From: a virus
DNA length: 52,114 bases
Virus record (IMG/VR): IMGVR_UViG_3300042462_000264
Coordinates: 1-52,114 of that record
Direction: 5' to 3' (one strand)
Part shown: positions 1-52,114 of the stretch, in pieces
How the letters are laid out: each line of letters opens with the position of its first letter
Position numbering within the stretch: the first letter of the stretch is position 1
The notes under the pieces: generated by a model
What the model was told of the DNA's origin: nothing
The model's database searches: none
Seen by the model: the letters and a program-made list of their open reading frames with translations, nothing else
Position numbers and translations under genes: made by a program

Positions 1-1167
1 GGTTGAACTTGATCCAGTTCCCTGTTGAATTCCGTCTACATAAACGCGACAAGTAGATCCTTCTCTAACCCATGCCAAATGATGCCACATATTAGGAGTA
101 ACAGCAACACCGCTTCCAGCAATTATTGTAGATGCTCCGATTACGAGCCCTATTGATCCCGCTGTTGTAGCGTCTATGAATAACTGATGATTGCCATTAG
201 AACCTGAAAACACATTTGTGTATCCACTCGCATCTACAGCAGTTTTGAAAACCCAACATTCAACTGTAAAATCTCCAGAAAGTGTGGATCCACTCCATGT
301 CAAATAATCTCCCGTTCCATCAAAATAATTACTCCACCCAGTCGGACTGAATGGCGTGAACGAACCTTGAGTTGCGTTTCCATTTCGAGTAATCGTGAAA
401 TTATTATTGCTAGAATCTAAAAACGCATGATTGTTGCCGTTGTTTGTTCCGTCAGCTTGTAATAACAAAGTCGTGTATTGAAACTGCGGATCAACAACAA
501 CAGTTACAGAAACACTAAATGCTTTAGGTGTGTCTTGGGATTGTGGGTCGGTTGCAAGTACTGTAAAATTATATGTTGTGTCGCTTTCTGGCGGAGAGGT
601 CATTGTACCGCTGATTAATCCATTTGCAGCCAATGTAATTCCAGCAGGTAACGAGCTTCCTGCTTGTAGTGCATAAGTAATTGGTGAATCACCTGTTGCT
701 GAGAGTGAAATGCTCCAAGCAACAGCTGCTTCTTGACCAGTAAGTGGTGATGTTGTAACCCATGTTGGCATTCCAGAATACTGAATACCAGGAACAAGAA
801 TAGCAGTACCGCCGTCATCGGTGTTGATCAAATAGACTAGATAAGTTCCAGCAGATTGAGCAGCAGTTGTAATTGTGACTGCATTCGCATTGTTGCGAGT
901 TACTGACGGAGCAGCAGTTCCGTTGATATAGACCTGAACGTTAGTTCCGAATCCAGAACCATTGATGACAATCGAATCACCGCCGCCTGTGTTTGCAGCA
1001 GTATCATTCCCAGGATAAGTGATCGAAGAAATTTTAGGATGTAATGGTACGGTAACAGCAGCAGCAATTGCAGGATCTAACTGCGTCGTTGTGATTGTGC
1101 CAGATTGGATTTTTGTGCCAGGAATTGTATTGGCTACAATTGCACCGCCGTCTAATTTGTCTGCCAT
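1..1167 (-). CDS. Tail fibre/adhesin with TIG, Ig-like and LamG-type domains (3' end outside window)
   Basis: The frame opens at ATG 1167-1165 and stays open for 389 codons to the window edge, so the C-terminus is missing. Residues 1-45 form a head (MADKLDGGAI...) shared with the gene just upstream. Residues about 46-125 are an IPT/TIG Ig-like domain ending in AILVPGIQY. Residues about 130-220 resemble putative Ig (He_PIG/cadherin-like) domains, with the typical LPAGITL...GLISGT pattern. From about 230 a concanavalin/LamG-type lectin domain starts, with the phage-typical FLDSSNNNFTITRNGN and SNYFDGTGDYL motifs, then MWHHLAWVR and VYVDG. Such fibres probably bind host glycans; this is known of the folds, not shown here. 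A late-promoter-like box lies 24 bases upstream. Confidence 0.85.
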   Translation of the reverse strand, partial: MADKLDGGAIVANTIPGTKIQSGTITTTQLDPAIAAAVTVPLHPKISSITYPGNDTAANTGGGDSIVINGSGFGTNVQVYINGTAAPSVTRNNANAVTITTAAQSAGTYLVYLINTDDGGTAILVPGIQYSGMPTWVTTSPLTGQEAAVAWSISLSATGDSPITYALQAGSSLPAGITLAANGLISGTMTSPPESDTTYNFTVLATDPQSQDTPKAFSVSVTVVVDPQFQYTTLLLQADGTNNGNNHAFLDSSNNNFTITRNGNATQGSFTPFSPTGWSNYFDGTGDYLTWSGSTLSGDFTVECWVFKTAVDASGYTNVFSGSNGNHQLFIDATTAGSIGLVIGASTIIAGSGVAVTPNMWHHLAWVREGSTCRVYVDGIQQGTGSSST

Positions 1168-1190
1168 TCGAAAATCCTATGATTTTTCTT

Positions 1191-1198
1191 TATTTATG
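1191..1198 (-). promoter_or_regulatory. T4-type late promoter-like box (CATAAATA)
   Basis: The minus strand reads CATAAATA, one base from the T4 late consensus TATAAATA. It lies in the 3' end of the TIG gene, 24 bases before the ATG of the fibre gene at 1167. An AGGA ribosome-site-like stretch lies between box and start. Confidence 0.5.
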
Positions 1199-1586
1199 CA
1201 TAAACAATTCCAGGCACTAGAATCGCAAATCCTCCATCAGGATTAATAGCATAAACCAAATAAGTTCCTGCTTCGTTTCCTGGAGTTGTAAAGGAAACGG
1301 AATTGGCATTAGTTCTGGAGACTGCAGGGGCAGCAGAAGTGTTTACATAAATCTGGATGTTCGCTGCGAAATTGCTGCCTGTCAATCGAACAGTTTGACC
1401 ACCGCTAGTTGCAGCTGTTGTATTTGAACCGAAGTAACTAATAGATCTTATAAAAGGTCGACCACCATCGTTGACATAGTTATCAATCGTGGCGTCGCAT
1501 TGATCAAGAGTAATTGTCCCTGGCACTATTCTATCGACAGGAATCGAATTAGTTTGAATTGCTCGACCGTGAAGTTTGTCTGCCAT
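1194..1586 (-). CDS. Stand-alone TIG-domain structural protein, paralogue of the next fibre's N-terminus
   Basis: 130 residues. The N-terminal head (MADKLHGRAI, then IPVDRI and GTITLDQ) and the following IPT/TIG Ig-like domain (GGQTVRLTGSNF, IYVNTSAAPAVSRTNANSV, GTYLVYAINPDGG) align over their full length with residues 1-125 of the fibre encoded directly downstream. It ends exactly at the position where that fibre continues into further Ig and lectin domains. It looks like a tandem duplication in which one copy keeps only the attachment head and first Ig domain, or a short fibre in its own right. It lies in the late structural cluster. A virion role is inferred from context. Confidence 0.75.
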   Translation of the reverse strand: MADKLHGRAIQTNSIPVDRIVPGTITLDQCDATIDNYVNDGGRPFIRSISYFGSNTTAATSGGQTVRLTGSNFAANIQIYVNTSAAPAVSRTNANSVSFTTPGNEAGTYLVYAINPDGGFAILVPGIVYA

Positions 1587-1597
1587 CTACTTGTATT

Positions 1598-2173
1598 TTA
1601 CCATGCCCATGAGACATATGAATATCTTGTTCCCTTTGTCACAGGCATAACCTTATGCGGATACATAAAGTTACTTGGGAAAATCATAATCGATCCTGCT
1701 TTGAGATGAATCGCTTCGCTTTCCCAAAATACTAACTCACCGCCTTCATAATCATCGTTTAACGATCCTAGAATAGAAAGAGTCGGAATACCTTTTCGTG
1801 TTCCGTCAAACATACTATGAATATGATCACAGTGCAATTTCATTTGCGTGTCAGTGTTATAACGATTATATCGAACCTGAGTATAACCATTCCAACCACT
1901 AAACCAATCAGCCATATGCGCATGATCTTTCATCACATATTGCTCAATCGCAAACCAAATTTTCTTCTGAATCTCTTGAGTTTCTTCTAGATCTTTACCA
2001 TAAGAAATCGAGAGTTCTTTATCGTAACTAATAAATTCGCCAGTGGTTGCTTGATAAAATGTATGCAGTTGCCAATCAGCTTTCTTTAACTTCTTGGCAA
2101 CTGCTTTACATAGTTTCTTATCAAGAAAATCATCATAGATTTTCACATAATCTTTCACGTTCATTGACATCAT
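1598..2173 (-). CDS. 2OG-Fe(II) oxygenase (prolyl-4-hydroxylase-like)
   Basis: 191 residues, the usual size for phage 2-oxoglutarate/Fe(II) dioxygenases. The iron triad is visible as H114-C-D116 and H173, and R183 is placed to bind 2-oxoglutarate (PHKVMPVTKGTRYSYVSW). The double-stranded beta-helix core runs from about residue 95 to the end. The family hydroxylates protein side chains or small molecules using O2 and 2-oxoglutarate; the substrate is unknown here. Three in-frame ATGs occur at 2173, 2170 and 2164, and an AGGAAG site about 8 bases before 2173 favours the first. It sits between small structural genes, and this window encodes two more members of the superfamily. Confidence 0.88.
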   Translation of the reverse strand: MMSMNVKDYVKIYDDFLDKKLCKAVAKKLKKADWQLHTFYQATTGEFISYDKELSISYGKDLEETQEIQKKIWFAIEQYVMKDHAHMADWFSGWNGYTQVRYNRYNTDTQMKLHCDHIHSMFDGTRKGIPTLSILGSLNDDYEGGELVFWESEAIHLKAGSIMIFPSNFMYPHKVMPVTKGTRYSYVSWAW

Positions 2174-2190
2174 AACGAATACTTCCTATT

Positions 2191-2562
2191 TTAGACCATG
2201 CCTGGAGTTTCAACCCATGCGCCTGTTTCTTCGTTCCATGAGAACATTTTGCCTTCTTCAACAGGCATTGCGACTGGTGCTTCCCAATCAGCAGTGGTGT
2301 TGTTCAAAGTCCATGAAGCATATGGCTTTGGTGGGACGAAAGCGTCTAGATCAGCATTGTATGTGTAGCCAACGCCAGCATAACGCTTGCGAATGTTACC
2401 GTTGTAAGATGTTTTCTTCCAAGTGCCACCAAATAGTTTTTCGCAGAAAGCAGCGCCAATGTGTTCCTTTTCAACACCGCTGGCATCTGATGTGTCTGCA
2501 TTTCCTACAACGATGACTCGTAAAACAACATTATTTGCGTCTAATTCTGCAAAGTGTGCCAT
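2191..2562 (-). CDS. Conserved T4-like marine phage protein, probable tail-fibre accessory
   Basis: 123 residues. The sequence MAHFAELDANNVVLRVIVV followed by GTWKKTSYNGNIRKRYAGVG, DAFVPPKPYASW and a final W-containing stretch is a pattern I recognise from a small protein found in many cyanophage-type T4-like genomes beside fibre genes. No catalytic motif is visible. It lies between two oxygenase genes. A structural or fibre-assembly role is inferred from position only. The real function of the family is, as far as I know, not established. Confidence 0.75.
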   Translation of the reverse strand: MAHFAELDANNVVLRVIVVGNADTSDASGVEKEHIGAAFCEKLFGGTWKKTSYNGNIRKRYAGVGYTYNADLDAFVPPKPYASWTLNNTTADWEAPVAMPVEEGKMFSWNEETGAWVETPGMV

Positions 2563-2564
2563 TT

Positions 2565-3173
2565 TTATTCCTCTATCAATAACTCTGTTAAATTGTGATT
2601 ACTACCAATAGTTCCCTTCAAAAAAGTATTGAAGGATAAACTAATCCTCGTTTCCTCATGCTGAACAGTCTCAACCATGTGAGTCAAAGAAGATGGGAAA
2701 AGATATAATACTCCCACACCTACCTCTAACCACCATGATTCAGAATTATACAAATTAAATTCGATTGGATCTAACTTAATTTGTTTGTACTGCTCATTAC
2801 CATAAAAAAAGATCTTATCTTTGGTGACATCAGCATTTACATAAAACACACCAGAAACAAAACTATTCGGATGTGCATGCTTGTGATGATAGCCGCCTTT
2901 CTCAGTATAATTCAACCAAGATTGAGTGATATATAGTTTCACATCATCTCTTGGTTTGTATATCTCAGTCAAGTATTTATTTGCTGACTCAAGTAGAAAA
3001 TCGCCAAGTTTCTTTAAAGGCTTTTCTTTCAAGACGTAATTGTTTACGCTTGTTTGATTGCCCATATTTGGACGACGTTCTGCATCAGCAATAAACTTTA
3101 ATTCTTGCTTTGTTAATTCTCTATCTAATTGAAACTTACCGACTGCTGTTGGAAATAATGTAAAAATATTCAA
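2565..3173 (-). CDS. Putative 2OG-Fe(II) oxygenase (TIGR02466-like)
   Basis: 202 residues. The N-terminus (IFTLFPTAVGKFQL) and the core SWLNYTEKGGYHHKHAHPNS, SGVFYVN, LFPSSLTHMVE and ETRISLSFN match the phage-rich family of putative 2OG-Fe(II) oxygenases known as TIGR02466. Likely iron ligands are within H96-H101 plus H165, with R176 for 2-oxoglutarate. The start is TTG at 3173-3171, overlapping the TGA of the upstream gene as TTGA. No in-frame ATG lies between it and the preceding in-frame stop, and the next ATG (Met37) would remove conserved sequence. Translation is therefore probably coupled to the upstream gene. The substrate is unknown. Confidence 0.82.
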   Translation of the reverse strand: MNIFTLFPTAVGKFQLDRELTKQELKFIADAERRPNMGNQTSVNNYVLKEKPLKKLGDFLLESANKYLTEIYKPRDDVKLYITQSWLNYTEKGGYHHKHAHPNSFVSGVFYVNADVTKDKIFFYGNEQYKQIKLDPIEFNLYNSESWWLEVGVGVLYLFPSSLTHMVETVQHEETRISLSFNTFLKGTIGSNHNLTELLIEE

Positions 3174-3427
3174 GTTGTAGCATCCTGTATTTGTTGTTCA
3201 TATCCGCGGATCTCTTTGATTTGTTCCTCGGTCCATACTGTATTAATGGAATCTTCAAATGCTTTGATCTTTTCCATTGTCTCTTCGACTTCTTCTTTTG
3301 TAGGAACTGGTCTTGGATCTTCCCAACGAGAGAAACCTACGCCACCAGTCCATTCCCACTTTGCGCCTGGACGCAAGAGTTCAACTGCAGTATTAATTCC
3401 ATACATACGATAAATTTTGTCAGTCAT
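3170..3427 (-). CDS. Small conserved phage protein, possible fibre-assembly factor
   Basis: 85 residues with YRMYGINTAVELLRPGAKWEW near the N-terminus, then a tryptophan/proline stretch (SRWEDPRPVPTKEEVEE) and a charged helical C-terminal half. This pattern resembles small proteins found next to fibre genes of T4-like marine phages. Its charged helical character contrasts with the Gly/Ala-rich fibres around it and would suit a non-virion assembly factor, but that is inference. It overlaps the oxygenase gene by four bases and starts about 34 bases downstream of a late-promoter-like box. Confidence 0.7.
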   Translation of the reverse strand: MTDKIYRMYGINTAVELLRPGAKWEWTGGVGFSRWEDPRPVPTKEEVEETMEKIKAFEDSINTVWTEEQIKEIRGYEQQIQDATT

Positions 3428-3460
3428 ACAATTATACTCCCAATTACATATTAAAGAAAC

Positions 3461-3468
3461 TATTTATG
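3461..3468 (-). promoter_or_regulatory. T4-type late promoter-like box (CATAAATA)
   Basis: CATAAATA on the minus strand overlaps the stop codon of the 875-residue adhesin gene. It is 34 bases upstream of the ATG at 3427 and would serve the 85-residue protein and the coupled oxygenase. Confidence 0.5.
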
Positions 3469-6091
3469 ACCAGCGGAGAATGACAATACCTGAGCCACCA
3501 GTTCCACCTTGAGCGCCATTGGAATTAGGTCCACCTGGATTCCAGCCACCACCTCCACCACCGCCACCTGTATTGGTTGTGGCTGAAGTGCTTACAAATC
3601 CTGGACCAACTGCGCCATTACCACCGCCTCCAGTGCCACCAACGCCACCTAGTGTGTTATTGGTGCTACTATTATGACAGCCACCACCACCGCCACCAGC
3701 ATAATTTACTGCAATACCTGTGATTGTAGAGGATACTCCTGAACCACCAGAACCAGCGCCAGTTGCAGCTGCTGCAGATGTTCCATTTGCACCTGCACCT
3801 CCTCCACCACCACCAGAATAAGTTCCACCTGGTGAATTATAATTTGCAGTTCCGCCACCATTTCCTTGCGACGGAGAAGTTGCTGGCGTATTTCCTGCGC
3901 CTCCAACCCCACCGAGAGATGGTTCACCTATGGCGCCACCGCCACCAGAACCACCAGCAACTCCATTTTGATAAGCAGGACCAGCAGAATTATATGCTCC
4001 ACCACCACCACCACCATTAGATGTAATTGTGCTAAATGTTGAGTTGCCTCCAGAACCGCCGCTTGATGTTGCATAAGGACTACCAGTTGAACCAGTTGCT
4101 GCAGTACCGCCAGCACCCACAGTAACAGTATAAGTTTGACCTGCAGTTACAGATAACCCACTTCCAACGCGAAGACCTCCTGCACCACCACCACCTGCAC
4201 TTAACCAACCACCACCGCCTCCGCCAGCAACAACGAGATATTCAACCTGTGTCGCGCCTGTTGGTGCAGTCCATGAACCTGAAGAAGTAAACGTGGCTAG
4301 ATTTGCATTCGCACCAGAGATTGCTTTGATGATAACTATTCCAGATCCGCCAGCACCACCCGCGCCATAGGTGTTAGGATTCCATCCACCGCCACCGCCA
4401 CCACCGCCAGTGTTTGTTATTGCATTATTTCCTGCATATGGAACTGTTGCTGGGTTTCCAGAATTCCCATCGCCGCCACCGCCAGCACCACCAACCCCAC
4501 GTGTTGTATTTTGCTGTGAACCACCACCACCGCCACCAGAATAAAAAGTAGAAACACCAGACATCGTAGATGCTATGCCAATTCCACCATTTCCACCTGC
4601 AGAACTAGTTCCAGTATTACCTGATGCTCCTCCGCCACCTCCTCCGCCTCCACCATATCCAGGTGGTGCATTTCCAGCTGCATTGCCGCCATTATTTCCT
4701 TGTGATGGACTTACAGCAGGTATATTTCCTGTTCCGCCTGGACCAGAACCACCAGATGATCCACCACCACCACCCGATGCACCATTAAATCCTAGATTCG
4801 GCGAACCTGCAGCTGGAGAATTGTGACTGCCTCCACCGCCGCCACCAGAAGAAAACACGTTTGATGATGCATTGCTTGTAAGAGCAATAATAGATACGCT
4901 ACCATTTGATGCAGCAGTTGATGATGGATATAATCCACCATTACCACCAGCACCCACTGTAATTGTATATGATGTTGCTGGTGTAACTGAGTATCCAGAT
5001 CCAGTTCTGAACCCACCTGCTCCTCCACCACCACCTAAAAATCCTCCACCAGCTCCGCCACCAACTACAAGATAATCGATTAAAGTTGTATTGGCTGGAG
5101 CAGTCCAAGTTGTTGATGTTCTGAAGACCCAGACATTGGCAGCAGCATTTGCGTTTGGTCTTGTGTATTTGATGACTACGACGCCAGAGCCACCTGAACC
5201 AGAAGCATAAGTTGTTCCTGGATTTGTGCTACCACCACCTCCACCACCACCTGTACTTGCAGTGCCGTTATTGGCTGTGCCGTTAGGAACAGAATTTCCA
5301 CCACCACCAGCACCACCAGTGCTAGCTCCTGCAGCAAATGTTGCGCCGCCAGCACCACCACCAGCGTAAGTTACAGAAGCACCAGCAATTGTAGAGGAGG
5401 ATCCAGCACCGCCATTACCACCAACTCCTGGTGATGATCCATTATTGCCAACTGCTCCTGCGCCACCTCCACCACCAGCTCCACCTAATGGACCAGCAGC
5501 TCCTGTGCCACCATTGTTTCCTTGCGATGGAGATGTGCTTGGCGTATTTCCGACACCACCGTTGCTTGTGGTTGATCCGCCGCCGCCACCGCCTGAGCCA
5601 CCACTTAATCCTATGTGTAGTGGTGATGCAGCAGCACCGCCACCTCCACCACCCGCCGATGTTATCGCATTTGGAGAATTACCAAATACAGAAGAAGATC
5701 CATTTGAACCAAGTGCATTAGTAGCAGGAGAAACGCCATTTCCACCTGCTCCAACAGTTACTGTATAAGATACGCCAGGAGTTACAGAATATCCAGTGCC
5801 TGTTCTAAATCCACCAGCACCGCCGCCACCTCCACCATAGCCAGATGAAGGTCCAGCCCCACCACCACCTCCACCACCGACAACAAGATATTCGACTTCG
5901 CTTACACCTGTTGGTGCTGTCCACGTAGTTGTATTAGCGAATACTTCAACAATAATTTCTTGTGCGGCGACTGGTCCTCTAATAAAATCATAATATCGCA
6001 TCTGCGTAATATCTTCAGCACGCCAAATGCCTGCTGTATTTGCAGCATTACTGCCTAGCAAATTGCGTTTACCAAGGAAAAGATAACTCAT
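3464..6091 (-). CDS. Three-module glycine-rich tail adhesin, cassette copy 3
   Basis: 875 residues. A short unique N-terminus (1-45) is followed by three related modules of about 270 residues, starting near residues 47, 315 and 597. Each opens with a beta segment (TTWTAPxGxxxVEYLVVGGGGG), then a FRTGTGYSVTP...YTVTVGAGG strand block, long poly-Gly runs, a SPSQGNNGG motif, a STIxGxSVTYAGGGGGG block and a closing GGSGIVIIK strand. Gly-rich fibre tips of this type, such as the gp38-type adhesins of T4-like phages, can form packed polyglycine-II helices. Here that is inferred from composition. It overlaps the 111-residue gene by ATGA. Confidence 0.85.
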   Translation of the reverse strand: MSYLFLGKRNLLGSNAANTAGIWRAEDITQMRYYDFIRGPVAAQEIIVEVFANTTTWTAPTGVSEVEYLVVGGGGGGGAGPSSGYGGGGGGAGGFRTGTGYSVTPGVSYTVTVGAGGNGVSPATNALGSNGSSSVFGNSPNAITSAGGGGGGAAASPLHIGLSGGSGGGGGGSTTSNGGVGNTPSTSPSQGNNGGTGAAGPLGGAGGGGGAGAVGNNGSSPGVGGNGGAGSSSTIAGASVTYAGGGAGGATFAAGASTGGAGGGGNSVPNGTANNGTASTGGGGGGGSTNPGTTYASGSGGSGVVVIKYTRPNANAAANVWVFRTSTTWTAPANTTLIDYLVVGGGAGGGFLGGGGGAGGFRTGSGYSVTPATSYTITVGAGGNGGLYPSSTAASNGSVSIIALTSNASSNVFSSGGGGGGSHNSPAAGSPNLGFNGASGGGGGSSGGSGPGGTGNIPAVSPSQGNNGGNAAGNAPPGYGGGGGGGGGASGNTGTSSAGGNGGIGIASTMSGVSTFYSGGGGGGSQQNTTRGVGGAGGGGDGNSGNPATVPYAGNNAITNTGGGGGGGGWNPNTYGAGGAGGSGIVIIKAISGANANLATFTSSGSWTAPTGATQVEYLVVAGGGGGGWLSAGGGGAGGLRVGSGLSVTAGQTYTVTVGAGGTAATGSTGSPYATSSGGSGGNSTFSTITSNGGGGGGAYNSAGPAYQNGVAGGSGGGGAIGEPSLGGVGGAGNTPATSPSQGNGGGTANYNSPGGTYSGGGGGGAGANGTSAAAATGAGSGGSGVSSTITGIAVNYAGGGGGGCHNSSTNNTLGGVGGTGGGGNGAVGPGFVSTSATTNTGGGGGGGGWNPGGPNSNGAQGGTGGSGIVILRWS

Positions 6092-6423
6092 GTCAATTGA
6101 AGAATGCTGAGTGAAACATCGATGTGTGCGTTAGAATTTGCATTTGCGGAGATATAATCGCCAGCTTCGAGAACGAGTTTGCCAGTCAAGAATGTCGTTG
6201 CAGAATCAGCAGGAACAGGAATGTCTCTTGCCAAATACTTTGTGCTTGCTCCACTGGCATCAGTTGCAGTGACAGAGAACATTGCAGCATTCGCGCCATC
6301 ACTATTTGCAATCTGCCCCATGAACACAATCGAAGTTGTAAGTGCTGGGGAAGTATAAAGGTTTTGTGAAGTAATCGCTGCTGTCGTTAGCGTTGCGTTT
6401 ACAAATTTAAATGTTTCTGCCAT
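6088..6423 (-). CDS. Small phage structural protein, cassette copy 3
   Basis: 111 residues, predicted all-beta by its alternating hydrophobic pattern. It has TSIVFMGQIANSDGANAAMFSV in the middle and a C-terminal stretch FLTGKLVLEAGDYISANANSN. The layout matches the 108-residue proteins at 9186-9512 and 15073-15399 (hydrophobic N-terminal strand, a block describing value/unit, then L.LGxTDVIxANA), although identity is low. It occupies the same slot in each adhesin cassette, directly before and translationally coupled (ATGA) to a Gly-rich adhesin. A connector between fibre shaft and adhesin is a plausible but untested role. Confidence 0.72.
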   Translation of the reverse strand: MAETFKFVNATLTTAAITSQNLYTSPALTTSIVFMGQIANSDGANAAMFSVTATDASGASTKYLARDIPVPADSATTFLTGKLVLEAGDYISANANSNAHIDVSLSILQLT

Positions 6424-6435
6424 TATTGACTCCGA

Positions 6436-6603
6436 TTAGGACAACGCGATGACGAGTCCGATTGATGCTTTTGTGTTTGCTTGCGCATATGCATTATTTG
6501 CCTGTACATAAGCAGCCGTTGGCGCAGCACCAAGAGCAGTCAATGCTGCTGCTGATGTATTTGCTCCTGTTCCACCTTGTGCTACTGATACGACTACTGG
6601 CAT
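6436..6603 (-). CDS. 55-residue mini fibre protein (GGTGANT head + AYxQAN heptads), cassette copy 3
   Basis: A short gene read directly from the sequence: ATG at 6603-6601 and TAA at 6438-6436, giving 55 residues. It starts MPVVVSVAQGGTGANT, the GGTGA(N/T)T motif common in phage tail-fibre shafts, and continues into AAYVQANNAYAQAN, the heptad unit of the giant fibre in this window, before ending in ASIGLVIALS. A GAGG ribosome-site-like sequence and an AATAAATA box lie just upstream, and the gene leads the 55-111-875-residue cassette. I take it as a real gene because of the box, the conserved motifs and the equivalent mini-genes in the other two cassettes. Confidence 0.78.
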   Translation of the reverse strand: MPVVVSVAQGGTGANTSAAALTALGAAPTAAYVQANNAYAQANTKASIGLVIALS

Positions 6604-6619
6604 GAATGTAACCTCTTTG

Positions 6620-6627
6620 TATTTATT
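6620..6627 (-). promoter_or_regulatory. T4-type late promoter-like box (AATAAATA)
   Basis: AATAAATA on the minus strand, 16 bases before the ATG of the 55-residue mini-gene. It would lead adhesin cassette copy 3. It lies immediately before the stop codon of the 852-residue adhesin. Confidence 0.48.
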
Positions 6628-9186
6628 TTATGACCAACGAAGGATGACGATTCCAGAGCCACCATTGCCGCCTATAGATTGTGGTTGTGAACTGCTTTGA
6701 CCTGATCCACCACCGCCACCACCGAGTCCTGCTGTTCCTGCTGTTGCAATTGCACCAGATGGTGTTGAAGCAGCACCTGCGCCACCACCGCCAGTTCCAC
6801 CTGCTCCTGCATTGCCTCCTGGATTTGGATTGTTGCCACCGCCTCCACCACCAGCATATGTAACTGCTGCACCAGTGATGGTTGAACTTAATCCTGCGCC
6901 ACCATTGCCACCTTGGTTTGATGCACCATTACTTCCTGCGGCACCTGCGCCTCCACCGCCGCCTCCACAATACAGCGGCTGACCTGTTCCATTACCACCA
7001 CTATTTCCTTGTCCTGGAGTTCCTGCTGATCCTGTGGTAGAATAACCATCACCACCACCAGCGCCGCCACCAGAACCTCCTGATGACGCAGCAGGATTAT
7101 TTGGTCCGTATCCACCACCAAATCCTCCGCCAATAGAAGTAACTGCATTAAATGTACTGTTGCTTCCTACTGTACCTGTTGTTGTTAAACTGCCACTTGG
7201 ACCTAAACTCCAACCAGTTCCGCCGCCACCAACAGTTACTGTGTATGTTTGTCCAGGAGTAACAGCAAGATTAGTTCCTGTTCTTAAACCACCAGCACCA
7301 CCGCCACCACCAACCCATGCTCCACCACCGCCACCACCAGCAACAACGAGATATTCGACTTGCGTTGCTCCAGTAGGTGCAGTCCAAGAACCAGAGGATG
7401 TAAATGTTGCTACGTTTGCGTTAGCACCAGAAACTGCTTTAATAATAACAATACCTGAACCACCAGCACCACCTATTCCGCCAACATTTGGACCAGGAGT
7501 AAATCCACCGCCGCCGCCGCCACCGCCTGTTCCTGCTGTTCCTGAAGCGGCAGTAGTTGTGCTAGAAGGAGAAGGCGCACCTGCTCCTCCGCCACCAGCT
7601 CCACCAGCACCATTTGTGCCGTTTTGAGAACCTCCACCACCGCCGCCAGCGTATGTTACTGAGGTGCCAGATAATGATGATGCAGTTCCTGTTCCACCTG
7701 CTCCACCAGCCGTAGAGATTCCATTACTGCCAACTGCACCAGCACCACCGCCACCGCCGCCACCATAATTTGGCGCGCCTGGACCACCGTTTCCCCCATT
7801 ATTACCTTGCGATGGTGCAGTTCCTGGCACATTTCCAGAAGCACCTGAGTTACTCCAACCTGATCCACCACCAGAACCACCTGCTAAACCAATATTTCCA
7901 GGAGCTCCTGGTGATCCAGGATTATTGCCATTTGCTCCTCCCCCTCCGCCAGAAGATGAGACATTTGCTGAGGAGTTTGATGTAAGCGCAAAAATAGATA
8001 CAGAGCCGTTTGCTCCTCTTGCATTGGCGTCACCAGCCGAAGGATATGTTCCACCGTTACCACCAGATCCACCAGCGCCCACTGTAACTGTGTAAGATGT
8101 ATTTGATGTAACTGTATATCCAGTTCCAGTACGGAATCCACCTGCGCCACCGCCGCCTCCCCAATTGCCGCCGCCACCGCCGCCACCACCAACCACCAAA
8201 TAATCAATCAATGTTGTTCCAGCTGGAGCAGTCCAAGTTGTTGATGTTCTGAAGACCCAAACATTGGCATTAGCGTTTGCGTTTGATTTTGTGTATTTAA
8301 GAATAACTATACCAGAACCGCCAGCACCACCAACTACGGCACCAGATGTTGATGGACCAGGAGAACTTCCCCCACCGCCACCGCCGCCAGTGTTTGTTGT
8401 TCCAGCAGTTACTGCACCGCCATTTGTACTTCCAGTTCCACCTCCACCAGAACCACCAGGACCTGCAGTTCCAGGAGCAGCACCGCCTCCTCCACCACCA
8501 GCATAAGTTACACTAGAACCTAAAATTGTAGATGTAGTACCGTCACCACCTGCGCCTGCAATATTTGTGCTTGGACTTGCGTTGCCACCAACACCACCAG
8601 CTCCACCGCCACCACCACCGCCACGAGATGCTGGAAAATTATTATTTGATGTGCCCCCATTATTTCCTTGCGACGGACTTACAGAAGGGACATTGCCTAA
8701 ACCAAATATATTTGGTGTTCCTGTAGAACCGTCCCAATTTGCACCACCACCAGAACCGCCGTCCGCCCCCTTTATATTTGATGGAGTTCCATTATAACTT
8801 CCACCATAACCGCCGCCAGCAGATGTGATGGTGGAAAATATAGAACTCGATCCGTTAGTTGAACTGTTATATCCACCACTTCCACCAGCACCAACAGTTA
8901 CTGTATATGTGTTACCTGGAGTCACTGCAAATCCAGTGCCTGTTCTGAATCCACCAGCACCGCCGCCACCATGACCAACAACTCCTGGTCCAGAACCACC
9001 AGCTCCACCGCCACCAACAACCAAATATTCAACACTTGTCACACCTTCTGGTGCAGTCCATGTAGTAGTATTGGCAAATGTTTCTACAACAATTTCAAAA
9101 ACAGTTGGTGCTGGCGTTGCCCCTCGCGGATTTAGTATTCGCGAAGAACTTCGAAGTGTGTTGAGGAGAAACGACTTTGTTGCCAT
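6628..9186 (-). CDS. Three-module glycine-rich tail adhesin, cassette copy 2
   Basis: 852 residues. The unique N-terminus MATKSFLLNTLRSSSRILNPRGATPAPT resembles that of the 790-residue copy (MASKLFAFQSFASSTRIFNSRATPAA). Three Gly-rich modules follow, starting near residues 35, 308 and 589, each with the WTAP...EYLVVGGGG opening, SPSQGNNGG (modules 1 and 2; GQGNSGG in module 3), TYAGGGGGG and GIVI(L/I)K or GIVILRWS closing. Gly, Ser, Thr and Asn dominate and charged residues are almost absent. The protein probably exposes surface loops between glycine-rich strands, as in other phage adhesins. TAATG overlap with the upstream gene shows translational coupling. Confidence 0.85.
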   Translation of the reverse strand: MATKSFLLNTLRSSSRILNPRGATPAPTVFEIVVETFANTTTWTAPEGVTSVEYLVVGGGGAGGSGPGVVGHGGGGAGGFRTGTGFAVTPGNTYTVTVGAGGSGGYNSSTNGSSSIFSTITSAGGGYGGSYNGTPSNIKGADGGSGGGANWDGSTGTPNIFGLGNVPSVSPSQGNNGGTSNNNFPASRGGGGGGGAGGVGGNASPSTNIAGAGGDGTTSTILGSSVTYAGGGGGGAAPGTAGPGGSGGGGTGSTNGGAVTAGTTNTGGGGGGGSSPGPSTSGAVVGGAGGSGIVILKYTKSNANANANVWVFRTSTTWTAPAGTTLIDYLVVGGGGGGGGNWGGGGGAGGFRTGTGYTVTSNTSYTVTVGAGGSGGNGGTYPSAGDANARGANGSVSIFALTSNSSANVSSSGGGGGANGNNPGSPGAPGNIGLAGGSGGGSGWSNSGASGNVPGTAPSQGNNGGNGGPGAPNYGGGGGGGAGAVGSNGISTAGGAGGTGTASSLSGTSVTYAGGGGGGSQNGTNGAGGAGGGGAGAPSPSSTTTAASGTAGTGGGGGGGGFTPGPNVGGIGGAGGSGIVIIKAVSGANANVATFTSSGSWTAPTGATQVEYLVVAGGGGGGAWVGGGGGAGGLRTGTNLAVTPGQTYTVTVGGGGTGWSLGPSGSLTTTGTVGSNSTFNAVTSIGGGFGGGYGPNNPAASSGGSGGGAGGGDGYSTTGSAGTPGQGNSGGNGTGQPLYCGGGGGGAGAAGSNGASNQGGNGGAGLSSTITGAAVTYAGGGGGGNNPNPGGNAGAGGTGGGGAGAASTPSGAIATAGTAGLGGGGGGSGQSSSQPQSIGGNGGSGIVILRWS

Positions 9187-9512
9187 TAGGTGATTTCTGA
9201 ACCGAAGATGCTAATTGATAAACTGTTTGCTGATGCGTTTGCTGAAATCACATCAGTGTTGCCAAGAGTGAGCCCCAAAGTCAAAGCAATTGAATCGCTT
9301 GCTGCAGCAATTGCATCATAAGCAATGTAGTGCTGATTGGCTAATGCTGCTCCAGCAGGTTGAACTGCGAGTCTGTAGTTTACATTTGAACTTGTTCTAT
9401 TTGTAATCACAACCGTTGAAACAACTGCTTGAGTTGCAGCAGGGACAGTATAGACATTTGCTACCGCTGTTGTTACTGCTGCTTGCCCTAATACTTTATA
9501 ATTTGTTGGCAT
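9186..9512 (-). CDS. Small phage structural protein, cassette copy 2
   Basis: 108 residues, clearly paralogous to the protein at 15073-15399. Both share YKVLGQ/YKILGQ at the start, then TxxANVYTVPAAT, VxTNRxSSNxNYRxAVxPAGAAxANQ(H/Y)YIAYD, GLTLGNTDVI and a final FGxEIT. The predicted fold is a small beta sandwich. Related proteins occur beside fibre genes of T4-like marine phages. It is coupled to the downstream 852-residue adhesin by a TAATG overlap, and the upstream 69-residue gene ends one base before its start. A role as adaptor or attachment domain of the adhesin is inferred. Confidence 0.8.
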   Translation of the reverse strand: MPTNYKVLGQAAVTTAVANVYTVPAATQAVVSTVVITNRTSSNVNYRLAVQPAGAALANQHYIAYDAIAAASDSIALTLGLTLGNTDVISANASANSLSISIFGSEIT

Positions 9513-9513
9513 C

Positions 9514-9723
9514 TTACATACCTGCTAATAAAAATGGATTGAACCCTGCATCTGCAGCGGTAAAGGAAACATTCGCGTTTCCTGTTGTTGTATTCGTTAC
9601 AGTCACTTGAACAGTTCCAGTGTTCACGAAATTATAATTTGTAACACCAAGATTGACGCGAGCTGCAGCAGCTGTATTCGCTCCTGTTCCACCGACATCT
9701 ATTGTTGCGACTGTTGTTGACAT
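9514..9723 (-). CDS. 69-residue mini fibre protein (GGTGANT head), cassette copy 2
   Basis: 69 residues starting MSTTVATIDVGGTGANTAAAARVNLG, the GGTGAxTAAxARxNLG motif seen in many phage tail fibres. The second half (NFVNTGTVQVTVTNTTTGNANVSF) resembles the N-terminal part of the 670-residue fibre at 10648-12660. This is the head gene of the second adhesin cassette, in the slot of the 55- and 58-residue mini-genes, but it lacks the AYAQAN heptads of those two. An AATAAATA box lies 10 bases upstream of the ATG, unusually close. Confidence 0.75.
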   Translation of the reverse strand: MSTTVATIDVGGTGANTAAAARVNLGVTNYNFVNTGTVQVTVTNTTTGNANVSFTAADAGFNPFLLAGM

Positions 9724-9733
9724 TTTCTATTCC

Positions 9734-9741
9734 TATTTATT
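9734..9741 (-). promoter_or_regulatory. T4-type late promoter-like box (AATAAATA)
   Basis: AATAAATA on the minus strand, 10 bases from the ATG of the 69-residue gene. A start six or so bases downstream of the box would leave almost no leader, so either the mRNA is nearly leaderless or the box is coincidental. Confidence 0.4.
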
Positions 9742-10635
9742 TTATGCCACTACCACATATAAAATTCCTGGCGCTCCAGCACCACCTGATGGGTTAAGAC
9801 CTCCATCAATACCGCCAGTTCCACCACCGCCGCCTCCAAAGTATAGCGACGAAACAACAGGGAATCTAACCCCTGCGCCAGCACCACCACCGCCACCTGA
9901 GTAAAAATAAATTCCACCACGACCAGCAGTCGCAGCAGGAACACTAGTTCCATCATTTTGCGCTGGTCCGCCACCACCACCGCTAGTACCTAATGCAAGA
10001 CTTCCTGGGAAAGTGCTCGTATCTGTAGAACTTCCACCAGAACCACCTGCCGCACCATTAATAGGTGGCGAGTTGTCACCGAATCCACCGCCACCACCGC
10101 CACCTCTTGCTCCTACGCCAGAAGTGCCTGAACCACCAGGATTAAATCTTGGTCCACCCGATCCACCTGGACCACCACCATGACTTCCAAATGATCCTAG
10201 TGTGCCGCCAGTGCCACCAGTTTGACTGACAGAACCGCCGCCACCACCAGCCAACGAGAATATGGTTGAGCCAGATCTTTGAATAATCGTAGATCCGCCA
10301 GCACTTCCATCAGCATCAACGCCACCCGAACCACCTGAACCAACAGAATATGTTAATGTTTCTCCAGGAGTGACGTTTATTGTATATCCGACAATTTGCG
10401 ATTCACCACCACCGCCACCAGCACCGCCGTTAGAAGTTGATGGGCTCGAGTCTGATCCACCACCGCCTCCTGCAGCACCATAAACTTTAATTTGTGCCAC
10501 GCCGACTGGTATTGTAAATGACGATGACCCACTGGTAACACCTAAAATCAAAGTTCCAGGAGCTGGACCAGCACGTCCACCACGCCTTCCATAACTTCCT
10601 ATTGATCCAGCACCAAATGTTCCAATCATTGGCAT
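9742..10635 (-). CDS. Single-module glycine-rich protein, divergent adhesin
   Basis: 297 residues with one Gly-rich module. It opens with SSSFTIPVGVAQIKVYGAAGGGGG in place of the usual WTAP...EYLVVGGGG, continues with INVTPGETLTYSVGSGG and GSTIIQRSGSTIFSLAGGGGG, and ends GGAGAPGILYVVVA. The order of strand and glycine blocks matches the other adhesins, but the sequence has diverged. The N-terminal 30 residues (MPMIGTFGAGSIGSYGRRGG) are Gly/Arg-rich and unlike the others. A second ATG two codons in (10629) is an alternative start. It follows the 670-residue fibre gene by 12 bases with an AAGGTG ribosome site, so the two may form a fibre plus tip pair. Confidence 0.8.
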   Translation of the reverse strand: MPMIGTFGAGSIGSYGRRGGRAGPAPGTLILGVTSGSSSFTIPVGVAQIKVYGAAGGGGGSDSSPSTSNGGAGGGGGESQIVGYTINVTPGETLTYSVGSGGSGGVDADGSAGGSTIIQRSGSTIFSLAGGGGGSVSQTGGTGGTLGSFGSHGGGPGGSGGPRFNPGGSGTSGVGARGGGGGGGFGDNSPPINGAAGGSGGSSTDTSTFPGSLALGTSGGGGGPAQNDGTSVPAATAGRGGIYFYSGGGGGAGAGVRFPVVSSLYFGGGGGGTGGIDGGLNPSGGAGAPGILYVVVA

Positions 10636-10647
10636 AGTTTATTCACC

Positions 10648-12660
10648 TTATGCAAACTGAGTTTTGGAACCAAGAACAGTATAAGTTGCCGAGGCAGTTT
10701 TAAAAATTGTAAACGAATACACATCAATTGAATTCGCTGATGCTGTTGGAGCAGAACCACCTGACCATTTAGGTGTGATTGATGTTCCATCAATTTGAAC
10801 ATTCGCAACTCTATGTGCAGTAGCGCCAGTTGTAACAGCAAAGGCGATTGTCATAGCCTGATTCGTTGACATCACGCTGTTTAGATTGACTGTTGTATTT
10901 CCACGAATGTTCAATGTGCTATTCGCAGTTGTATTTGCTGTGTAGTAAACCACTGCGCAATCAAGAACATCAAAGTTGACATTCGCGCCCATTGCAGTTG
11001 CAGTAATATTAGACTTTTCTAAAACTTCTTCAAGAGTTATCGTGCCGTTTACATGAAGTCTGGTGTTGGGCGATGTTGTGCCAATACCAATGTTGCCAAT
11101 ATTATCAACATGTAATCTTGCAACTCCACCAGTATAAATGTTCAAAGGTAGATAATCGCCAGTTCCAGTATTAGTTGATTGGAGTCTAGCATCAGTTGAT
11201 GTGACGGTAAGTGTGACACGACTCGCATTAGTTGGATCACTATTATTAAATGCACCAAATTCTGCTGTTGTTGTTCCGCTCGTTGGTATAGCATCAACAC
11301 GTGTTGCAGACGATGCTGATGTTGTCTGGAACATCAATCGATTAGCAACTGTTGTATTGCTGAAGTCACCAAAAATTCTTAATCCTGATCCAGAGAACGT
11401 TAAGTTCCCTGTCATCGTATCACCAGCTTTTAATACAGCATTCGCAGCAACAGCAGCTGCATTATTTGCTTGGCTATACGCCGCAATTGCTGTATTGTAT
11501 GCAAGATTGGCTTGACCGTATGCAAGATCACCAGTAGAGGTTGCAAATATAAACGGAGCAACTGATCGAACTTCAATAAATGTTCCTGATGGTGGTGCTT
11601 CAGTAAATGTAATAATATTGCCACCGACAGAATAATCTGTTACAGGCTTTTGTGCGACACCATCAATAAATGCGAATGTCTTTTTAGTCGTACTGACTGT
11701 TGACATCGTGAACGATACAGTATTACCATCGCCAGTAAAGATATCTGATTCAATTCTTGATTGATTTTCAGATAATCTAAACGCACCGACTGTTCTAACT
11801 TCAAGAACAGACCCATTGGCAGGTGGACTTGTTAATGTAAGTGTTGTATTACTCACACCACCAACTGTAAAGTCAGTTCCAGGTTTTTGTGAAACACCGT
11901 TTAAGAATACAAACGTCGAATCAGTTGTGCCTGTTTGAGATAAAGTAAACTGAGTGCAAGAACCAGTTCCCGTGAATTTGTCTGAATACAACGAAACTGG
12001 TGCAACGTTGATGTCAACAGTATCAAATGCGCTGAGTGTTCGAGCTTCGATTACTGTTGCGTTTGCTGGAGCAACATTAAATGACAACGTTGTTCCGCTA
12101 ACTTGATAATCATATTCTGGACGCTGAGCAACGCCATCGAGATATATAAACGTTCTTGATGTTGTTGCTGTTTGTGTTAATTGATAACTAGTGCATGCGC
12201 CAGTTCCAGTAAACACATCAGATGTTACGACTGTTGAACCAACACCACCACCGTAGATGTAAACATCGACATTCGCGCCATTATCAGGAGCAGTTCCGAA
12301 TGTAAGCGTACTTCCACTAATAGAATATGCTGTTTCACTCTGGAATACAAGATCAACAAACACAAGAGTATGAGTTTGATCTTCTGGTTCTGTCGAAAGT
12401 GTGAAGTTTACTGTATTTCCATCGCCAGTAAAGTTATCGCGAACAACTACTGTTCCACCACTTGATGCAAAAGAAATATTTGCATTACCGTTTGCACCAG
12501 GAGCAACAGTTATTTGAACTGTTGCAGTGTTAACAAAGTTGAACCCATTTGCATTGGTCGAGAACACACCATTTGAAGAAACAGAAATGTTCGCAACTGC
12601 GGATGCTAGACGATTCTCTAGATTCGCAACTTGGGCTATTCTTATAATTGGTTCAGACAT
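10648..12660 (-). CDS. Multidomain tail fibre with four beta repeats and a GIGTTSP segment
   Basis: 670 residues. After an N-terminal segment similar to the 69-residue mini-gene come four repeats of about 70 residues (roughly 75-360). Each has the form D.FTGxGxxxxFTLS...xFVFxDGVxQxPxxDYxVxGxTLTFxxAPxxGxxxEVR. A short AYxQAN heptad patch and AGDTMTGNLTF, a phage fibre motif, follow. GNIGIGTTSPNTRLHVNG, typical of tail fibres, comes near residues 520-545, then a beta-rich C-terminus. It is a fibre shaft candidate. It is led by a GATAAATA box and followed by the single-module Gly-rich protein. Confidence 0.83.
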   Translation of the reverse strand: MSEPIIRIAQVANLENRLASAVANISVSSNGVFSTNANGFNFVNTATVQITVAPGANGNANISFASSGGTVVVRDNFTGDGNTVNFTLSTEPEDQTHTLVFVDLVFQSETAYSISGSTLTFGTAPDNGANVDVYIYGGGVGSTVVTSDVFTGTGACTSYQLTQTATTSRTFIYLDGVAQRPEYDYQVSGTTLSFNVAPANATVIEARTLSAFDTVDINVAPVSLYSDKFTGTGSCTQFTLSQTGTTDSTFVFLNGVSQKPGTDFTVGGVSNTTLTLTSPPANGSVLEVRTVGAFRLSENQSRIESDIFTGDGNTVSFTMSTVSTTKKTFAFIDGVAQKPVTDYSVGGNIITFTEAPPSGTFIEVRSVAPFIFATSTGDLAYGQANLAYNTAIAAYSQANNAAAVAANAVLKAGDTMTGNLTFSGSGLRIFGDFSNTTVANRLMFQTTSASSATRVDAIPTSGTTTAEFGAFNNSDPTNASRVTLTVTSTDARLQSTNTGTGDYLPLNIYTGGVARLHVDNIGNIGIGTTSPNTRLHVNGTITLEEVLEKSNITATAMGANVNFDVLDCAVVYYTANTTANSTLNIRGNTTVNLNSVMSTNQAMTIAFAVTTGATAHRVANVQIDGTSITPKWSGGSAPTASANSIDVYSFTIFKTASATYTVLGSKTQFA

Positions 12661-12683
12661 TTAACACTCTTAGATTTATTGAA

Positions 12684-12691
12684 TATTTATC
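12684..12691 (-). promoter_or_regulatory. T4-type late promoter-like box (GATAAATA)
   Basis: GATAAATA on the minus strand, 23 bases before the ATG of the 670-residue fibre gene and just after the stop of the 790-residue adhesin. Spacing is suitable for a T4-type late promoter with a short leader. Confidence 0.5.
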
Positions 12692-12698
12692 TGCGCAA

Positions 12699-15071
12699 TT
12701 ACGACCAACGAATAATAACAATACCAGAACCACCTGCACCAGCACCACTGGTGTAAATTCCTCCGCCACCACCACCAGTATTAGGTGATGCAGAACTTGC
12801 TGGACCAACACCACCCGATGCACCACCACCAGCTCCTCCTGATCCTCCGCCACTTTGACCACCACCGCCACCACCACCAGCATAAATTGCTGATGATCCG
12901 CTGATCGTCGAGAATGCTCCTGGTCCACCTACGCCGCCAGTTGAAGATGCATTTCCGCCAACACCACCAGCTCCGCCGCCTCCACCAGATGCATTAGCAG
13001 GAGCATTTCCAGTGCCACCATTAAATCCTTGACCTGGAGTACCGAGACCAACTGTTGATGGATATTGTCTTTCAGCACCACCACCAGAACCACCTGTTAC
13101 TTGTCTTCCACCAGCACTATCAACACCACCACCGAGTGATGTAATAGTGCTAAACACTGAGTTAGTTCCATTACTTCCTGCAGCACCACCGCCACCAATT
13201 GTAACTGTATATGATGATCCAGGCGAAACTGATAATCCAGAACCTGTTCTCAATCCACCAGCACCACCACCACCGCCATTACCGCCAGCTCCGCCAGCAA
13301 TCACAAGGTATTCAACTTGTGTTGCTCCAGTGGGTGCTGTCCATGTTCCAGATGAAGTGAATGTTGCAAGGTTTGCGTTTGCGGTTGCATATGCTTTGAT
13401 AATAACGATACCAGAGCCGCCAGTATTTCCTGTTTGATTGCTAGGGAATCCTCCTCCTCCACCACCTCCGCCAAGATTTGCGGTGCCAGCTTGGGCAATA
13501 GAACTTGGATTGCCATTACTTCCATTTCCACCACCACCAGTTCCACCATTACCAGCTGTAGCAGGGCTTCCATTATTAGTTCCACCACCACCACCGCCAG
13601 CATAAGTTACCGAAGAACCAGACAATGTAGAAGCAGTACCGTTTCCGCCATTACCACCAGTATTTGTTGCTCCATTAGATCCTGCAGCTGCAGCACCACC
13701 ACCACCTCCACCTGAATTTCCAGGAGAAACTCCACCAGTGCCACCATTGTTACCTTGTGCTGGTGCAACTGCAGGTGTATTACCTGTTCCACCAGCACCA
13801 GCAGGAGATGTTCCGCCACCACCGCCACCACCGCTTCCGCCACTTAATCCAGTTTGTGTTCCTGAATTGCATCCACCACCACCGCCACCAGCAGAAGAAA
13901 CATTTGCTGATGTATTTGATGTTAATGCAAAAATAGAGGCAGCACCATTTGCGCCTCTATTTGAAATATCACCTGCAGCACCACCTGATCCGACTGTAAT
14001 AGTATAAGATGTTGCTGGTGATACTGAGTATCCAGTGCCTGTTCTAAACCCACCTGCACCGCCTGCACCATAACCAGCTCCACCACCGCCACCACCGACG
14101 ATCAAATAATCGATCAGCGAGACTCCTGTTGGCGCAGTCCATGATGTTGATGTTCTGAATACCCAGACATTGGCATTTGCACTTACGTTTGGTTTTGTGT
14201 ATTTTAAAATTACTACGCCTGAACCGCCACTGCTGCCGTTATATCCACTTGGAGAAGGTCCACCACCAGATCCACCACCACCGCTGCCAGTGCTTGCTGG
14301 TGCTGCGCTCGGAGCATTTGAACCGCCTGCTCCACCATTGGCTCCACCTCCAGTTCCACCAGAACCACCAGAAACATCTGAACCACCCCCACCTCCACCT
14401 GCATAAGTTACAGAAGTTCCAGTAATTGAAGATGCTGTTCCATTTCCACCAGTACCTGCGCTTGATCCGCTGCCATTAGTTCCAACAGCACCCGCACCGC
14501 CACCACCGCCTCCAGCATAGAAAGGAGCAGAAGAACTACCATTTCCACCGTTATTACCTTGCGATGGAGAAGTTGAAGGGGTGTTTCCAGTGCCGCCAGC
14601 CCCTCCTGCAAAACCACTTCCGCCGCCGCCAGAGCCACCTGCGCGTCCATTTTGAGCAGTTCCTGGTGCAGAATTGTCTAATCCAGCTCCTGCACCACCG
14701 CCAGCAGATGTAATCGTATCAAATACAGAAGATGATCCATTTGATCCATATATGCTTGGTGAGGTTGCACCATTACCGCCAGCGCCCACAGTGATTGTAT
14801 AAGAAGTATTTGGTGTTACAGCATAACCAGTGCCTGCTCGAAATCCGCCAGCACCCCCGCCACCACCGACGAATCTTCCACCCCCTCCGCCTCCACCGCC
14901 AATAACAAGATATTCAACTGATGTGACGCCTTCTGGTGCAGTCCATGTAGTTGTATTGGCGAAAGTTTCTACAACAATTTCTTGCGCTCCAACTGCGGCA
15001 GGTGTCGCGCGAGAATTGAAAATTCTCGTGCTTGATGCAAAACTTTGAAAGGCAAATAACTTCGAAGCCAT
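12699..15071 (-). CDS. Three-module glycine-rich tail adhesin, cassette copy 1
   Basis: 790 residues. The N-terminal 30 residues resemble those of the 852-residue copy, and the modules begin near residues 32, 302 and 565. The third module is shortened. All modules keep the order WTAP(E/T)G...(D/E)YL(V/I)(V/I)GG, TGxxxSxxxSYTxTxGxGG, Gly runs, a QG(N/F)NGG motif, (T/I)YAGGGGGG and a final GIVI(I/L)K or IIRWS. The three module types are position specific: first modules of all three adhesins resemble one another more than their neighbours in the same protein (for example NVWVFRTST always opens module 2). The whole protein was therefore duplicated, not single modules. Confidence 0.85.
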   Translation of the reverse strand: MASKLFAFQSFASSTRIFNSRATPAAVGAQEIVVETFANTTTWTAPEGVTSVEYLVIGGGGGGGGRFVGGGGGAGGFRAGTGYAVTPNTSYTITVGAGGNGATSPSIYGSNGSSSVFDTITSAGGGAGAGLDNSAPGTAQNGRAGGSGGGGSGFAGGAGGTGNTPSTSPSQGNNGGNGSSSAPFYAGGGGGGAGAVGTNGSGSSAGTGGNGTASSITGTSVTYAGGGGGGSDVSGGSGGTGGGANGGAGGSNAPSAAPASTGSGGGGSGGGPSPSGYNGSSGGSGVVILKYTKPNVSANANVWVFRTSTSWTAPTGVSLIDYLIVGGGGGGAGYGAGGAGGFRTGTGYSVSPATSYTITVGSGGAAGDISNRGANGAASIFALTSNTSANVSSAGGGGGGCNSGTQTGLSGGSGGGGGGGTSPAGAGGTGNTPAVAPAQGNNGGTGGVSPGNSGGGGGGAAAAGSNGATNTGGNGGNGTASTLSGSSVTYAGGGGGGTNNGSPATAGNGGTGGGGNGSNGNPSSIAQAGTANLGGGGGGGGFPSNQTGNTGGSGIVIIKAYATANANLATFTSSGTWTAPTGATQVEYLVIAGGAGGNGGGGGAGGLRTGSGLSVSPGSSYTVTIGGGGAAGSNGTNSVFSTITSLGGGVDSAGGRQVTGGSGGGAERQYPSTVGLGTPGQGFNGGTGNAPANASGGGGGAGGVGGNASSTGGVGGPGAFSTISGSSAIYAGGGGGGGQSGGGSGGAGGGASGGVGPASSASPNTGGGGGGIYTSGAGAGGSGIVIIRWS

Positions 15072-15072
15072 A

Positions 15073-15399
15073 TTAGGTAATTTCTGTTCCGAACACGCTG
15101 AACGTGATTACATTTGAAGATGCATTTACAGTGATCACATCAGTGTTGCCAAGAGTTAATCCAAGTGATAAACCAATCGCATCGCTTCCTGCAATTACAG
15201 AATCATAGGCAATATAATATTGATTTGCAACAGCAGCACCTGCAGGAAGCACTGCGATTCTATAATTCGTATTTGAAGAAGATCGATTCGTGACAATAAT
15301 TGATGAGACTACTGTTGATGTTGCTGCTGGAACTGTGTAGACATTTGCAAACGCAGTTGTTCCAGCCACTTGTCCTAGAATTTTATATCTTTCTGCCAT
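15073..15399 (-). CDS. Small phage structural protein, cassette copy 1
   Basis: 108 residues, close paralogue of the protein at 9186-9512, with the same YKILGQ start, ANVYTVPAATSTVVSS, TNRSSSNTNYRIAVLPAGAA, IAYDSVIAGSDAIGLSLGL and FGTEIT ending. The start ATG follows the 58-residue mini-gene by 12 bases. The downstream adhesin starts one base after its stop. Strict linkage of this small protein to a Gly-rich adhesin in all three cassettes suggests that they act together, for example as an adaptor or trimeric head. Confidence 0.8.
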   Translation of the reverse strand: MAERYKILGQVAGTTAFANVYTVPAATSTVVSSIIVTNRSSSNTNYRIAVLPAGAAVANQYYIAYDSVIAGSDAIGLSLGLTLGNTDVITVNASSNVITFSVFGTEIT

Positions 15400-15411
15400 T
15401 GTAATGTCCTG

Positions 15412-15588
15412 TTATAAACTGAAAAAGACTTTTGCGAATCCACCACTAGCACTATTTGCTGCAGCATATGCATTATTCGCTGCAGCATATGCAGCGTTGG
15501 CTTGACCATAAGCAGTGTTTGCTTGAGTGTGTATTGTTCCAAGATCTGTTTGTAATTCTTGAACTTGATATTGTTTTGGTTTTGCCAT
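15412..15588 (-). CDS. 58-residue mini fibre protein with AYxxAN heptads, cassette copy 1
   Basis: A short gene read directly from the sequence: ATG at 15588-15586 and TAA at 15414-15412. It starts MAKPKQYQVQELQTDLGTIH, a polar amphipathic helix, then passes into heptads TAYGQANAAYAAANNAYAAAN, identical in style to the giant fibre, and ends SGGFAKVFFSL. The start overlaps the stop of the 556-residue adhesin as TAATG. The Ala positions 1 and 5 of each heptad would form a narrow alanine core, suggesting a tiny trimeric coiled coil. It leads cassette copy 1 and has no promoter box of its own. Confidence 0.75.
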   Translation of the reverse strand: MAKPKQYQVQELQTDLGTIHTQANTAYGQANAAYAAANNAYAAANSASGGFAKVFFSL

Positions 15589-17258
15589 TATGCTGCAACC
15601 TTAATGATTACTATACCTGATCCACCAGTGCCGCCACCCATATAACCAGAAGGACCATTGCCACCGCCACCGCCGCCACCACCAAGACCAGCGGCTCCAT
15701 TTGTCCCGTTAAGAGTATTTGATCCAGCACCACCACCACCTGATCCGCCAGTGCCTGCAGGAGCTGGGGCAACGTTGCCAGCTCCACCACCGCCACCAGC
15801 GTAAGTTACAGATGTGCCTGTGATCGTAGATGCTGCACCATTACCGCCATTACCACCAGCAGAAGGTGCTGTTCCACCACTATCACCTGCCGCTCCAGCT
15901 CCACCTCCGCCACCTGCGCCCTGACCCGCTGCAGCAGAAGGTGTTGCTGCTCCACCATTATTTCCTTGAGATGGTGATGTTGATGGAGTATTGCCAGCAC
16001 CACCTGACGATGGTCCACCATTTAAACCGCCACCACCGCCTGATCCACCAGCACGTCCATTATTGCCAGCACCTGCAGGAGCATTATACGATCCGCCACC
16101 GCCGCCACCTGCAGACGTTATTGTATCAAAAACTGAACTAGATCCATTGGATGCTTGTGGATTAGTTGAACTAACACTATTTGGTGATCCTGCACCACCA
16201 GATCCGACAGTAATGGTATAAGTGTTTCCAGGTGTAACTGCAAATCCAGTCCCTGTTCGGTATCCACCAGCACCACCGCCTCCGCCAATAGTTCCACCTC
16301 CTCCACCACCAGCAACAACGAGATAATCAACGGAAGTGACGCCAGTTGGAGCAGTCCAAGTTCCAGATGTGGTAAATGTATAAACAGTTCCAACAACAGT
16401 TGGTTGGGTGTACTTAATAATTGCTAATCCAGAACCACCAGCACCGCCAGCTGCAGCATACCAATTCCCACCTCCTCCACCACCAGTGTTTGTTTGACCT
16501 GCAGTTGCGAGTGCGCCGTTTCGATATCCGCCATTTCCACCACCACCAACTCCTCCTGGTCCGCCATCTTCAGCGCCGCCACCACCACCTGCTATGTAAT
16601 ATAATCCACCAGACAATACACCAAAACCAGCAGATTGAAGTAACGTGCTGTGTACATTGGTTCCTGCTCCACCACCGCTTCCAGCTGATCCTGCTTTACC
16701 TGCTTCTCCAGCTCCACCGCCACCGCCAGATCTGCCATAACCACCAGAACCACCACCTGCAGTTCCCTGACCGCCATCATATCCTTGTCTTGTTGCACTA
16801 ATAAATGGGGATCCTGGATATACAGCGCTACCGCCTGGACCACTGTATGATGGTGTTGCGCCGCCACCTCCACCTGATCCGCCATTTTTACCAGCAGATC
16901 CTGATCCACCATTATAAGCACCGCTTGTCCCACCACCAACAGCTGTTGTCATACTGAATGCACTTGAATTCACACCATTGCTGGCAGCAGCTCCACCAGC
17001 ACCAACTGTAATTGTATATGTTGTTCCTGGTGTTACTGAAACTGAATTATTGTATACAACTCCACCTGCACCTGCTCCGCCAGCAAGGTCATTTGTTCCA
17101 CCGCCACCACCAGCAACTAAAAGACATTCAACAGAAGTAACGCCTGTTGGGCATGTCCAAGAACCAGTTGATGTGAATGATTGAATGACAGTTCCTGTGC
17201 CGAAACTGACACCAGTGGTAGAAAACGAAGCCATCAATGCTAAATGAATACCACCCAT
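15588..17258 (-). CDS. Two-module glycine-rich tail adhesin
   Basis: 556 residues with two Gly-rich modules, near residues 22-290 and 291-556. Module 1 is unusual: its opening reads STGSWTCPTGVTSVECLLVAGGGG, with two cysteines where the other modules have Ala and Tyr. Module 2 is standard (SGTWTAPTGVTSVDYLVVAGG, SPSQGNNGG, VTYAGGGGG, GIVIIK). The start at 17258 (MGGIHLALM) is one base after the upstream stop. An internal ATG at 17234 (MASFSTTG) resembles the starts of the other adhesins (MASK, MATK) and could be the real one. It lacks the ~110-residue partner and is paired instead with the 164-residue protein. Confidence 0.83.
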   Translation of the reverse strand: MGGIHLALMASFSTTGVSFGTGTVIQSFTSTGSWTCPTGVTSVECLLVAGGGGGTNDLAGGAGAGGVVYNNSVSVTPGTTYTITVGAGGAAASNGVNSSAFSMTTAVGGGTSGAYNGGSGSAGKNGGSGGGGGATPSYSGPGGSAVYPGSPFISATRQGYDGGQGTAGGGSGGYGRSGGGGGAGEAGKAGSAGSGGGAGTNVHSTLLQSAGFGVLSGGLYYIAGGGGGAEDGGPGGVGGGGNGGYRNGALATAGQTNTGGGGGGNWYAAAGGAGGSGLAIIKYTQPTVVGTVYTFTTSGTWTAPTGVTSVDYLVVAGGGGGGTIGGGGGAGGYRTGTGFAVTPGNTYTITVGSGGAGSPNSVSSTNPQASNGSSSVFDTITSAGGGGGGSYNAPAGAGNNGRAGGSGGGGGLNGGPSSGGAGNTPSTSPSQGNNGGAATPSAAAGQGAGGGGGAGAAGDSGGTAPSAGGNGGNGAASTITGTSVTYAGGGGGAGNVAPAPAGTGGSGGGGAGSNTLNGTNGAAGLGGGGGGGGNGPSGYMGGGTGGSGIVIIKVAA

Positions 17259-17259
17259 C

Positions 17260-17754
17260 TTATGATACGCTTCCTGTAATTACGCAAGAATTTGAACTAA
17301 TATAAAGAACTGTTGCAATGCCGCGAGTTGCTAGATTAAGAGATGTTCTATTTGTATTATTGCCAGAAACATATGCTGCCGCAGTGCTCAATGTAAGCAC
17401 AACGTTGCTGCTTGTGTTATTGTAAACTGAAACAACATTACCACCACCAAATGTGGTGTTCGGAACTGTAATGCTTCCGCTAGTTGTTACGATCACCAAA
17501 CGACCAACATCATTTGCAGCGAGCGTATAACTGGTAGATTTTTCTGAACCAGAAATCGGAATTCCACGAAGATTTCCGAACGTGTCGCTGATCGTTGCAG
17601 CGCCATCTCTTACGAGCGCATACCCACCAGCCGTGGATCCGTCATGAACGACGACTGTTTCTTTATCAGTATCAATCGTCAATTCACCATTTGCACCAGT
17701 AACTGATGCAGTGGCTGCAGTTCCATAACGTCTAAATTGTAATGTTGTTGGCAT
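17260..17754 (-). CDS. Phage fibre protein with Mtd_N-like attachment domain
   Basis: 164 residues. The N-terminus TLQFRRYGTAATA...GANGELTIDTDKETVVVHDGST follows the pattern of phage fibre heads (LQFRRGTAA...GELxxxTDxxxxxVGDG), as in the N-terminal domain of the major tropism determinant and similar tail proteins. The second half (ITVPNTTFGGGNVVSVYNNTSSNVVLTLS) is a beta-rich domain seen in phage fibre tips. It stands directly before the two-module adhesin with one base between, replacing the mini-gene plus ~110-residue pair of the other cassettes. No reverse transcriptase is near, so a diversity-generating link is not supported. Confidence 0.75.
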   Translation of the reverse strand: MPTTLQFRRYGTAATASVTGANGELTIDTDKETVVVHDGSTAGGYALVRDGAATISDTFGNLRGIPISGSEKSTSYTLAANDVGRLVIVTTSGSITVPNTTFGGGNVVSVYNNTSSNVVLTLSTAAAYVSGNNTNRTSLNLATRGIATVLYISSNSCVITGSVS

Positions 17755-17780
17755 TTTAGTTCTCTCTTAAATCGTACAAT

Positions 17781-17788
17781 TATTTATC
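17781..17788 (-). promoter_or_regulatory. T4-type late promoter-like box (GATAAATA)
   Basis: GATAAATA on the minus strand in the 45-base gap after the giant fibre gene, 26 bases before the ATG at 17754. A GAGAGAA ribosome-site-like stretch lies between. Confidence 0.5.
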
Positions 17789-17799
17789 GTAAGAAGTCC

Positions 17800-20700
17800 T
17801 TAATTGAGGTCTGTTGGGTTAAATGGTAGAGTCAACATGAGATCATACGCATCGCTTCCAGTCATCAAATCTGTCGGTAACGATTCAGAAGATCTCTTTG
17901 TCAAAAGAACTCTATTATAAGTTACAAACGAAGTGGAATCAGTTGCAGTAAACAATAGTCGAACGTTGCTTCCGCTTATGTCAGAAGAAAACACGCCAAC
18001 ATTCGAACCAAAAGAAGATGTTCCATACTGTATTAAATTTGTAGTAGAGTCATCATGAATAATCATGATTTCAGTGGCATAATATCCAGCGCCACTTTCA
18101 ACTTGAACTTGATACTTACCGCTGCGATAGGTATTCTTAGACCAAGAATCGACTGTTTCAACAGAAGATGTGCTTGTGTTATAGTTGTATTCTGTTAAAC
18201 CAGAACCTTCTAATGGTCCCAAATCACGAATATGTGTAAAGGTCAATACATCGTTAATCTCAGCAGCTGTATTTAACGTTACAGTATTTCCAGTCACTGT
18301 GAAGTGTAGATTTGGTGTGAGCAACAAACCATTCTTAGAGATAGAGAGTCGGCTTATTGCAGCAACATTACTCGTGACATAGAATGTATTCGTTTGCGAA
18401 GCGACAGTGTTTGAATCAACTTCAATTTTTGTATTTGGATACTCTACAATATTAACTTGATCAAAATAACGAACTTCGATCGCATCGTTTGCCGCACCAG
18501 ATTCGATTACAGTAAGTGTATTTCCACTGAGGCTATAATCCGTATTTGGTGTAAGAACAATACCGTTCTTAATCACAAAGATATATGAAGGATCTGATGG
18601 TGTTAATGGTAGAGCATACGTTAAATTTGCTGCAGCATTTGTGGAAGTATAAGAAACAGTTTTGATGATTGTATTTGACAATCCAACTGGAACAGAAATT
18701 GTTACATTACTTCCACTTGCTGTTGCAGTTACACCACCACCAGTAAAGTCAATCGAAGTTACAGCTGATGTAAGAGTTGTTCCTTCGTCTTTAACGATAA
18801 CGTTAGCTGCGCCACCGCCACCACCAGTACTGGTGAATGTAATAGATTTTGGTGATGCATTATTGTTTGCAGCAATCGAAATTCCACTGCCAGCAATAAA
18901 GTTTACAGTATCAAGACCAACTGCAACAAGTCCAGCATTTCCATCTACGTTCCAATTCTTGAATGTACTATTCAACTGAATCGTGACTGTGTTCGAAGCA
19001 GCATTTACAACTGCCATTCCAGAGTCAGAATCAAATTGAATTGTATTGATATTGGTGTAAGTATTGACTACTGTTGAATTGCCAGCATAAATTTCCTTAA
19101 CGGTGATTGGCGCATTTGCCTTTTCATACGCTGCATTTGCTTGAGCATAAACGATATTCGCTTGAGCGTATGCACCGTTAGCCTGTGCATAGGCACCATT
19201 GGCTTGAGAATAAGCTCCATTTGCTTGAGCATAAGCACCGTTGGCTTGCGCATATGCGCCGTTTGCATCATTGTATGCAGCATTTGCTTGTGCATAGACA
19301 ATATTTGCATGGGCATATGCACCGTTGGCGGTATCAAATGCTGCATTCGCTTGAGCATAAGCAACAATCACTGATGGTTCAATAACAATGTTGCCAACCA
19401 TACCACCATGAATTGAACACTGATAAACATAAGTGTTGCCAACAATATTATACGGAACCTTCCAATACAATGTTCCTGAAACTTGCCCCTGAGCGCTACC
19501 GTCAGTAGAAACAACACCAGTTGAAGAAACGTGAGTCAATCCAGTGTTATAATTTGCTCCGCCGCTTGACTGACGAATCATGAATGGGTGACCAGAAACG
19601 TTTAGATCGAACGCTAATGTTTCACCGCCTCTAACGTATACAGTTGGATTATTGCCAGGATATTGATCAAGTAAATATGCAGAGAAGCCAGAGTTTGTTA
19701 CGTTGAGTCGTGTGACTGCAGGTTGGTAATTTGAATTGGCTTGAGCATATGCTAGATTTGCCGTTGCGTTTGCAGTATTTGCTGTGTTATACGCAGCGTT
19801 CGCTTGTCCGTATGCATCATTTGCCGTAGCGCGAGCGGTATTTGCTTGAGCGTAAGAATCATTGGCTGTATTACGAGCAGTGTTTGCCTGCGCATAGGAA
19901 TCATTCGCAGTAGTGCGTGCTGTGTTCGCCTGAGCATAAGCATCATTAGCTGTTGTTCGAGCAGTATTCGCCTGAGCGTAAGAGTCGTTAGCCGTATTTC
20001 TTGCAGTATTGGCTTGAGCATAAGAATCGTTAGCGGTCGTACGAGCTGTATTCGCTTGACCGTATGCGTCATTGGCAGTAGTTCTTGCAGTATTCGCTTG
20101 ATCGTAAGATGCATTTGCAGTATCGCGAGCAGTGTTCGCTTGCAAATACGAGTCATTGGCAGTCGCACGAGCAACGTTGGCTTGTCCATATGCATCATTG
20201 GCGGTCGCGCGTGCCGTATTTGCTTGAGCATAAGCATCCAACGCAGAATCAAACGCATAGAAGAATGTGTCGCCGTCTGACCACTTCCATTGATCAGTAT
20301 TCTCATCCCACTTAATGACAGCGTTTGTTGAACTGCCGCGATTGATTGTGATGAAACTATCAAGAGTTGGCGATCCAGTAACATTCGAATTGAGGATAAT
20401 TTCGTTATCTTCAATTTTTAAAGTTTCAACATTAAGTGTGGTGCTATTTCCGAGTACAGAAAGATTACCAGAAACAACCAAATCACCAGAAATGGTTCCA
20501 CCAGAAATATTAACTTTTAGATTTGCCTCATCATATGCATTATTGGCTTGGAGATAAGCAGCATTTGCTTGACCATATGCATCATTCGCAGTTCCACGCG
20601 CTGTGTTTGCCTGACCATAAGCATCATTGGCTGTAGTGCGCGCTGTGTTTGCTTGATTATAAGAATCATTCGCGGTTGTTCTGGCGGTATTTGCTTGACC

Positions 20701-23700
20701 ATAAGCATCGTTTGCTGTGTCTCGAGCAGTATTGGCTTGAGCATATGCATTGTTACCAGTATCACGTGCAGTATTTGCTTGAGCATACGCATCGTTAGCA
20801 GTTCCACGAGCAGTATTGGCTTGGTCATAAGCAGCATTTGCCTGAGCATATACTATGTTAGCATGCGCATATGCACCGTTCGCCTGATTGAACGCACCGT
20901 TTGCTTGATTGTATGCAGCATTGGCAGTATCTCTAGCAGTATTTGCTTGGTCATAAGAATCAAACGCAGCGATTAGATTTCCACTGCCATCAATTTCAAC
21001 ACCAGAAACAACTAGTGTTGATCCATTTGATGTGATTACCGCATCACCCAAATGTAGTGCATTATTTGAAAGATAAAGATTCTTATATCTCTTGGTTGGT
21101 GAACCAAGGTCGTATGTAACATTTAAATTTGGCTGAACATTATTAGTAATGATGAAGGCACTCACATTGAGATTGCCTGTCATTGTATCGCCAGATTTTA
21201 GAACTCTGGTATTTGCATTATCATATGCAGCGTTAGCCTGAGCATAAACAATATTCGCGTGGGCATAAGCACCGTTCGCTTGAGAATATGCACCATTAGC
21301 AGTATCAAATGCGCCATTTGCCTTATCATAAGCAGCGTTGGCTTGATTAAATGCAGCATTGGCTTGTGCATAAACTATATTAGCGTGAGCATAGGCTCCA
21401 TTGGCTTGAGAATATGCACCATTCGCAGTATTATTTGCAGTATTGGCTTGATTATGAGCGAGTGTTAGATTTGCTTGAGTCGCAACAACATTACCCATCA
21501 AGAGTATGCTATTTGCAGCAATGTTTGCGCGAAGTGTTGCGAGTGTGGTATTTGCGAAGTCGACTATGTTATTTTGGTGACCAGAATCTAATAGATTATC
21601 AAACAAATACCAAGTAGCATCTCCAGCATCGCGAGCAAACCCAGTATGACTCAAGTTGCCGCTGGTATTTTTCGTGGCAATAAATCCTATATCAACAATA
21701 TCATTCAGAATATTATTTGCGCCAAGATAAATTAATGGGTCATCAACAGCATAAGTTGCCACATTGTAATATGTTGTATTACCAGTTATGCTTAAATTAC
21801 CAGAAACGTTCAATGAACCATTAATTGTACCGCCAGCAATATTAAGTTTTAGATTGGCTGTATCGTATGCATTATTGGCTTGAGCGTAGACAATGTTAGC
21901 GTGAGCGTAGGCTCCATTTGCTTGGGCATATGCTCCATTCGCTGTGTCTAGAGCAGTATTGGCTTTGTCATATGCTGCATTCGCTTGATTAAATGCGCTA
22001 TTTGCCTGACCATAAGCGTCATTCGCAGTTGTTCTGGCAGTGTTTGCTTGATTATAAGCAGCGTTCGCTTGATCGAATGCACCATTTGCTTGACCATAAG
22101 CGGCATTTGCAGTATCACGAGCCGTATTTGCTTGAGCATATACAATATTTGCGTGAGCATAAGCCCCATTTGCTTGGGCATATGCGCCGTTTGCCGTATC
22201 TAGAGCAGTATTTGCTTGAGCATATGCGTCATTGGCAGTTGTGCGAGCTGTGTTCGCTTGTCCATATGCATTGTTGCCAGTATCGCGTGCAGTATTTGCT
22301 TGTGCATAGGCTGCATTTGCAGAGTCATTTCCAGTATTTGCCTGATTGAATGCAGCATTTGCTTGAGCGTAAACAATATTAGCATGCGCATAAGCACCAT
22401 TTGCTTGAGCGTATGCACCATTGGCTTGACCAAATGCTAGATTTGCTTGTGCATACGCTCCGTTGGCTTGAGCATAGGCGCCATTTGCTTGAGCGTATGC
22501 ACCATTAGCGGTATCAAGAGCTGTATTCGCTTGAGCGTAAGCATTGTTGCCAGTATCACGTGCCGTATTTGCCTGGTCGCGAGCAGTATTGGCTTGAAGG
22601 TAAGCGTCGTTTGCTGTTGTTCTTGCAGTGTTGGCTTGACCATAGGCATCATTGCCAGTTTCTCTAGCGGTATTGGCTTGATCACGTGCAGTATTTGCTT
22701 GAGCATAAGCATCTAAAGCAGAGTCAAATGCATAGAAGAATGTATCACCATCCGTCCACTTCCACTGATTCGTATTTTCATCCCACTTAATCGAAGCATT
22801 TGTGTTGCTGCCACGATTGATTGTAATAAAGCCATCAAGTGTTGGTGATCCAGTTACATTTGAGTTGAGAATAATCTCATTGTCTTCAATTGCAAGAGTT
22901 TCAACATTTAATGTTGTGCTGTTTCCTAGAACTTCTAGATTTCCAGAAACGATCAAATCACCAGTGATCGATCCACCAGAGATGTTAAGTTTTATATTGG
23001 CTTCAGCGTATGCATTATTGGCTTGTAAGTATGCATCATTAGCAGTATTGCGAGCAGTGTTCGCTTGACTATATGCATCGTTACCAGTATCTCTAGCGGT
23101 ATTCGCCTGAGCATATGCGTTGTTGCCAGTGTCTCTAGCAGTATTGGCTTGCAGATAAGCATTGTTACCAGTGTCTCTAGCGGTGTTTGCTTGAGCGTAA
23201 GAATCATTTGCTGTATCGCGAGCGGTGTTTGCTTGAGCATATGCGTTGTTGCCAGTATCACGTGCCGTATTCGCTTGAGCATATGAATCGTTGGCTGTGC
23301 TTCTTGCAGTGTTTGCTTGCTCATATGCATCATTTGCTGTTGTTCTAGCAGTATTCGCTTGATCAAAACTTGCGTTGGCTTGAGCGTAAACTATGTTTGC
23401 ATGAGCATATGCTGAGTTGGCTTGAGCATAGGCACCATTTGCCTGCGCATACGCACCGTTGGCTTGTGCATAAGCGCCATTGGCTTGGCTATATGCACCA
23501 TTTGCTTGTGAGTACGCACCATTGGCAGTATCAAATGCAACATTCGCTTGAGCATAAATGATCGTTGATGGTGGCTCAATAACAATATTGCCAACCATCG
23601 CAGAATGCACTTGACATTGATAAACGTAAGTGTTGCCTTGAAGTTCAAATGGAACTTTCCAATAAAGAACACCTGTTGTTTTACCTTGTGCACTCGCCCC

Positions 23701-25212
23701 TGTAGAAATTACACCTGTAGTTTCAACGTGAGTCAATCCAGTATTATAATTTGCTCCACCATTTGATTGGCGGATCATGAATGGATGCCCAACTACATTC
23801 AAATTGAATGCAAGAGTTTCACCAGCACGAACATAAAGTGTTGGATCGTCAACGATTGAGCCATATTGATCGAATCTGTATGCTGATGTTCCGCTAGAGG
23901 TCACATCAAATCTTGTTACAGCAGGTTGATAGTCTGCATTGGCTTGAGCATATGCAGCGTTTGCAACATCATAAATTCCATTAGCGTGAGCATAAACACC
24001 ATTCGCTTGTGCATAGGCACCATTGGCTTGCGCATAAGCACCATTTGCCTGAGCGTATGCGCCATTTGCCTGAGCGTAAGCCCCATTAGCCTGTGCATAA
24101 GCGCCGTTGGCTTGTAAGTATGCACCATTTGCTGTTGTTCTAGCATTATTGGCTTGCTCGTAAGCATTTGCTGCTTGAGCAGTAACATTTAATCCAGCTG
24201 TTGTTGAGAATGTTCCAGCATAAATGGTATTGACGCCAGTTATGTCGCCACTTGCACCAGTTGTAACAATATTGCCAGTGACAACAAGACCGCCTGAACT
24301 GATGTTCAGCTGACCAGTCATTGTATCGCCAGCTTTTAGAACTCTCGTGTTTGCATTATCGCTTGCTGCATTTGCTTGCGCATACGCTCCGTTTGCTTGG
24401 GCGTAAGCACCGTTAGCCTGAGCATATGCTCCGTTTGCTTGCGCAAATGCACCATTGGCTTGAGAATAGGCTCCGTTTGCTTGAGCATAGGCACCATTGG
24501 CTTGTGCATACGCTCCGTTGGCTTGAGCATATGCGCCCAAAGAAGAATCTAGTGCATAATATACGCCATTGCCATCCGACCACTTCCATTGATCAGTGCT
24601 TTCATCCCACTTAAGAACAGCATTTGTCATTGATCCACGATTGATCGTTATGAACGAGTCAAGTAATGGTGGACCAGTTACATTTGAATTGAGAATAATT
24701 TCATTGTCTTCGAGTGACAATGTTTCAACATTAAGTGTTGTTGTATTACCGAGAACTTCGAGGTTTCCAGTTACAGTAAGACTTCCTGTAATTGTACCGC
24801 CACCAAGACCGAGTTTTAAGTTGGCTTCAGCATATGCAGCATTTGCTTGGTCTAGAACGTTTAAGCCACCACTAACAAATGATGTTGTAGCAATAAATGT
24901 ATTTGTTAAAAGACTGTTTGCTTGTGCTGATAGTATAGAGTCGCCGATGTATACAGTGTTACCACCAAAGTATGCATCTTTGTATCGATAAGTTGGACTA
25001 CCAAGATTGTATGTATTATTGACAGACGGAATTACGTTTTGCGTAATAATTGTCGCAGCAACATTTAAGTTGCCTGTCATCGTTGAGCCTGATCTATAAA
25101 CGACTGTGTTTATAAGATCTAGAATATCGTTTGCATATAGATCGCCGACTCTCGTCACTTTGCCGAAAGTAACCTTACCGATCTGATTATTATTCGTAAT
25201 CGTTATCTTCAT
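17800..25212 (-). CDS. Giant tail fibre (2470 residues) with Ala-core heptads and cupredoxin-like inserts
   Basis: About half the protein is an AYAQANG/TARDTAND heptad repeat with Ala at positions 1 and 5 and Asn at 6, roughly 170 units by eye, suiting a long alanine-core coiled coil. Inserted are: two LGSPTxRYKxxYxxxN modules (residues ~50-105, ~1340-1405), three copies of SGNLxVLGN...VETLxIEDNEIILNSNVTG...IKWDExTDQWKWSDG (~133-223, ~740-835, ~1565-1660), one DIGFIATKN...HTGFARD module (~1120-1240), and two cupredoxin-like domains (~430-545, ~1830-1945). The beta-rich C-terminus (~2040-2470) carries two repeats related to the 670-residue fibre. The gene starts inside TAATG of the 110-residue gene. 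It is the best candidate for a long host-contacting fibre. Confidence 0.88.
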   Translation of the reverse strand: MKITITNNNQIGKVTFGKVTRVGDLYANDILDLINTVVYRSGSTMTGNLNVAATIITQNVIPSVNNTYNLGSPTYRYKDAYFGGNTVYIGDSILSAQANSLLTNTFIATTSFVSGGLNVLDQANAAYAEANLKLGLGGGTITGSLTVTGNLEVLGNTTTLNVETLSLEDNEIILNSNVTGPPLLDSFITINRGSMTNAVLKWDESTDQWKWSDGNGVYYALDSSLGAYAQANGAYAQANGAYAQANGAYSQANGAFAQANGAYAQANGAYAQANGAYAQANAASDNANTRVLKAGDTMTGQLNISSGGLVVTGNIVTTGASGDITGVNTIYAGTFSTTAGLNVTAQAANAYEQANNARTTANGAYLQANGAYAQANGAYAQANGAYAQANGAYAQANGAYAQANGVYAHANGIYDVANAAYAQANADYQPAVTRFDVTSSGTSAYRFDQYGSIVDDPTLYVRAGETLAFNLNVVGHPFMIRQSNGGANYNTGLTHVETTGVISTGASAQGKTTGVLYWKVPFELQGNTYVYQCQVHSAMVGNIVIEPPSTIIYAQANVAFDTANGAYSQANGAYSQANGAYAQANGAYAQANGAYAQANSAYAHANIVYAQANASFDQANTARTTANDAYEQANTARSTANDSYAQANTARDTGNNAYAQANTARDTANDSYAQANTARDTGNNAYLQANTARDTGNNAYAQANTARDTGNDAYSQANTARNTANDAYLQANNAYAEANIKLNISGGSITGDLIVSGNLEVLGNSTTLNVETLAIEDNEIILNSNVTGSPTLDGFITINRGSNTNASIKWDENTNQWKWTDGDTFFYAFDSALDAYAQANTARDQANTARETGNDAYGQANTARTTANDAYLQANTARDQANTARDTGNNAYAQANTALDTANGAYAQANGAYAQANGAYAQANLAFGQANGAYAQANGAYAHANIVYAQANAAFNQANTGNDSANAAYAQANTARDTGNNAYGQANTARTTANDAYAQANTALDTANGAYAQANGAYAHANIVYAQANTARDTANAAYGQANGAFDQANAAYNQANTARTTANDAYGQANSAFNQANAAYDKANTALDTANGAYAQANGAYAHANIVYAQANNAYDTANLKLNIAGGTINGSLNVSGNLSITGNTTYYNVATYAVDDPLIYLGANNILNDIVDIGFIATKNTSGNLSHTGFARDAGDATWYLFDNLLDSGHQNNIVDFANTTLATLRANIAANSILLMGNVVATQANLTLAHNQANTANNTANGAYSQANGAYAHANIVYAQANAAFNQANAAYDKANGAFDTANGAYSQANGAYAHANIVYAQANAAYDNANTRVLKSGDTMTGNLNVSAFIITNNVQPNLNVTYDLGSPTKRYKNLYLSNNALHLGDAVITSNGSTLVVSGVEIDGSGNLIAAFDSYDQANTARDTANAAYNQANGAFNQANGAYAHANIVYAQANAAYDQANTARGTANDAYAQANTARDTGNNAYAQANTARDTANDAYGQANTARTTANDSYNQANTARTTANDAYGQANTARGTANDAYGQANAAYLQANNAYDEANLKVNISGGTISGDLVVSGNLSVLGNSTTLNVETLKIEDNEIILNSNVTGSPTLDSFITINRGSSTNAVIKWDENTDQWKWSDGDTFFYAFDSALDAYAQANTARATANDAYGQANVARATANDSYLQANTARDTANASYDQANTARTTANDAYGQANTARTTANDSYAQANTARNTANDSYAQANTARTTANDAYAQANTARTTANDSYAQANTARNTANDSYAQANTARATANDAYGQANAAYNTANTANATANLAYAQANSNYQPAVTRLNVTNSGFSAYLLDQYPGNNPTVYVRGGETLAFDLNVSGHPFMIRQSSGGANYNTGLTHVSSTGVVSTDGSAQGQVSGTLYWKVPYNIVGNTYVYQCSIHGGMVGNIVIEPSVIVAYAQANAAFDTANGAYAHANIVYAQANAAYNDANGAYAQANGAYAQANGAYSQANGAYAQANGAYAQANIVYAQANAAYEKANAPITVKEIYAGNSTVVNTYTNINTIQFDSDSGMAVVNAASNTVTIQLNSTFKNWNVDGNAGLVAVGLDTVNFIAGSGISIAANNNASPKSITFTSTGGGGGAANVIVKDEGTTLTSAVTSIDFTGGGVTATASGSNVTISVPVGLSNTIIKTVSYTSTNAAANLTYALPLTPSDPSYIFVIKNGIVLTPNTDYSLSGNTLTVIESGAANDAIEVRYFDQVNIVEYPNTKIEVDSNTVASQTNTFYVTSNVAAISRLSISKNGLLLTPNLHFTVTGNTVTLNTAAEINDVLTFTHIRDLGPLEGSGLTEYNYNTSTSSVETVDSWSKNTYRSGKYQVQVESGAGYYATEIMIIHDDSTTNLIQYGTSSFGSNVGVFSSDISGSNVRLLFTATDSTSFVTYNRVLLTKRSSESLPTDLMTGSDAYDLMLTLPFNPTDLN
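19376..19725 (-). other. Cupredoxin-like domain, copy 2 (within giant fibre)
   Basis: Residues about 1830-1945 of the giant fibre. TVYVRGGETLAFDLNVSGHPFMIRQ supplies the first candidate copper ligand (His of GHPF), and YVYQCSIHGGMVGNIVIEP supplies Cys, His and Met in the C-x2-H-x2-M spacing of type 1 copper sites. It aligns closely with copy 1. Confidence 0.75.
23575..23930 (-). other. Cupredoxin-like domain, copy 1 (within giant fibre)
   Basis: Residues about 430-545 of the giant fibre. TLYVRAGETLAFNLNVVGHPFMIRQ is followed about 58 residues later by YVYQCQVHSAMVGNIVIEP. The four residues His, Cys, His and Met are arranged as in plastocyanin-type blue copper proteins. The flanking segments are heptad arrays. 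Confidence 0.75.
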
Positions 25213-25544
25213 TATCTGGACACCTGTGGTGTCACAGTTAGAATACCTTCTACGACTCGAGTTGTTATGTTATCTGTATCAGTCATCTTTACGTCATAAA
25301 GATAACGACCTGCTCTAATGTTTGCAGTGACTGCTGAATTTAAAGACATGATTAGATTTCCACCTGTATTACTTAAAGTGGTAATTGTCAGATTTGCAGT
25401 TACATTGGAAGAATAATAAGATTTGCGAACTTGACCCAAGAAAACGCACCCTGCGATATTGATCGCAGCGCCATCATCGCCAACTAAATCTATAGAAGTT
25501 TCGAAAGTTGTGCCCTGATCAACCGTTAACTCTGCGTATGGCAT
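25212..25544 (-). CDS. Small phage structural protein preceding the giant fibre
   Basis: 110 residues, MPYAELTVDQGTTFETSIDLVGDDG...VFLGQVRKSYYSSNVTANLT...AGRYLYDVKMTD...VVEGILTVTPQVSR. This beta-sandwich pattern is typical of small proteins beside fibre genes in T4-like marine phages and resembles baseplate upper protein (BppU-type) N-terminal domains. It is coupled to the giant fibre gene by TAATG, so it is probably made in step with it and may attach or cap it. No catalytic motif is visible. The nearest promoter-like element is the TATAAATA box about 105 bases upstream. Confidence 0.78.
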   Translation of the reverse strand: MPYAELTVDQGTTFETSIDLVGDDGAAINIAGCVFLGQVRKSYYSSNVTANLTITTLSNTGGNLIMSLNSAVTANIRAGRYLYDVKMTDTDNITTRVVEGILTVTPQVSR

Positions 25545-25569
25545 GAAAATTCTCTATGAACTATGTTTT

Positions 25570-26517
25570 TTATTCAGAATCGCCTACTTCCCAGTCAATA
25601 TCGATGCTTGGTTTAATCACTCGGGTTATGGCACGTTCTTCTATTTTCTTATTTATATAATTCACGCCAGAGTAGACTCGGTATTCCTCGAGTAAATCGT
25701 CCTCGAGAGAGTCTAAAAATGCTCTAAATTCAATTTCTGATCTACGTTTTCTCTCTTCAATGATCTCTAAAGGAACAACAGGTTTAAAGTCCTGCTTTGA
25801 TGTATGTTCATTAGATCCTTTATAGTGATAGCACGACATCCTCTTTCCGTGGAAAAATCGATATCCTGCAGCAAACGATGAGAGAGTTATCGCTTGCTCC
25901 TCTCCATGAAAGAATATTCTAGGATTGATTCCGACATTTCGAACCCAATCAGAGTGTGTAAACATATTTCCAGCAAAGATGTGTATCGCTGGCATCACGG
26001 TTTCAGTTGGAGGAATATGTTCGCCGTGAGCAAAAAGCCAAAGATTTGGATTAAACTGATAGAATCTTGCTCTGCATGTATAGTCCATGCCATGCTCTAA
26101 AACGACATTACCATCGACCATCTCGAAATTTTTACAGTTCGAACTGATAATGACTCTGTTTGACTCGATCGCTCTACAGCCTTCTTTATAATCGTTAATT
26201 AAATCGCGATCCCAATTCTTATCGAAAACCATGTGAGAGTCGATCTGATAATAAAAATCCTCGTCAGTTAACTGGAGAGCATTAATATTTCGAGCCCAAC
26301 CAACACCTTCCGAGTATTGTGGATCGATTCGTTTATATTTTACATCGCTTCTGGCGACTAGATCTGGAAATAGAGTTTCTAAACTATTTTCTTTTTCATT
26401 TTGTTCAAATATGCCGTACACAACTTCTGTAATTGCAGACTTGGTCTGCATTAATGCTTTTAGAGTGTATACTAACAGAGGGTCTCTGTATGAGCATATG
26501 CTTACAAATATCTTCAT
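25570..26517 (-). CDS. GlcNAc-type glycosyltransferase (PF11397 / GT60-like)
   Basis: 315 residues. Opening FVSICSYRDPLLVYTLKAL (4-22), VGWARNINALQL (72-83), YYQIDSHMVFDKNWD (89-103, with D93-S-H95 as the metal/nucleotide-sugar DxD-type motif), IFAGNMFTHSDW (180-191), FFHGEEQAITLSSFAAGYRFFHG (202-224) and CYHYKG (229-234) follow the order of the Glycosyltransferase (GlcNAc) family. A known member type is the Dictyostelium enzyme that adds GlcNAc to hydroxyproline of Skp1. The acceptor here is unknown. It is last in a four-gene overlapping cassette that begins with a prolyl-hydroxylase-like gene, and it overlaps its neighbour by ATGA. Confidence 0.82.
   Translation of the reverse strand: MKIFVSICSYRDPLLVYTLKALMQTKSAITEVVYGIFEQNEKENSLETLFPDLVARSDVKYKRIDPQYSEGVGWARNINALQLTDEDFYYQIDSHMVFDKNWDRDLINDYKEGCRAIESNRVIISSNCKNFEMVDGNVVLEHGMDYTCRARFYQFNPNLWLFAHGEHIPPTETVMPAIHIFAGNMFTHSDWVRNVGINPRIFFHGEEQAITLSSFAAGYRFFHGKRMSCYHYKGSNEHTSKQDFKPVVPLEIIEERKRRSEIEFRAFLDSLEDDLLEEYRVYSGVNYINKKIEERAITRVIKPSIDIDWEVGDSE
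25650..25657 (-). promoter_or_regulatory. Exact T4 late promoter consensus (TATAAATA)
   Basis: The only exact TATAAATA among the boxes reported here. It lies within the last 30 codons of the glycosyltransferase gene and about 105 bases before the ATG of the 110-residue gene, so it could drive that gene and the giant fibre as a late unit. The distance and coding overlap lower confidence. Confidence 0.4.
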
Positions 26518-27332
26518 TCTTTATTGCTTTCTTCTAGTGCGAAACTCTTTTTAATCATATGATTCTTTCGATAAAATTGCGTTTCGTGGATTTTAGGATC
26601 GTATGATAATATGCTTTTTTGTTCTATGTTTGGTGGTCCATAACCACATTCAATTTGTTTATTATAAAACGGAATGACGTGTAATAAAGGATCTCCCGCT
26701 TTAATCGTATACTCACACTTTCTTTTTGGAGAAAGAATGACATTCATAGTATGAAATGTATTATAATCAACAACTCCAGGATAAACATAAAAATTATCTA
26801 AAAACTCTACGTCTGCATGATACCAAGCAGGAAGAAGTAATGCTGATATATCTTTGTCGTAAGAAAATATTTTCCAAGGAGAATTGATATTATATGTTTT
26901 AAGTGGAATTCCGTCGCTTAATTTAAAAAGACCATCGACAACATCAGTTGCCATCGGAACTGGAGGCTTAAATGGAGATGCTTTTTGTCCCCCACCAACT
27001 AATGCAGCACATCCAGCTTTATTTATCTTAAAATGATAGTCTGACCAGGCTGGAACAATGTAGCCAAGTCGCGAATAGTCAAACATGCCAGGGCAGACTG
27101 GAAATGTGAACTTATTTCCGAGCTTTTCTACATGTGCTTGCGAGTTTACAGGAACATCTTTTGCTAATTGAATTGGTAAACTAGCAAATACGAGTTCTGA
27201 TGAATCGATAAATTCTAACTTGTTTCTACCAATAGTCGATTGAACAACAGAAGTGTTTGAGATTTCCTTAATCTCATCGTCAATCGAATCATTAAATGTT
27301 TCTTTAGGTTTAAAAAAATCAAAAAATTTCAT
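26514..27332 (-). CDS. Cassette protein of unknown function, paralogue of the next-upstream gene
   Basis: 272 residues. Blocks FPVCPGMFDYSRLGYIVPAW, SPWKIFSYDKDISALLLPAW, LDNFYVYPGVVDYNTFHTMN and KAGDPLLHVIPFY line up in order with the 242-residue protein at 27329-28057 (CFPMIDAMSLGYTIP, NYWIIKTAPGWSTLFIPP, LGGLVDTDRYPKEVNFPAIW, RAGTPLVTAIPI). The fold looks beta-rich with a charged N-terminal 45-residue extension lacking in the other. It overlaps both neighbours by ATGA. No known catalytic motif is seen. Because it sits between a hydroxylase and a glycosyltransferase, a substrate-presenting or cupin-like role is imaginable, but this is only inference. Confidence 0.7.
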   Translation of the reverse strand: MKFFDFFKPKETFNDSIDDEIKEISNTSVVQSTIGRNKLEFIDSSELVFASLPIQLAKDVPVNSQAHVEKLGNKFTFPVCPGMFDYSRLGYIVPAWSDYHFKINKAGCAALVGGGQKASPFKPPVPMATDVVDGLFKLSDGIPLKTYNINSPWKIFSYDKDISALLLPAWYHADVEFLDNFYVYPGVVDYNTFHTMNVILSPKRKCEYTIKAGDPLLHVIPFYNKQIECGYGPPNIEQKSILSYDPKIHETQFYRKNHMIKKSFALEESNKE

Positions 27333-28057
27333 CGTTCATCTCTCAATTCATTTGTGTATACATTTTTTCTGGTCACTTGTTTCTTTCGAATCAATTCAAT
27401 CTCATTAAATTCTTTATCTTTAATTTTTCTGACTTTTGGTTTTTTCGGAAATGAATTTCTCTTAATTGGGATTGCAGTCACCAGAGGAGTTCCTGCACGA
27501 ATTAATCCATCAAAACCAGGCTGATTCCAAATTGCTGGAAAATTAACTTCCTTTGGATATCTATCAGTGTCAACTAATCCACCCAAACAAGTAAATGGAG
27601 TTCCAACATGATTAATTGGAGGAATAAACAATGTCGACCAGCCTGGAGCAGTCTTAATAATCCAATAATTGATAAACTTGATCGGATTGATTGGAAATCC
27701 TGGGGCTGACTCTCCACCAATTTGTTCAACGTTATGGCTATCTGCCAATTTCATTTCTGGTGGGCTTGTATACTTCATTTCTGTCATATCGTTATTGACC
27801 ATGACATGAATATCACCACACAATGGTATTGTATATCCCAAAGACATTGCATCAATCATTGGGAAACACTTTTTAGCATTCATCGCAAAGTCATTGTATT
27901 CATCTCTCCGAGTCTTTGAAACTGGAGGAATAATTCTAAACCACTCAGGCAAATATTTGATTGCTGGCTTTGGTTCAGGAATGACATTCTCAAACTTTGG
28001 GTGACAGTAAAATTCAATCACATCATTTTTAAAAACACGAATCAATTTGTTTAGCAT
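27329..28057 (-). CDS. Cassette protein of unknown function (possibly DUF6065-like)
   Basis: 242 residues. IEFYCHPKFENVIPEPKPAIKYLPEWF is a pattern I associate, from memory and without a search, with a phage family of unknown function (DUF6065-type). Conserved blocks LGYTIPL, GWSTLFIPPINHVGTPF and RAGTPLVTAIPI reappear in the downstream 272-residue paralogue. The C-terminal 40 residues are strongly basic. The start overlaps the stop of the oxygenase gene (ATGCTAA), and the stop overlaps the next start (ATGA), so all four cassette genes are translationally linked. Confidence 0.65.
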   Translation of the reverse strand: MLNKLIRVFKNDVIEFYCHPKFENVIPEPKPAIKYLPEWFRIIPPVSKTRRDEYNDFAMNAKKCFPMIDAMSLGYTIPLCGDIHVMVNNDMTEMKYTSPPEMKLADSHNVEQIGGESAPGFPINPIKFINYWIIKTAPGWSTLFIPPINHVGTPFTCLGGLVDTDRYPKEVNFPAIWNQPGFDGLIRAGTPLVTAIPIKRNSFPKKPKVRKIKDKEFNEIELIRKKQVTRKNVYTNELRDER

Positions 28058-28641
28058 ACTCTTTTACCCATAATCCAAGCAACCAAAGATTTACGAACTC
28101 CAGATTTAACTGGCGCAACTCTATGCGGCATCCAAGAAGCAAAGAATATTACAGAACCTTTTGGTGGTTTTATTGAGTGCGGTTTTTCTATATTTCCATC
28201 CGCAACAATTTGAAATTCTCCACCAGAATATTTTTTGGGGTCTGATAAAATTACCACTGCACTAATCTTTCGTTCGAAGCCATGAAATTCTGTGAAGGCA
28301 TCAAAGTGCCAATTATAATGTTGCTTTGGTTTATACTTGGTGTATTGAAACGCATCAAAACCATCAATATCATACATGAAGTGAGAGTGGTTTACTTGAC
28401 CCATCAATGAACCAAATTTATCAAATATCCATCTAGAATCTGGGCTCCATTTCAACCAAGAAATGTCACTGTCGCGATATTGTTTATTAGTGGTTGTTGA
28501 TGGACCAGTTCCCATCTTACCCTCACTGAATTCTTGCAATTCTTCAAGATCAATAATTTTATCGACTTCTTCTTCAGTGAAATAATTATCAACAATACAA
28601 AACTGAGGAAGTGGTTTTATGTACTTTGTGAATGATGGCAT
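28051..28641 (-). CDS. 2OG-Fe(II) oxygenase, prolyl-4-hydroxylase/PKHD-like, first gene of cassette
   Basis: 196 residues. The metal site is H112-F-D114 and H173 (WMPHRVAPVKSG), with R183 for 2-oxoglutarate, and SGGEFQIV forms the typical strand between them. The N-terminal part QFCIVDNYFTEEEVDKII is the usual prolyl-4-hydroxylase-like opening. All key residues are present, so it should be active. It is the first gene after a strong sigma70-type promoter and overlaps the following gene by seven bases. Known relatives hydroxylate proline or other side chains. The nearby Pro-rich repeat protein and a hydroxyproline-type glycosyltransferase in the same operon point to protein hydroxylation. Confidence 0.88.
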   Translation of the reverse strand: MPSFTKYIKPLPQFCIVDNYFTEEEVDKIIDLEELQEFSEGKMGTGPSTTTNKQYRDSDISWLKWSPDSRWIFDKFGSLMGQVNHSHFMYDIDGFDAFQYTKYKPKQHYNWHFDAFTEFHGFERKISAVVILSDPKKYSGGEFQIVADGNIEKPHSIKPPKGSVIFFASWMPHRVAPVKSGVRKSLVAWIMGKRVC

Positions 28642-28664
28642 AATATAACTCCAAGATTTAAATC

Positions 28665-28693
28665 ATTATACTACAATCTATAAAAAATTTCAA
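28665..28693 (-). promoter_or_regulatory. Near-consensus sigma70 promoter of the four-gene cassette
   Basis: On the minus strand TTGAAA (28693-28688) is separated by exactly 17 bases from TATAAT (28670-28665). The -10 ends 24 bases before the ATG of the oxygenase gene, and TTGGAG before the ATG is a ribosome-site candidate. It lies just after the stop of the 649-residue repeat protein, in the only gap of over 50 bases in this part of the window. Confidence 0.72.
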
Positions 28694-28695
28694 GT

Positions 28696-30645
28696 TTATT
28701 CAATCTTCACTACTATGTATGCACCTGTTGGAACAGTGACTGGATAGGTCGCATTATCTGGATAGTCCCAATAATTCACTACAGTTTCTGGAACATATGG
28801 AGCAACGCCAGCAACACCGCCTGGGAAGTATACACCAAGAACAGTTGTTGGTGTTCCAGGAACTCCTGGAGTAAATGGATACACTGTTGGATTTGTTGTT
28901 CCTGGCACAGTATTATAACTTGCAGGGACGAATGGATACACTGTTGGATTTGTTGTTCCTGGCACAGTATTATAACTTGCAGGCACGAATGGATACGACG
29001 GTGGATTTGTCGTTCCTGGAACCGTGTTATAACTTGCAGGAACGAATGGATAATTGGTTGGATTTAAGTTTCCTGATACTGTGTTATACGATGCTGGTGT
29101 ATACGGATAATTGGTTGGATTTGTTGTCCCAGGAACAGTATTGTAAGACGCTGGTGTGTATGGATAAGTTGGTGGATTGCTGTTACCAGGAACCGTATTA
29201 TACGATGCAGGAGTAAACGGATAATTAGTCGGATTCAAGTTACCAGGAACTGTATTATAACTTTCTGGAGTATATGGATACACTGTCGGATTTACATTTC
29301 CTGGAACAGTGTTATAACTTGCAGGAACATAAGGATAGTTCGTTGGATTTAAGTTTCCAGGAACTGTATTATACGATGCTGGTGTGTATGGATAATTGGT
29401 TGGATTTAAATTGCCAGGAACAGTGTTATAACTTGCAGGAACATAAGGATAGTTCGTTGGATTTAAATTTCCTGGGACTGTATTGTACGATGCAGGGGTA
29501 AACGGATAATTGGTTGGATTTACATTTCCTGGAACTGTATTATACGACGCAGGTGTATATGGATAATTGGTAACTGTGTTATAACTCGCAGGATTTTCAG
29601 TATTTCCAGCTGGGAAACATTCATATGTGAATTCGTCTGGACCAAACGGAGTTGGTGTGCTATATGGTGATGGGCAATTTGTATCAAATCCGTCACCAAT
29701 TATTGTTGCAACACCACCGTAACTTGGTCCGATTGCAGTCAAATTCCAACTAACACCTGTTGGTGCGTTATATGAGCCTGGAGTATATGGATAGTTTGTT
29801 ACAGTGTTATAACTCTCTGGAGTGTACGGATAATTCGTTGGATTTGTATTTCCAGGAACTGTGTTATAACTTTCTGGGGTATATGGATAGTTAGTTGGAT
29901 TAGTATTTCCAGGAACAGTATTATAGGAAGCTGGTGTATATGGATAGTTTGTTGGATTTGTATTTCCAGGAACAGTGTTGTAACTCTCTGGTGTATATGG
30001 ATACACTGTTGGATTCAAATTACCAGGAACAGTATTATATGATGCAGGAACGAATGGGTAGTTAGTTGGATTAGTGTTTCCAGGAACTGTATTGTACGAA
30101 GCTGGTGTGTATGGATAATTGGTTGGATTTAAGTTTCCTGGCACTGTATTGTATGATTCAGGAGTAAATGGATAATTTGGCGGATTACTATTTCCTGGAA
30201 CAGTGTTATAACTTTCTGGAGTATATGGATACACTGTTGGATTGGTTGTTCCAGGAACAGTGTTGTAACTATCTGGTGTGTAAGGATAGTTTGGTGGATT
30301 TGTATTTCCAGGCACAGTATTATAACTAGCAGGAACAAAGGGAAACGTTGTAGGATTTGTCGTTCCAGGCACTGTATTATATGATGCTGGAGTAAACGGA
30401 TAAGTTGTTGGATTTAAATTTCCAGGAACCGTATTATACGATGCTGGTGTGTATGGAAATGTAGTGGGATTAGTTGTTCCTGGAACAGTGTTGTATGAAG
30501 CACCTGAACCAGAACCACCACGACCTGAAACTGTGGTTTTATTTCTACCATAAGCAATATTAATATTGCCAGTAGTATTGAATGTCGTTGTTCCTCTGGA
30601 AGGACCAGGAATCCAAGTTTTGTTTAAGCCAAAACTATTCGGCAT
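28696..30645 (-). CDS. Pro/Tyr/Asn 19-residue repeat protein, probable tail structural protein
   Basis: 649 residues. After a 48-residue head come 12 full units of the type ASYNTVPGNTNPTNYPYTP, one short unit lacking six residues, an insert of about 60 residues with two cysteines (GVSWNLTAIGPSYGGVATIIGDGF), one short unit and 12 more full units, then a C-terminal beta segment ending VPTGAYIVVKIE. Each unit has four prolines and two or three aromatic residues. The central insert resembles a small Ig/TIG-like domain. It lies between a fibre-like gene (347 residues) and the hydroxylase/glycosyltransferase cassette. I do not recognise a named family. A virion or fibre role is inferred from context. 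Confidence 0.8.
   Translation of the reverse strand: MPNSFGLNKTWIPGPSRGTTTFNTTGNINIAYGRNKTTVSGRGGSGSGASYNTVPGTTNPTTFPYTPASYNTVPGNLNPTTYPFTPASYNTVPGTTNPTTFPFVPASYNTVPGNTNPPNYPYTPDSYNTVPGTTNPTVYPYTPESYNTVPGNSNPPNYPFTPESYNTVPGNLNPTNYPYTPASYNTVPGNTNPTNYPFVPASYNTVPGNLNPTVYPYTPESYNTVPGNTNPTNYPYTPASYNTVPGNTNPTNYPYTPESYNTVPGNTNPTNYPYTPESYNTVTNYPYTPGSYNAPTGVSWNLTAIGPSYGGVATIIGDGFDTNCPSPYSTPTPFGPDEFTYECFPAGNTENPASYNTVTNYPYTPASYNTVPGNVNPTNYPFTPASYNTVPGNLNPTNYPYVPASYNTVPGNLNPTNYPYTPASYNTVPGNLNPTNYPYVPASYNTVPGNVNPTVYPYTPESYNTVPGNLNPTNYPFTPASYNTVPGNSNPPTYPYTPASYNTVPGTTNPTNYPYTPASYNTVSGNLNPTNYPFVPASYNTVPGTTNPPSYPFVPASYNTVPGTTNPTVYPFVPASYNTVPGTTNPTVYPFTPGVPGTPTTVLGVYFPGGVAGVAPYVPETVVNYWDYPDNATYPVTVPTGAYIVVKIE
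28866..30502 (-). repeat. 57-bp coding tandem repeat, 24 full and 2 short copies in two blocks
   Basis: Block 1 spans about 29772-30502 and block 2 about 28866-29593, separated by a non-repeat insert. Most copies differ at many synonymous positions, but some adjacent pairs, such as those at about 28870-28985, are nearly identical at DNA level, which points to recent tandem duplication on top of an old array. Confidence 0.92.
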
Positions 30646-30647
30646 GA

Positions 30648-31691
30648 TTATCTCGCGTCTTTAACAGCAAGTGTGCCAATATATGTTGTTCCACCATCAT
30701 ATGTGGTAAATGTCCAGATATCCTGTGCGCTTGCGTCAGTTGTTGGCGGAGGAATTTGTCCACCAGCCCAATACACTGTATTTGTCCAATTTGGAGTTTT
30801 ACCGCCTGTTCCATCTTGAATCACAATCATTGTGAACGTATATGCATTGCCAGAAGCAGGAGGATTTGTGAATGTCAAATTACGATTGCCAGATGATCCT
30901 GTCAATGTATACTTGAACCAGTTTGACACATTTAGTCTTACAGTGTTTGCAGAATCAACTGCAGTGTTGATTAGAATTGGATCACCAGCAAGAACATTAC
31001 CGCTTGGCGCAGTTGAGTATGTGATTTCGCCAGTTGTTACGTTGTAATACAAACAATTGCCTGCATTTGCAGAAGCAACTGGCATGATGAATAGAGAATT
31101 GCTTCGAAGGTCTAGAACGGGTTGCCAACCAGATTCATATCCTGTTGTTGGTGCTGATGTTCCAACGATTGTACTGACACCAAAAATCGTACCATTTTTG
31201 GTCGGAGAAACATTGTAAGCAGAGTCACCGATGACAACCACTTGAGTTGCATTCTCCTCTTCATTCGCAATGACCATTGTGCCATTGGAGTGGAAGGTGA
31301 ATCCGTAATATGGATTATTTGATTTCTGATTTGCAGTATACCAAGTTGCGTTTCCAGCCTCTACAGTATTTGCTGGCTCTTGTGTCATCTTAATGACAGA
31401 AGCAATGTCGCTAGTTCTTAATCCAAACCAGAGTTCTGAGTTTGTTGCAAGAGTATTTGCATTGACCCAACCACCGACAGCAACGTTACCAGAGTTTGCG
31501 ACTGTTAGAACTGTGCCGTTGCTTGAACGGCTGATCGTCATGGTTCCGTTTGCAATGTCAAAAGAAGAATTATCTTTGACATAATGAGCATTTCGAAGAA
31601 TATTTCTATCTTCAATTAAGTCATTAGTTGCTGCACGCCACTCATTAAAGGTGTTCACTAATTGGACATGTGAAATATTTGTGTTCGCCAT
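30648..31691 (-). CDS. Tail fibre-like structural protein
   Basis: 347 residues. The N-terminus ISHVQLVNTFNEWRAATNDLIEDRN then DNSSFDIANGTMTISRS resembles N-terminal attachment regions of fibre proteins in T4-like marine phages. The middle is beta-rich, with NGTMVIANEEE and a GNCLYYNVTTGEITYSTAPSG segment typical of phage fibres. The C-terminal domain (RNLTFTNPPASGNAYTFTMIVIQDGTGGKTPNW, WTFTTYDGGTTYIGTLAVKD) resembles the small C-terminal domains of cyanophage-type fibres. It is followed two bases later by the Pro-rich repeat gene, so the two may form one appendage. Confidence 0.75.
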   Translation of the reverse strand: MANTNISHVQLVNTFNEWRAATNDLIEDRNILRNAHYVKDNSSFDIANGTMTISRSSNGTVLTVANSGNVAVGGWVNANTLATNSELWFGLRTSDIASVIKMTQEPANTVEAGNATWYTANQKSNNPYYGFTFHSNGTMVIANEEENATQVVVIGDSAYNVSPTKNGTIFGVSTIVGTSAPTTGYESGWQPVLDLRSNSLFIMPVASANAGNCLYYNVTTGEITYSTAPSGNVLAGDPILINTAVDSANTVRLNVSNWFKYTLTGSSGNRNLTFTNPPASGNAYTFTMIVIQDGTGGKTPNWTNTVYWAGGQIPPPTTDASAQDIWTFTTYDGGTTYIGTLAVKDAR

Positions 31692-31915
31692 TATTTACCT
31701 CTGGAACTCAACATTTCTAGAATCTTAGAAATGTCGCCTTTAATCGAAGATACTTCTTCTCTGAGAGTATTTATTGAGGACTCTACCTCTTGTTGTTTCT
31801 TTAGTTTCTCTTGATACATCTGATCTTTAAGCAAAACGTTTTTATTAACATTCAAGATTGCTCTTGACTTCACATCTCTTGCAAGATCATCATTGTCTTT
31901 TATCTTAACTAACAT
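31691..31915 (-). CDS. Small coiled-coil protein
   Basis: 74 residues from ATG at 31915-31913, starting MLVKIKDNDDLARDVKSRAI. A TTG two codons earlier (31921) is also possible, but the ATG lies two bases after the upstream stop. Residues 30-70 (EKLKKQQEVESSINTLREEVSSIKGDISKILEMLSS) form heptads with I/L at a/d positions and an acidic/basic face. Its charged character differs from surrounding fibres, so it may be an assembly factor or a small trimeric spacer. Similar tiny coiled-coil proteins occur in this position in T4-like marine phages. The function is not known. Confidence 0.72.
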   Translation of the reverse strand: MLVKIKDNDDLARDVKSRAILNVNKNVLLKDQMYQEKLKKQQEVESSINTLREEVSSIKGDISKILEMLSSRGK

Positions 31916-31917
31916 GA

Positions 31918-34767
31918 TCAACCTGCAGGAGTTGCAATTGCTCTAAAGTTTGCGATATAAGGGATGACAGATGAACTGGCAGCAGTCATCACGATCTTGA
32001 TTGCATAGTATTTAAACTTCCCACCAAGCGGATAAGTCACGCCATTCTCAACATAAGAAACTCTATTTACATCAAGACTTGCACGATATTCTAACTCGAT
32101 GACCTGATTTTGATCCTTCGAGAAATTATCATTGACTTTTGACATACGTTGCCATTTTTTATTTTCGAATGGATCTGTATCGTCTCCAGACTTGACCTTA
32201 TAATAAACATTCACATCTGTGCCAACAGGGCGATTGCAATCCAAGTAAACTCGAATATCGCCAGCATCGAATCCGTCAGCAAGAGTAATTGTTTTTGTTA
32301 CATACTTCGCCTTACAGTTACCACCTGATGCTCCATTTTCACCAGCAACGACAGCTGTCGCATTATCTGTACTTCCGACCTCAGAAATTGTGATCGTAGG
32401 AGCAGTATAATACCCAGAGCCTGGTTCGTCAACTACAATCATCGCAATATTGGCAGAATATGAAGGGAATGTATTTGACACATACGAAGTTGCATTTACA
32501 AGAGCAGCAACATAAGCATTTGCAGTCACGCCGTCTGAACGATCAGGTGCAGAGAAAGTGATGGTGATATTGGACACATTTGAATGTCTACCAAGATTTG
32601 TAAAGGTAATATCAGATGCAGAAATACCAGCATCATTGATAATATATTCAAAGGCAACCGCACTGATTCTTTCCATGTCAACCAATGGTGCAATGTTTTC
32701 ATCAGTAGTTGACAAATCTGCCTTCACAAGTAGCGATTCATTATTACCTGCAATGATTCTTCTTCTGCGATTAGATGATTTTGTAGATGTCTCAAAATCT
32801 TCGCTGAAGTCAAAGATCTTTCCTGGTCTAACATTTTTCCAACCATCATCAAACGATCCATCGATGTTCGTTGTCTTAAACGCATAATTGATGCTTGTTG
32901 GCTTGAAATTATAATCTGTGCTGTGAATCAAAATAGAGTCAACATTAACATTAGATAGAATATTCTCTGGAACAAAGGTGATCGTATTTGATGTTGCACC
33001 ACTCCAATTTGCATAACGAACACGGAACATCAAATCCTCGTTCGGGATTGGTGACCAATTTGATGCATTTTGCGCCTTGAAGAGATCTCCAATATATGGT
33101 TGCTCTGAGACTCTTCTTGCAGGAGTTGTTCCTAGAATTTCTCCACCAACTTCTGCAACAAACAATGCGTAGTCTGGTGAAGAAGTTGACACTGTGATCG
33201 CATACTCTTTAGATGGCTTCACGATGACTGGTGGAGAGAATCTAAATGTTGTCACTGTTGTAATCTGAGATGAGTCTGGAATCAATGAGGTATTAATATC
33301 TTTTGCTTCGACGATGCTTTGACCAAGAACCTTCGTAGATGGAAGATCGTTTTCCACTTCATTGATCGTAACTTTTACAGGAAGCTGTAAATCACCACTG
33401 GTTGGTTTCTCAGCAAAGAACAAATCAATACCACTAATTTGCAGTACGTTAAATTCTGATGTGATGCCATCTGAGTGAGTATTTGATGATGATGGAGTAA
33501 AGAATGTTTGAGAAAGTGGGAAGAACTTTCTATTATTCTTTAAAATGTCATTAGCATTAAGTGCAACTTCTTTCGAAGGCGCAATTGTGTCATATGCGAC
33601 TCTTGCATAATCAGACATGAGACCCATATTACCCACTACAGAGTAATAGTTAAATGCTCTCATCTTATAATCTGTACTGTCGCTAGATGCAGCGTCAGTG
33701 ATCGTAAGAAGTCTCTTGCCAGCTGAGAAATACGCATCAGAAACTTCTGGAATATGGAACAAACCAGCAAGAACACCAAAATCATCAACTTCATGCTTTC
33801 CATAAGAATATTTGGAGTTGGATGTTACTGACACTGCAGCATTCAATGTGACCATAAATCCATTTGAAGAAACGCTATTGATTGTTCTTTCAGAAGCAAT
33901 ACCAGCTCCTGAGGCAATTCTAAGTGTCTCACCAACAGCAGGAGCAACATTTCCAGATAGATGAATCTCAGTTGTGCTATTGCTGCTTGCATACGACACT
34001 ACACCAGAGTAATGATTATGCGAAGCAACGTTTGCTGTTTTTGTAATATCTCGCTTACTATAGATTGTTGATCCTGCTGGGAAATTGTTGCCTGCTGTTT
34101 GAACTGCAGCAACATTCACTCTCTTTGAGTTATCGTCTCTAAAGAAAATTACTGAATTGGCTGAGAATTTTCTAAATGATCCAGCAATAGGCTTGATTAC
34201 AAGATAGGCATGTTGATTGGTTGTTCTTTCGTAACGCTCAACAGTTCCAGCAAAAGTAATTGGACCAGAATAATTGTTAGATGATGTTTGATAGATGACG
34301 TCATCTTCATAAACCACAGTTAAATTAACTCCTGTGGTTGTACTCAATGAGTTAGATCCATATGGAGCAATATTCACATTAATAAAGTTTTCATTAACAT
34401 AAACGAAGTTATTCGAAGATGTTAGAACTTTTGCGTACGCATTAGTTGTTGAATTGATAATTTCTTCATCTTGAAAGAACGGCACTGACATATTCGTCAC
34501 AGTCAGTTTGTTCGCCTTTTGCGTAAAGCGATTTACGTTGACCTTATCGAAGAAAATATTTGCATTAGCGTCTGGACATAAACCATTTGAAACAAATGTG
34601 ATTTCTTGATTTCGCATGAAGCGAGTATACTGGGCTCTTTGCGACTCATTGTCTTGAAATGACGTTTGCATGTCATCGTTAACGAACCCGAGTGTTCTTT
34701 GTAGCCCAACGTCCTCGTACTGGCGTCGAATAGAAGGCTCAAAAATTGTTCTTGGTATATATCCCAT
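31918..34767 (-). CDS. Large virion structural protein (baseplate/fibre network), family unknown
   Basis: 949 residues. It starts MGYIPRTIFEPSIRRQYEDVGLQRTLGFVNDDMQTSFQ and is beta-rich throughout. A GxGY module (VVDEPGSGYYTAPTITI) near residues 775-815 is shared with gp6, the gp7-like protein and gp8 here. The C-terminal 120 residues contain FDAGDIRVYLDCNRPVGTDVNVYYKV and KFKYYAIKIVMTAASSSVIPYIANFRAIATPAG, a pattern I associate with large structural proteins following DUF4815 in marine T4-like genomes. It may take the place of T4 gp9-gp12-region proteins that are not otherwise visible. That is by position only. Confidence 0.7.
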   Translation of the reverse strand: MGYIPRTIFEPSIRRQYEDVGLQRTLGFVNDDMQTSFQDNESQRAQYTRFMRNQEITFVSNGLCPDANANIFFDKVNVNRFTQKANKLTVTNMSVPFFQDEEIINSTTNAYAKVLTSSNNFVYVNENFINVNIAPYGSNSLSTTTGVNLTVVYEDDVIYQTSSNNYSGPITFAGTVERYERTTNQHAYLVIKPIAGSFRKFSANSVIFFRDDNSKRVNVAAVQTAGNNFPAGSTIYSKRDITKTANVASHNHYSGVVSYASSNSTTEIHLSGNVAPAVGETLRIASGAGIASERTINSVSSNGFMVTLNAAVSVTSNSKYSYGKHEVDDFGVLAGLFHIPEVSDAYFSAGKRLLTITDAASSDSTDYKMRAFNYYSVVGNMGLMSDYARVAYDTIAPSKEVALNANDILKNNRKFFPLSQTFFTPSSSNTHSDGITSEFNVLQISGIDLFFAEKPTSGDLQLPVKVTINEVENDLPSTKVLGQSIVEAKDINTSLIPDSSQITTVTTFRFSPPVIVKPSKEYAITVSTSSPDYALFVAEVGGEILGTTPARRVSEQPYIGDLFKAQNASNWSPIPNEDLMFRVRYANWSGATSNTITFVPENILSNVNVDSILIHSTDYNFKPTSINYAFKTTNIDGSFDDGWKNVRPGKIFDFSEDFETSTKSSNRRRRIIAGNNESLLVKADLSTTDENIAPLVDMERISAVAFEYIINDAGISASDITFTNLGRHSNVSNITITFSAPDRSDGVTANAYVAALVNATSYVSNTFPSYSANIAMIVVDEPGSGYYTAPTITISEVGSTDNATAVVAGENGASGGNCKAKYVTKTITLADGFDAGDIRVYLDCNRPVGTDVNVYYKVKSGDDTDPFENKKWQRMSKVNDNFSKDQNQVIELEYRASLDVNRVSYVENGVTYPLGGKFKYYAIKIVMTAASSSVIPYIANFRAIATPAG

Positions 34768-34782
34768 AATTGGTATCCCTAA

Positions 34783-37700
34783 TTAATGTAATGCTATTCT
34801 ATCTTCATAAACAAGATCTCTCAACATTCCGCCACCGCCGATGGAGATTTCTGGATCGGTACTAACTGGTGCAGCATACCAGGTATCAACAGTTGATACG
34901 ATTGGAGCCAAGCCCGTAATATCCGCTGGAATAGGATCTAGTGGAGGTGGCACAAAATCGATTAATGAAATCGTTCCCACTCCGTCAATGTAGATTGGTG
35001 GCGGAGTTGGTGGAGACACTGGAGCTGGTGGTTGTGGAAGTACCAAAACCTGACCAATCGTTGCTGGATCTGGATATGGAACTGGATCCATCACAATTTG
35101 TGGATATGCTGTTGGTGGATCCACTGTTTGAGTTGGAATCAAGTATGCTGGAGGTGCTACAGGCTCAAAGACGATAGCTGGAACTGGTACTGCTGGCGGC
35201 AATACTGGTTCAACTCGAGTATCAAGAACTGGAGAGTAAACATCAATAACAGGTGGTGGTTCCACAAATTTCACTGGAGGATCACATTTAATAAGTTCTG
35301 GAACATAATGTATTGATGGTGGTGGAACAATTTCTGTATCTGAATTGAGCACAGGTGGAAGCATCACAGAATAGTAATGATCCGTTGATGGGAACAAATG
35401 CACATCACCCTCAAACTTACCAGCAAGAACTGGTGGAATGATTGCAGTGTTTTTTGTTGCCGCTGTTTGAGCATTAATAATCTTTTCTGTTCCAGGAATT
35501 GTCCACATGACTTTCTTAGGCATGGTTGGATAATCTGGCGTTGTGTATGTCTTAGATTGTGGAACTAAATTAATATTAGTTGTTTTAGCATATGGTTTTA
35601 ATTTACCACCATCAATAGAGCACACAAAGTCTCCACTGGTGCTATCACCAACTTTAAACCCTGTAAAGTTGTCTACAATAATGCCATACTTCTCTTTCTG
35701 CGTTGCGTTGTCTTCATATAGAATTGCAGAGTCTTTAGCCTTTGTTTCAGCTAAAGTAAGTGCAGAATAGTATTCAACGTTTCTGATTCGCTGTTCAAGT
35801 TTACCAATGTCACGCATTGTATATCTCTTATGATCAAGAGCTCTTGCTGTGACATGAGTATGTGAACTTGTGTAGGCTGGAATATCCATCGTAAACAAAG
35901 TCATAGCATCACTTTGATCTGGCGGATACTTTGGATCTTTATTCGGAATACCGCTGACAACCTTCAATTCTTTTGACGACGTCAATACAATCTTATCTCT
36001 TCTTGGGAGATAGTATTCATAAGTCAATTCCATTGGCTCATATGGTAATGGAATTCTTGCGCCGAAGAATGTGTTGGCTGTTGTTCCGAGTGTTCTCGTT
36101 GGACGGAAATCAATACAATCTCTAAGAACGTATTCAACACCATCACCAGATTTAAAGATACCGATTTGACCGTTCGAATACTGTGTCTCTGGATAAGAAT
36201 CAACGCTGAAGTATCCAGTTGTTGTGGCGTGTTGATAGTATTCAACAAAGACCACTGTCTGACCACTTGGGGCTGTTCTTCCTGGCTTGAGGACTAACTT
36301 AGAATGATCATAGTATTCTGCTGTTTGTCCAGTATCAAGCATAAAGTTATTTGTCACATCAATTGCATTTGTCGTGTTCGGCATGTATGCAGGATTTCCA
36401 GAAGTATAAACCTTAATAAGTTTATAAACGTCTGGAATATAGAGTGATGTGTTGCCACCAGAAGTTTTATTAATTGTACTCGCTGGATCTGTGAACCAAA
36501 TACGACCATTTGAAGAGTCAATATAAACTGAAGTGCATCCAGTAACTGTAGTGTGTGGCGTGTAACTATCTGTTGCCAACAGTGTTGTATTTGCAACGTT
36601 GCCAACTCTTGTCTTACTACGAACATTGTTTCCGCTGTTCTCAGAATTTTCCATCTTGACTCTGACATAGATGTCAGCAGTGAAAGATCCATTGATTCCA
36701 GAGGTGATACTTAACCCTGTTGATGACGTTCTTGTAACACTTGATGGTGTAAAGATTTGTCCATTTGCAACTGGAGTAGAGTTTCCGCTATATGCCGTTG
36801 CAGTCCCAAGAGTTTTAATTACAAAGATGAAATTTTGACCAAGTAGTGTGGAAGAAATCGTGCTGCCGTCAGATCCAAAATCGAGCACTTCATTACCAGT
36901 CAAAGTGAGCGTTGAAACACCACTTGAATTAAATGATTGCGCTTCGAAGAATCGATTTGTCACATAATCAGCATTGTCAATTGAACCACGCTCAATTTGA
37001 ACATCTGGGAATTTGAATAATAAAGTTTTTCTATTTGAGTCGTAAACAATAGTTCGACCAGTGACGTCTTTACTATTATTCGAAACATTCATTGAAACAT
37101 TGAATGCTGTTTTGGCTGCATTTGCTTGAATAAGAGAATCAATATCTCGAGTGCTGTATAGAAGCGAGAATGTTTGACCAGATCCAATCAATCCAGTAAA
37201 TGGAACATCAACAACACCAACTCTTGTTGTTGAGTTGTAATCAACAATACGACGAACATCGCCAGAAGATGCACCAGAAGTAATTCTTACTGAGACATTT
37301 TGGTATGCATTAGCGATGTTTGCATAGTTGACTGGGAAATTGATTGCAAGAGTATTTGCACCAGTCGTTCCAGCAGTAACGGTGTTCGATGTTAATTGCA
37401 TATCGCTCAAGTAAACAATAAATTCTTCTCCAGAATTTCGAGTGATATGCTTTAATTTTGCGCTACCCATAAAGGTTGCGTTGTAAGTAATAGCATTTGT
37501 CAAATTGACACTGTTCTTTGGAACGCAGTGCAACTCGAGTGTTGGTAGATTTGCTGAATTTAAGAATCCGCTAGTATTTGATGCTAAGATTGAATTTGCA
37601 TACAAATAGTTGCCATATTCTAAAGACAGATCATAGTCTGTTGAGATTTGAGTTGTGCGTGCTTTCGGAATCGTAAGTCTTTGTGGACCGATTGCCTCAT

Positions 37701-38691
37701 ACTCAAATCCTTTTACATATGCTTTTCCTGGAGCGACAACAGCAATGAAACTATCGGTGTTGCCAGCTGCAGTTGATGTATTTGCTTCAAACGCGACTTT
37801 AAATGGGCTTACTGTATAATCGCCAGACTCATCGTAAGTGCGACGAGCAAGTGTCTTTTCAAGTTCAGAGTAAATTGGATACTTGACTTGTTTTGTAATG
37901 ACACCATTTTCGATGCGCAATAGTTCGAAGAACTTCGTGTCATCAACTGAATCTAATGCTCTTTTTGCAAGATCCAAAGAGAATTGGTATCGATGCGCAC
38001 CAGGAGCTTGGTAGTTGAATGATTGTTGAGCAGGATCGAGGAGATTTGCATCAGCACTTTCGTCAATAATTGTTTCGACGATTTCAAGTCCGACTTTATA
38101 TGACGGAGTGCTTGCATATGGATCTAAAACGATTGATTGCTGTGGAACCTGAACAAAGTATCCGTCAACATAGAACACACCAGGTTGAATCGTTGCAACT
38201 GATCCAATTCCTGTTGCGCTTGAAGCCAATAGTTTTGCTTCGTTACCGCCTGATTCTGCGTTCGAAATAACTTCGTTGTCGATAAATCGAGTGCCTCTCA
38301 AATACTTAACCATTAGTGTTGGATAAGTTTGAGTATCGTCTGTGGCAATTACTCTTGCTCTAGCCTTTGATGTACCAGCAATGTTGCGAATAACAGCGTT
38401 CTCATAATCTTCCACGTCGACGTCAGCACCGTTATAAGCAGTTTGCAATTTAATGTAAGGAACATTTAGATCATAAGTGATGTGACCGCCAAAAACTGGA
38501 GATCCATTCTTAAAAATGTGGTCACCGAATTGTTTAATCTGATTCTGAATAATGCTCTGAATTTGAGTTAATTCGCGAGCCTGTACAGCATACCCAGGAC
38601 GAAACAAGATACGAACATAGTTCTGTTCCTTGGCTCCGTTCGAAGCATTAAAATCGTCATAAAATGGTTCTACATTAAAATCTATTGCCAT
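34783..38691 (-). CDS. DUF4815-type virion structural protein with proline-rich C-terminal tail
   Basis: 1302 residues. The N-terminal half (FNVEPFYDDFNASNGAKEQNYVRILFRPGYAVQARELTQIQSIIQNQIKQFGDHIFKNG and VFYVDGYFV) is the hallmark of DUF4815, a phage structural domain. Middle regions are beta-rich, and CIDFRPTR, YEYYLPRRDKIVL and DIGKLEQRIRNVEYYSAL precede the tail. Residues about 1117-1263 are exceptionally proline-rich with many VPPP/EPPP/PPAP stretches. In this family the protein is thought to belong to the baseplate or fibre network. It follows gp8 by 11 bases and precedes the 949-residue structural gene by 15. Confidence 0.82.
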   Translation of the reverse strand: MAIDFNVEPFYDDFNASNGAKEQNYVRILFRPGYAVQARELTQIQSIIQNQIKQFGDHIFKNGSPVFGGHITYDLNVPYIKLQTAYNGADVDVEDYENAVIRNIAGTSKARARVIATDDTQTYPTLMVKYLRGTRFIDNEVISNAESGGNEAKLLASSATGIGSVATIQPGVFYVDGYFVQVPQQSIVLDPYASTPSYKVGLEIVETIIDESADANLLDPAQQSFNYQAPGAHRYQFSLDLAKRALDSVDDTKFFELLRIENGVITKQVKYPIYSELEKTLARRTYDESGDYTVSPFKVAFEANTSTAAGNTDSFIAVVAPGKAYVKGFEYEAIGPQRLTIPKARTTQISTDYDLSLEYGNYLYANSILASNTSGFLNSANLPTLELHCVPKNSVNLTNAITYNATFMGSAKLKHITRNSGEEFIVYLSDMQLTSNTVTAGTTGANTLAINFPVNYANIANAYQNVSVRITSGASSGDVRRIVDYNSTTRVGVVDVPFTGLIGSGQTFSLLYSTRDIDSLIQANAAKTAFNVSMNVSNNSKDVTGRTIVYDSNRKTLLFKFPDVQIERGSIDNADYVTNRFFEAQSFNSSGVSTLTLTGNEVLDFGSDGSTISSTLLGQNFIFVIKTLGTATAYSGNSTPVANGQIFTPSSVTRTSSTGLSITSGINGSFTADIYVRVKMENSENSGNNVRSKTRVGNVANTTLLATDSYTPHTTVTGCTSVYIDSSNGRIWFTDPASTINKTSGGNTSLYIPDVYKLIKVYTSGNPAYMPNTTNAIDVTNNFMLDTGQTAEYYDHSKLVLKPGRTAPSGQTVVFVEYYQHATTTGYFSVDSYPETQYSNGQIGIFKSGDGVEYVLRDCIDFRPTRTLGTTANTFFGARIPLPYEPMELTYEYYLPRRDKIVLTSSKELKVVSGIPNKDPKYPPDQSDAMTLFTMDIPAYTSSHTHVTARALDHKRYTMRDIGKLEQRIRNVEYYSALTLAETKAKDSAILYEDNATQKEKYGIIVDNFTGFKVGDSTSGDFVCSIDGGKLKPYAKTTNINLVPQSKTYTTPDYPTMPKKVMWTIPGTEKIINAQTAATKNTAIIPPVLAGKFEGDVHLFPSTDHYYSVMLPPVLNSDTEIVPPPSIHYVPELIKCDPPVKFVEPPPVIDVYSPVLDTRVEPVLPPAVPVPAIVFEPVAPPAYLIPTQTVDPPTAYPQIVMDPVPYPDPATIGQVLVLPQPPAPVSPPTPPPIYIDGVGTISLIDFVPPPLDPIPADITGLAPIVSTVDTWYAAPVSTDPEISIGGGGMLRDLVYEDRIALH

Positions 38692-38702
38692 GAGTTATAT
38701 TC

Positions 38703-40115
38703 CTAAAACCTTAATACAATTTTAAATTGCTGGTGTTCTGTTGGATCTCGAGTAATATATGCACTATTCTGAACGTAGAGCAATTGTCCAGAATACAATT
38801 TAACCGTAGTTCCTTCTAGTGCAGTCACAGTTGCTGTTGCTCCAGAATTTGCTCCAGTAATTGAGAACGAGTTGCTCACATTGATATTTGCAGTGTTTAC
38901 GATATTATTCACAAATATTGCAGAGTTAGCACCGTCAAAATGATCAACGACAGCAGTTAGATTCGCATTTGCCAAAGTAGACCCAGAGTAAACAATCTCT
39001 CTATTTTGGAAACTTCCGACCTGACTTGCTAAGAAATATTTAGTTGTCGTTCTATAAACCGTTCCTGTCGCTACAGTATTTGAGGTGAGTTGAGGATTCT
39101 TCAGAACAGAGATTTGTCTATATCTATTCTGACCACCTGAAACTGCAGGAAGAGTTTCGTTCTCATTTCCCTCAATTGTTGCGCTGATCATGAGAGCAGA
39201 AGCTCCGAGTTCGCTTGCGACGTTAGATCCATGTCCACCTGGAGGACCGATAATTGCGATTAGATTCGCGTTTGCAGTTCCAGGAGTCTTGTTTGGGTCG
39301 ATAAGAGAAATAGATGCTCTGGTGTAGTTGTTACCACCAGAGATGACGGTATATCCTGTGATATTTCCACCGTTTGCAGCGGTTGAAAAGACATTTACAC
39401 GAATATTGGCGTCTGTTCCGTCGCCATTTACAGTTACGATGTTTAGGAAGTTGTTGTTATTATTTGCGTTAAATCCAGCGCCACTTGTAATAATCTTAAG
39501 AATATCAAGTCGACCGTTATCAGCACTTCCAGCCACGTTACTCTCAACATAGATTGGCATATAATCGTTCGTAAAAAACTTCTTCTTCAATCCATATGGA
39601 ATCGTGTACATATATTTCCACTTATATCCATCGGAAGTTTCAATATATGGGTTCTCAGGGAGCTGGCCACCAAGATCAATGTCTGGCATAATCGTGGAGG
39701 CAATGTTTCCGTTATTAAACAAACACTTGAACACCTGATCTTTCGTATTTCTTGCATAGAACTTATTATCATATGCGATGTTTGCTGTGTTGGCTTTTGC
39801 GAATAGATTTAGATCTTGTGTGTACTCAACGTATGTTGTTCCGTTAGACCAGTCAACACGAGGAACAACTAGATTCATATCGGCTGAAGTGATTCTCTTC
39901 ATACCGATCATATCGTTCCAGAGATTGTAGAACGCATTTGACGATTCAACTGGACTTGGAACAGTGATGTCATCTAGAATAGATGAGTTTGAAGTGTTCG
40001 CCCATTCTTGTGGACGACCAATTGTTATGTACAAATAAGCATAGTTACTTGCAATAAAATTCTCAAAGCAAGTTGCTGCAAACGTTCCAAAGTTTCGAGT
40101 GAATAGTGATGACAT
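38703..40115 (-). CDS. 8: Baseplate wedge subunit gp8
   Basis: 470 residues, longer than T4 gp8 (334). The features are those of marine T4-like gp8: YLYITIGRPQEWAN near the start, FYNLWNDMIGMKRITSADMNLVVPRVDWSNGTTYVEY, FYARNTKDQVFKCLFNNGN and YIETSDGYKWKYMYTIPYGLKKKFFTNDYMPI. Extra length comes from GxGF/GxNY beta modules at about residues 210-270. gp8 dimers join wedge arms in the T4 baseplate. It is spaced nine bases from the gp7-like gene, in the standard gene order 25-6-7-8. Confidence 0.85.
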   Translation of the reverse strand: MSSLFTRNFGTFAATCFENFIASNYAYLYITIGRPQEWANTSNSSILDDITVPSPVESSNAFYNLWNDMIGMKRITSADMNLVVPRVDWSNGTTYVEYTQDLNLFAKANTANIAYDNKFYARNTKDQVFKCLFNNGNIASTIMPDIDLGGQLPENPYIETSDGYKWKYMYTIPYGLKKKFFTNDYMPIYVESNVAGSADNGRLDILKIITSGAGFNANNNNNFLNIVTVNGDGTDANIRVNVFSTAANGGNITGYTVISGGNNYTRASISLIDPNKTPGTANANLIAIIGPPGGHGSNVASELGASALMISATIEGNENETLPAVSGGQNRYRQISVLKNPQLTSNTVATGTVYRTTTKYFLASQVGSFQNREIVYSGSTLANANLTAVVDHFDGANSAIFVNNIVNTANINVSNSFSITGANSGATATVTALEGTTVKLYSGQLLYVQNSAYITRDPTEHQQFKIVLRF

Positions 40116-40124
40116 ATTAGGTCC

Positions 40125-43100
40125 TCATGTCGTCCTTACGATCTCATATGCGACATTACTGAATGACGGAACAACATAGTATACAATGGCTGGCACATTT
40201 GGATTTCCATAGTTTCTTGGATTTGATGTGTCGATCGTAAGGTTTGTTGTATTAGTGATTCCAGTATTGCTATTCAATGTGATCGCATTACCAGAAATGC
40301 TATTAATTGTTTTCGTGAGTAAGTTTCCATCAACACTGATCATAATTCGATCGCCAGTCGATATAAATCGAGCGATCGGATTCGTATTTCCAGCAATTTG
40401 AACAACTGCATTTCCGCTGTTGATTTTCGCCTTACCTTCTCCCACAAGAATGCAAGGACTTTCAATATTTAGTGAGTAATTATTAGAGATTCCAGTAATA
40501 ATCTTGGAGAATGCGCGGAAGGTGTTTGCAGAATTAATGACAATGATATCATTCACATTTGCAACAGTGTCAAACGTTCCGTCTCCACTGATCACGTTAT
40601 TCGATTCAAATGCAACAGAGCAATTATCGATTAAATTGTTCGTTGTTAGTACAACTTCATGAGCACTAATATCTGATTCAAATTCTAGATTATAATCTTC
40701 TGGGATGACGTGCGTTGGAAGCAGTCTAGTTCCTGCAGGGTGAGCCACATCTAGAATGGTTTTCTTGTATGTGTCAAAACTTTCTTCAGAAACAAGTTCA
40801 TATGAGAAGTTGTGATACCTTTCTTTATCCTGAAGTCTCTTATCAGAACTGATAAATCCGTCACTGTTTAGATAATATCCGTTGTATCGGATCAGTCCTT
40901 GCAAGAATTCTGCATTCGCTTTCGCTTTCGCATTTCCGTATGTTTTTGGATAACTTACTCCATTAAACACGGTAGCCGTAACATTAATTCCAGTATTGTG
41001 AACATTCACAAGGTTTCCAGTGATATTTGCTCTTGTTACAACCAACTGTCCATTTGCTGGTGCGCCAGAGTAGTTATAAACGCGAAGGAAATTATTTGAT
41101 CCCCATTGCCCGTCAACAATTCCCGTGAATGTCTTGGCGCTTGGCGTTCCTTGATACACAACATCATTTTCGAGAATCTCGGCAACATTCGTTGTGTTGC
41201 TTGATGGATCAAGATAGAGATCGTAAATCTTAAGGGAAACGTTTGGTGTTGAGATATATCCTGCGCCGCGACTTGTAAGTTTAAAGTCGATAATTTCTCC
41301 GAGAGTCGTCGCAGTTGGAGTGATGTCTTCACCATCACCTAACAAATATGCTTTTAAAATTGCACCAGTTCCAGATCCATTTACTGTAACATTAGGAGCA
41401 ATAGGATATCCCTCACCGCGATTTGTCAATTCAATAGCCGTGATGAATCCACCACTCACTGCAGAAACGCGACCAGCAGCACCAACTCCAGTTCCAGTGA
41501 AATTTAATACATCGTTGACTGCATAACCAGTTCCACCATTGATGACCTCAACGTTGGCAAGAATTCCCATCCCGAGAATGATTGGACGATTATCCATTCT
41601 AATGGTTTTTGTCAAGATGTTTATCTGATTAATATTCGTCTCAAACTGTCTATCTAAGAAAGCAGTTTTCGAAGCACCATCATAATCAATGATGGTTCTA
41701 TATTGACTTTCAAGAAGCAATCTTCTTCCGTTATACCAGTCATCAGTTGTTGAGAATCCAGAACCACTTAATTTGATTGAAGCATTTACTGGATTGTACG
41801 TGCTGAAACTTCCTGGATTAATCGTAATAAATCCATCAGATGAATAGTCTGTTTCATACGTTGCAACTACATTTAATGACGCTGGTGGTTCGCTATCGAA
41901 ATCTGCACCACCAGAAATAATTGCTGTAGTCAATATTGGATTGACATTAAATGTTTCAAACGCAAGTGAATTGTATAGTTTCGTATCGCCAAGAGAATTG
42001 ATTTGAACTAGACTTGTTACATCTGGTGTGGTTGTGAGAATTGAATTTGCATTCAATTTCTTATTCGTTGCGCTACCCGAGAAAGCAGAAGTCACTGTTA
42101 AGTGATTCGCATTTGTGACAACATCAATCACTCTTTCTTCACCGTTAATTTCAATGGTCTTTCCAGAGTACAGGTAATTATAAAATCCTGGTGTGCCACC
42201 AATAAAATTGGTGAGATTTGGATATGTTGTATTGCCAACAACCTCAACACCAGAAATATTCACAGTGCCTTCGATTGGAGTGTTTGCATTCAGAATAGCC
42301 ATGGTGTTTGAACCATAGTAGTCTGAGATTACAACAGTATTGATATTTGCTCCAAATCCATTTGATGCTGTTCCAGAAAGAATTCGAAGTATCGTACTAT
42401 TATAATAGTCGTTTGTGGAACTTACTGTTGGAGCATTCGCAATGTTGACAGTTGTTTGCGTTGTTCCAGCTGGCGTGACCAAGAACGTTGTATCTGGATT
42501 TGTGTTTGGTAAATCGTATGCAACGTTCAATGTCAAGTTAGCAGAAAGAAGAATAGCATCTAATCCCCAGCTGAGTTGTATGTTAGCATTTGGCGATGTT
42601 GTGTCAATGACGCTGACAACAATGTTACCACCAGAACCGTTTCCTGTACCATCATAAACGCCAGACGATGTATTTTTAGTGATAATATCAACGTAACTAT
42701 TCGGAGCGATTCTAAAACCATAACCTCTTCGAACAATGGTTGTTGAGTCAATACTTGCGCTCGTTACGTTATTAACATATGCAACTGCTTTTTGTCTTGA
42801 TGTGAGACCAGGATCCAATCCACCGTAAATTACGACAGGATCGCCAGTAACATATCTTCTGCCTCTCTTTCGAGGATTAATACGAACATTTGACAAACTG
42901 CCGATAATCGTTTCAGTGAAAACTAATTTTGTTCCATTAGTATCAACATATTCAATATCTAATGTCTCACCGTTTACGAATGGTCTTGTAACGCCAGAAA
43001 CATAAGCCTCATAAATTTCAGTATTTGTGCCAGCATCATATGATCTATAAACTCTTTCAATGATGCAAGTTGCGCGAGATATTGTGCCAATACCTTTTCT

Positions 43101-43568
43101 ATTTTTCAATGCATTCAAATCAACTGATTGGTTGCCAGGAGATATTGTTAGTCGGAATGCTTGAGGTAATACCCACTTACCGTCAGATGCTCTAAAAATC
43201 TGAAGTTTTGGGAAAAAGATTTCTAGATCTTTATCATATAAAACATGGAATAGAAACTTAAAAGAGTCAGGAGTTCCTTTTTTAGCATAGAAATCTCTTG
43301 CACTTTTAATAATTCTTTCTGTGCTTAATTGAGATTCTTCTGGAAATGAAGGAAGAACTTTTGTTCTGAAATAAGAAAGCAAACTCTCACGAGTTAAATC
43401 AACATCATGATTTTGTTGGAATAACTTAATTTCATAAGTAGGATTTCCAGGTTGCTCTAAGAACTCATAATATTTTTGTAGAAACTCAACAAATGTGGGA
43501 AACTCTGAGCGAATAAACTCAGGAAGTTGAGACTCAATTAACGTTGATACTTTATTCAATGTCGACAT
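40125..43568 (-). CDS. Large baseplate wedge protein in the gp7 position
   Basis: 1147 residues, similar in size to T4 gp7 (1032). The N-terminal 130 residues (LPEFIRSEFPTFVEFLQKYYEFLEQPGNP, LLSYFRTKVLPSFPE, IIKSARDFYAKKGTPDSFKFLFHVLYDKDLEIFFPK) are charged and helical and match the opening of the marine T4-like protein often called gp7-like. The rest is beta-rich. Two GxGY modules (NGGTGYAVNDVLNFTGTGVG, TNRGEGYPIAPNVTVNGSG) occur near residues 670-740. In T4, gp7 with gp10 forms the outer wedge. It starts one base after the gp6 stop. The name is by position and N-terminus, not by alignment to T4 gp7. Confidence 0.72.
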   Translation of the reverse strand: MSTLNKVSTLIESQLPEFIRSEFPTFVEFLQKYYEFLEQPGNPTYEIKLFQQNHDVDLTRESLLSYFRTKVLPSFPEESQLSTERIIKSARDFYAKKGTPDSFKFLFHVLYDKDLEIFFPKLQIFRASDGKWVLPQAFRLTISPGNQSVDLNALKNRKGIGTISRATCIIERVYRSYDAGTNTEIYEAYVSGVTRPFVNGETLDIEYVDTNGTKLVFTETIIGSLSNVRINPRKRGRRYVTGDPVVIYGGLDPGLTSRQKAVAYVNNVTSASIDSTTIVRRGYGFRIAPNSYVDIITKNTSSGVYDGTGNGSGGNIVVSVIDTTSPNANIQLSWGLDAILLSANLTLNVAYDLPNTNPDTTFLVTPAGTTQTTVNIANAPTVSSTNDYYNSTILRILSGTASNGFGANINTVVISDYYGSNTMAILNANTPIEGTVNISGVEVVGNTTYPNLTNFIGGTPGFYNYLYSGKTIEINGEERVIDVVTNANHLTVTSAFSGSATNKKLNANSILTTTPDVTSLVQINSLGDTKLYNSLAFETFNVNPILTTAIISGGADFDSEPPASLNVVATYETDYSSDGFITINPGSFSTYNPVNASIKLSGSGFSTTDDWYNGRRLLLESQYRTIIDYDGASKTAFLDRQFETNINQINILTKTIRMDNRPIILGMGILANVEVINGGTGYAVNDVLNFTGTGVGAAGRVSAVSGGFITAIELTNRGEGYPIAPNVTVNGSGTGAILKAYLLGDGEDITPTATTLGEIIDFKLTSRGAGYISTPNVSLKIYDLYLDPSSNTTNVAEILENDVVYQGTPSAKTFTGIVDGQWGSNNFLRVYNYSGAPANGQLVVTRANITGNLVNVHNTGINVTATVFNGVSYPKTYGNAKAKANAEFLQGLIRYNGYYLNSDGFISSDKRLQDKERYHNFSYELVSEESFDTYKKTILDVAHPAGTRLLPTHVIPEDYNLEFESDISAHEVVLTTNNLIDNCSVAFESNNVISGDGTFDTVANVNDIIVINSANTFRAFSKIITGISNNYSLNIESPCILVGEGKAKINSGNAVVQIAGNTNPIARFISTGDRIMISVDGNLLTKTINSISGNAITLNSNTGITNTTNLTIDTSNPRNYGNPNVPAIVYYVVPSFSNVAYEIVRTT

Positions 43569-43569
43569 A

Positions 43570-45645
43570 TTAGGTTACTTTAACAATATCAATTGAAACT
43601 TGAGATTGATTGTCAATGTCTAGTGTAATGATTGTATTTCGAGCAGAATTAAACAGAGTGTTCTTTGGGGTTGCATAGAACTTCAAGATTTTAAAATTAT
43701 CTCTAACATCGATTGGGCTAAATTGCGTAAGAGTAATTGTTCCAGTAATATAGTCGATCACACCTGCAGAATCAGAATAAATCACTTTGATGTTATTATT
43801 ATCGAAATAGTAAGATCTTAATCTGCCAGTCGTGTTTTCCACGATTGGTTTTAAGATAATATTTGTCAATAAATTATTATCTTGATCATATGCTCTAATT
43901 GCTGCAGTCGTATAATCCGCACCAGGCTTTTTAACATTGACTGCTGTAATCTTTCCGTTTGTTACAATAGCCTCAAGTTCAGCACCGATACCATCACCAA
44001 TAACGTCAAGTCTTGGCGTGGTTGTTAATCCAGAACCACCAAGAACAACTTGAACTGAAGAGACACCAGTAGAAGACAATGGAACTTCTTCAAAGTAGAA
44101 TTCGCGCAAGATGCCTTCGTTGTCATATGCAGTATATGCAGGGCTTGAACTGATTCTATCAGCACCTGTTGAACGTTTTAATTCAGTGTAGTATTTGATG
44201 ACGTAACTTCTAGATGTACCAAGTATTGGTGTTAGTCGTTTTTCGATCTTAACGTCAACATCATTACTTACAATTGATGGATGTGCCATGTCAATTTCAT
44301 GCATTAATCTTGAGATCTTAAAGTATGAATTGAATTGATCCAAGTAGGTATTTGCATATCCATTAATTTTATCACGAACAAGAGTTGAGAGTTCGCCTGG
44401 AGTTAAAGTCGTTGCAGTCGGATCATATGTAACTTTTACATTTAAATTTAAGAAGTTATAATCTGGATCAACGAACTCAGGCGTCACTGTCAAAATACTA
44501 ATTGGATCAATAACTGTATTAATGATATAGTCTTTTTCTGTTCTAGAAATTTCGTATCCAGCTGCAGGTTTAGCTGAAACAAACACTTTACCATAAACTG
44601 GAGGAATATTTTCTTCACCACCCCAAACGTTTACTGATTCGAATGCAGGGTATCTTTGTTGAATCAATGCAATATAATCGTTCTTAGTTATCGCTCTGCC
44701 ATTTGAGGCATATGATTTTGGTGCGATATTTTTAATCTTCTCGATTGACTCTGCAGCGGCACCGCCCAAAGCAATTTGATCAACGACGATGGTGCCTTCA
44801 GTTAAGCCACCAACAGAATCCATCAATCTAAATCCTTTTGCTTTATTTGCTTCTGCGCCTTTACTTACGACATAAGAAACAATAACGATATTTCCATCAG
44901 AAAGTTTCTTTCCAAGAATATCATCTCCAAAATAAATCTTATAATTTCCATTAGTGATTTCGTCTAGGAAATAAACTTTACTTGTTTGAGATAAGATTGT
45001 TGAATCTGTTGCAAGAGTATATGTTTCTTGTGTTAAATCTAAACTTGAATTTTGCACAATCACTTCAAGAGTTGACGTGTCAATGTTTTGATCTAGAAGT
45101 TTAAATTCTTGAAGAGGATTGATCAGCTCATTGTATACAAAAACCTGAGAAACAGGATTGCCTTCATAAATCTCTAGATCTGCAAAGGTAAATGCATTAT
45201 TTGATTTAGTTACAGTGACTTCATCTAAATTTGTGAAGATATAATTGACGCCATCAATTGCTGATGATGCAAATCGTGTGAACTTCGGAAGAGTTAGCGA
45301 AGTGATGGATCCAACTCCAGGATTATTTGCCAATGTGAAACTTAAATCGATTTTTGCTTGAGCACTGCGAATGGAAGAAGGAGTGTATCCTAACATCTTC
45401 GCATGAGAAACAACAGAGTCTCTCAGTGCGGCGGTATCTAAAAACGACTCATTTGCAATCATATTCATATAGAATGATAGGTAATGAGTATTATATGACA
45501 ATAGATCGATCAATTGAGATAAAGTTGATCCCTCAAAGTCGTAATCTGCAAACGTACTCTGAGACTTCAAAAAGTTCTTGAGACTCGCCTTTATTGTAAA
45601 GAAATCTGGTTCTGAAATAACGAGTTTACTTTCGACATTTGCCAT
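43570..45645 (-). CDS. 6: Baseplate wedge subunit gp6
   Basis: 691 residues (T4 gp6 is 660). The diagnostic N-terminal region is present: FADYDFEGSTLSQLIDLLSYNTHYLSFYMNMIANESFLDTAALRDSVVSHAKMLGYTPSS. A central acidic/charged region with NYKIYFGDDILGKKLSDGN is typical of gp6/J-type wedge proteins. Residues about 530-590 hold a GGSG...PG beta module also found in gp7-like and gp8. In T4, gp6 dimers form the ring that holds the hub. It follows gp25 after one base, the order found throughout T4-like phages. Confidence 0.92.
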   Translation of the reverse strand: MANVESKLVISEPDFFTIKASLKNFLKSQSTFADYDFEGSTLSQLIDLLSYNTHYLSFYMNMIANESFLDTAALRDSVVSHAKMLGYTPSSIRSAQAKIDLSFTLANNPGVGSITSLTLPKFTRFASSAIDGVNYIFTNLDEVTVTKSNNAFTFADLEIYEGNPVSQVFVYNELINPLQEFKLLDQNIDTSTLEVIVQNSSLDLTQETYTLATDSTILSQTSKVYFLDEITNGNYKIYFGDDILGKKLSDGNIVIVSYVVSKGAEANKAKGFRLMDSVGGLTEGTIVVDQIALGGAAAESIEKIKNIAPKSYASNGRAITKNDYIALIQQRYPAFESVNVWGGEENIPPVYGKVFVSAKPAAGYEISRTEKDYIINTVIDPISILTVTPEFVDPDYNFLNLNVKVTYDPTATTLTPGELSTLVRDKINGYANTYLDQFNSYFKISRLMHEIDMAHPSIVSNDVDVKIEKRLTPILGTSRSYVIKYYTELKRSTGADRISSSPAYTAYDNEGILREFYFEEVPLSSTGVSSVQVVLGGSGLTTTPRLDVIGDGIGAELEAIVTNGKITAVNVKKPGADYTTAAIRAYDQDNNLLTNIILKPIVENTTGRLRSYYFDNNNIKVIYSDSAGVIDYITGTITLTQFSPIDVRDNFKILKFYATPKNTLFNSARNTIITLDIDNQSQVSIDIVKVT

Positions 45646-45646
45646 G

Positions 45647-46039
45647 TTATCTTAACCTTTGCAAAAATATAGCCGTTGTGACTGGTCTTATAGAGTTTAG
45701 TAAGTAGAATCGAATCGTAACATCGAATCCATCTGCATCAAAATTAGGCGATACACTTACATAATCTACTTTTACTCTTGGCTCAAAATTTGTAATACTT
45801 GTGAGGATTTCTTCTCTAATGTTCATAGCAGTCATGTCATCGAGAGGTTCGAATAACTGCGAAAACACATCGGAACCAAATAAAGGAGTAAACCGACGTT
45901 CTCCTTTATTCGTCAATACAATGTTTTTAACCGATGCAATAATGGCGTTTTCGTTTAATTTGAGTGCAACATCTCCAGTCACAGGATGTTTTGTGAACTT
46001 TAGATCCAGATCAGAATAAACGCGAACAGCTCTTGCCAT
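45647..46039 (-). CDS. 25: Baseplate wedge subunit gp25 (GPW/gp25 family)
   Basis: 130 residues, as in T4 (132). IASVKNIVLTNKGERRFTPLFGSDVFSQLFEPLD is the signature of the gp25/GPW family, with the EPR motif in NFEPRVKVDYVSVSP. The protein belongs to the sheath-wedge junction in contractile tails. It lies between gp5 and gp6 and is preceded by a CATAAATA box 20 bases upstream. Confidence 0.95.
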   Translation of the reverse strand: MARAVRVYSDLDLKFTKHPVTGDVALKLNENAIIASVKNIVLTNKGERRFTPLFGSDVFSQLFEPLDDMTAMNIREEILTSITNFEPRVKVDYVSVSPNFDADGFDVTIRFYLLNSIRPVTTAIFLQRLR

Positions 46040-46059
46040 TTATGAGTCCTCTAAATGAT

Positions 46060-46067
46060 TATTTATG
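46060..46067 (-). promoter_or_regulatory. T4-type late promoter-like box (CATAAATA)
   Basis: CATAAATA on the minus strand, 20 bases before the gp25 ATG, at the end of the gp5 gene. The remaining baseplate genes downstream (gp6, gp7-like, gp8, DUF4815) show no box of their own, so this may start the whole run. Confidence 0.5.
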
Positions 46068-49026
46068 TCTTAGACGGACGAAGAATTGCAACAATTTGCG
46101 CACCTCCGCTGCTGACAAGAGAGACGTCACCAATGCGACCATCACCGATATTACCGTTATACGGTGGTTGAGATCCTCCGATAAAGGTTAGAGATCCATT
46201 TATGTTTTCATAAACGAAGTTGGTATGGTCATTATTCCACAAAACAACATCTCCAGGCTGAGCATCTGATGGCTTAACACGAGTGAAACGATAATCATCG
46301 ATTCGAATTTCAAGATCTCTTGGATTTGGAGTCTGAACATATCGATAGCCATTCTGTTTCAATCCGAAGTTGACGAATGCGATTGCCCATCTCGATTGAT
46401 CGCTCAAATTCCAAAATTCTCTAGAGAATCCGAGATTTCTCCAGAGATCAGTGATATTTGGATTCGACGGTTCGATTCTACCAGAAATTTCAACACCAGT
46501 TTCTCTCCAATAACCGTTTGCTGCGAGAACTAATTGTTTTCTCAGCCAAGCAGATATATCCGCACCATCATTAATCACAATCAAACTCTCTCCCACAACA
46601 TCATTAAAGATCACATCAGAGCCTGAAGTTGATGGTGGTGCAATAAATCTCTTAACGTTTGAATATGGTGAAGAATATGCATAAGGATTTGCAAGATAAT
46701 CTCTTAATAACTTATTGTTTTCTTCTGTTATCGAGTCTTTAAATCTAAAGATTCTATCTGGTTCTAGATGTTTTTGTGTATCAGTTGGAGTTCCTAATTT
46801 AATTGGTTTCTCAAGATAAGATGTCGCATTTACAACTTCTTGCACTTGATTTACATTAATTTGGAACTGATCAGCGATTTCGATTAGAACAAATTGCTCT
46901 TCACTGCTATTTCTTCTCATTCTATCCTTGTTCGTTTTATCTTCATGATACAAGTAAACAATACCATTTGCATCTATCGCAGGCATGCGAGTTAAGGAAG
47001 GATCTGGTATCAATGCAGCAATTCCTCCGCTGCCTGCTACAGATAGAACATGAGAATCCCCGTTCGAATCATATCCTGTCGCTTCCATATTGGTCGCACC
47101 AGCATTTAACAATCCATTAATCTCAACAGAGGATCCAGTGACTCGAGTTGAACTTCCTTTTAGGTGAAGAACATTACTTGAAGTGAAGTATCCATTTCCT
47201 ACACTGTTGATTGAGATATTTCCAGAGGATTGGATCGCCACGTTTCCAGATCTATAATGAATCGTATTCGCAACGTTGAAGTATTGATTTGATTTAGAGT
47301 AAAGAGTGAAATCATTCGCAGTTGATATGTTAGAAGTATTCGAATTTATAATAAGTTTATCATCAACTGAAATGTATTGATTATTAGCAGTGATTGTCGA
47401 TGTATTTGCAATGTCGAAGTGCAGAGTATTGGCTCGCATATTAAATGCGCCACCAACCGATACATTCATATTTGCACTCACATTTGCCTCTAGATTATTC
47501 TCGACTTGCAAGAAACAATCACCAACGACTTTAATATGAGCGTTAGATTCTAAGACAATATTAACCTTTCCTGCAACATAAAGATAATCATCGTTGAGAA
47601 CAATTCTATAATTACTCTTGACGACTTTTTCTACTTTAGTTCCACTTGGATAAAATTCAACAAAACTTCCAGATCTATGCGCTAGATGAACACGCTCACT
47701 TCCAGGAGTATCATCAAGTTCGAACACATGACCAGATTCTGTTTCCATAGCCTTGTTATATGGATATTCAGCTATGTATGGAGAGGCAGGTTCTGACCAT
47801 GATTGATCATTTGCTCCAATTGCAATGATTGAAGATCGCTCTCGGAATTTTTGTGTAACGCTCTTTTCTAATGAGGTTGCAAAATCATTCAATGAAGGCT
47901 TGCCTTGCTCTTCTGGAAGCGGATACTTTAGAGATTTTGCATCTGAATCTGCAGATAAATCTGATTCGTGAATTTGAACACCAAGTCCAGCCCCTGCAGC
48001 TGAGATTGGATTTCTTTTTGTTAAAGTATTTCTTCTTTGCTCAGCCAATGATGACTTTGGAATTGATTTGAATAGATTAGCAGCAATATGTGACAGCGAA
48101 TCTTCACTGATCAGATATTTCCCAGTTGAAGATTTGAGTTTATCGGAACTGATTAACTGAGCTGCTCTAACGAGGTCGCCAGAAGTGATTGCAGAACGAA
48201 CACCGATTCTCTCAAAATCCACATTAAGACCGATGTGATACGCATGAAACGCCAAACCTGCTTTTTGAGCAACGTTTAATCCGTTCCAAACACCATCGCT
48301 AATTGAACTTCGAGCGCGATTTATAGAGTTGTTAATATCAATTCGAAGAAGTGCTGTTGCTTGTTGTGGTGTTATAACAGTGTCAATTCCATTAATACCA
48401 TAAATTGGCACTGTCTCAAAAGAACTGATTGAAACATAACCTTGTCGTAATTCTTGTTGTGTAAACTGATGATCATATCCGATCATACTCTGATCACTTT
48501 CTGTAAGAGACTGTTTGGCTTTTAAAGACAATGGAACATGCAATTTGATACTATTCTCAATGATTTTCAATAATCCGATTCCATCATTAATAATATTCGC
48601 ACTCACTGGATTTTCTGTTCCAGTTCTAGCCTCAGGATAATCAATGGCTGATGGTTTTCTTGGTGAGTTTCTTATTTTACTTGCATCTCTAACGTCACCA
48701 AATCCGCGACCATCTGGAGGATTTTGTTTATTAATTCCAGGAAGAACTCCTAGAATGGCTGGTGATTGAGCGAATGATCCATCAAGGAAAAACCCAACAA
48801 CATACTCGCCTTCTTTTGGTGCAGAGAATGATTCGTTGTTATTGACAGAATATACTGGAATTGCCCATGGTAAATCTTCTGTTGGGATTGCAACAGTATC
48901 ATCTGTGTGTATTCCAAAGATGCGAACACGACATCTTCCAATCTTTTCTGGATCATTGCGATCTTCAACGACGCCAATCCACCATTGAAATCCGTCTTGT
49001 CCAATAAAATTCTTTCTTAATTTCAT
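46063..49026 (-). CDS. 5: Baseplate hub spike gp5 with OB-fold, lysozyme-like and beta-helix domains and a CHAP-like C-terminus
   Basis: 987 residues, far longer than T4 gp5 (575). Residues 1-110 are the gp5 OB-fold (WWIGVVEDRNDPEKIGRCRVRIFGIH). Residues about 148-300 are lysozyme-like: LLKIIENSIKL carries Glu157 where T4 lysozyme has Glu11, and MIGYDHQF matches TIGIGHL, but the Asp/Thr partners are not obvious. Residues about 480-650 form the triple beta-helix spike, with N/V/I alternations. The C-terminal 170 residues resemble a CHAP/NlpC-type peptidase domain, but the catalytic Cys position holds Ala881, while His934 remains. The protein punctures the envelope. It overlaps the gp27-like gene by ATGA, its expected partner. 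Confidence 0.88.
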   Translation of the reverse strand: MKLRKNFIGQDGFQWWIGVVEDRNDPEKIGRCRVRIFGIHTDDTVAIPTEDLPWAIPVYSVNNNESFSAPKEGEYVVGFFLDGSFAQSPAILGVLPGINKQNPPDGRGFGDVRDASKIRNSPRKPSAIDYPEARTGTENPVSANIINDGIGLLKIIENSIKLHVPLSLKAKQSLTESDQSMIGYDHQFTQQELRQGYVSISSFETVPIYGINGIDTVITPQQATALLRIDINNSINRARSSISDGVWNGLNVAQKAGLAFHAYHIGLNVDFERIGVRSAITSGDLVRAAQLISSDKLKSSTGKYLISEDSLSHIAANLFKSIPKSSLAEQRRNTLTKRNPISAAGAGLGVQIHESDLSADSDAKSLKYPLPEEQGKPSLNDFATSLEKSVTQKFRERSSIIAIGANDQSWSEPASPYIAEYPYNKAMETESGHVFELDDTPGSERVHLAHRSGSFVEFYPSGTKVEKVVKSNYRIVLNDDYLYVAGKVNIVLESNAHIKVVGDCFLQVENNLEANVSANMNVSVGGAFNMRANTLHFDIANTSTITANNQYISVDDKLIINSNTSNISTANDFTLYSKSNQYFNVANTIHYRSGNVAIQSSGNISINSVGNGYFTSSNVLHLKGSSTRVTGSSVEINGLLNAGATNMEATGYDSNGDSHVLSVAGSGGIAALIPDPSLTRMPAIDANGIVYLYHEDKTNKDRMRRNSSEEQFVLIEIADQFQINVNQVQEVVNATSYLEKPIKLGTPTDTQKHLEPDRIFRFKDSITEENNKLLRDYLANPYAYSSPYSNVKRFIAPPSTSGSDVIFNDVVGESLIVINDGADISAWLRKQLVLAANGYWRETGVEISGRIEPSNPNITDLWRNLGFSREFWNLSDQSRWAIAFVNFGLKQNGYRYVQTPNPRDLEIRIDDYRFTRVKPSDAQPGDVVLWNNDHTNFVYENINGSLTFIGGSQPPYNGNIGDGRIGDVSLVSSGGAQIVAILRPSKT

Positions 49027-50351
49027 GAGTTAATTACCAAATTCCACGCAGAATTAAATTGTGGGTTAAATCCTATATTGACATTCACTGAGTCTTTGCA
49101 AAGCTCTGCATGACAATAGTAATAATTTTCAATAAGTTGATGACGTATTCCAGTGATTAGATATCTTCCTGACATCATATTGTCTTCTTTGATATTATTT
49201 GGATCTGTTTGTGCATCATTTTTAGGCAAACTGACATTCACAATATCGCCGACTGACAACGAACTATCCCCTGGCAGATCAACATGCAATCTTGTGTTAT
49301 TTAAGAGAGCTATTCGAGCAGCACGCGAAAGTAACCATTTACTTGTGAGCATGTCTTGAAATTTAGGAAACATGCGAACATAACCAGAAGCCTGATTTAA
49401 AGAATTGCCCATTCTATTTTTTGCGTAACTATACGGCAAATATTCATTCAACAGTTTAAGAGATGACTGATTCACACCAAACTGTTCGTATTCAGTCGTT
49501 CGATTCATAATATCAAGTTTCAATAGTTCAGATGCGTATGCTCCATTATTCATGCTATCCAAAACATCAAATACTTGTTTAAATTCCATCTCATCTAATT
49601 TATCATGTCTTGATCCGATGGATTCTAAGAAGTTTTGATTTTTTGGTGAGTAATAAATTGTTTTCTTTGCTGGTCTGGAATATAAACTGCTCAAGGAAAC
49701 AAAATTAAAGCCATTGATGTTCTCGTAAAACATGTATCCAGGAGATAAATCTTTTGGATTTATTGCAAAGGATGCAATCCAATTGATAGCCTCAAATGGT
49801 CTTAAGTTTGGAACAATTAGAGGACTTTTTTCTGGATTAATTAGTAGGCTTGATTGCTCGATGTTATCATCGGTTAGTTTTTCTGGAGAAATCTTTAAAA
49901 AATTTCTAGAAATAATTTTAATAATATCTGAAAGTCTACTCTCCTTAAATGATTTGGAGATGTAGTATTGTTGATTCAACATGAATTCTTCAGAGCAGAA
50001 ATGCAATTTAAAAGTTGCATTTGATGTTCCACGCAAAGTATAATCACTTATCTTGTAGATTCTAAAAACTTTTTGATACCTTTGCATTCCAGGTGTGCTA
50101 AATGCGACAGAAATAAATTCGTTTCCGTGCATCTTCAATCTGTTTAGCAAATCATTTGAGTCAACAAGAGTCGCATCACCACTGATGACATTGTTGAACA
50201 GATCCTCGTATAAATTTATTTCTTGAAAAACGAAATCGACGTCAATGTTAACCCCAAGACAATTGATTAACTTTAATTCTGTTAAAGAAAAATCATACTC
50301 AGAGTACAGACCATCACCAGCTGATCTTCCGCTCGAATTAACATCTTTCAT
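49023..50351 (-). CDS. 27: gp27-like baseplate hub protein
   Basis: 442 residues (T4 gp27 is 391). It starts with a short polar stretch and then SLTELKLINCLGVNIDVDFVFQEINLYEDLFNNVISGDATLVDSNDLLNRLKMHGNEFISVAF, the beta-barrel pattern of hub proteins. KVFRIYKISDYTLRGTSNATFKLHFCSEEF follows. Direct linkage and four-base overlap with gp5 suits the gp27-gp5 hub complex of T4. It lies one base after gp53. Sequence match to T4 gp27 itself is weak by eye, so the name rests on context and on similarity to marine T4-like hub proteins. Confidence 0.75.
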   Translation of the reverse strand: MKDVNSSGRSAGDGLYSEYDFSLTELKLINCLGVNIDVDFVFQEINLYEDLFNNVISGDATLVDSNDLLNRLKMHGNEFISVAFSTPGMQRYQKVFRIYKISDYTLRGTSNATFKLHFCSEEFMLNQQYYISKSFKESRLSDIIKIISRNFLKISPEKLTDDNIEQSSLLINPEKSPLIVPNLRPFEAINWIASFAINPKDLSPGYMFYENINGFNFVSLSSLYSRPAKKTIYYSPKNQNFLESIGSRHDKLDEMEFKQVFDVLDSMNNGAYASELLKLDIMNRTTEYEQFGVNQSSLKLLNEYLPYSYAKNRMGNSLNQASGYVRMFPKFQDMLTSKWLLSRAARIALLNNTRLHVDLPGDSSLSVGDIVNVSLPKNDAQTDPNNIKEDNMMSGRYLITGIRHQLIENYYYCHAELCKDSVNVNIGFNPQFNSAWNLVINS

Positions 50352-50352
50352 A

Positions 50353-51279
50353 TTATTTTGCCAGCATTAATGAACTAAATTGATTCTCAATAGCACCGAT
50401 TATTGAAGACTGTGGCACTATAATTTTTCTTCGCTCTTCGTTTAATTCAACCTCATAATCATAATATGATACAGGAGAAACTGTTGTTGCAATTGTCATT
50501 TGAGCATTTCCGCCAGTCACTGAACTTACAACATTAAATGTATTCGAATAAGAAGTATTTGTGTTGAGAGCAATTACAGTATTTGTTGAGTAATTAAATC
50601 CATTTGCTGTGATTCTATACTTTTTGACTTCAGAAAATGTTGGATCATCTGAGTTTGTTTTTGTCTCTGTTACTTCATAATGACTTACAGTGTTAACAGC
50701 CCACTGGTATCCATCTAAGTTGTTTGTGATTGCAATAACAGTATGTGTTTGCGCTGCCGAGTTAGCAGTTACACCTTTAATGGTGCTACCATTTGCAAAC
50801 ATCTGAGAAGGAAATTTTAATTTTAAAACTTTATTTGTTGAATCATAGGCGACAATTGTTGCATCTGCTGTTGATTTATCGTAAGTAGATGCCCCCTGAT
50901 AGACAATCTCACCTGCAGTATAATAGGTTCCTGGAGTTGCATACGACTCCGCAGTGCTCAAACTTACATTAATTGATCCATACTTTTGTTTGATATATTT
51001 TTCAAAGTCATATGGACCTAGTGGCCAATCAAATTGAGGATCAATGATTTGATTGACAAGAAAAAGAATCCAATGTTTCTCAGGATTTCCATAAACTCTG
51101 TTCGCAATTTGCTCTGCTGTTTCTTCACCCTTTACTTCATATTTAAAAAATAAACTTTGATTTGACAGAATAGAGTCGATAAATTTAACTCTAGCGAGCA
51201 TATCTGGAACAATTTTTGCATTTGTTCCTTCTTTATTGATAGAGTATAATACTCTTGGAAATTTTGAGAAATAAGACAT
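50353..51279 (-). CDS. 53: Baseplate wedge subunit gp53
   Basis: 308 residues, longer than T4 gp53 (196). The N-terminal 105 residues are diagnostic: SYFSKFPRVLYSINKEG, KGEETAEQIANRVYGNPEKHWILFLVNQIIDPQFDWPLGPYDFEKYIKQKYG, which includes the LysM-like stretch of gp53. The C-terminal part is a beta-rich extension (Ser/Thr/Asn-rich) ending in ELNEERRKIIVPQSSIIGAIENQF. gp53 joins wedges to each other and to the hub. It overlaps the gp48 stop as TAATG. Confidence 0.92.
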   Translation of the reverse strand: MSYFSKFPRVLYSINKEGTNAKIVPDMLARVKFIDSILSNQSLFFKYEVKGEETAEQIANRVYGNPEKHWILFLVNQIIDPQFDWPLGPYDFEKYIKQKYGSINVSLSTAESYATPGTYYTAGEIVYQGASTYDKSTADATIVAYDSTNKVLKLKFPSQMFANGSTIKGVTANSAAQTHTVIAITNNLDGYQWAVNTVSHYEVTETKTNSDDPTFSEVKKYRITANGFNYSTNTVIALNTNTSYSNTFNVVSSVTGGNAQMTIATTVSPVSYYDYEVELNEERRKIIVPQSSIIGAIENQFSSLMLAK

Positions 51280-52114
51280 TAGTAACCGTTCTTAATATCG
51301 TTTTTAGTGAGAACGACGCTTTCTATAAATTCAAGATCAAGGCTTATAGAAACTGGAGTGCCGTCTTGGTGTGTTGCAAAGGTATCTAACTGCGCTGCAT
51401 AGTTTGTGTTGATCGAGGCTATCATGCATGTCGTAACTCTAGGCATCGCTAAATTTTCTACAAATTTTCCTGTGCTATCTCTACGAAGGAACTGAATTTC
51501 GAAATGATTTGGTGGAACCAAATATCGAGTTCCGCTACCTTCTGCAGCTGTGCCCTGTCCACCAGCATTCTCAGAGTGTGAATGGAATCTGAAGGTCTTA
51601 ATGATTTTCTTAACTTCTTCTGCTTCTTTTAAATTTCTTGGAGCAAATCTAAATTGGAACAAGAAGGATCTTGGTTGCGTTCCACCGTATGTCATTTCAA
51701 GCATCGGATTTAATGCATAACCGAGTCCTGATAGAATCGCTTCAGTTGATCGTGTCCCAAATATTCCTGCTCTTCCAGCCAGCTCTGCAAATACTTCTGT
51801 TCTTCCTAAAGCAGATCCAAGTCCACCTAAAGCAGCAGGAAATCCTGCGGAATATAGTCCTGCTCTACCTGAAGCCTGATTAATAGAAATTGATTGATAA
51901 TCATGTTTGTCTTGATTGATTACTGTATCAGGCATATACAAAGTGATTGAACTGTCTAATTCAACTGTTCTTTGTCCATAGGAAATGTCGCGACCACCAG
52001 TAAAAAATTCGATTCCATTTGCTCCAATTCCAATCAAATCTTCTGTAACTGTACCGATATTAAATTTAGAAGATTGAACTAGTGAACTTCTAAACAAAAA
52101 AGAACTATTAAACC
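51279..52114 (-). CDS. 48: Baseplate tail-tube cap gp48, 5' end outside window
   Basis: At least 278 residues are readable and the frame stays open to the right edge. A TTG at 52097 could be read as a start, but in-frame codons (Phe-Asn-Ser-Ser-Phe) continue upstream, so the true start is probably beyond the window (T4 gp48 is 364). The C-terminal region MPRVTTCMIASINTNYAAQLDTFATHQDGTPVSISLDLEFIESVVLTKNDI is typical of gp48/gp54 tube-initiator proteins. A Gly/Ala-rich middle (GLYSAGFPAALGGLGSALG) lies before the conserved MLEMTYGGTQPRSFLFQFRFAPRN. gp48 caps the baseplate so the tail tube can grow. Confidence 0.8.
   Translation of the reverse strand, partial: FNSSFLFRSSLVQSSKFNIGTVTEDLIGIGANGIEFFTGGRDISYGQRTVELDSSITLYMPDTVINQDKHDYQSISINQASGRAGLYSAGFPAALGGLGSALGRTEVFAELAGRAGIFGTRSTEAILSGLGYALNPMLEMTYGGTQPRSFLFQFRFAPRNLKEAEEVKKIIKTFRFHSHSENAGGQGTAAEGSGTRYLVPPNHFEIQFLRRDSTGKFVENLAMPRVTTCMIASINTNYAAQLDTFATHQDGTPVSISLDLEFIESVVLTKNDIKNGY

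Follow-up and report, generated by a model that had tools for sequence, protein, structure and literature searches.

The window, the whole 52,114-nucleotide stretch of viral DNA that was analysed (IMG/VR record IMGVR_UViG_3300042462_000264), carries at positions 25570-30645 a block of genes encoded entirely on the minus strand and surrounded by a T4-like baseplate/tail-fibre module (Table 1). The gene order is repeat protein, oxygenase, D242, D272 and glycosyltransferase, and the last four ORFs overlap by 7, 4 and 4 bases, confirming the compact four-gene cassette recognised in a preliminary description of this DNA. That description also mentioned a DUF4815 tail protein, which exists but lies outside the block.

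Table 1. Genes of the repeat-protein locus and its surroundings, with positions in the window.
Feature	Position	Strand	Assignment
DUF4815 protein	34783-38691		DUF4815, 1.4e-54
Tail-fibre protein, 347 aa, directly upstream of repeat protein	30648..31691	-	phrog_9017 tail fibre, 1.6e-13
Repeat protein (REP), 649 aa	28696..30645	-	probable tail-fibre/virion surface protein
2OG-Fe(II) oxygenase, 196 aa	28051..28641	-	prolyl-4-hydroxylase-like; PF13640, phrog_61
D242, 242 aa	27329..28057	-	phrog_7084; predicted dUTPase/dCTP-deaminase-like fold
D272, 272 aa	26514..27332	-	D242 paralogue; phrog_7084
Glycosyltransferase, 315 aa	25570..26517	-	GT60-type; PF11397
Tail-associated protein, 110 aa, after cassette	25212..25544	-	phrog_1084, 2.3e-21; phrog_3304 tail-fibre assembly, 4.4e-18
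Fibre-like protein, 2470 aa, AYAQANG repeats, after cassette	17800..25212	-	PF11839 alanine zipper, 3e-23

The repeat protein is probably a tail-fibre or virion surface protein, as judged from its position among tail genes, and it gave no match of its own in Pfam and PHROG searches. Its array consists of 24 full 19-residue units with the consensus SYNTVPGNxNPTNYPYTPA, together with two 13-residue units. The number of full units agrees with the preliminary description, which had assigned four prolines to each; exactly four are found in only 19 of them, with five in four units and three in one. It can be seen that the canonical prolines at positions 6, 11, 15 and 18 are present in 23, 24, 24 and 24 of the 24 units, respectively, and that S1 and T4 are invariant. 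The codons of these prolines have a third-position entropy of 1.17 versus 0.26 and 0.42, indicative of synonymous drift. Since proline has been kept despite this drift, the repeat reflects neither chance nor a recent amplification of DNA. A collagen-like protein (PF01391) was considered and rejected, there being no Pfam match and no glycine at every third residue of the 19-mers.

Conserved N- and C-terminal segments flank the array. In an AF2 model of a short homologue (L171) the ends reach pLDDT values of up to ~95 and the repeats (58-212) fall below 50, and the two terminal segments are predicted to fold together. A structure search with this end domain gave no PDB match and pointed to no specific adhesin fold. 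Proline occurs in 40/40 repeat-protein clusters, at 4-32%, with Lys and Cys almost absent; Ser plus Thr make up 6-43% of every array, and the commonest motif shared by the arrays is [YF]N (median 6.5 per 100 residues). [YF]N is nearly missing from the repeat protein of L231, in which Pro reaches 32%, and the unit type NYNPLVPGNL of L060/L063 has no Ser or Thr, which do occur elsewhere in both proteins. The partners in L089 and L092 are low in proline (just 4-6%) and rich in asparagine (26%), an observation that we count against the proposal developed below.

The oxygenase matches PF13640 (1.4e-18) and phrog_61 (3.9e-40). The iron triad and 2OG-binding arginine previously ascribed to it, H112, D114, H173 and R183, proved to be correct, and this HDHR set is kept in 71/75 sequences of the family. 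When its profile was compared with the PDB, PKHD-type hydroxylases ranked first, followed by bacterial and algal prolyl 4-hydroxylases, and this order also weighs against the proposal; a distant match was 4iw3/4j25, a bacterial prolyl hydroxylase acting on EF-Tu. PF13640 is not specific for proline. The signature of the protein is that of a P4H-like 2OG-Fe(II) oxygenase, with a putative specificity for peptidyl-proline.

An HMM search bore out the PF11397 layout attributed to the transferase (8e-32; 111.5 bits against a cut-off of 21), and on its sequence the protein is a member of this GT60-type family, with UDP-GlcNAc as putative donor and Hyp or Ser/Thr as putative acceptor. The DSH motif lies at 93-95 and HGEE at 204-207. 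Across a 19-member alignment D93, S94, H95, E206 and E207 are invariant and G205 is at least 90% conserved, and the relatives do not conserve the initial H of HGEE. Comparison of the transferase profile with PDB sequences returned nothing meaningful. GT60 includes polypeptide alpha-GlcNAc transferases that act on Ser/Thr (PMC8724618), a further point on the debit side of the proposal.

The paralogues D242 and D272 match phrog_7084 at 7.5e-48 and 2.1e-17, respectively. When an AF2 model of D242 (pLDDT 80) was compared with the PDB by Foldseek, dUTPase/dCTP deaminase structures ranked highest (E 6e-4, prob 1.0); the TM scores reach 0.74 when scaled to the target but only ~0.3-0.4 when scaled to the query. 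Among PDB sequences the D242 profile found nothing meaningful and no dUTPase, and one D272 homologue weakly matches PF00692 dUTPase (E 0.19). The 26.6-bit cut-off of DUF6065 (PF19541) was not reached, D242 scoring 22.8 and D272 giving no match. D242 is the constant partner of the hydroxylase, and its homologues in haloarchaeal hafunaviruses are encoded close to ribonucleotide reductase. The scheme described below offers the two dUTPase-like proteins no obvious task, which is likewise counted against it.

IMG/VR was searched from four independent seeds: the hydroxylase, the glycosyltransferase, D242 and the C-terminal domain of the repeat protein. With the glycosyltransferase as seed, the hydroxylase and the repeat protein were found upstream in 21/21 assessable clusters (the L012 repeat protein within this count being recognised by BLAST), matching the co-occurrence of the three genes that the preliminary description had proposed to check. 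The repeat-protein seed recovered the hydroxylase in 83/83 loci; in L061/L265 an intact hydroxylase ORF is present in another frame. Searches seeded with the hydroxylase and with D242 agree with the other two. The gap between the end of the repeat protein and the hydroxylase is usually 5-81 bp, and the linkage spans divergent phages, with oxygenase identity down to 44%. Related phages keeping the cassette but lacking a Pro-rich substrate had been envisaged earlier; no cassette without a repeat protein was found among the 21 glycosyltransferase clusters and 83 repeat-protein-seeded loci. A chance neighbourhood is ruled out by the four seed searches. Given the 21/21 and 83/83 linkage, the repeat protein is well supported as the substrate of the enzymes, and modification of a host protein is much less likely.

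None of the isolates in the phage collection has the glycosyltransferase cassette, which we also enter against the proposal. In cellular genomes the glycosyltransferase gave one match only, in a 4.4-kb contig with a complete cassette (L225) binned in a Chitinophagaceae MAG; this is probably a phage contig, and it is therefore weak evidence for the host.

The cassette varies between loci. Some have the oxygenase but no GT60, and some GT60-less cassettes (e.g. L171, L231) have a sulfotransferase-like gene, a swap that would be the pattern expected of an exchangeable decoration step. In twin loci (L083, L087, L173) there are two repeat proteins, and behind each comes a separate oxygenase-like gene. 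The first oxygenase of the twin loci has lost the second metal-binding His, which again counts against the proposal, and the first oxygenase of L084-L086, though present, lacks the second iron His. Related hydroxylase/D242 pairs also follow collagen-like Pro-Gly proteins (L116, L033). Neither the two middle genes of the cassette nor the sulfotransferase and collagen-linked variants figured in the preliminary description.

From these sequence features we consider it fairly probable that a dedicated phage operon makes and tailors its own tail fibre by hydroxylation followed by glycosylation or sulfation. The two ends of the repeat protein would form a small domain displaying a long, flexible array, nearly uncharged and rich in Pro, Asn, Tyr and Thr, on the virion surface. 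In the infected cell the 2OG-Fe(II) oxygenase would hydroxylate residues of the array, most likely prolines, and the PF11397 transferase would next add a sugar, most likely HexNAc, to hydroxyproline or else to Ser/Thr, leaving a tail surface that carries glycans. The dUTPase-like pair may act as helpers of the oxygenase that perhaps bind the repeat chains or present them. Which protein is modified and at which residues, what sugar is attached, in what order the steps run, how the pair contributes and what the phage gains are all inferred here. The earlier suggestion that the phage modifies its own repeat protein is partly supported, and well supported as regards the substrate, with proline, a hydroxyproline-linked sugar and HexNAc as its putative parts. 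Proline, kept through synonymous drift and always present, is the likely target of hydroxylation, and it is plausible that hydroxyproline bears the sugar, with Ser/Thr the main rival acceptor. In its most specific form, which we put forward tentatively, uncultured T4-like phages would carry out hydroxyproline O-glycosylation of their own fibres, by means of an intrinsically disordered fibre of Pro/Asn/Tyr repeats, a prolyl hydroxylase matched to it, two helper proteins of predicted dUTPase-like fold, and either GT60 or a sulfotransferase as the interchangeable decorating enzyme.

The two enzymes could instead work independently, with the transferase glycosylating Ser/Thr of the repeats in a mucin-like manner and the oxygenase hydroxylating Pro or Asn for stability. 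The Ser/Thr content of every array, the invariant S1 and T4 of the window repeat, the Ser/Thr-acting members of GT60 (PMC8724618) and the oxygenases that occur without GT60 all speak for this reading. We nevertheless think it rather unlikely, since every assessable GT-positive cluster also has the oxygenase and many unit types, such as NYNPLVPGNL, have no Ser/Thr, even though other parts of those proteins do. A target at the Asn (or Tyr) of the [YF]N motif, with the transferase acting on the hydroxylated residue, would suit a PF13640 enzyme, the frequency of this motif and the excess of Asn over Pro in L089 and L092. It seems improbable, however, because L231, with almost no [YF]N, retains the oxygenase and D242, and related pairs come after collagen-like Pro-Gly proteins.

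Strict linkage to the repeat protein in divergent phages, joint duplication and placement in the tail module all argue against the idea that the enzymes have a host target (Skp1-like regulation, hydroxylation of EF-Tu or receptor masking) and merely adjoin a fibre gene. The preliminary description had named host modification as the main alternative; the known pathway of both families does target a cytosolic regulator, Skp1, and a bacterial prolyl hydroxylase, the distant PDB match, acts on EF-Tu, but on the linkage tests we set it aside as a main reading and judge it very unlikely. It is harder still to credit that the cassette produces a nucleotide or a small molecule, which the predicted fold of D242 and the hafunavirus homologues near ribonucleotide reductase might suggest: PF11397 transferases and P4H-like oxygenases are families that modify proteins, the repeat protein accompanies them in all cases, and collagen-like fibre genes, too, are followed by the oxygenase/D242 pair.

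Hydroxylation-dependent glycosylation is known from plants, algae and protists. We found no prior report of phage hydroxyproline glycosylation in the open-access literature searched and, if the most specific form of the proposal is true, prokaryotic viruses would, to our knowledge, gain their first example of a hydroxyproline-linked glycan system. Phages would then own a hydroxylation-dependent glycosylation of tail parts, whose exchangeable decorating step could protect the tails, adjust adsorption or lend stability to flexible fibres. It would also give a function to the viral prolyl hydroxylases, which are very abundant; as the likely substrate adjoins the enzyme in every relative examined, expressing a single gene pair would put the question to a direct test.

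The closest parallel is the Skp1 pathway of Dictyostelium and Toxoplasma, in which a prolyl 4-hydroxylase and then Gnt1 (GT60) act in the cytosol (PMC8724618). Genes of these two families, 2OG prolyl hydroxylases and GT60/PF11397 alpha-GlcNAc transferases, share one cassette here, but the tail repeat protein proposed as substrate has ~120 prolines, whereas Skp1 has one modified Pro, and the phage cassette has two dUTPase-like proteins and no further Gal/Fuc transferases. No Skp1-like protein was found among the window proteins scanned; the locus is not a member of the Skp1 pathway, although it may work similarly. PBCV-1 encodes a prolyl 4-hydroxylase whose peptide substrates have been characterised (Eriksson 1999, as cited in PMC9301287). 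Unlike the phages considered here, PBCV-1 infects algae. We know of no linked GT60 or dedicated neighbouring substrate for its enzyme. Cyanophage 2OG-Fe(II) oxygenases (phrog_61) belong to the same family as the window enzyme, and in S-CAM8 one is clustered next to a tail-fibre gene, but without GT60 or a match to the window repeat protein. Xanthomonas phage XacN1 and Stenotrophomonas phages CM1/RAS14 have a related PF11397-type transferase (~25% identity), which in XacN1 has carbamoyl transferase and DNA polymerase genes in its neighbourhood and no oxygenase or repeat protein. Mimivirus, as cited in PMC8968730, modifies its own collagen with a bifunctional lysyl hydroxylase/glycosyltransferase, so that there, as is proposed here, a virus hydroxylates and then glycosylates its own repeat protein. 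In Mimivirus, one enzyme of a eukaryotic virus acts on Lys of collagen, whereas here separate P4H-like and GT60 enzymes of prokaryotic viruses would act on a non-collagen repeat.

The preliminary description had placed a prolyl-4-hydroxylase-like oxygenase and a glycosyltransferase directly after a proline-rich repeat protein; all of its ORFs are present on the minus strand, and the residues it named were found to be correct. The four cassette ORFs, encoding the oxygenase, the paralogous 242 aa and 272 aa proteins (D242 and D272) and the transferase (GT, or GT60), overlap successively by 7, 4 and 4 bases. Assignment of the transferase to PF11397 was borne out by an HMM match at 8e-32, far over the cut-off. 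The oxygenase matches PF13640 at 1.4e-18, and PKHD-type hydroxylases are the best matches to its profile, followed by bacterial and algal prolyl 4-hydroxylases. The predicted model of D242 (pLDDT 80) resembles dUTPase/dCTP deaminase structures (E 6e-4) and one D272 relative weakly matches the Pfam dUTPase family (0.19), pointing with moderate strength to such a fold.

The virus record that makes up the window (52 kb) comes from a T4-like myovirus. Upstream of the repeat protein and cassette lie genes for a tail tube cap, baseplate wedge proteins (gp6- and gp8-like), a hub with tail lysozyme and a DUF4815 protein, and downstream are fibre genes, including a 2470 aa AYAQANG-repeat protein and several Gly-rich proteins; the immediate flanks are a tail-fibre-like gene on one side and a tail-fibre-assembly-like gene on the other. 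Two further 2OG-Fe(II) oxygenases (Table) adjoin large Gly-rich fibre proteins, and the tail module thus has three 2OG oxygenases.

IMG/VR was searched separately with the oxygenase, a GT alignment, D242 and the C-terminal 69 residues of the repeat protein as seeds. Since many contigs are near-identical, cluster counts are safer than locus counts. The oxygenase recovered 63 loci, nearly all ordered repeat protein, oxygenase, D242, D272, GT; at two of them (L075, L076) a cyanophage-type oxygenase lies outside the cassette. The GT seed gave 80 loci, and the pooled GT sequences formed 25 clusters at 80% identity. After omission of the outgroup phage XacN1 (one cluster) and contig-end cuts (three), the proposed co-occurrence held throughout, with oxygenase and repeat protein upstream of the GT in 21/21 clusters, counting L012, whose repeat protein was missed by HMM and found by BLAST. 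The D242 search agreed. Reciprocally, the repeat-protein seed gave 83 new loci, every one with the oxygenase (82 directly; L265, the same contig as L061, on reading a masked ORF) and 67 with GT60. No isolate in the phage collection was found to carry the GT cassette. One 4365 bp contig (L225), with a complete cassette and a repeat-protein tail, was binned in a Chitinophagaceae MAG; it is probably phage, and the binning is a weak hint of the host.

Cassette content varies. L083, L087, L173 and their relatives are arranged as repeat protein A, oxygenase a, GT, repeat protein B, oxygenase b, D242, D272, giving one oxygenase per repeat protein. Consistently across relatives, the second iron-binding His of oxygenase a is replaced by Ala or Ser, with H and D conserved; it may therefore be inactive or altered there, a possible pseudo-enzyme or one of altered chemistry. 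One L083 repeat protein has a Hint/intein-like domain (PF01079, PF14890) at its C-terminus, which suggests that this fibre may splice or cleave itself. GT60 is absent from several cassettes, of which L166, L171 and L231 have a 207-235 aa ORF bearing two sulfotransferase-like motifs, PK(T/N)G close to the N-terminus and RxPxxRF; the L166 ORF matches PF03567, as does one at L091, where a GT is present.

The oxygenase/D242 pair also occurs beside collagen-like proteins. In L116 a second D242/oxygenase pair comes after a 1245 aa example (PF01391, 2e-39); in L033 a similar pair lies close to a collagen-like ORF rich in Gly, with a glutaredoxin-like ORF in between. The pair is thus tied to two unrelated types of Pro-containing repeat protein. 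D242 homologues, 43-50% identical to the L116 type, are common in haloarchaeal hafunaviruses and adjoin ribonucleotide reductase in both inspected; the predicted dUTPase-like fold may aid their annotation. A further candidate pair for fibre glycosylation occurs at L122 and L116, where the gene for a long fibre with collagen-like GPQGPQ repeats precedes that for a GT4-type glycosyltransferase.

Coordinates of features in the window and at homologous loci.
Feature	Locus	Position	Strand	Remark
Repeat protein	window	28696-30645	minus	54 bp gap, then cassette of four ORFs
2OG-Fe(II) oxygenase	window	1598-2173	minus	PF13640, 2.4e-14
2OG-Fe(II) oxygenase	window	2565-3173	minus	PF13759, 1.2e-21
Gly-rich fibre protein	window	3464-6091
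Gly-rich fibre protein	window	6628-9186
Oxygenase a	L083	9426-10001		also L084/L086
Oxygenase a	L087	3393
Oxygenase a	L173	5118
Repeat protein with Hint domain	L083	5790-8006
Sulfotransferase-like	L171	9347-9970		inside cassette
Sulfotransferase-like	L166	8673-9380		inside cassette
Sulfotransferase-like	L231	10810-11511		inside cassette
Sulfotransferase-like	L091	1860-2552		inside cassette
Collagen-like protein, second D242/oxygenase pair	L116	1864-6958
Collagen-like protein, second D242/oxygenase pair	L033	9104-11585	minus
Hafunavirus D242 homologue	L001	8914-9798		beside ribonucleotide reductase
Hafunavirus D242 homologue	L002	8914-9744		beside ribonucleotide reductase
GT4-type glycosyltransferase	L122	11656-12651
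GT4-type glycosyltransferase	L116	19502-20503

The window array holds 24 full 19-residue units, in which Pro is kept at positions 11, 15 and 18 in all 24 and at position 6 in 23, with two to four codons used at each. Mean codon entropy is 1.17 bits at third positions, compared with 0.26 at first and 0.42 at second; with amino acids held while third positions drift, the repeats are old enough for silent drift. Ser1, Tyr2, Asn3, Thr4, Val5, Gly7 and Asn10 are also held, and Pro is therefore not the sole target of selection. Across 40 repeat-protein clusters the N- and C-terminal segments are common to all and the arrays divergent (Pro 4-32%, Asn 7-32%, Tyr/Phe 7-23%, Ser/Thr 6-43%), with Lys and Cys nearly absent. 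In the AlphaFold2 model of the short L171 homologue both ends are folded at high confidence and residues 58-212 are disordered; no relative was found in the PDB.

The strict adjacency, the joint duplication, the exchangeable decorating enzymes and the placement in the tail module speak for the repeat protein being the substrate and for its tailoring by the operon. It would be hydroxylated first and glycosylated next, where we infer order, residues and sugar; what the linkage itself demonstrates is functional association, not chemistry. Composition bears on which residues are involved: the oxygenase is kept both at L231, where Pro amounts to 32% and [YF]N is almost absent, and at L092, where Pro amounts to 4% and [YF]N occurs 11 times per 100 residues. 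Pro occurs in every repeat protein, but in variable share, and Asn may therefore be the target instead. The main rival is that Ser/Thr residues of the repeats are glycosylated and hydroxylation is independent.

The proposed modification of the repeat protein by hydroxylation and then glycosylation matches the known joint use of the two enzyme families, on Skp1 (PMC8724618). No report of hydroxyproline glycosylation in phages was found in the open-access literature searched. Virus-encoded prolyl hydroxylases are abundant and their use is unknown (PMC9301287). Mimivirus collagen is both hydroxylated and glycosylated (PMC8968730), a case of a virus modifying its own repeat protein by the two steps that we propose here.
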